A stretch of 26,077 bases of DNA from a virus, in IMG/VR virus record IMGVR_UViG_3300001679_000070, positions 1 through 26,077 of that record. One strand, 5' to 3'. The notes under the pieces were generated by a model, which made no database searches, had not been told where the DNA came from, and saw nothing but the letters and a program-made list of their open reading frames with translations. This document shows positions 1 to 26,077 of the stretch, piece by piece (position 1 is the first letter of the stretch; each line of letters begins with the position of its first letter). The translations under genes and the position numbers were made by a program.

Positions 1-3000
1 TTCCTTGTAAGTAATTCTTTCGCCGTCTATTATTACTATACCGAATATGTTTAATTCTAAATTCGGAACACCTAGTAAGCTAGCATCTTTAACGAAAATA
101 GTATCATCATTTAAAGCAATATCTTGTACTAACGCAGTAGTGTTACTATCTTTGTTAACTTTATACATTGCGGCATTACCTTTCATGTCTTTAAACAGTC
201 TAAATGACAATGTATCTGGTACGACATTATCTGTTATGCTTGTTGCAACAATAACATCGTTTAATGTGATAATATCACCAGTAAGGAATAATCCTGTTCC
301 GCTAACAATATAATCAGTACCTGCTTGCAATAGTCGGCCGTTTTTAGTAACCCACATTCTGCCATTATCAAGTATTGTTCTGTTTAAGTCGAATAAGTTA
401 GCAGAACCAGCAGTGAAACTAATACCATCAAATAATTCAGTATCAAACCCAACACTATCAAAAAACTCTATTACAGGTGTAGTAGTAAGCGTTGGGCCGA
501 CAAATACATTTGTTAATAAATCTAATTGCGACACATCTTTCCAAGTAGTTACTGCAAGTGTATCTGATGCTGTAAGAACTATGTGCTCTAATGTAAGTAT
601 ATTTCCGTTTACTGTGTAGTCTGATGCTGTATTAATATAAACATCTACATTTGTTCCGCTTGCTGGTGGGTCAGTTAGGAATGTTACTTCCTTTAATGCT
701 GGCACAGTTGAATCAATTACATAATCTGTACTTAATGTTTGTCGCACTTCGTTAATATAAACTACTACTTCGTTATCTGCTACAGTAGTATGATTTACCT
801 TGCCATCTGTTGGTAACGTAAAATCATACTCAGCACCGTCACCGTTGTACCTGACTGCTTCTGGCGGACGTAAACGAGATCCATTAAGCTCAACAATCAT
901 ATTCTCTCTAGTTTTATCAGTACTGTATGGACTTATGTTAATTTCAGTACTTGATGTATCAGCTGTTACTAAAGGTGTTCCTTTAATTATTAAATTTGTA
1001 TCAGTAGTAACAACTACCGAACTTGCATCTATAACTTCGCCGTCTGTTGTAACTACAGTATCTATAGATACATGATCTGCTGTTATAGTAGTTGTATCAA
1101 CACCAAATACATCAGATACGTATGTTGTTGGGTAACTGTGACTATGCTGTGGTGTTTCAAATCCAAACACAGTAATCGCAATAAAGTCAAGTGCAGTATA
1201 AGTCTCTATGAATGTAATGTTTGTCTTGCTCTCACCACTTGTTGATAACGTGTCTACTGTTAGTTTTGAATCTGCTGTTACTAATAAAGAATCTACTGTA
1301 ATTGCACCGCTTGGTGTAGATGTAAATCCACTAGATAATTCTATGCCGTTTACGTGTACAACTATATTAAATATCTCTGCAGAACCAACTGGTATCTCTA
1401 AGTGATTTACAATTTCTCCACCGTTAAATGTGTTACGATATAATTGGTTTCCTCCACCTATTTCATAAGCAAAGATTTGTATCTGATCTGAGGTTACTGC
1501 TCCTGAGATTATAGTTACTGTAGCATTTATCCAATTAACTGTATAATTTGTTCCTTCGACTAATAGCAATCCGTTTGATATGTTTGCTACACGAAGAGCG
1601 ATAGGATGTTCAACTAAATCTAAGAAACTAATTGTAGTTCCGATACTTATGTATTCTTCTATTACTGATTGTACTTCAAATGCATGACCGTTGCCATTGT
1701 AATCAAATCCAGGTCTAGTAGTAACTACTAAATCCAATGTGTCAAACATACTACCTGGTACTAATTCTTCTGGAGCATGACTGCTATAGGTGTCAACAAA
1801 CCCACTGCCATCAACGTTAATATCTTCAGGATTAATACCTAAGTACACGTCATTGTATAAACTGTTATAGTCTACATTTAGTTCTTTAACAACAGAATCT
1901 GTTGTTAAAGAACTAAAATCTATAGTTACTAAGCCAGAATCTACTGTAACAGTCTCTAAGTAATCACAATCATCTACTTCAACACTAGGGTATGTAACAC
2001 CATTAATTAATAGCGCAAGATCTATTCCTGGTAGATCTAAAGTAGGTTGGTAAAAGCCTCTAATTCTATCAACACCACTTAACGTAGTAATATCAACTAA
2101 ATTATAATCAATAAGATCAAACGATGTTCCAAATGCAGTAAATGACTCGCAGTCAGCAGTTATTGTGTTTGTATTATCTGTAATTATTCCTAACTTAAGG
2201 GCAGTACCTGTTCCAACCCCTGCACTTGTCATTCTAAAATGCAATCCGACTGTATTAGACGATGCGCCGAGTAGAGTAAAATTTGTTGTGCCGATTGATA
2301 TAATTTCATACACAAATCCTAATTCAAAATTGCTTGCTGTTTGCAGTTGATCAGTAGTTCTACTATTAGCATCATGATCAACTGTAAGAGTTGTAGAATC
2401 TACATTTCTCTCATCTTTCGCTGTATATACTTTATTAATAGTTTGTCTTAACAATTGCGAAGAATTATGGAATACGTTATCACCAAGTGTGCTCCAATTA
2501 ATTACACTGCTTTCGTATTCATATCTGTCATACTTAATTCTTGTTAAGAATGATCTTACTAAGTTGTTTGTAAGGATAGAAGTAATAATAGCACCCGAAC
2601 CGCCACCTCCTGTTACTGTTATTGTTGGTGTCGTTACGTAGCCAACTCCCGGAGTATCAACTGTAATATCAATAACTTTACCTGATGTGCTAATCCTAGC
2701 AGTCATTGTTGCTTGCGTTGTTGCACCACCGCCTGTTACTGTTATTGTTGGTGCTAATGTATATCCGGTACCTGCGTTAACTATCGTAGTATCACTAACC
2801 TTTAAAAATCTATTATTAAACCAATTATTCCATGGATCCGTTGTCCATATATTAGGATCTGAGACTCTTAATCCCACACCGTCTTCATCAAAGTTACTCT
2901 GGTCTGTATTTAAAATAGCACCATCATAATCTAGTATCGGACTTATGAACTTACTAAACGTTGTGTCGAACTGTGACGGAAGATCAAAATCTGTTGTGTT

Positions 3001-6000
3001 AGTGTTTACTGTATCAAACCTATCGTATCTTAATAAGAATTCCTTAATCTTAACATGGAATGGTTTAGATTCAGTAAGATAATCTAACAAAAAGTCTTGA
3101 TTATCTCGGCTAAATGTAGGAAATTGTACTAGGTCACGAACCTTATGTTCTACATCAATAAGACTAGTTCTATATAGCCATTCTACATTCCCTTGTTCTG
3201 CTAGAATAAACTTAAAGATACTAATTAACAAAATATTTCTGTTTATTAGTAAATCATCTATTAATAAGTCTTGATTGATTGCATTTAATACATTTCTTAA
3301 TTCAGTGCCGCCTGTACCAACATCAGCAGTAACTACAATTGTATCTGTTGTGAATGTCGCAGTATCAATTGTTATATTATCTTGCGATGATGTTCCGTCA
3401 CTCAACGAGGATTTAAACTCAATAGTGCCATCTTCTAACCCAACTCGAATCCATGCGTTACTATAGAATTGATAAATTTCAAACTTACCTACACTATTAG
3501 ATCTAACTTTAACGTAATTGCCTTCTTCTGCTTGCACTGATATTAGACTTGAGAAATCATCAACGATAGTAATTTGCGGTGCATTCTCTACTTCGTCGTT
3601 TTTGTACCAGTTAATATAGTCCCACGCCCTTGATGTGTCAAATTGCTGTACACGTACTAGCAGTAATACAGATCCTGCAATTACTTTATATATACTCCAG
3701 CCACCAGTATTATCTGTGTCGACATTAACTAAGTAGGTATATCCTACCGGAACAAGAGATAAATCTTGAAATCCTAGTTCTTCTAAATCTGCCACCTGCA
3801 GGTCTATTTCGCCGTTGGGTAGTAATGTACTAACTATCGTCGGTTTTAGCTCTTCAGCTGTAAGTAATGTAAAGTTTTTACTAGTTGAAATAATATGCTG
3901 TTTAAGTAAAGTATTAACCTGCGTTAAGTATTCCTTTAATGCGTTAAAACGATTATCAAACATTGACTGTCTAGGTCTGTACTTAATACCTAATCTTTCA
4001 GCGGCACCAAGAGTTGGATCCGGAACAGCAAGACCTATAGTGTTACCACCGACAAAACTATCTAATAGCTTTCTATATTCTTGTGTCTCTAAAAAGTCAT
4101 TAGCACTATTTTCTTTAATTAAGTTATACTCGCTGAATATTGTGTTTTCACTTTGGGTGTTGTTATAACTTACGTGGAGTATTGCATTGCTGTTAGTTAA
4201 GTACTTTTGTACGTTAAACAGGGCAATTGTGTTTGCTTTTAAGAATCCAACAAATGGGATCCCGGATGCTTTTGGATCTGTAATATACTGTTGTATTGCA
4301 TTAGTACTTAAAGTCTTCTCCGAATCCTTATCTATTATTGCTAGTCCTGTAACCCAGAAGTAATAATCCTGTACTATTGTTCTACTGTTATCAATATTTG
4401 AAACAACTGTAAATGACTCCGGATCAACAACTGTACCTGGTCCTGTATATTGTGCAGGGTGTATTGAACTTTTTATCCATTGTCTAATATCAATAGAACT
4501 GCCTGGAAACAATGTACCCCAATTTCTACTAGCATACGTTACTTCTCTTTGACGATAATCTAAATATCTAGCATTAGTTGTATCCCACCAAATTTGTCCA
4601 AGACTGTCTTCACTCCACGTCACACCAGTAATGTTATCTAGTCCTTGGTTGTATGATGCTGGGTCAAGAGCACCGATATAATCTATATTCTCTTGTGCTA
4701 ATCCTAATATCTTTCCATTAATTGGATCAATATAATCTAAGAATTCTTTAGTTTGGTTTGTAAATTTATTGTACAATACCGTTCTGTTAAATAACGTAAC
4801 GTCTACTACATCTTCTTCTAGGCGCGTTTGAAACCAAACACCTGTATGGTCAACAGTATCAATTGAATCTGCTGTTATTGTTGTAGAATCTGCAGATTTA
4901 CTTGTATCAACAGTTGTAAATCTTCCTGAGTCAGCAGTAACAGTTGTGCTATCATCTAAGTCAGCAGTTATTCTACTAAAACCTAGTATTCCTAAACATG
5001 CATCTGCATCACTCGATCCACAGAAATCAGCTAACGGTTTATCTACAACATTAAACTTTTGGTACACTGCATGTTTGCCGTTTACATTATCGATCCACGT
5101 TTTAGAACCAGCTGGTAATTGTCTAAAGAATTCTAAGCTTAAATCTGCAAAAGTTCTAACTCTCATAGAGTCTAGTTTATAAACTACTGCACTTAATGTA
5201 TTATCGGCTGTAAACAAATCAATATCAGCTGTGTCTGTTGTGTTAGCCGCAACGTTATTAAAAGTATCTGTTAGTGTTCCGTCTATCGCTATAGTTAGAT
5301 CATCTATAACATTCAAGACTGCATGTCCGCCGTTTATTTCAGTAACTGCGTTTTGTATTACTATTTTATCGCCAAATATAAACTCGTGCGGTTCGTAGAA
5401 TGTTGCTTGTATAACGCCGTTAACTAACGCAAGTGTTTTAAATACAAGTCTATGATCTGTTCTATAAACATTCCAATCATACGTATTGTCTTTTGCAACC
5501 CAAACTAACGAACCTTCTTGTACTTGATCTACTATACCAGCAAGGTCGCTTAGTTCAAATACAGATATATCTATATCATCTAAGTGAACATGACCTGCTA
5601 TTGGTAGATTAGTATCAGTTAAATTATCTAGCTGTACAGGAAATACATTAGAATCGATGTGCGGTTCGCTTTGTTTAAAGATTTCATTTACTTTAATTAA
5701 TTGATAGTCTGCTACTTTTGTACTATTGTTACTAATTAATTCAACTATAGTCGGATTATCTTGTAAGACTACATCTTCTAATTCTAAATCAATAAACGTC
5801 TTGTTGCTACTGCCGCCGTACATCGCCTGTTGTACTGCCCAGTTCTCAAATATGTCGTATTCTGTTGTTGTCTTATCAAACTGAATGTTACGGAATGCAT
5901 CTGTACTATTTCTTGTGCCTTTAATATCGATAAATCCGCTATAAAAATTAACTTGACTGATATCGTCTAATGCGCTAAAGTTAAATCTAGGGCGGAATCC

Positions 6001-9000
6001 TATCAATCCTAATGCTAATAGATCTACATCTGTTTCTAAGTTAGCAGATTTATTATTATAATAATCTGATATTTGTGCCGCTTTGCTTGATAGATTAGGT
6101 AGTAAACCTTTAGAAATATCATCATAGTTAACTCTACGCCAATTAGCAAAATCAAAGTTTTCAGATGGTATTATTTTTACAGTAGCACTCCAAAACACGT
6201 TTTTGAATTTAACTATATTACCAATTGTGTACTCTCTATTAGGTATCCATTCTTTAACATTATCTTGGTTTAATATAAATCCTTGTGCATCGAGTTGTCC
6301 GTTCCAATCAAACGTTGTAAATCCGACTAACTTAATTCGTTGTTGTCTTAACCCAGTAACCGGTTGGAACAGTAAGTCATTAAAAATACTAACATTATCT
6401 AAGACCAACAAGTGTTCATAACTTGTTGTTCTAATTCTCATATAATCTATAGACTTATTATTAATAGTCCTAAGTTTAAAGTTATTGTCTAGTCTAGTAA
6501 TTACATAGTCTGATGGTATTAATGGACGACCATTTTGGTCTAACGGTTGATCAATAGCACTTAATCCAGTAATATCGTCAACTACTGCTAAATCTTTTTC
6601 AAACTCTAATGTAGTTGACGCAGGATTAAGATCAATAACACTACCTACATCCCATCCTTGGTTTACCCATTGTGTAAACTCTTGTGTCATTCTACCCCAA
6701 TTTAAATCTTCAGCAGTTGTTTCACCTGATGCTAGTAAACGCTGTTCACTTGTTTGGAATATTAATCCTTGTGTCTCTAAAAATGCACCGTAACTCACTA
6801 AAAAATCAATTACAAGACCTGGAGTAGTAAACTCAAACCCGTATGGTACTAAAGTAACATTATCTGAGAAGTCTTTAGGTAGTCTAATAGCTTGCCCTGC
6901 TACCACTATCTCTGTGAAATTATTATTAGATAAGCTCTCGAGTATTTGGAAGAACTGTTGTGTCTGGCTGTTACCGAATACTGAGTAGCCATCTTCTGTT
7001 CGTTGTACGATAACTGATGAATATTGTAACTCGCTAATCGCTTGATTTTTATGTAACAGTAGTTGAAAACTCTGATCTGGTAATAGCAAATTAGAATTTA
7101 ATGTATCTGGACTGCTTCTATCTGTGAATATCTTCAAATATTGTTTGTCAGAAAATGCTCCCATTCTATAACACAACCTAACATCTAACCTTCTTAGTTC
7201 AGTTGTTAATACTGTTCCATCACTAAATCCGCTGTTTATATTGTACTCAATTATCCAGTTAATGTAGCTGTGCTTCAGAACTGTGTTACTTTTTATTTCT
7301 ACAGTTCTTGTATCTAAACGATGACGACCGTTTAATAAGAATTGACTTAGCTCGTTATTAAACGCATATTTGTCCCTATCAATACCCAATGCAAAGAATT
7401 GCGCTGGTTTTGTTAATGCAAATAAACGCTGTAAGGCAAATGGATACGAACTACTTCTACGCCATGCTGATTCTACAGGAGCGACGTCACCAATAACCCA
7501 ACTCTTTCTAAAGTCTTGTTGTGAATAATTTTGTACTAATGCTACAAACGGATTTAACAAGTTGCCTTCACTGTCAGCTGGTATAATACTTGATAATCCT
7601 GGTCGAGCATAACATGTCTTTGTGCTTTCGTTTCCTGGTTCTTTAATTCTACCTGCTTCTAGGTCACCCCATAGAACTAAGTTACCACTAGTATATGGTG
7701 CAGGACCATATTCACTTTCCCACCATATTGGCTTTTCAGTAAGTCCTAGCATTTCCCAAGGAGTAATATGCGGAGTATCAGTATCGTAATGGTTTATATA
7801 GATGCCTCTCCAATGACCTTTAAGAGCAGTGCCGTCTAACTTATTACTTGCTGTACTATAATTCCAAGTGAATTCATTATCAATGCGGAAGTTTTGTGTT
7901 TTATAATCTAATCTATTTTGTCCTACCCAGTTTAAAAGACTGACAGATAACATCTCTGTTATCTCTCTGTCGCTGTATTCTGTAGTCCTAAATTTACCAG
8001 GAATAACATCAGCTTCAATTATAGGAACCGACGTGTCAACTTTAATGTTGTTATAAATTCTAGATTCGAACTCAAGTAATACATCGTCACGGAAGTCACC
8101 AAATGCAATTAATATACTGCCGTCGTGTCCTTGTATTACTTGCTGTGGTATAGTATACGAGTTGTCTACGTAAGTCTTAGGTGTGTACTTTGGATATAGT
8201 CCTACTTTAGTAGGAGTAGCAGGACAAAACGAAACCACTGCAAAATCATACTCACGTATACTAAGGCTATCGCCTATAACAAGTGGGGTTAGTATTTGCA
8301 CAGATGCACTATCGCTAGTAACAATATAATCAATACCTCTTAACAATATAACATTATTAAGGTATACTGACATAGCACCCGATGTAGCACTAGTAAAGTC
8401 GTGTATCGATGCTGTATTAAATGTATCTGTAGTAATTGATGTTACTTCATAAACTGTATCTGTGACAGCGTTAGCACAAGGTAACATGTCTGTTGCATAA
8501 AATGGACTAGCTGGGCTTTTACCAGTATTAATTGCCGCTATTGCTTGGTCAAGAATAACATCAGCTGTTAACCCGTAGGTGTCAACGCGACTTACGTAGG
8601 ACAATATTCTTTGTTTGTATTTTTCGTAACTTCTAGAATTAAATTCTAATGCATCAAAGAAGTTAAATGCTGTGCTATCAAGAAATTTAGCCGCTGGTGC
8701 TAGTGGTGCACTATTTTGTATAATTGATTCACCATACGCGTCTATTTCGCCTAAGTCCCTAGAATTATTTGCACCATTTATATCACCTTCTAAACTTATT
8801 AGATTCTGTGCTATACTACTGTAATGATTTCTGATTGTTCCTAATGTTAGCTGATTGTTAGTCTCATTGAATATGTTATTTTCTAAATTCTTTGGTACTT
8901 TGTAGTAACCTATCGAACTTTGTTGATCGCTGATTATAAGAACCTGTAAGGTTGCACCTACATCTAGTGTATCATTAAATGTAATAACTGTGCTAGTATC

Positions 9001-11586
9001 AGTAACTGTAGCTGTATATTCGCTAGGGTTAATAAACTTATTAGTTTGGTATACTTTTATTGCAGGTACGTTTAATTCTACTTTTGGTTGTACATCTAAC
9101 ACTAAACTTACACCATCAAACGTAAAGTTAAACACTTGTGGGGGTATATTAGTTTCAACGAAGTTAGTCCATCCTGTTTCTTTTACGAATGTAGTTCTTG
9201 ATGTGTATTTTCTAATAAAACCATCGCTTACGTTGTTTGTCTGTGCTGGGTTACTATGTGCAAATGTGTCTTTGTATAAATTGTTATCAAATACAATATC
9301 ACCTAAGTTATCAATATTAAGGAACTGCAACGGGAACCCAAGCACTTTATCATTTGCACCTGTGCCAACTCCGTAACTAAACAGTTTTGTGCCACTAAAT
9401 GATGTTAATGGATATATTGTAGTATTTGAAAAACTTATTCCGTTTGTATCATATGCATCAAATAAAGGTGGTTGATTAACTGCTGTTTTCTGTTGTGCAT
9501 CTATCCAAGTAGTACCATCAAAGTAAAATACCTTACCCACTAACGTTACGCCATTTAGACATAATACTGTATGGTCTACTTCGGTGATATTATCAACTGT
9601 TTCAACTAGATTAATTGTATCGGTTCCGTCATTATCAGGATCAATAAACTGTACTTCATAGACTTTGTTTCTTACAGTTATATCTATATCATTAGCAAAT
9701 ACAACTCTAGATCCTTCTACTAAAGTATATCCATCTGCTACAAAACTAGTAGCGCCTGCTACTGGAAGAAGTGCACCTGTTGGTACTGTTGCAGTGTTAG
9801 ATCCAAACGCGTCAGTTTCACTAAAGTCAATAACATTGATCGGTGTCTTACCTTTAGTACCAAAGTTAAACAGTCGTAAGTTCTTTTCGAACTCGATGAT
9901 CGGTCTGGATGCTCTAAGGCCAGTATCAATCACTGCAATTGTATTATTAAGTTCTGCCGTTTGGTTAATAACGTCTATGTGGAACCAACGATTACTTCTA
10001 GTCCACCCGTTTAAATCTTTACTTGCTCTATTAATAGTAATAAAGTCTAAGTCTGTAGGTGAGTTCGAATCTTGGTCAAAGTTCGTTGTATCAAACGAAC
10101 TAAAGTCGAATGGTTCTAACTCGCTGTTTATATAATTTTCTGGTGTAACTAAATCTGTTACTTCAATAAGACTGATGCCTACACCGACATCTTCTACATA
10201 ATACTCTCGATTCTCAAAACTAGCTGGGTTAGTAGTACCTCTGAATTTAACTTTAAGTCCATTGGTAAACTTTACACCATTGGGGCTAGTATATGTTTTC
10301 TTACCAAGTATATCGTTAATGTCTAATACTGTACTACTTGTAGTGTCGACTAATTTTATAACACCGAATCTATTTTCATCTGTGCTGTCTTGATAGTACA
10401 AGATATCTTGTGCCGCAGTTAATGCAGGTACTTTCTCAAAGACACCTAATGCATTTTTATAAAATGATATACTATTATATACTGCTCCGTATCCGATTGT
10501 AAATTTCTCTAACTCTGCTACAGGCTTTAATAGGATTAAACTAATAACAGGATTTAACGGATCGCCTATAAATGTTATTCGGTAAACGCTATACCTATCA
10601 GCTTGAAGATCTATAAACGTTGTTTCTTCAAACGATTCTGCTTCAAATGGAGCATCTTCGTGTAAGTTTAAGTATTGCCAACCTAAGTCTGCCGAGTCTC
10701 CTAGAGTAGGATCAAGAAAAACAACAGTCTTTCCCTCTATGTCAATTACACCATCAATGCCACCTAATGTATTGGCAAACTGTGCGTTTACCTCATCAAA
10801 CCGTTGAAAAGTTGCTAAATCAACAGGACTAATGTCATTTAAACCATAAAAGAATTGCTGGCTAGACGTACCTGGAACATTAAATGTAATTGTGCCTACA
10901 TCTTCAGTGTTATTAGAAACACCTAGAATATCTCTACTACTAATATTCGGTGCATGATTTAATGTTCCGTCGGCGCCCGGTTCTGTTTGTATACTAAAGT
11001 TATGTCCTAACTGATTTACAGTAAATGTATATTCACCACCACGTGCTAGTGTGATTACAGGATTTTCACCTGATATACCACTAACATTATAAGTCCTGTT
11101 TGGTATATTCCTAGTAATATCAAATTCGTTTACTAAAAATGTATCTGCTGAACCAACATCTACACTATCAGGCCCTGCAGGCAACCAGTAGTACTGGCTA
11201 TGGTTTGTAAACTTATCGAAGTCGATAAGCGGACTCCAACTGTAAATCTTCTCAGAAAATAATCTATCATGACGTACTACATTAGCACCTTTGGTTGCTA
11301 ATGCATCAATAATCTCTAGATATGTAATTGCATCTTCTACGTTATTGTCATTGTCTGTAAACACAACACCCGGCTCAAGCTGGTAATTCGCACGTAGGTT
11401 GTTAGGTTCCAAAACATACGCATCATCAGCTTCAATGCCGGGACCAAATGTCCTGCCAACAAATCCTTGCGTTTGTTTTAGCTTAGGCTGTTGTACTAGT
11501 TGGTCTAAAGTAGCACTCAGAAACTCTTTATTAGTGTCTGTTTTAAATACTTCGGGTAAAAAATCTACTGATCTTATTCTAGCCAT
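1..11586 (-). CDS. Giant virion structural protein downstream of gp6, probable baseplate/fibre component (3' end outside window)
   Basis: One uninterrupted minus-strand frame runs from an ATG at 11586 to the window edge, giving 3862 codons with no stop seen. It starts 3 bases after the gp6 stop. The N-terminus (MARIRSVDFLPEVF, then a SQYYWLPAGPDSVDV stretch near residues 128-142) resembles large structural proteins that I recall from marine T4-like phages. Visible modules are: a His-containing beta segment (YTFTVNQLGHNFSIQT) near residues 165-248; several V-x-x-NG-x-x-L-x-x-G-x-DY modules (near 8240-8380, 1456-1605, 640-780 and 250-357); a paired PTITVTGGG repeat; a GTTNFTLLGA...GTGTA motif near 2200-2312; and many short TITADS-like repeats below position 5000. 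No transmembrane segment or enzyme motif was recognised. In T4 the gene after gp6 is gp7 (1032 aa, peripheral wedge), so a wedge-periphery or fibre role is inferred from position. The ORF and structural nature are well supported; the exact role is not. Confidence 0.8.
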   Translation of the reverse strand, partial: MARIRSVDFLPEVFKTDTNKEFLSATLDQLVQQPKLKQTQGFVGRTFGPGIEADDAYVLEPNNLRANYQLEPGVVFTDNDNNVEDAITYLEIIDALATKGANVVRHDRLFSEKIYSWSPLIDFDKFTNHSQYYWLPAGPDSVDVGSADTFLVNEFDITRNIPNRTYNVSGISGENPVITLARGGEYTFTVNQLGHNFSIQTEPGADGTLNHAPNISSRDILGVSNNTEDVGTITFNVPGTSSQQFFYGLNDISPVDLATFQRFDEVNAQFANTLGGIDGVIDIEGKTVVFLDPTLGDSADLGWQYLNLHEDAPFEAESFEETTFIDLQADRYSVYRITFIGDPLNPVISLILLKPVAELEKFTIGYGAVYNSISFYKNALGVFEKVPALTAAQDILYYQDSTDENRFGVIKLVDTTSSTVLDINDILGKKTYTSPNGVKFTNGLKVKFRGTTNPASFENREYYVEDVGVGISLIEVTDLVTPENYINSELEPFDFSSFDTTNFDQDSNSPTDLDFITINRASKDLNGWTRSNRWFHIDVINQTAELNNTIAVIDTGLRASRPIIEFEKNLRLFNFGTKGKTPINVIDFSETDAFGSNTATVPTGALLPVAGATSFVADGYTLVEGSRVVFANDIDITVRNKVYEVQFIDPDNDGTDTINLVETVDNITEVDHTVLCLNGVTLVGKVFYFDGTTWIDAQQKTAVNQPPLFDAYDTNGISFSNTTIYPLTSFSGTKLFSYGVGTGANDKVLGFPLQFLNIDNLGDIVFDNNLYKDTFAHSNPAQTNNVSDGFIRKYTSRTTFVKETGWTNFVETNIPPQVFNFTFDGVSLVLDVQPKVELNVPAIKVYQTNKFINPSEYTATVTDTSTVITFNDTLDVGATLQVLIISDQQSSIGYYKVPKNLENNIFNETNNQLTLGTIRNHYSSIAQNLISLEGDINGANNSRDLGEIDAYGESIIQNSAPLAPAAKFLDSTAFNFFDALEFNSRSYEKYKQRILSYVSRVDTYGLTADVILDQAIAAINTGKSPASPFYATDMLPCANAVTDTVYEVTSITTDTFNTASIHDFTSATSGAMSVYLNNVILLRGIDYIVTSDSASVQILTPLVIGDSLSIREYDFAVVSFCPATPTKVGLYPKYTPKTYVDNSYTIPQQVIQGHDGSILIAFGDFRDDVLLEFESRIYNNIKVDTSVPIIEADVIPGKFRTTEYSDREITEMLSVSLLNWVGQNRLDYKTQNFRIDNEFTWNYSTASNKLDGTALKGHWRGIYINHYDTDTPHITPWEMLGLTEKPIWWESEYGPAPYTSGNLVLWGDLEAGRIKEPGNESTKTCYARPGLSSIIPADSEGNLLNPFVALVQNYSQQDFRKSWVIGDVAPVESAWRRSSSYPFALQRLFALTKPAQFFALGIDRDKYAFNNELSQFLLNGRHRLDTRTVEIKSNTVLKHSYINWIIEYNINSGFSDGTVLTTELRRLDVRLCYRMGAFSDKQYLKIFTDRSSPDTLNSNLLLPDQSFQLLLHKNQAISELQYSSVIVQRTEDGYSVFGNSQTQQFFQILESLSNNNFTEIVVAGQAIRLPKDFSDNVTLVPYGFEFTTPGLVIDFLVSYGAFLETQGLIFQTSEQRLLASGETTAEDLNWGRMTQEFTQWVNQGWDVGSVIDLNPASTTLEFEKDLAVVDDITGLSAIDQPLDQNGRPLIPSDYVITRLDNNFKLRTINNKSIDYMRIRTTSYEHLLVLDNVSIFNDLLFQPVTGLRQQRIKLVGFTTFDWNGQLDAQGFILNQDNVKEWIPNREYTIGNIVKFKNVFWSATVKIIPSENFDFANWRRVNYDDISKGLLPNLSSKAAQISDYYNNKSANLETDVDLLALGLIGFRPRFNFSALDDISQVNFYSGFIDIKGTRNSTDAFRNIQFDKTTTEYDIFENWAVQQAMYGGSSNKTFIDLELEDVVLQDNPTIVELISNNSTKVADYQLIKVNEIFKQSEPHIDSNVFPVQLDNLTDTNLPIAGHVHLDDIDISVFELSDLAGIVDQVQEGSLVWVAKDNTYDWNVYRTDHRLVFKTLALVNGVIQATFYEPHEFIFGDKIVIQNAVTEINGGHAVLNVIDDLTIAIDGTLTDTFNNVAANTTDTADIDLFTADNTLSAVVYKLDSMRVRTFADLSLEFFRQLPAGSKTWIDNVNGKHAVYQKFNVVDKPLADFCGSSDADACLGILGFSRITADLDDSTTVTADSGRFTTVDTSKSADSTTITADSIDTVDHTGVWFQTRLEEDVVDVTLFNRTVLYNKFTNQTKEFLDYIDPINGKILGLAQENIDYIGALDPASYNQGLDNITGVTWSEDSLGQIWWDTTNARYLDYRQREVTYASRNWGTLFPGSSIDIRQWIKSSIHPAQYTGPGTVVDPESFTVVSNIDNSRTIVQDYYFWVTGLAIIDKDSEKTLSTNAIQQYITDPKASGIPFVGFLKANTIALFNVQKYLTNSNAILHVSYNNTQSENTIFSEYNLIKENSANDFLETQEYRKLLDSFVGGNTIGLAVPDPTLGAAERLGIKYRPRQSMFDNRFNALKEYLTQVNTLLKQHIISTSKNFTLLTAEELKPTIVSTLLPNGEIDLQVADLEELGFQDLSLVPVGYTYLVNVDTDNTGGWSIYKVIAGSVLLLVRVQQFDTSRAWDYINWYKNDEVENAPQITIVDDFSSLISVQAEEGNYVKVRSNSVGKFEIYQFYSNAWIRVGLEDGTIEFKSSLSDGTSSQDNITIDTATFTTDTIVVTADVGTGGTELRNVLNAINQDLLIDDLLINRNILLISIFKFILAEQGNVEWLYRTSLIDVEHKVRDLVQFPTFSRDNQDFLLDYLTESKPFHVKIKEFLLRYDRFDTVNTNTTDFDLPSQFDTTFSKFISPILDYDGAILNTDQSNFDEDGVGLRVSDPNIWTTDPWNNWFNNRFLKVSDTTIVNAGTGYTLAPTITVTGGGATTQATMTARISTSGKVIDITVDTPGVGYVTTPTITVTGGGGSGAIITSILTNNLVRSFLTRIKYDRYEYESSVINWSTLGDNVFHNSSQLLRQTINKVYTAKDERNVDSTTLTVDHDANSRTTDQLQTASNFELGFVYEIISIGTTNFTLLGASSNTVGLHFRMTSAGVGTGTALKLGIITDNTNTITADCESFTAFGTSFDLIDYNLVDITTLSGVDRIRGFYQPTLDLPGIDLALLINGVTYPSVEVDDCDYLETVTVDSGLVTIDFSSLTTDSVVKELNVDYNSLYNDVYLGINPEDINVDGSGFVDTYSSHAPEELVPGSMFDTLDLVVTTRPGFDYNGNGHAFEVQSVIEEYISIGTTISFLDLVEHPIALRVANISNGLLLVEGTNYTVNWINATVTIISGAVTSDQIQIFAYEIGGGNQLYRNTFNGGEIVNHLEIPVGSAEIFNIVVHVNGIELSSGFTSTPSGAITVDSLLVTADSKLTVDTLSTSGESKTNITFIETYTALDFIAITVFGFETPQHSHSYPTTYVSDVFGVDTTTITADHVSIDTVVTTDGEVIDASSVVVTTDTNLIIKGTPLVTADTSSTEINISPYSTDKTRENMIVELNGSRLRPPEAVRYNGDGAEYDFTLPTDGKVNHTTVADNEVVVYINEVRQTLSTDYVIDSTVPALKEVTFLTDPPASGTNVDVYINTASDYTVNGNILTLEHIVLTASDTLAVTTWKDVSQLDLLTNVFVGPTLTTTPVIEFFDSVGFDTELFDGISFTAGSANLFDLNRTILDNGRMWVTKNGRLLQAGTDYIVSGTGLFLTGDIITLNDVIVATSITDNVVPDTLSFRLFKDMKGNAAMYKVNKDSNTTALVQDIALNDDTIFVKDASLLGVPNLELNIFGIVIIDGERITYKE
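2585..2790 (-). repeat. Paired PTITVTGGG glycine-rich repeat inside the giant gene
   Basis: Two copies of a beta-type motif G-x-GY-x-x-x-PTITVTGGG are encoded 41 residues apart (about residues 2945-2993 of the giant protein). At DNA level a 22-base segment is identical at 2609-2630 and 2732-2753, a spacing of 123 bases, which preserves frame. Related GY...PT(I/V)T(V/I)xGGG repeats are common in large phage tail proteins, where they are probably short beta-hairpin units. Confidence 0.75.
4845..4980 (-). repeat. Cluster of DSTT(I/V)TADS micro-repeats in the giant gene
   Basis: The minus strand encodes RITAD, DSTTVTADS and DSTTITADS within about 45 residues. The same short motif recurs singly nearer the C-terminal side: VTAD near 3325, TITAD near 2152, VTAD near 1272, TITAD near 1077 and VTAD near 960. 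On the plus strand the shared core is approximately TCWGCWGTWA. The copies have diverged but keep frame. Function unknown; they lie between larger beta-type modules, which suggests linkers. Confidence 0.6.
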
Positions 11587-11589
11587 ATC

Positions 11590-14500
11590 TTAAGAAATTC
11601 CGTTTAATTCGCTTTCGGTTAATGAGTCGATAACTTTAACATTATCAACTGTTGCGGCACTTACAAATATCTCAGTTGGTGCTGATCTAACTTCGTACAA
11701 GTTGCCAAATTGTTTAGCACGGTTAACAGGAATAAGAACTACTGATCCGATAATATCACCTAACCTATCGTGCAAAAATGCAGACAACTCAGAGAAATAA
11801 AATGTATCGCCAAAATCCCAATTATTGATATTAAAGTACTCGTTAGTAACATCTATTACATTACTCTTAATTTCGCTATCGCTTGCTAATGAGTTGTGTT
11901 GCCTAACGATCGTAATATCTGCACGCAACTCTGCACTTGCTTTAGCGCCAAATAACGGTTTGAATACAGCACTGTTTAGTATAAGGCTATCACTTAGCAT
12001 CTTAAAATCATCTAATGATTGATATGCGGTCGTTAACTCTGATATTGTAGGTATTGCAGGTTCTGCAACTGTGTTTGTAGTGTCTTGTATATAATTCAAA
12101 TAAGCTGTGTGATACGCATTTGTAACTATAAATGTATCTATAATATTTGTTGTTCCTGGATTAATCCTTTTAGTTTCGGCACTATTATGTTTGTAGTGGA
12201 ATTGTAGATCTTGTCTTCCTTTTTGTACAGTAAAGTCAGGTCTTACAACTAATCTTCCTGATACTGATTCTTGAAATATTCCGTTAGTATCTTGCGGTAG
12301 ATAAAATATCTTCCCCTCAGGGAACGAACTAAGATCTAACCCAGGATCATTTCTGCGATCAAAATCAATGTTAATTACGTTGCTAGCTAACGGTAAATCT
12401 CTCTCTAGTCCGTCTGCATCGATTAATGTTTGGAAAAAGACTAAGTCTGTATCTAAAACGATATCAGTAAAGAAATCTGGATTATCTGCAACTGCATCAT
12501 TATCGCTATCAGGGTAACTAACTTCAACTACGAAGTCATTAACGAATCCGTCAGCTTCAATTGGTTGGCCGATTATATCCATCTTAACATCTAAACTTAA
12601 CGGAGCATTACTTCCTGGTTGTGTGTTAGTTTTTAATACGTTAATAAAATCATTATGACTTTGGCCAGTTCTCGGATCATATATACTGCGACTGTGATGA
12701 TGAATATTGTTTCCGCTAAAGAAAAAACGTGTTTCAATAACGCTAGAGAAGAAATACTTCAATACGTGTGTTGAAGCTGTATATATTCTATCTTTAGCAA
12801 TAAACTTAATAATACAACTAGCATCAATACCTGTACCGCTTGTGTCTTGTGCATGATCAAGACTAAAGCCAGTGCCGCCGCTATGATTGGCATCTAAATT
12901 ATCACTATTGATAATATACCAAGTACCTGCATCGTTATCATATCCTAATCCGAAGTTAGCAAACGATTCTATGTTTGCTAACATTGTTTGCTCTAGGTCT
13001 AATGGCAAATCAGTATTAAATACCGGAATAATCTCTTTTGGAACTGCATTAGTAGGAATAAAATTAGTTAGTGTAATCGGACCAGTACCACCAGTGTTAT
13101 TACCTATACCAAAGTTAGTACCATCTAACATTACGTTGCTTACGCCAGACCATAGTACAGTGTTGTCTTTCGGTAATAAGCTGCCTTCTCTTTGCTTTAG
13201 TCTATTATTCTGATCAAAGTAAAAAGGTCCATTAGCATTAGCAGTAGGTGGAATAAATTTAATTAAACTACTTTGCACAATAAATTTCCTATTATCTGAA
13301 GCATAGTTACCAACTACTAATGGCAATCCAGATGAATCTTTAAAAAACCCAGTCGTTTCATTTGTTGCGGTTGTGCTTTGACTCCATTCTATATCAATAG
13401 GTATTAAATCCTTTCTATCGAACTGATCATAGTAAAGTTGTATAGTACTTCTCTCGCTTAGGCTTGGTTCAATTTGACTTCTTATAACTGTTTCGATATC
13501 GTTTCTATCTACAAAACTAAATGAAAAGTGTGTAGTTGTCTTATCTTTAAAAACTAACCCGTCACTATTAAAAGTATTAATACTAGAATACTTTCCCGTA
13601 GGGTCAACTAAATCTAAATAACGACTAGTGCCTACATTTGTTCTAACTACCGCCTTGCTTTTGATAATACTATTAAATGCTGTATATGGGAAGTTATTAT
13701 AATCTTCGCCATTGACCATTCTGTTTTGTGTATAAAATCTAGCAGGTGCATTGCGTTTAATGTCATCTAAATCTTCTTTAGCACTCGCAGTACTAACATT
13801 TTGTGCTAGACTAACTGTAAATGTTGCAGTTTCGATTCTGCCGTTTCTGCTTGTGTAAGGCACAGCTAAATTGATTGTTGCTATGTCCGATGGATTTATA
13901 ACATACGTTAACCCGTTACTACTTCTAACAAAATTACGGAATGATCCTGTTGGGATATCACCAAATACACTATCGCCAAAGTTCAACGTTAGTTGATCAT
14001 TAGCTCTATTAGTTACACTGAAGAACTTACGATCTGACGATACATTTTGTGTTGTAATAGGTGCGTAGATATTTTCTACTTCTGACCATTCATTTAGTAT
14101 AGCGCCAGTATTAGAGTCTAGCTCGTATAACCAAATATCATCGTTGTTAATACCGTCTACGTTGATGTCTACGCTTCTGTTTGCAATCCTATCACTTAAA
14201 ACAAAGTCTTTATTTGTTAGTGTTCCTTGCGTGAAGTAGAAAAAGAATCCTGTGTTTTGACTAGCAAAACCTAAGTTATCATTTTTATATAATATATTAA
14301 ACGGACCATTTACCTTTGGCGAAGGTTCATATATCTTAGTATTATTAATTGATGTTGCACTAACTGCTTCAAAGTTCATAGCAGTGCCATTTACTGTACT
14401 ACTAAATGGTATTACTGGTAATAGGTTCGGTACTAGCTTAACTGTATATTCTTCGTTAGTAACACCTAGTATCTCTGCTGTTCTACCTGGCTTGCCAACT

Positions 14501-15006
14501 TGTTGGCTGTCTACTAATATGCTGTTAAAAATTGTGTTGAATTGATCTTGCCAATCAACGTTAGTAGAATCGTTAAACCTAACAGTTACATTACTAAGGT
14601 TATTACCGTTATAGTCTGTAATATTTTCAGTAGTGTTAACTGATGTAACTTTTAAAAATCCTCTACCTGCTTCGTTACGCTTTGGTGTATAACTAACTAG
14701 TTTAGCAAGATTTACTACACTATCTCTGCGCTCTGCTGTATCAATGAAGTTCTCTCTAGTGTTAAGATCTTGTCTATATGCAATACCCTGTCCCATAAAG
14801 GCAATAACATCAAGCATTGCAATAAACTCAGAGCTCTCTACATAGTCATTAAAGTCTTCTGGATAGTGGTGTTGTAAGTAATCTACAAAACCTTTACGTA
14901 ACGTTTCAAAGTTATAACTCTGAAAGTCAGCTTGATTATAAGTTTTATATAAGGATCTCCAATCTTCAATTCCAAAAAGGTTTGTTTGTCGTGAAGTTGT
15001 TGCCAT
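11590..15006 (-). CDS. 6: Baseplate wedge subunit gp6, enlarged
   Basis: This is the T4 gp6-type wedge protein, the scaffold that forms the ring around the baseplate hub. The N-terminal 120 residues carry the family pattern (FETLRKGFVDYLQHHYPEDFNDYVESS is spread over residues 33-59; then AYRQDLNTRENF, residues 76-87, and VSYTPKRNEAGRG, residues 104-116). A central FYTQNRMVNGEDYNNFPYT segment is at residues 424-442, and a gp6-like C-terminal end (SAPTEIFVSAATVDNV) closes the protein. At 1138 aa it is far longer than T4 gp6 (660 aa); the extra length lies mainly between about residues 480 and 1000. It follows gp25 after a 53-base gap that holds a CATAAATA late-promoter-like box. No clear Shine-Dalgarno precedes the ATG at 15006. 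A second ATG five bases upstream is out of frame. Confidence 0.93.
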   Translation of the reverse strand: MATTSRQTNLFGIEDWRSLYKTYNQADFQSYNFETLRKGFVDYLQHHYPEDFNDYVESSEFIAMLDVIAFMGQGIAYRQDLNTRENFIDTAERRDSVVNLAKLVSYTPKRNEAGRGFLKVTSVNTTENITDYNGNNLSNVTVRFNDSTNVDWQDQFNTIFNSILVDSQQVGKPGRTAEILGVTNEEYTVKLVPNLLPVIPFSSTVNGTAMNFEAVSATSINNTKIYEPSPKVNGPFNILYKNDNLGFASQNTGFFFYFTQGTLTNKDFVLSDRIANRSVDINVDGINNDDIWLYELDSNTGAILNEWSEVENIYAPITTQNVSSDRKFFSVTNRANDQLTLNFGDSVFGDIPTGSFRNFVRSSNGLTYVINPSDIATINLAVPYTSRNGRIETATFTVSLAQNVSTASAKEDLDDIKRNAPARFYTQNRMVNGEDYNNFPYTAFNSIIKSKAVVRTNVGTSRYLDLVDPTGKYSSINTFNSDGLVFKDKTTTHFSFSFVDRNDIETVIRSQIEPSLSERSTIQLYYDQFDRKDLIPIDIEWSQSTTATNETTGFFKDSSGLPLVVGNYASDNRKFIVQSSLIKFIPPTANANGPFYFDQNNRLKQREGSLLPKDNTVLWSGVSNVMLDGTNFGIGNNTGGTGPITLTNFIPTNAVPKEIIPVFNTDLPLDLEQTMLANIESFANFGLGYDNDAGTWYIINSDNLDANHSGGTGFSLDHAQDTSGTGIDASCIIKFIAKDRIYTASTHVLKYFFSSVIETRFFFSGNNIHHHSRSIYDPRTGQSHNDFINVLKTNTQPGSNAPLSLDVKMDIIGQPIEADGFVNDFVVEVSYPDSDNDAVADNPDFFTDIVLDTDLVFFQTLIDADGLERDLPLASNVINIDFDRRNDPGLDLSSFPEGKIFYLPQDTNGIFQESVSGRLVVRPDFTVQKGRQDLQFHYKHNSAETKRINPGTTNIIDTFIVTNAYHTAYLNYIQDTTNTVAEPAIPTISELTTAYQSLDDFKMLSDSLILNSAVFKPLFGAKASAELRADITIVRQHNSLASDSEIKSNVIDVTNEYFNINNWDFGDTFYFSELSAFLHDRLGDIIGSVVLIPVNRAKQFGNLYEVRSAPTEIFVSAATVDNVKVIDSLTESELNGIS

Positions 15007-15031
15007 ATCATGCCGTAAAATAAGTTTAAAC

Positions 15032-15039
15032 TATTTATG
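15032..15039 (-). promoter_or_regulatory. Possible T4-type late promoter for gp6 (CATAAATA)
   Basis: The minus strand reads CATAAATA, one base from the T4 late consensus TATAAATA. It lies in the only sizeable gap of the structural block (15007-15059), 26 bases upstream of the gp6 ATG. It would serve gp6 and the giant gene. Placement supports it; the first-position mismatch lowers confidence. Confidence 0.5.
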
Positions 15040-15059
15040 CGGTTAATAATATGGGTATA

Positions 15060-15437
15060 TTATGAAGCGATTCTAACTGAATTCTCTTCTTGGTTGAATA
15101 AAAGATTAAACGACTGCAAGTCAACATCGGGGAAGATCCTAACGTTCATCTCTATTAGTATGTTGTTATCTTGCGAAAACACTTCTATTTGCTCTGCTTC
15201 TATTCTTGGATCAGCATCGATTAAGTTCTGCAGTTCTGCTACTATCTTGCGTTGTATTTCAGGAACATTTGGTTCAAATACATAATTCCAAATACTAGTA
15301 CCGTAGCCAGGTCTTCCAGGTAACTCGCCAGACCGTATGCTTAACGCATTTAATAAGTCACGCTTGACTAATTCACGCCCTGTAAGTGTGAACTTTTTAG
15401 TCTGTCCTATTGTGTTGTATCCTTTGTATTCGGCCAT
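15060..15437 (-). CDS. 25: Baseplate wedge subunit gp25
   Basis: This is a 125-aa member of the GPW/gp25 family (T4 gp25 is 132 aa), a small wedge protein that helps attach the sheath to the baseplate and starts sheath polymerisation. The hallmark segment GRPGYGTSIWNYVFEP is at residues 42-57, followed by an EIQRKIVAELQNLIDADPRIE helix region typical of the family. The ATG at 15437 lies 3 bases after the gp5 stop. A strong Shine-Dalgarno (GGGAGAG on the minus strand, plus-strand 15444-15450) is built into the last codons of gp5, 6 bases from the start. An exact late promoter box lies about 45 bases further upstream. Confidence 0.95.
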   Translation of the reverse strand: MAEYKGYNTIGQTKKFTLTGRELVKRDLLNALSIRSGELPGRPGYGTSIWNYVFEPNVPEIQRKIVAELQNLIDADPRIEAEQIEVFSQDNNILIEMNVRIFPDVDLQSFNLLFNQEENSVRIAS

Positions 15438-15440
15438 GTC

Positions 15441-16859
15441 TTACTCTCCCTGTGTATAACGCGGTGGTTGTACTTTAGCATTATTTATAAGGTCTATAAT
15501 TTGCTGATTTAGCTCTTCCCGATCAATTACTGGTATTAGTCCCGGAGCAGGTTCTCCATGCAGTGCATATGGTTCATGTGTTGGTATTCTAGTAACAATA
15601 CTTTCTAACGACGGTTCTTCTTCTGCCGCCCAGCCGTCATCTGTTAACTCATTGTCAGTATACACGGTAGGTTCCATTGGTGTAATATCTGTTGTTTCTG
15701 TGCCTGCACCATCTTTGTTTAGGTCAATTCTTGTACCACCGACATCAACATTCGCAGTTGATTCTATATTAATATTCTCAGTTGACTTTATATCAATTCC
15801 TTCTTCTGTTAATACGCTTAACTTTTCAGCTGATTCAATATTAATGTCCTCGCCTGTGTACAAATTAAAATTCGCGCCAGCATGCATATTAATATCTTCG
15901 TCGGCGTGTAAGTTAATTGTACCTTGTGTTCTTATGTTTACGCTATTAGAACTGTACAGATCTATTGTCCCTGACTTACCAAACTCTAGCCAAGACTGGC
16001 CGTTAGCATGAGTAATGTAAAATGCCTCACCGTCATCTGACATTGTAATTTGGTGTCCCAGTGCTGTGCGTATTCTTAAAACTTGGTCTTTACCTTCTAA
16101 GTCACCATCGTCCATTGTGATACTATGTCCGCCTCTACGTCCTATTACTTTTACATCTGCTTGCGTAATTTCATTATTTGTATCTGCATCTAGTGTTTCT
16201 TTAATGTTATCATCATACAATCCGTTAGCATAAACAGGTCTTCCTGGCGTACTAATGCCATAGCAATTGCTAGGGCTTTCACGCTGTACAGTGGAGCCTA
16301 TAGGGCCTCTAATGTCGTCATTTGTAAGACCTTGCTGGTACATTGTAGCAACAACCGATGAATGCTGTGGCTTTTCTTCATCGTAGAATCTAGGAGTCTC
16401 TGTTATTGCAGGGTCTTTGCTATTAATCTCTGTAACGTTATTAGCTGTCGCTGGTATCATATGTATTTGACCTGGATCAGTAATACAGCCTGCGTAGTAT
16501 CCATAGTTTGGATCGCCGTTAACAAAGAAGCATAATAGCTTTGTTCCTAAGTCAGGAGAAGTAAACCACATACCATATGAATGAGAATTGCCAATCGGAG
16601 TACCAGTACCTACGTTAGTACCTGAGTGTTCTGTTTTACCGTAAAACGGTGCTAAGTAAGAAACTGTTCGCCATCCGCCTGGATCATTTCTATTTTGTTT
16701 AGCAAACGCTTCAATATACACTTGTACACGGCCGTTACGAGTAGGATCGACGTTGTTCATTACTTCGCCAACATATGGTCCTGACTCCATAGGAGAACCA
16801 CCCCTATCAAACTTATAGCCTGCTGTTCTTCCTTTACTCTTTAATATATTTTCAGCCAT
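15441..16859 (-). CDS. 5: Baseplate hub/spike protein gp5, without lysozyme domain
   Basis: This is the T4 gp5/VgrG-like central spike protein. Residues about 28-130 form the N-terminal OB-fold-like region (GPYVGEVMNNVDPTRNGRVQVY; GTKLLCFFVNGDPNYGYYAGC). Residues 296-375 are ten consecutive eight-residue repeats typical of the triple-stranded beta-helix needle. The region between them does not resemble the T4 lysozyme domain, and at 472 aa the protein is about 100 residues shorter than T4 gp5 (575 aa). The C-terminal tail after the needle contains TRIPTHEPYALHGEP (residues 423-437), a motif I associate with cyanophage-type gp5. Start and upstream stop share one base (TAATG). A trimeric spike at the tail tip is expected. 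Confidence 0.9.
   Translation of the reverse strand: MAENILKSKGRTAGYKFDRGGSPMESGPYVGEVMNNVDPTRNGRVQVYIEAFAKQNRNDPGGWRTVSYLAPFYGKTEHSGTNVGTGTPIGNSHSYGMWFTSPDLGTKLLCFFVNGDPNYGYYAGCITDPGQIHMIPATANNVTEINSKDPAITETPRFYDEEKPQHSSVVATMYQQGLTNDDIRGPIGSTVQRESPSNCYGISTPGRPVYANGLYDDNIKETLDADTNNEITQADVKVIGRRGGHSITMDDGDLEGKDQVLRIRTALGHQITMSDDGEAFYITHANGQSWLEFGKSGTIDLYSSNSVNIRTQGTINLHADEDINMHAGANFNLYTGEDINIESAEKLSVLTEEGIDIKSTENINIESTANVDVGGTRIDLNKDGAGTETTDITPMEPTVYTDNELTDDGWAAEEEPSLESIVTRIPTHEPYALHGEPAPGLIPVIDREELNQQIIDLINNAKVQPPRYTQGE
15482..15489 (-). promoter_or_regulatory. T4-type late promoter box inside gp5, upstream of gp25
   Basis: The minus strand reads TATAAATA, an exact match to the T4 late promoter consensus recognised by gp55-type sigma factors. 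It lies inside the last 20 codons of gp5 and about 45 bases upstream of the gp25 start, a plausible distance. It could boost gp25, gp6 and the giant gene independently of gp48. A chance match in AT-rich coding DNA cannot be excluded. Confidence 0.55.
15735..15974 (-). repeat. Ten-octad beta-helix repeat of gp5
   Basis: Residues 296-375 of gp5 divide into ten eight-residue units: SGTIDLYS/SNSVNIRT/QGTINLHA/DEDINMHA/GANFNLYT/GEDINIES/AEKLSVLT/EEGIDIKS/TENINIES/TANVDVGG. Hydrophobic residues recur at positions 4 and 6 of each unit. This matches the octad periodicity of the T4 gp5 C-terminal needle. Confidence 0.85.
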
Positions 16860-19360
16860 TAGTCATCTCGTGCAACGTTCTCATCTCGTTCTGCAAACTC
16901 TATATCTAAATCGTCAAATTGTGACTCAGCTTCCATAAAGTCTTGGTCTAGCTCGGCTTCACTCATCATCGAATCCATAATGTTATTTTGTTTTATTTGT
17001 TCTTCCTTATCTAGCTGTTCTTGGGTTGGAAACAACATCATAACGCCTTCTAAAGTTTGTGTAAATTTACCTTGAGACAAGTTCGTGGTTATTTTATTAG
17101 CCAGGTATATTAGGCTTATTCTAGATACTCCGCCTTTTCCACTTCCTAAATTCCTACCAAAGTTTTTAGTACCCGGATCAGCAAGTCCTGTTTTTAAATC
17201 ATAGTCTATATTTGTATTGTAATTTATAGAGAATAAGACCTCAGAGGAATCATAGTTAACCGAACCATCTTGCATAAACGGACCTGACCCTGCTCCACCT
17301 TGGTCTACGCTTTTAAGTGCATTAGTAGGTGAATAGAATATCTCGCTCTGTGCTATCCAATCTGGATCACCTACTATTGTTAGTATTGCAGACGCTTGAT
17401 CTGCTGGGCTATATAATAAACTTGCAACATTTGACGATGGCTCATTTCTTCCATTTTTTCCACCTATACCTTTGTCTGAGCTACTATTTTGATAGTATCT
17501 TTTAGTTAATTCTCGTGCATTGTTCTGCATTAACGGAGTTCTAATGTCAGAACCAAATGTTTGATAGTACGAATAGTTATAAGTTTGAGTAAAGCTTAAG
17601 ACTTCTGTGTTCTTACCTGTAAACCAGTATTCGTATTCTTTATGCACGCCGCGGAATGTTTTTTCACTAGTTCCAGGAAAGTACGGAGATCTAGTATTAT
17701 TAACAAGATAACGTGATATTACATACTTAATTCTGTAAGCATAGTCATTGCGCTTGTTATCATACTTTAACGGCTTAACTTCGGTTCTAATTTTAAACCA
17801 CTGGAACACTTTTTGCGACTGCTTGTAGTTTGATTTTCCTGTAACTTCGTCGATTACTATATCTTGTTGATCGCTAATATAACTGCTTGTTCTAATTATT
17901 GTATCTAATACTTGTACTATTGGTTGACCAGCTGTAATAGAATAAATTTTTGCGTCTTTGTTATAAGCGCCTCTCTCTGTTAGTAGATCGTGTTGTGCCT
18001 TGGTTGTCTTAGACATACTTACACGCTCTTTATCTATAAACCCCACAGGTGATGCTACTTTTGCTTCGCCTATGTTACTCCCGCTTTCAAATTCAATTAA
18101 GTATTCGTTTGCTACTTCATAACGTTGCGTTGTTACTAAATCTTTTTGTACTGAATTTAGAGTTTCTATTAACGACGGAGCATCTACTTCTTGTGCTTCT
18201 TCGGGTGTTACGTTTTCTTCACTAGTATTCGGATTAGTGTCGTCTTCTTGATCAACTGCTTTGTTTTTACCGACTAATAATGATCTAACTGTTTGACCTG
18301 ATAATTCTATATTTTCTGTTACTGTTGCTTGAGCAACGCCGAACGGTACTGAAGTTTGCGGACATACTGCTTTACACGAGTAATTAACTAAATCGTTGCT
18401 TATAGAGAATTGTATGTCTGTAAACTGGAATGGTATAAACTTTTCTGATACACTCTCTGTACTGCTTAATGCTTCTGTTAGTCCTGAATCTTTACCAGAT
18501 ACTTGGTTACCGTTTATATCATACCCGTAAAATCTTACTACCATTAAGTAATTTTGTGCGGCATAGTTAATCTTACTTTGGTTAATACCCTTTCTTTTAT
18601 TGTGGTCTTGTACTGCTGAATGCAGTCTTTCTAAAAAGCTCAACCCGTTTGGTTCAGTAATTGTAAACGACATGTCAAACATATTATGTGGAGAGTTTAC
18701 AGATGTGCCTGATACTAGTCCGTTTAACTCAATGTCGTCTATAAAAAAATCTACATTAAAAAATGGACTACGTCTTGCTCCGTGGTTACCTTTTTCGTCG
18801 TTAGAAATACCGCCACTTTGCACAAGTAAATCTAATCCTTGCACAGACTTAATTCCCGTTGATATCATCGATCCGTATTGTTCTGGTCCCATTAAGTAAA
18901 TGCTAGCGGCGTATGTCATTGTAGCAAACCCTTTAAATGGATTCTCTTTTGATTTTATATCTTCTAAGAATTCCGGAGGTATGTTACTAGTACCTGTGTC
19001 ACTGTTAGTTTCATTTTCTTCTTTGTTAGGTACCTTTTTTACCGGATCAGAACGACTAACACCGGGTTCAAACTGTGCTCTACCAGTTGTAGGATTAAAC
19101 GAAACCTCACCTGAACCATTTATGCCTGCACTAGTACCAGCAATACTTTCATTAAATTGTGTTGCTACTCTTTCTGCATTGCTTGCGAATGCTTGTGTGT
19201 CGATCGATGAGAATTTTTCTCCGGCGGCTTTAAGACCTTGGCGTACTTTATCGTTTATTCCATCTAACGTATCAGTATCAATAAACGGAGTCTGTACTCT
19301 AGAAAACTCTGCACCTGCTTTTTTTAATGCGTCTACAATTCTAGCACTACTATCTGGCAT
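16859..19360 (-). CDS. Baseplate hub-like structural protein (833 aa), gp27 position
   Basis: An 833-aa protein sits between gp53 and gp5. Residues 145-350 hold a beta-rich domain (RRSPFFNVDFFIDDIELNG at 196-214; LSFLERLHSAVQDHNKRK; YLMVVRFYGYDINGN). Residues 470-680 hold a second conserved-looking part (ITAGQPIVQVLDTIIRTS; HKEYEYWFTGKNTEVLSF at 573-590; AILTIVGDPDWIAQSEIFY at 658-676). The alternation of such domains and the IVGDPDWI motif resemble phage hub proteins, and the slot next to gp5 is where a gp27-type partner would be expected. T4 gp27 is only 391 aa, so homology is inferred, not shown. The first 130 residues are polar (likely disordered or coiled), and the last 50 are very acidic with many Met/Glu/Asp. 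AGGA (plus-strand 19368-19371) provides a ribosome binding site 7 bases before the start. Confidence 0.8.
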   Translation of the reverse strand: MPDSSARIVDALKKAGAEFSRVQTPFIDTDTLDGINDKVRQGLKAAGEKFSSIDTQAFASNAERVATQFNESIAGTSAGINGSGEVSFNPTTGRAQFEPGVSRSDPVKKVPNKEENETNSDTGTSNIPPEFLEDIKSKENPFKGFATMTYAASIYLMGPEQYGSMISTGIKSVQGLDLLVQSGGISNDEKGNHGARRSPFFNVDFFIDDIELNGLVSGTSVNSPHNMFDMSFTITEPNGLSFLERLHSAVQDHNKRKGINQSKINYAAQNYLMVVRFYGYDINGNQVSGKDSGLTEALSSTESVSEKFIPFQFTDIQFSISNDLVNYSCKAVCPQTSVPFGVAQATVTENIELSGQTVRSLLVGKNKAVDQEDDTNPNTSEENVTPEEAQEVDAPSLIETLNSVQKDLVTTQRYEVANEYLIEFESGSNIGEAKVASPVGFIDKERVSMSKTTKAQHDLLTERGAYNKDAKIYSITAGQPIVQVLDTIIRTSSYISDQQDIVIDEVTGKSNYKQSQKVFQWFKIRTEVKPLKYDNKRNDYAYRIKYVISRYLVNNTRSPYFPGTSEKTFRGVHKEYEYWFTGKNTEVLSFTQTYNYSYYQTFGSDIRTPLMQNNARELTKRYYQNSSSDKGIGGKNGRNEPSSNVASLLYSPADQASAILTIVGDPDWIAQSEIFYSPTNALKSVDQGGAGSGPFMQDGSVNYDSSEVLFSINYNTNIDYDLKTGLADPGTKNFGRNLGSGKGGVSRISLIYLANKITTNLSQGKFTQTLEGVMMLFPTQEQLDKEEQIKQNNIMDSMMSEAELDQDFMEAESQFDDLDIEFAERDENVARDD

Positions 19361-19361
19361 A

Positions 19362-19658
19362 TTAGAATCCTAAAGTTTCGCGTAAAATACTTAACTTAGG
19401 TAAAAGGATTGTAGTACCTTCTACAAAGCTAAACAAAGGATCAGGTAATGTATTTGGGTTACGCTGTGCAAATACCCACCACAAGTCTGAATCTTCGTAC
19501 AGGTCAAATGCTAGTAAATCAGGACGTAAGTTGTACGTTGCATTAATCTGAAATCGTTGATCGTCAGATCGTTTAGGAATACTCCTGTTAACTAAGAAAT
19601 TTAAATTTGCTTTAGTTGCAGTTGTTTCAAAGTATGAACTTGTTGCTCGATATGACAT
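19362..19658 (-). CDS. 53: Baseplate wedge protein gp53-like
   Basis: This is a 98-aa gp53-type wedge protein. The diagnostic stretch is YNLRPDLLAFDLYEDSDLWW (residues 43-62), followed by VFAQRNPNTLPDPLFSFVEG and a TTILLPK end, which matches the gp53/LysM-like core. T4 gp53 is 196 aa, so only the core is kept. In T4 this protein helps join wedges around the hub. The start codon overlaps the gp48 stop by one base (TAATG), and AAGGA on the minus strand (plus-strand 19668-19672) is the likely ribosome binding site. One base separates its stop from the next gene. Confidence 0.88.
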   Translation of the reverse strand: MSYRATSSYFETTATKANLNFLVNRSIPKRSDDQRFQINATYNLRPDLLAFDLYEDSDLWWVFAQRNPNTLPDPLFSFVEGTTILLPKLSILRETLGF

Positions 19659-20719
19659 TAATGAAATCCTTTCTTAAGAAGCTTACCTGAGGCGTAATCC
19701 TTAAGACTAAACTTATTACTAACTTGATCTCGCGTTTGTATAGGTAATAGCGTTAACGCTATTTCTATTTTAGTAGGAACGTACGTTATCCCATCTCCTT
19801 GTGAAATGGGATTAGGAATAGTTGTTCCTGATACTCGTGATATATTACTACCTCTAAAGAATGATTCTGCACCTGCCGATAACCCTGATCCAAACAATCT
19901 CGAAATTCTAGAACTCCATTTGTCGTGACCGCTTGGGTTATTAGTCCTTTGTGCTTGTGTAAAATTAGTAGCTTGAGCTCCGGGATCACCAGCTTTAATA
20001 TAATCTACATCATTAGGTAACACATAGTTAAACATTGATATTACATAAGGATGCTCGTTAAATTGGTAATCACCTAGACCTGATAAAAATACCAACGGTG
20101 GCGGAGTACCTCTTTTTGCATCCTGTCCATAGAACATTTTAGTACAGCTTCGTAAAAAATGTATTGTTGCTAACATATAGTTTGCTTCGCGTGTATCTTG
20201 TGCTGTAAATGTAGAGTTTATCAACATGTTATCTATAATACTACCTTGATAAAAGTAACCTCTATGATTACTGTGTGTTAAATCATACGAATTGTAGTTT
20301 GCTTTATAACCTTGTGTCATATGCGGCAAATACGGAAATAATACACCGTCTGTTTCAGACAATGGTTGCATTATACCCGGATCCGACGAATTATAAAAGT
20401 AATCAGCATTTGGTGCTAGTCTTAAACGTACACGCCAGTCTGACTTATCAAACGATTTCCTTGTATCTTGTGCATTAGTGTTCTTCTGTATCGGCCTAGT
20501 TTCATCTTCGTTGCTATTGAGAAATGCTTGAAGAGCCTCGCCAGTAAGGGGTCCACTTCTTTCTGTACGGCTACCTACTTGGCTAGTTTCATCTTCGTTG
20601 CTATTTAGAAATGCTTGAAGAGCTTCGCCCGTAAGGGGTTCACTTCTTTCTGTATATGTGCTTACTGACTCGTCAGTAATAAAGTCGGCGTCGTCTTCCC
20701 CGAATAAGTGATTAGGCAT
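19658..20719 (-). CDS. 48: Baseplate tail tube cap gp48-like
   Basis: At 353 aa it is close to T4 gp48 (364 aa). The core from residue 95 on contains DWRVRLRLAPNADYFY, NYMLATIHFLRSCTKMFYGQ, PPPLVFLSGLGDYQFNEHPY and MFNYVLPNDVDYI, the pattern of tube initiator/cap proteins. The C-terminal YVPTKIEIALTLLPIQTRDQ fits the same fold. It caps the hub and begins tail tube assembly. T4 gp54 is related in role, so the exact equivalence is less certain than the family. The first 75 residues are unusual: acidic, with an 18-residue unit PLTGEALQAFLNSNEDET repeated almost exactly. It is the first gene of the left structural block, preceded by an exact late promoter and no obvious Shine-Dalgarno. Confidence 0.85.
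   Translation of the reverse strand: MPNHLFGEDDADFITDESVSTYTERSEPLTGEALQAFLNSNEDETSQVGSRTERSGPLTGEALQAFLNSNEDETRPIQKNTNAQDTRKSFDKSDWRVRLRLAPNADYFYNSSDPGIMQPLSETDGVLFPYLPHMTQGYKANYNSYDLTHSNHRGYFYQGSIIDNMLINSTFTAQDTREANYMLATIHFLRSCTKMFYGQDAKRGTPPPLVFLSGLGDYQFNEHPYVISMFNYVLPNDVDYIKAGDPGAQATNFTQAQRTNNPSGHDKWSSRISRLFGSGLSAGAESFFRGSNISRVSGTTIPNPISQGDGITYVPTKIEIALTLLPIQTRDQVSNKFSLKDYASGKLLKKGFH
20496..20654 (-). repeat. 87-base-period tandem duplication in the 5' part of gp48
   Basis: A 72-base segment at 20496-20567 recurs at 20583-20654 (period 87 bases, 29 codons) with 4 mismatches. Three of the four are synonymous; the fourth changes Gly to Glu (ERSGP versus ERSEP). Encoded copies are residues 52-74 and 23-45 of gp48. 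It looks like a recent in-frame duplication whose protein sequence is being maintained. Confidence 0.92.
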
Positions 20720-20748
20720 ACTAATAAACCATTAAAAATACTATATCG

Positions 20749-20756
20749 TATTTATA
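20749..20756 (-). promoter_or_regulatory. T4-type late promoter for the gp48 structural block
   Basis: The minus strand reads TATAAATA followed by CG, an exact match to the T4 late promoter consensus, in the intergenic region 30 bases upstream of the gp48 start. By analogy with T4, transcription would begin about 6 bases downstream (near 20743), leaving a leader of roughly 24 bases. The gp55 gene encoded next door is the expected specificity factor. Confidence 0.82.
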
Positions 20757-20790
20757 CGGATAATTATATGCATACTTTATACACCGTTGC

Positions 20791-20820
20791 AGGTTAAACG
20801 ACGCATTTGATTTTTAACCT
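20791..20820. repeat. Inverted repeat in the divergent promoter region
   Basis: AGGTTAAA (20791-20798) pairs perfectly with TTTAACCT (20813-20820) across a 14-base loop. The AT-rich 8-bp stem is weak and not followed by a T-run in either direction, so it does not look like a terminator. Its place between two divergent transcription units, upstream of a TATAAT box, suits an operator or a chance palindrome. Confidence 0.4.
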
Positions 20821-20834
20821 AATGCATATCTGTC

Positions 20835-20840
20835 TATAAT
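20835..20840 (+). promoter_or_regulatory. Possible sigma70-type -10 box for the gp55 operon
   Basis: TATAAT lies 38 bases upstream of the gp55 ATG. No well-placed -35 is visible: TTGATT at 20807-20812 is 22 bases away, longer than the usual 17. An early or middle promoter recognised by host polymerase is expected here because the operon includes the late sigma factor, but the sequence support is modest. Confidence 0.35.
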
Positions 20841-20878
20841 AAGAACTTATTAACCCGCCCAACTCACGAGGAGAATAA

Positions 20879-21817
20879 ATGGCTAGAAGAAGAAAGTATT
20901 TAAACAACAGAGACATATTAGTACAAATACATCTAAGTAAGTTGACTTACTGTGCATTTCGTGATAAAGATCTCGATAACCAGCAAGATATAATATTTGA
21001 GGATATATCTGAAATCACAGAAGAAAACATAGAACTAGGTAGACTAGCAAGGGTTAAAAGGATATCTAAGCTAACAGAAACAAAAATAGATCCAGATACT
21101 GTGTCGGCACAAGATGTTGTAATAAGGATTATGACTACAGAACATATACCGTTAGTACCAAAGAAAAAAGCAAAAATAAAACCCAAGCCAGTAATTAAAA
21201 ACGTAATAGAAGACTTGAATTTTGAGTACGAAGATTTAACTAAAATTATCGAAAATCACGATGATGATATAGAGATGATTCCTATGAGAACTAACTTCCA
21301 TCCGTTCTTTCACTACAGAGTAGATAAAAATAACAAGCCGTTCTTAGTAGGCAAAAGCCATTGGAAAGGCACGGTAGAAGTAGGCGAGTTCAATCAAACA
21401 TTTGGCAGAACAACAAACGAATTAGCAAAAATGTATATGAAACTATGCGATCGGTATGGTACTAGAAGTAACTGGAGAGGGTATACCTACAACGACGAAA
21501 TGCGTGGTGCCGCTTTAGTACAACTTAGTCAAGTAGGATTAAAGTTCAACGAACTGAAAAGTGATAATCCGTTTGCGTATTATACTGCTATTGTAACCAA
21601 CTCATTTACTAGGGTACTGCTTAACGAAAAGAAGATGCAGAACATTAGAGATGATATCTTAGAAGAGAACGGGCTAGCACCTAGCTGGACTAGACAGCAA
21701 TCACACGCTGATGCTAAAGAGATTAATAATAGTAGAAAGCTACACAAATCACAAAGCGAACGTCATAAAGCCGCAAATGCTGAGAATGCAGAAAAAGAAA
21801 AAGCTAAAGAAGAGTGA
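20879..21817 (+). CDS. 55: Late-transcription sigma factor gp55, extended form
   Basis: This 312-aa protein matches T4-like gp55, the phage sigma factor that directs host RNA polymerase to TATAAATA late promoters. The N-terminus (KYLNNRDILVQIHLSK, residues 6-21) parallels T4 gp55 KYNYVNNKELLQAI. The core at residues 160-275 (ELAKMYMKLCDRYGTRSNWRG, then YTYNDEMRGAALVQLSQVGL, NPFAYYTAIVTNSFTRVL and RDDILEENG) matches the sigma region 2-like part. A 140-residue acidic/basic segment (25-160) lies between these two parts, and the C-terminus is a highly charged Lys/Glu/Ala tail rather than the hydrophobic clamp-binding end of T4 gp55 (185 aa). GAGGAG at 20868-20873 is a good ribosome binding site 5 bases before the ATG. 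It is the first gene of the rightward operon and overlaps gp47. Confidence 0.88.
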   Translation: MARRRKYLNNRDILVQIHLSKLTYCAFRDKDLDNQQDIIFEDISEITEENIELGRLARVKRISKLTETKIDPDTVSAQDVVIRIMTTEHIPLVPKKKAKIKPKPVIKNVIEDLNFEYEDLTKIIENHDDDIEMIPMRTNFHPFFHYRVDKNNKPFLVGKSHWKGTVEVGEFNQTFGRTTNELAKMYMKLCDRYGTRSNWRGYTYNDEMRGAALVQLSQVGLKFNELKSDNPFAYYTAIVTNSFTRVLLNEKKMQNIRDDILEENGLAPSWTRQQSHADAKEINNSRKLHKSQSERHKAANAENAEKEKAKEE

Positions 21818-22824
21818 ATTTATTTAAAAAGGCCGCAGTGTGTACAGATATACACTTCGGTCTAAAGAACAACAGTGTGCAACATAATACAGACTGTGAA
21901 AATTTCATAGACTGGTTTATTGCTAAAGCAAAAGCAGAAGGTTGTGAAACAGGATTGTTCTTAGGTGATTGGCATCACAATAGAGCTACTATCAACTTGC
22001 ATACGCTAGACTTTAGTCTACGTTGCTTAGAAAAGCTTAACGATGCATTTGATAACTTCTACTTCTTAGCAGGCAATCATGACTTGTACTACAGAGAGAA
22101 GCGTGACATACATGGCGTAACTTGGGCAAAGCACTTATCTAACGTAACTATTATTAATGATTGGTTTAGTAAAGGTGACGTTGCTATTGTTCCGTGGCTT
22201 GTTAAAGACGATTATAAAAAGGTTAAAAAGGTGAAAGCAAAGTACATTTTTGGACACTTTGAATTACCACACTTTAAGATGAATGCTAACGTTAAGATGC
22301 CAGATGCTGGCACTATACAAGCAGGGCACTTCAGTGATATAGAGTATGTGTTTTCTGGACACTTCCACATGCGCCAAAAACAAGGCAACATACACTACAT
22401 AGGTAATTGTTTCCCCCACAACTATGCAGACGACGGCGATACTGATCGTGGCTGTATGACATTAGAATGGGATGGTAAACCCGAGTTCCACAATTGGGAT
22501 AAACAACCGTCATATAAAGTACTAACACTAAGCAGTATACTAGAGAATGCAGACACTGTGCTTAAACCCGACATGCACGTTAGGGTAATGCTTGACGTTG
22601 ATATAAACTTTGAAGAAAGCACGTACATTAAAGAAACGTTTATAGAGAAATACAAGCTACGTGAGCTAGCATTAACTCCAGTTAGGGAGGAAATAGTAGG
22701 CGATAACGAAGAGGTTAACTTAGCAGTACAGACAGTTGACCAAATTGTCCACGAACAGGTTAAGAATATAGAATCAAACAGTTATAATGCAAACACACTA
22801 TTAGAAATTTATAACAATCTATGA
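21814..22824 (+). CDS. 47: Recombination endonuclease subunit gp47 (Mre11/SbcD-like)
   Basis: At 336 aa it is near T4 gp47 (339 aa). It is a calcineurin-type metallophosphoesterase with all main motifs: D12-I-H14 (TDIHFG), GDWHHN (51-56), GNHD (87-90), GHFE (147-150) and GHFH (182-185). With gp46 it forms the nuclease that resects DNA ends for recombination-dependent replication and degrades host DNA. The start is a GTG at 21814, whose last two bases plus the next A form the gp55 TGA stop (GTGA overlap). No ATG lies between it and the first catalytic motif, so GTG is the sensible start. The last four bases overlap the radical SAM start (ATGA). Its usual partner gp46 is displaced by one gene. 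Confidence 0.95.
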   Translation: MNLFKKAAVCTDIHFGLKNNSVQHNTDCENFIDWFIAKAKAEGCETGLFLGDWHHNRATINLHTLDFSLRCLEKLNDAFDNFYFLAGNHDLYYREKRDIHGVTWAKHLSNVTIINDWFSKGDVAIVPWLVKDDYKKVKKVKAKYIFGHFELPHFKMNANVKMPDAGTIQAGHFSDIEYVFSGHFHMRQKQGNIHYIGNCFPHNYADDGDTDRGCMTLEWDGKPEFHNWDKQPSYKVLTLSSILENADTVLKPDMHVRVMLDVDINFEESTYIKETFIEKYKLRELALTPVREEIVGDNEEVNLAVQTVDQIVHEQVKNIESNSYNANTLLEIYNNL

Positions 22825-24386
22825 CTAGTAACGATATTGCAGTATGGCTACAAGACGAATATAAATTCAATATTGTTGCTATTCATGATATTTCAAATCT
22901 TAACGATGCTCCGTATAACACAATACACAAAATACTAAAAGATGGGTATCGTCGATCATTCGAACCTTTTGACAGAATTGTTCTTTATAGTAGTAATTCT
23001 ATATCTTTGAATATACTCAGTTATATTCAAAAAGAAACCCAACTAATTGATATTAGTAATAATTTTATCTTACTTATATCACCTGAAGATTTACAACATG
23101 ACTTGGAAAAAACACGAATCGATCATTCAACGGACGAGTTTACGTTTTCGTACATAAAAAAACAACTAAAAGTTACACAATTAGTACATAGTACCTCTTC
23201 GGATATTCCTAAACCACTGCCTGATAATTTTTGTTTTATGCCATGGACTAATTTAAAAATTACAAACCAGGGAGAAATTAAACCTTGCTGTGTGTATCAA
23301 CTCCCAACTTTTAATAGAGGTAAAGAGCTAGATATTAGCACAGACAGTATATCCGACGCTTATTTTTCAGATGACTTTAAAAAGTTGCGTACTGAGTTCA
23401 AAGAAGGTATCTATCCAGAAGGTTGTTTTCATTGTCAAAATTTAGAAAAAAGTGGACTGCCTAGCAACAGGTTATGGGGCAACGGCAAAATGCAACTATT
23501 AGTAGAAGATATAAACCTAGAAGAACCAGTTGTCAGTAATCTAATATCGTTTGAACTGGAGTTAGGCATAGCATGTAATTTAAAATGTCGTATTTGTAAT
23601 CCTAGATTTAGTTCAAAGATTCTAGCTGAGCAGTTAAAAATTTCCAGCAGTATTGAACTATTAACACTAAGAAGTAAGGGTAATTTTATTAAAGATAATG
23701 ATAATTTTTGGAAAGAATTTGATCCTTTATTGCCGTCAATTAAAATTTTAGAATTCTACGGAGGTGAACCTACTCTTATATCTAATCATCGCTATCTTTT
23801 ACAAAAGCTAATAGATAAAAATTATGCAAGAAATGTATCGTTGCACTACAACACAAACGGTACTAATTTCTCTAATACATTAACAACCCAATGGAACTAC
23901 TTTAAAGAAGTTGATATTGCATTTAGTATAGACGATATTAACAATCGATTTGAATATCAACGAAATGGTGCTAGCTGGAAAGATGTAAATTATAATATTG
24001 ATCAATATTTAGGTTTATCCCGATCTGTGTATAAATTCAGTCTTTATATAACTGTAAATATTCAAAACGTATTCTATCTGCCTGATCTGCTAGAATGGTA
24101 TCATACCAAACCGTTCGATGCTCTTCATCTAAACATATTAGATGCCCCTGAACACTTTAATATAAGACACCTTAGTAGAGCTACTAAAGATGCAGTTATA
24201 AAAAAACTAAAAAGCTCAATATATGCTAATCAATTATCAAATATTGTTAAATTATTAACTAATAATGATGTCAGTGATGCTGAATTAAGCTTTATAAATC
24301 ATATACAAAAGATTGACAAAATAAGAGATGAGAATTTTGCAGATTCTCATCCTGAAATGGCAGACTTATTAGGTTATGTGCTATAA
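22821..24386 (+). CDS. Radical SAM protein with N-terminal twitch-type cysteine cluster, auxiliary gene
   Basis: This 521-aa enzyme has the radical SAM [4Fe-4S] motif C252-NLK-C256-RI-C259, a GGEP loop (314-317), NTNG (344-347) and SIDD (369-372), the usual core order. Ahead of the core is a second cysteine set (C138 in FCFMPW, C156 and C157 in IKPCCVY, C202 and C205 in EGCFHC), consistent with a twitch/SPASM-like auxiliary cluster placed N-terminally, as in the twitch-domain radical SAM family found in marine bacteria and phages. Residues 1-130 are unrecognised, with alternating strand/helix character (FDRIVLYSSNSISLNIL). Such enzymes usually modify peptides or small molecules; the substrate here is unknown. 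It starts by ATGA overlap with gp47 and ends 8 bases before gp46, so it is co-transcribed with both. The gene is visibly more AT-rich than its flanks. Confidence 0.92.
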   Translation: MTSNDIAVWLQDEYKFNIVAIHDISNLNDAPYNTIHKILKDGYRRSFEPFDRIVLYSSNSISLNILSYIQKETQLIDISNNFILLISPEDLQHDLEKTRIDHSTDEFTFSYIKKQLKVTQLVHSTSSDIPKPLPDNFCFMPWTNLKITNQGEIKPCCVYQLPTFNRGKELDISTDSISDAYFSDDFKKLRTEFKEGIYPEGCFHCQNLEKSGLPSNRLWGNGKMQLLVEDINLEEPVVSNLISFELELGIACNLKCRICNPRFSSKILAEQLKISSSIELLTLRSKGNFIKDNDNFWKEFDPLLPSIKILEFYGGEPTLISNHRYLLQKLIDKNYARNVSLHYNTNGTNFSNTLTTQWNYFKEVDIAFSIDDINNRFEYQRNGASWKDVNYNIDQYLGLSRSVYKFSLYITVNIQNVFYLPDLLEWYHTKPFDALHLNILDAPEHFNIRHLSRATKDAVIKKLKSSIYANQLSNIVKLLTNNDVSDAELSFINHIQKIDKIRDENFADSHPEMADLLGYVL

Positions 24387-24394
24387 TCTATCCT

Positions 24395-26077
24395 ATGATT
24401 AAAGTACAAAGTTTAACAATTAAGAATTTTATGAGTGTAGGCAATGTCACACAAGCTATTACATTTGGTAGTGATCTTACACTTGTCTTAGGTGAAAACT
24501 TAGACTTAGGTGCTAATGGTAGCAGAAACGGCACAGGTAAGACTACTATAATCAATGCATTAAGTTTTGCGTTATACGGTACCGCATTAACAAGGATTAA
24601 ACTAAGCAACTTAATCAACAAAACAAACGAAAAGAACATGCTCGTTAGTGTTGGATTTACAAAGAATGATATTAACTACAAGATTGAGCGTGGGCGTAAG
24701 CCTAATGTTCTAAAACTGTTTATCAATGATCAAGATAATGATGCTCAAGGTGACAGCAGAGAGACACAAAAGGTAATAGAAGATATACTAGGGCTTACTC
24801 ACACTATGTTTAAGCATATAGTTGCGTTAAACACAACGACAGAGCCCTTCCTTAACATGAAAGCGGCTGATCAACGAGACGTTATCGAAGAACTATTAGG
24901 CATTACATTGCTATCTGAAAAAGCATCAGTACTCAAAGAGCACGTACGTGAGTCAAAAGATACAATAAAGCAAGAAGAATTTAAGATTAAGGCAATAACT
25001 GAATCTAATGCTAGAATAGAGCAACAGATACGAAGCCTTGAGCAAAAGCATAAGATCTGGAACACAACACAAGACGAGGACTTAACCGCGTTTCAGACAG
25101 CCATATTACAGTTAGACAACGTTGACATAGATCACGAAGTCAAACAACATAAAGAGTTAGAAGTATACAACAAAAACGCAGATAAAATAATAGAGTTAGG
25201 GCGTGCTATTAAGTCTAATGAGAGAGAAGTATCAACGCAAGAATCATTAATCGTAACATTAGATGCTACGATTAGCTCGCTTAATCATAGCAAATGCCAT
25301 ACATGTGGGCAGGATTTACATGGTGATAAGCATTTAGAAATGCTAGCAACTAAAGAAGCAGAATTAACAACTGCTACTCAAGAGCATGAAAGATTTTTAA
25401 ACGAAGTAGATACACACACTAAAGAGTCTAAGAAAATTTACTTAGGCAAAAAGCCAGAAGTATTCTACAGTTCATTAGAACAAGCACTTAACCACAAGCA
25501 CTCGTTAGACACGTTGCTTATGCAGTTAGAAGCTAGAGCGACAGAAGAGAATACTTATACAGATCAAATAGAAAGCTTCAAAGCCGATACATTACAAAAG
25601 ATCAACTACGATAAGATTAATAAAGCAACCACACTTTTAGAACATCAGCAGTTCTTACTTAAACTACTAACAGACAAAGACAGTTTTGTTAGAAAGAAGA
25701 TTATTGATCAAAACTTAAAGTACTTAAACAGTAGACTGTCGTATTACATTAGCCAAATAGGGTTAAGGCATTTAATAGAGTTCAAAAATGACCTTGAGGT
25801 TGAGATAACAGATTTAGGTAAAGAGTTCGACTTTGATAATTTATCGCGTGGTGAGAAGAATCGTGTGATACTGTCACTTAGTTGGGCATTCCGTGATGTA
25901 TGGGAAAGCTTATACACACCTATTAACTTACTATTTGTAGATGAAGTAATAGACTCTGGCATGGACGATGCAGGTGTAGAGAATTGCTTAACTATGTTAA
26001 AAGGTATGGCAAGGAACAGAGATAAAAGTGTGTGGTTAATAACACATAGAAACGAATTAATTAGTAGAGTAAACAAT
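24395..26077 (+). CDS. 46: Recombination endonuclease subunit gp46 (Rad50/SbcC-like), partial at right edge
   Basis: This is the ATPase partner of gp47. It has an extended Walker A region (LGENLDLGANGSRNGTGKTT, about residues 32-51), two coiled-coil arms, a zinc hook C301-HT-C304, the ABC signature LSRGE (483-487), Walker B LLFVDE (512-517, D516/E517) and the H-loop WLITHRNE with H551. All 561 codons in the window are open; T4 gp46 is 560 aa, so the stop should be just past the edge. The ATG at 24395 follows the radical SAM stop by 8 bases, and no Shine-Dalgarno is visible in the preceding TCTATCCT, so translation may depend on coupling to the upstream gene. Confidence 0.95.
   Translation, partial: MIKVQSLTIKNFMSVGNVTQAITFGSDLTLVLGENLDLGANGSRNGTGKTTIINALSFALYGTALTRIKLSNLINKTNEKNMLVSVGFTKNDINYKIERGRKPNVLKLFINDQDNDAQGDSRETQKVIEDILGLTHTMFKHIVALNTTTEPFLNMKAADQRDVIEELLGITLLSEKASVLKEHVRESKDTIKQEEFKIKAITESNARIEQQIRSLEQKHKIWNTTQDEDLTAFQTAILQLDNVDIDHEVKQHKELEVYNKNADKIIELGRAIKSNEREVSTQESLIVTLDATISSLNHSKCHTCGQDLHGDKHLEMLATKEAELTTATQEHERFLNEVDTHTKESKKIYLGKKPEVFYSSLEQALNHKHSLDTLLMQLEARATEENTYTDQIESFKADTLQKINYDKINKATTLLEHQQFLLKLLTDKDSFVRKKIIDQNLKYLNSRLSYYISQIGLRHLIEFKNDLEVEITDLGKEFDFDNLSRGEKNRVILSLSWAFRDVWESLYTPINLLFVDEVIDSGMDDAGVENCLTMLKGMARNRDKSVWLITHRNELISRVNN

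Follow-up and report, generated by a model that had tools for sequence, protein, structure and literature searches.

A giant virion structural protein encoded directly after gp6 in a probable jumbo-phage lineage: architecture and a candidate place in the baseplate wedge

In phage T4, gp7 comes after gp6, and in P2 gpJ and gpI are followed by the fibre. Two domains of the CBA120 tailspike TSP4, XD2 and XD3, superimpose with an rmsd of 1.5 over 60 residues at 22% identity, and they and their counterparts in gp10 are binding sites for partner trimers (PMC8825819). The N-terminus of T4 gp34 joins the baseplate protein gp9 (PMC10253068). A family of giant proteins is already known from jumbo phages, without a function in the annotations and literature examined; the RaK2 literature searched does not mention its member ORF070. 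The CBB member, recognized by gene identity and position, is CBB_236, for which mass spectrometry yielded 21 unique peptides from CBB virions, next to 13 peptides for CBB gp6 (CBB_237; PMC5259590). In phAPEC6, the 381.88 kDa protein gp245 is represented by 17 virion peptides, and its entry comes directly after that of the wedge protein gp244 (PMC7247149). As 121Q gene 582 (3323 aa) agrees with gp245 in size and order, the latter appears to belong to the same family. No statement on processing of the giant was found in the literature searched.

The DNA analyzed here (the window) is an entire record, a metagenomic virus contig of 26,077 bases that ends inside a gene of this family. The genes around it are arranged as follows:

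19658..20719, minus strand: 353-aa virion structural protein, homologous to CBB_243
19362..19658, minus strand: gp53-like wedge protein, 98 aa
16859..19360, minus strand: 833-aa protein at the position of the virion protein CBB_241
15441..16859, minus strand: gp5-like hub spike, no lysozyme domain detected
15060..15437, minus strand: gp25 (P2 gpW) wedge protein
11590..15006, minus strand: gp6-like baseplate wedge protein, 1138 aa
1..11586, minus strand: giant structural protein; the contig covers residues 1-3862 of about 3956 and lacks the C-terminal end

The minus strand is read in the order listed, and the plus strand carries a homologue of these phages' late sigma factor gp55, gp47, a radical-SAM/SPASM protein, and gp46. 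Much the same gene order was found in RaK2, CBB, 121Q, Cassandra, and Vibrio 2.275.O. On the 3' side of the giant, near relatives have a gene for a conserved protein (about 200 aa), followed by one that we read from its sequence as fibre-like. With the order hub spike, gp25, gp6, giant, the giant occupies the slot of T4 gp7 or P2 gpI. As gp7 follows gp6 in T4 and gpI follows gpJ in P2, this is the place of the third wedge protein.

Some neighbors deserve mention in their own right. The 833-aa protein had no PHROG match and is weakly similar to its Cassandra and Phosso counterparts. The spike comprises 472 aa, compared with nearly 900 codons for the gp5/lysozyme gene of RaK2, CBB, and 121Q. The radical-SAM/SPASM gene (22821-24386, plus strand) lies between the recombination-nuclease genes gp47 and gp46, which adjoin each other in RaK2 and Cassandra. 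The 353-aa protein contains, in its N-terminal part, a tandem duplication with a unit of about 25 residues (TERSEPLTGEALQAFLNSNEDET / TERSGPLTGEALQAFLNSNEDET).

The giant reading frame begins with an ATG 3 nt past the gp6 stop and continues for 3862 codons without a stop, still open at the window edge, as a preliminary description of this DNA had stated for all 11586 bases. Over the same stretch, the other two sense frames contain 374 and 543 stops, and since this base composition would give a stop roughly once in 15 codons, an open frame of such length by chance is excluded. Codon-position G+C is uniform along the whole frame. One antisense frame is poor in stops (114 vs 296 and 381), and the three longest antisense open frames (3815, 8990, and 9665) share one phase, in agreement with the constant antisense phase described earlier. 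In all 22 fetched relatives, isolated phages included, the gene is a single frame located immediately after gp6, and complete members range from 3331 codons (RaK2) to 4990 (L009), those cut by a contig end being left out of this range. The closest relative, L007, is 71% identical over the full length and measures 3934 codons from stop to stop. As it extends 94 residues past the window edge, a total of about 3956 residues is expected for the window giant, with about 94 C-terminal residues missing here. Because the frame is unbroken and homologous throughout, a hidden frameshift is very unlikely, and the relatives uphold the earlier arguments both against frameshifts and for one very long structural protein following gp6. 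A metagenomic contig terminating within this very gene might raise the suspicion of an assembly error or of several genes fused into one, but the chance is negligible given that 22 records, isolated phages among them, share this single frame, and we ruled it out. The giant is thus genuine, with a length of almost 4,000 aa.

A PHROGs profile search assigned the giant to PHROG 10938, 'virion structural protein' (E 2.1e-296). Among sequenced phages, its N-terminal 800 residues matched 57 records and residues 1110-2180 matched 60, nearly all from phages with large genomes, i.e., the RaK2, 121Q, CBB/GAP32, and K64-1 groups, Atu_ph07, and Phosso, joined by PA5oct/Cassandra, SCTP-2, and Vibrio phage 2.275.O. 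More distant matches came from XacN1 and two Stenotrophomonas phages, and the last 900 residues had no match among sequenced phages. One IMG/VR relative sits on a contig of 343,632 bases. Since nearly all matches fall in large-genome phages, the lineage of the window is, judged from sequence, most likely that of a jumbo phage. The giant is therefore not a singular oddity: it belongs to a known, functionally unassigned family in about 60 sequenced jumbo phages, with up to 4990 residues, and is ordinary for its group.

Alignment, profile searches, and structure prediction divided the giant into these parts, given from the N-terminus onwards:

11167..11586, minus strand: residues 1-140, N-terminal domain, conserved in the alignment in 19 of 19 PHROG 10938 members, including RaK2
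10324..11145, minus strand: residues 148-421, cupredoxin-like beta sandwich with insertions (fold match only)
8929..9144, minus strand: residues 815-886, jellyroll like XD2 of CBA120 TSP4, T4 gp10-like (fold)
8239..8469, minus strand: residues 1040-1116, second XD2-like module (fold, and profile relation to the first)
7387..8238, minus strand: residues 1117-1400, the family's most conserved block, 35-41% identical to isolated jumbo phages
6136..6279, minus strand: residues 1770-1817, CBM5/12 (chitin-binding type 3)-like module (fold and sequence)
5167..5457, minus strand: residues 2044-2140, small beta barrel (fold, Z 7-8, modest evidence)
4837..5049, minus strand: residues 2180-2250, cassette site, occupied by an FG-GAP propeller in most near relatives but not in the window or L007
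2602..2805, minus strand: residues 2928-2995, glycine-rich G-x-G-Y repeats (phrog_460, E 3e-9; family D12)
247..1575, minus strand: residues 3338-3780, C-terminal region holding as many as three further weak XD-like copies (profile)

Conservation peaks at residues 1-140 and 1117-1400. The first of these regions gave no match to gp7, gpI, gp6, or Pfam, and in the AlphaFold2 model of residues 1-1150 (mean pLDDT 60) the N-terminal 120 residues are unreliable. Residues 148-421 matched rusticyanin (Z 9.3, rmsd 3.2, 101 residues), with no copper-ligand motif seen in the segment; sequence searches with it gave nothing convincing, so that the likeness is one of fold, and it is mostly missing from isolated jumbo phages. 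Residues 815-886 superimpose on TSP4 XD2 (7rfv) with a Z-score of 7.9 and an rmsd of 1.5 over 62 residues at 26% identity, and residues 1040-1116 matched 9k09_U (Z 8.2) and 9d84_B (Z 7.7). Profile comparison relates these two modules to each other (probability 82%). Profile searches of PDB sequences with both modules and the N-terminal domain returned nothing significant, and the full-length giant had no match among PDB sequences either. As the profile search missed the module at 815-886, the XD-like assignment is made from the fold. The C-terminal XD-like copies reached profile probabilities of 29-58%.

The AlphaFold model of residues 1110-2180 is mostly of low confidence (mean pLDDT 49), and two small parts of it fit known folds, namely the CBM5/12 module around 1770-1817 and the barrel around 2044-2140. 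The barrel resembles one in phage endosialidases and in an E1 enzyme; a broader likeness of the model to the E1 enzyme was rejected, as the Foldseek rmsd was about 15 over the whole alignment and the agreement comes down to this one small barrel. The Pfam family CBM_5_12 was matched by 13 of 13 relatives (best E 8.6e-5), the window's own copy being weak (E 0.033, below Pfam's cut-off). PDB sequences matching the module include chitin deacetylases, fibre or spike proteins of phages 7-7-1 and Milano, and a long-tail-fibre proximal subunit of 1289 residues, the length of T4 gp34 (residues 40-89, E 8.9e-4). Direct comparison by hhalign related the module to T4 gp34 residues 40-88 (probability 87.5%, E 3.6e-6), and all other pairs of giant segments and tested T4 or P2 proteins stayed below 5%. 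In the giant, the module could bind chitin or another sugar, or it may be purely structural.

In the region of window residues 2180-2250, the giants of near relatives are longer by about 650-850 residues. Six of these inserts contain Pfam FG-GAP_2 repeats, which are typical of beta propellers (E-values from 2e-5 to 6e-18). These integrin-alpha-like repeats lie inside the giants of L009, L010, L011, L014, L015, and L019. The window and L007 either lost the propeller or never acquired it, and short T-A-D-S-rich peptides take its place. In Phosso, the corresponding place is taken by long glycine-rich G-Y repeats. The motif T-[ATV]-D-[STH], often in the form TTxTADS, occurs 17 times in the window giant, compared with 1.5 expected after shuffling. 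Its copies are spread over residues 1052-3541, mostly beyond 2116, and several lie at sites where other relatives have no residues. It is absent from the window's other proteins and occurs at no more than 2.0 per 1000 residues in every relative; the L007 giant has eight copies. As the codons of the copies vary, the motif looks selected as a peptide.

Similarity to gp7 itself was sought at several levels. The Gp7 Pfam domain is absent from the giant, and hhalign comparison of overlapping 600-residue segments with a gp7 alignment gave probabilities of at most 0.4%; the earlier suggestion to compare the N-terminal region with T4 gp7 thus turned up no similarity by profile. A gp7 profile that recovered T4 had no match in RaK2, CBB, Cassandra, Phosso, SCTP-2, or Vibrio 2.275.O, nor in the 343-kb contig and two other large giant-bearing contigs, and a search of jumbo-phage genomes for gp8 with a single-sequence query gave no match. 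For P2 gpI, neither the Pfam family Tail_P2_I nor hhalign matched the giant, the hhalign target being one sequence, since gpI relatives from IMG/VR were near-identical to each other and hence unusable as a profile. We therefore rejected gp7 homology at the level of sequence: because these searches related the giant to none of gp7, gpI, and gp8, 'gp7' denotes its position and not its membership. A gp10 query matched a C-terminal gp10-like segment in Cassandra_0439 (T4 residues 438-539, E 1.6e-12), which lies shortly downstream of Cassandra's giant, so gp10 has not been wholly absorbed into the giant.

Taken together, we infer, with somewhat more confidence than doubt, that the giant is a large wedge protein of the jumbo-phage baseplate, in the place of T4 gp7 or P2 gpI. 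This is suggested by the gene order in isolated jumbo phages and IMG/VR loci, the virion peptides of relatives, the missing gp7 and gp8 matches in giant-bearing genomes, and the XD2-like, CBM5/12, and FG-GAP modules; the giant's modules resemble those that other phages use for joining fibres or spikes to the baseplate. Against it stand the absence of detectable sequence similarity to gp7 or gpI (gpI as a single sequence), the low-confidence fold models (mean pLDDT 60 and 49), and the placement of family 10938 under 'head and packaging' in PHROGs. The main objection concerns stoichiometry. The XD modules of gp10 and TSP4 act as trimers, and gp7 is present as one chain per wedge, so the copy number of the giant may not fit.

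In the proposed arrangement, the N-terminal domain and/or the core at 1117-1400 would bind two gp6 copies and thereby complete the wedge, with residues 1-140 as the putative gp6-binding end. The rest of the chain would point outward and form a modular arm with docking sites for fibres or other periphery proteins, and variable beta cassettes (FG-GAP propeller, cupredoxin-like sandwich, glycine-rich repeats) would tune reach or surface contact in each lineage. A more far-reaching version, in which one giant chain replaces the whole outer wedge, i.e., gp7, gp8, and the fibre-docking parts of gp10 and gp34, and acts as a scaffold with a cassette slot for receptor-like beta domains including the integrin-type FG-GAP propeller, appears unlikely. 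The preliminary description had expected a chain of beta modules, and the jellyrolls, CBM5/12, and further beta modules bear this out; its idea that several functions may be fused in one chain is supported as far as shared gp10-like and gp34-like modules go, and this support does not extend to fusion of whole gp7, gp8, gp10, or gp34.

The main rival explanation is a tail-fibre hub: the giant would sit at the baseplate periphery or the fibre base, outside the wedge core, and another, small and unrecognized protein would serve as gp7 or gpI. Modules like those of gp10/TSP4 and gp34-type fibre parts, the fibre-like gene downstream, and the failure to find gp7 or gpI similarity would all suit such a hub, but the giant directly follows gp6 in every family phage examined, and its N-terminal domain and the core at 1117-2060 are widely conserved; we regard this alternative as possible though doubtful. 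The whisker-like structures along the tails of CBB and phAPEC6, together with the very large size of the virion proteins, bring to mind a tail-sheath decoration (the hairs or whiskers of some of these phages), which is highly improbable for a gene within the wedge operon and a family that also occurs in MIJ3/PA5oct-type phages, described with a spiky baseplate and long kinked fibres. The PHROG 10938 category would assign the giant to the head or to packaging, which is scarcely credible for a gene in an operon of baseplate genes, next to wedge proteins, whose product has modules of the fibre-docking type.

To the known family, this analysis contributes a placement as candidate wedge partner, modules of the XD-like and gp34-like types, and a propeller cassette that can be exchanged. 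Should the giant prove to be the third wedge partner, it would show that contractile baseplates can keep the plan of their conserved core while one partner becomes an arm of about 400 kDa that bears fibre-docking and exchangeable surface modules. Such a reading offers a concrete, testable assignment for a whole jumbo-phage group.

Compared with T4 gp7 and P2 gpI, the giant shares the position after gp6 or gpJ in the wedge operon, whereas a sequence relation is not detectable and its length is almost four times that of gp7; it also far exceeds gp34, as had been noted for both T4 proteins. T4 gp10 and the TSP4 XD domains correspond to it by fold at residues 815-886, which fit TSP4 XD2, with a second such module at 1040-1116, but in the giant these modules are embedded in a far larger chain and the rest of gp10 is not recognized. 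With T4 gp34 (residues 40-88), Milano gp124, and the phage 7-7-1 fibre it has the CBM5/12-like module in common, which is near the N-terminus in gp34 and internal in the giant, where no fibre shaft was recognized. The named members of PHROG 10938 (RaK2 ORF070, CBB_236, 121Q gene 582, Cassandra_0442, and Phosso gene 294) are homologous to the window giant over most of its length, at about 22-35% identity, and lie in the same slot after gp6 with 3.3-4.6 thousand residues. From these isolated phages, the window lineage differs by a C-terminal stretch of 900 residues that has no match in them, by an extra cupredoxin-like module, and by its short T-A-D-S peptide repeats.
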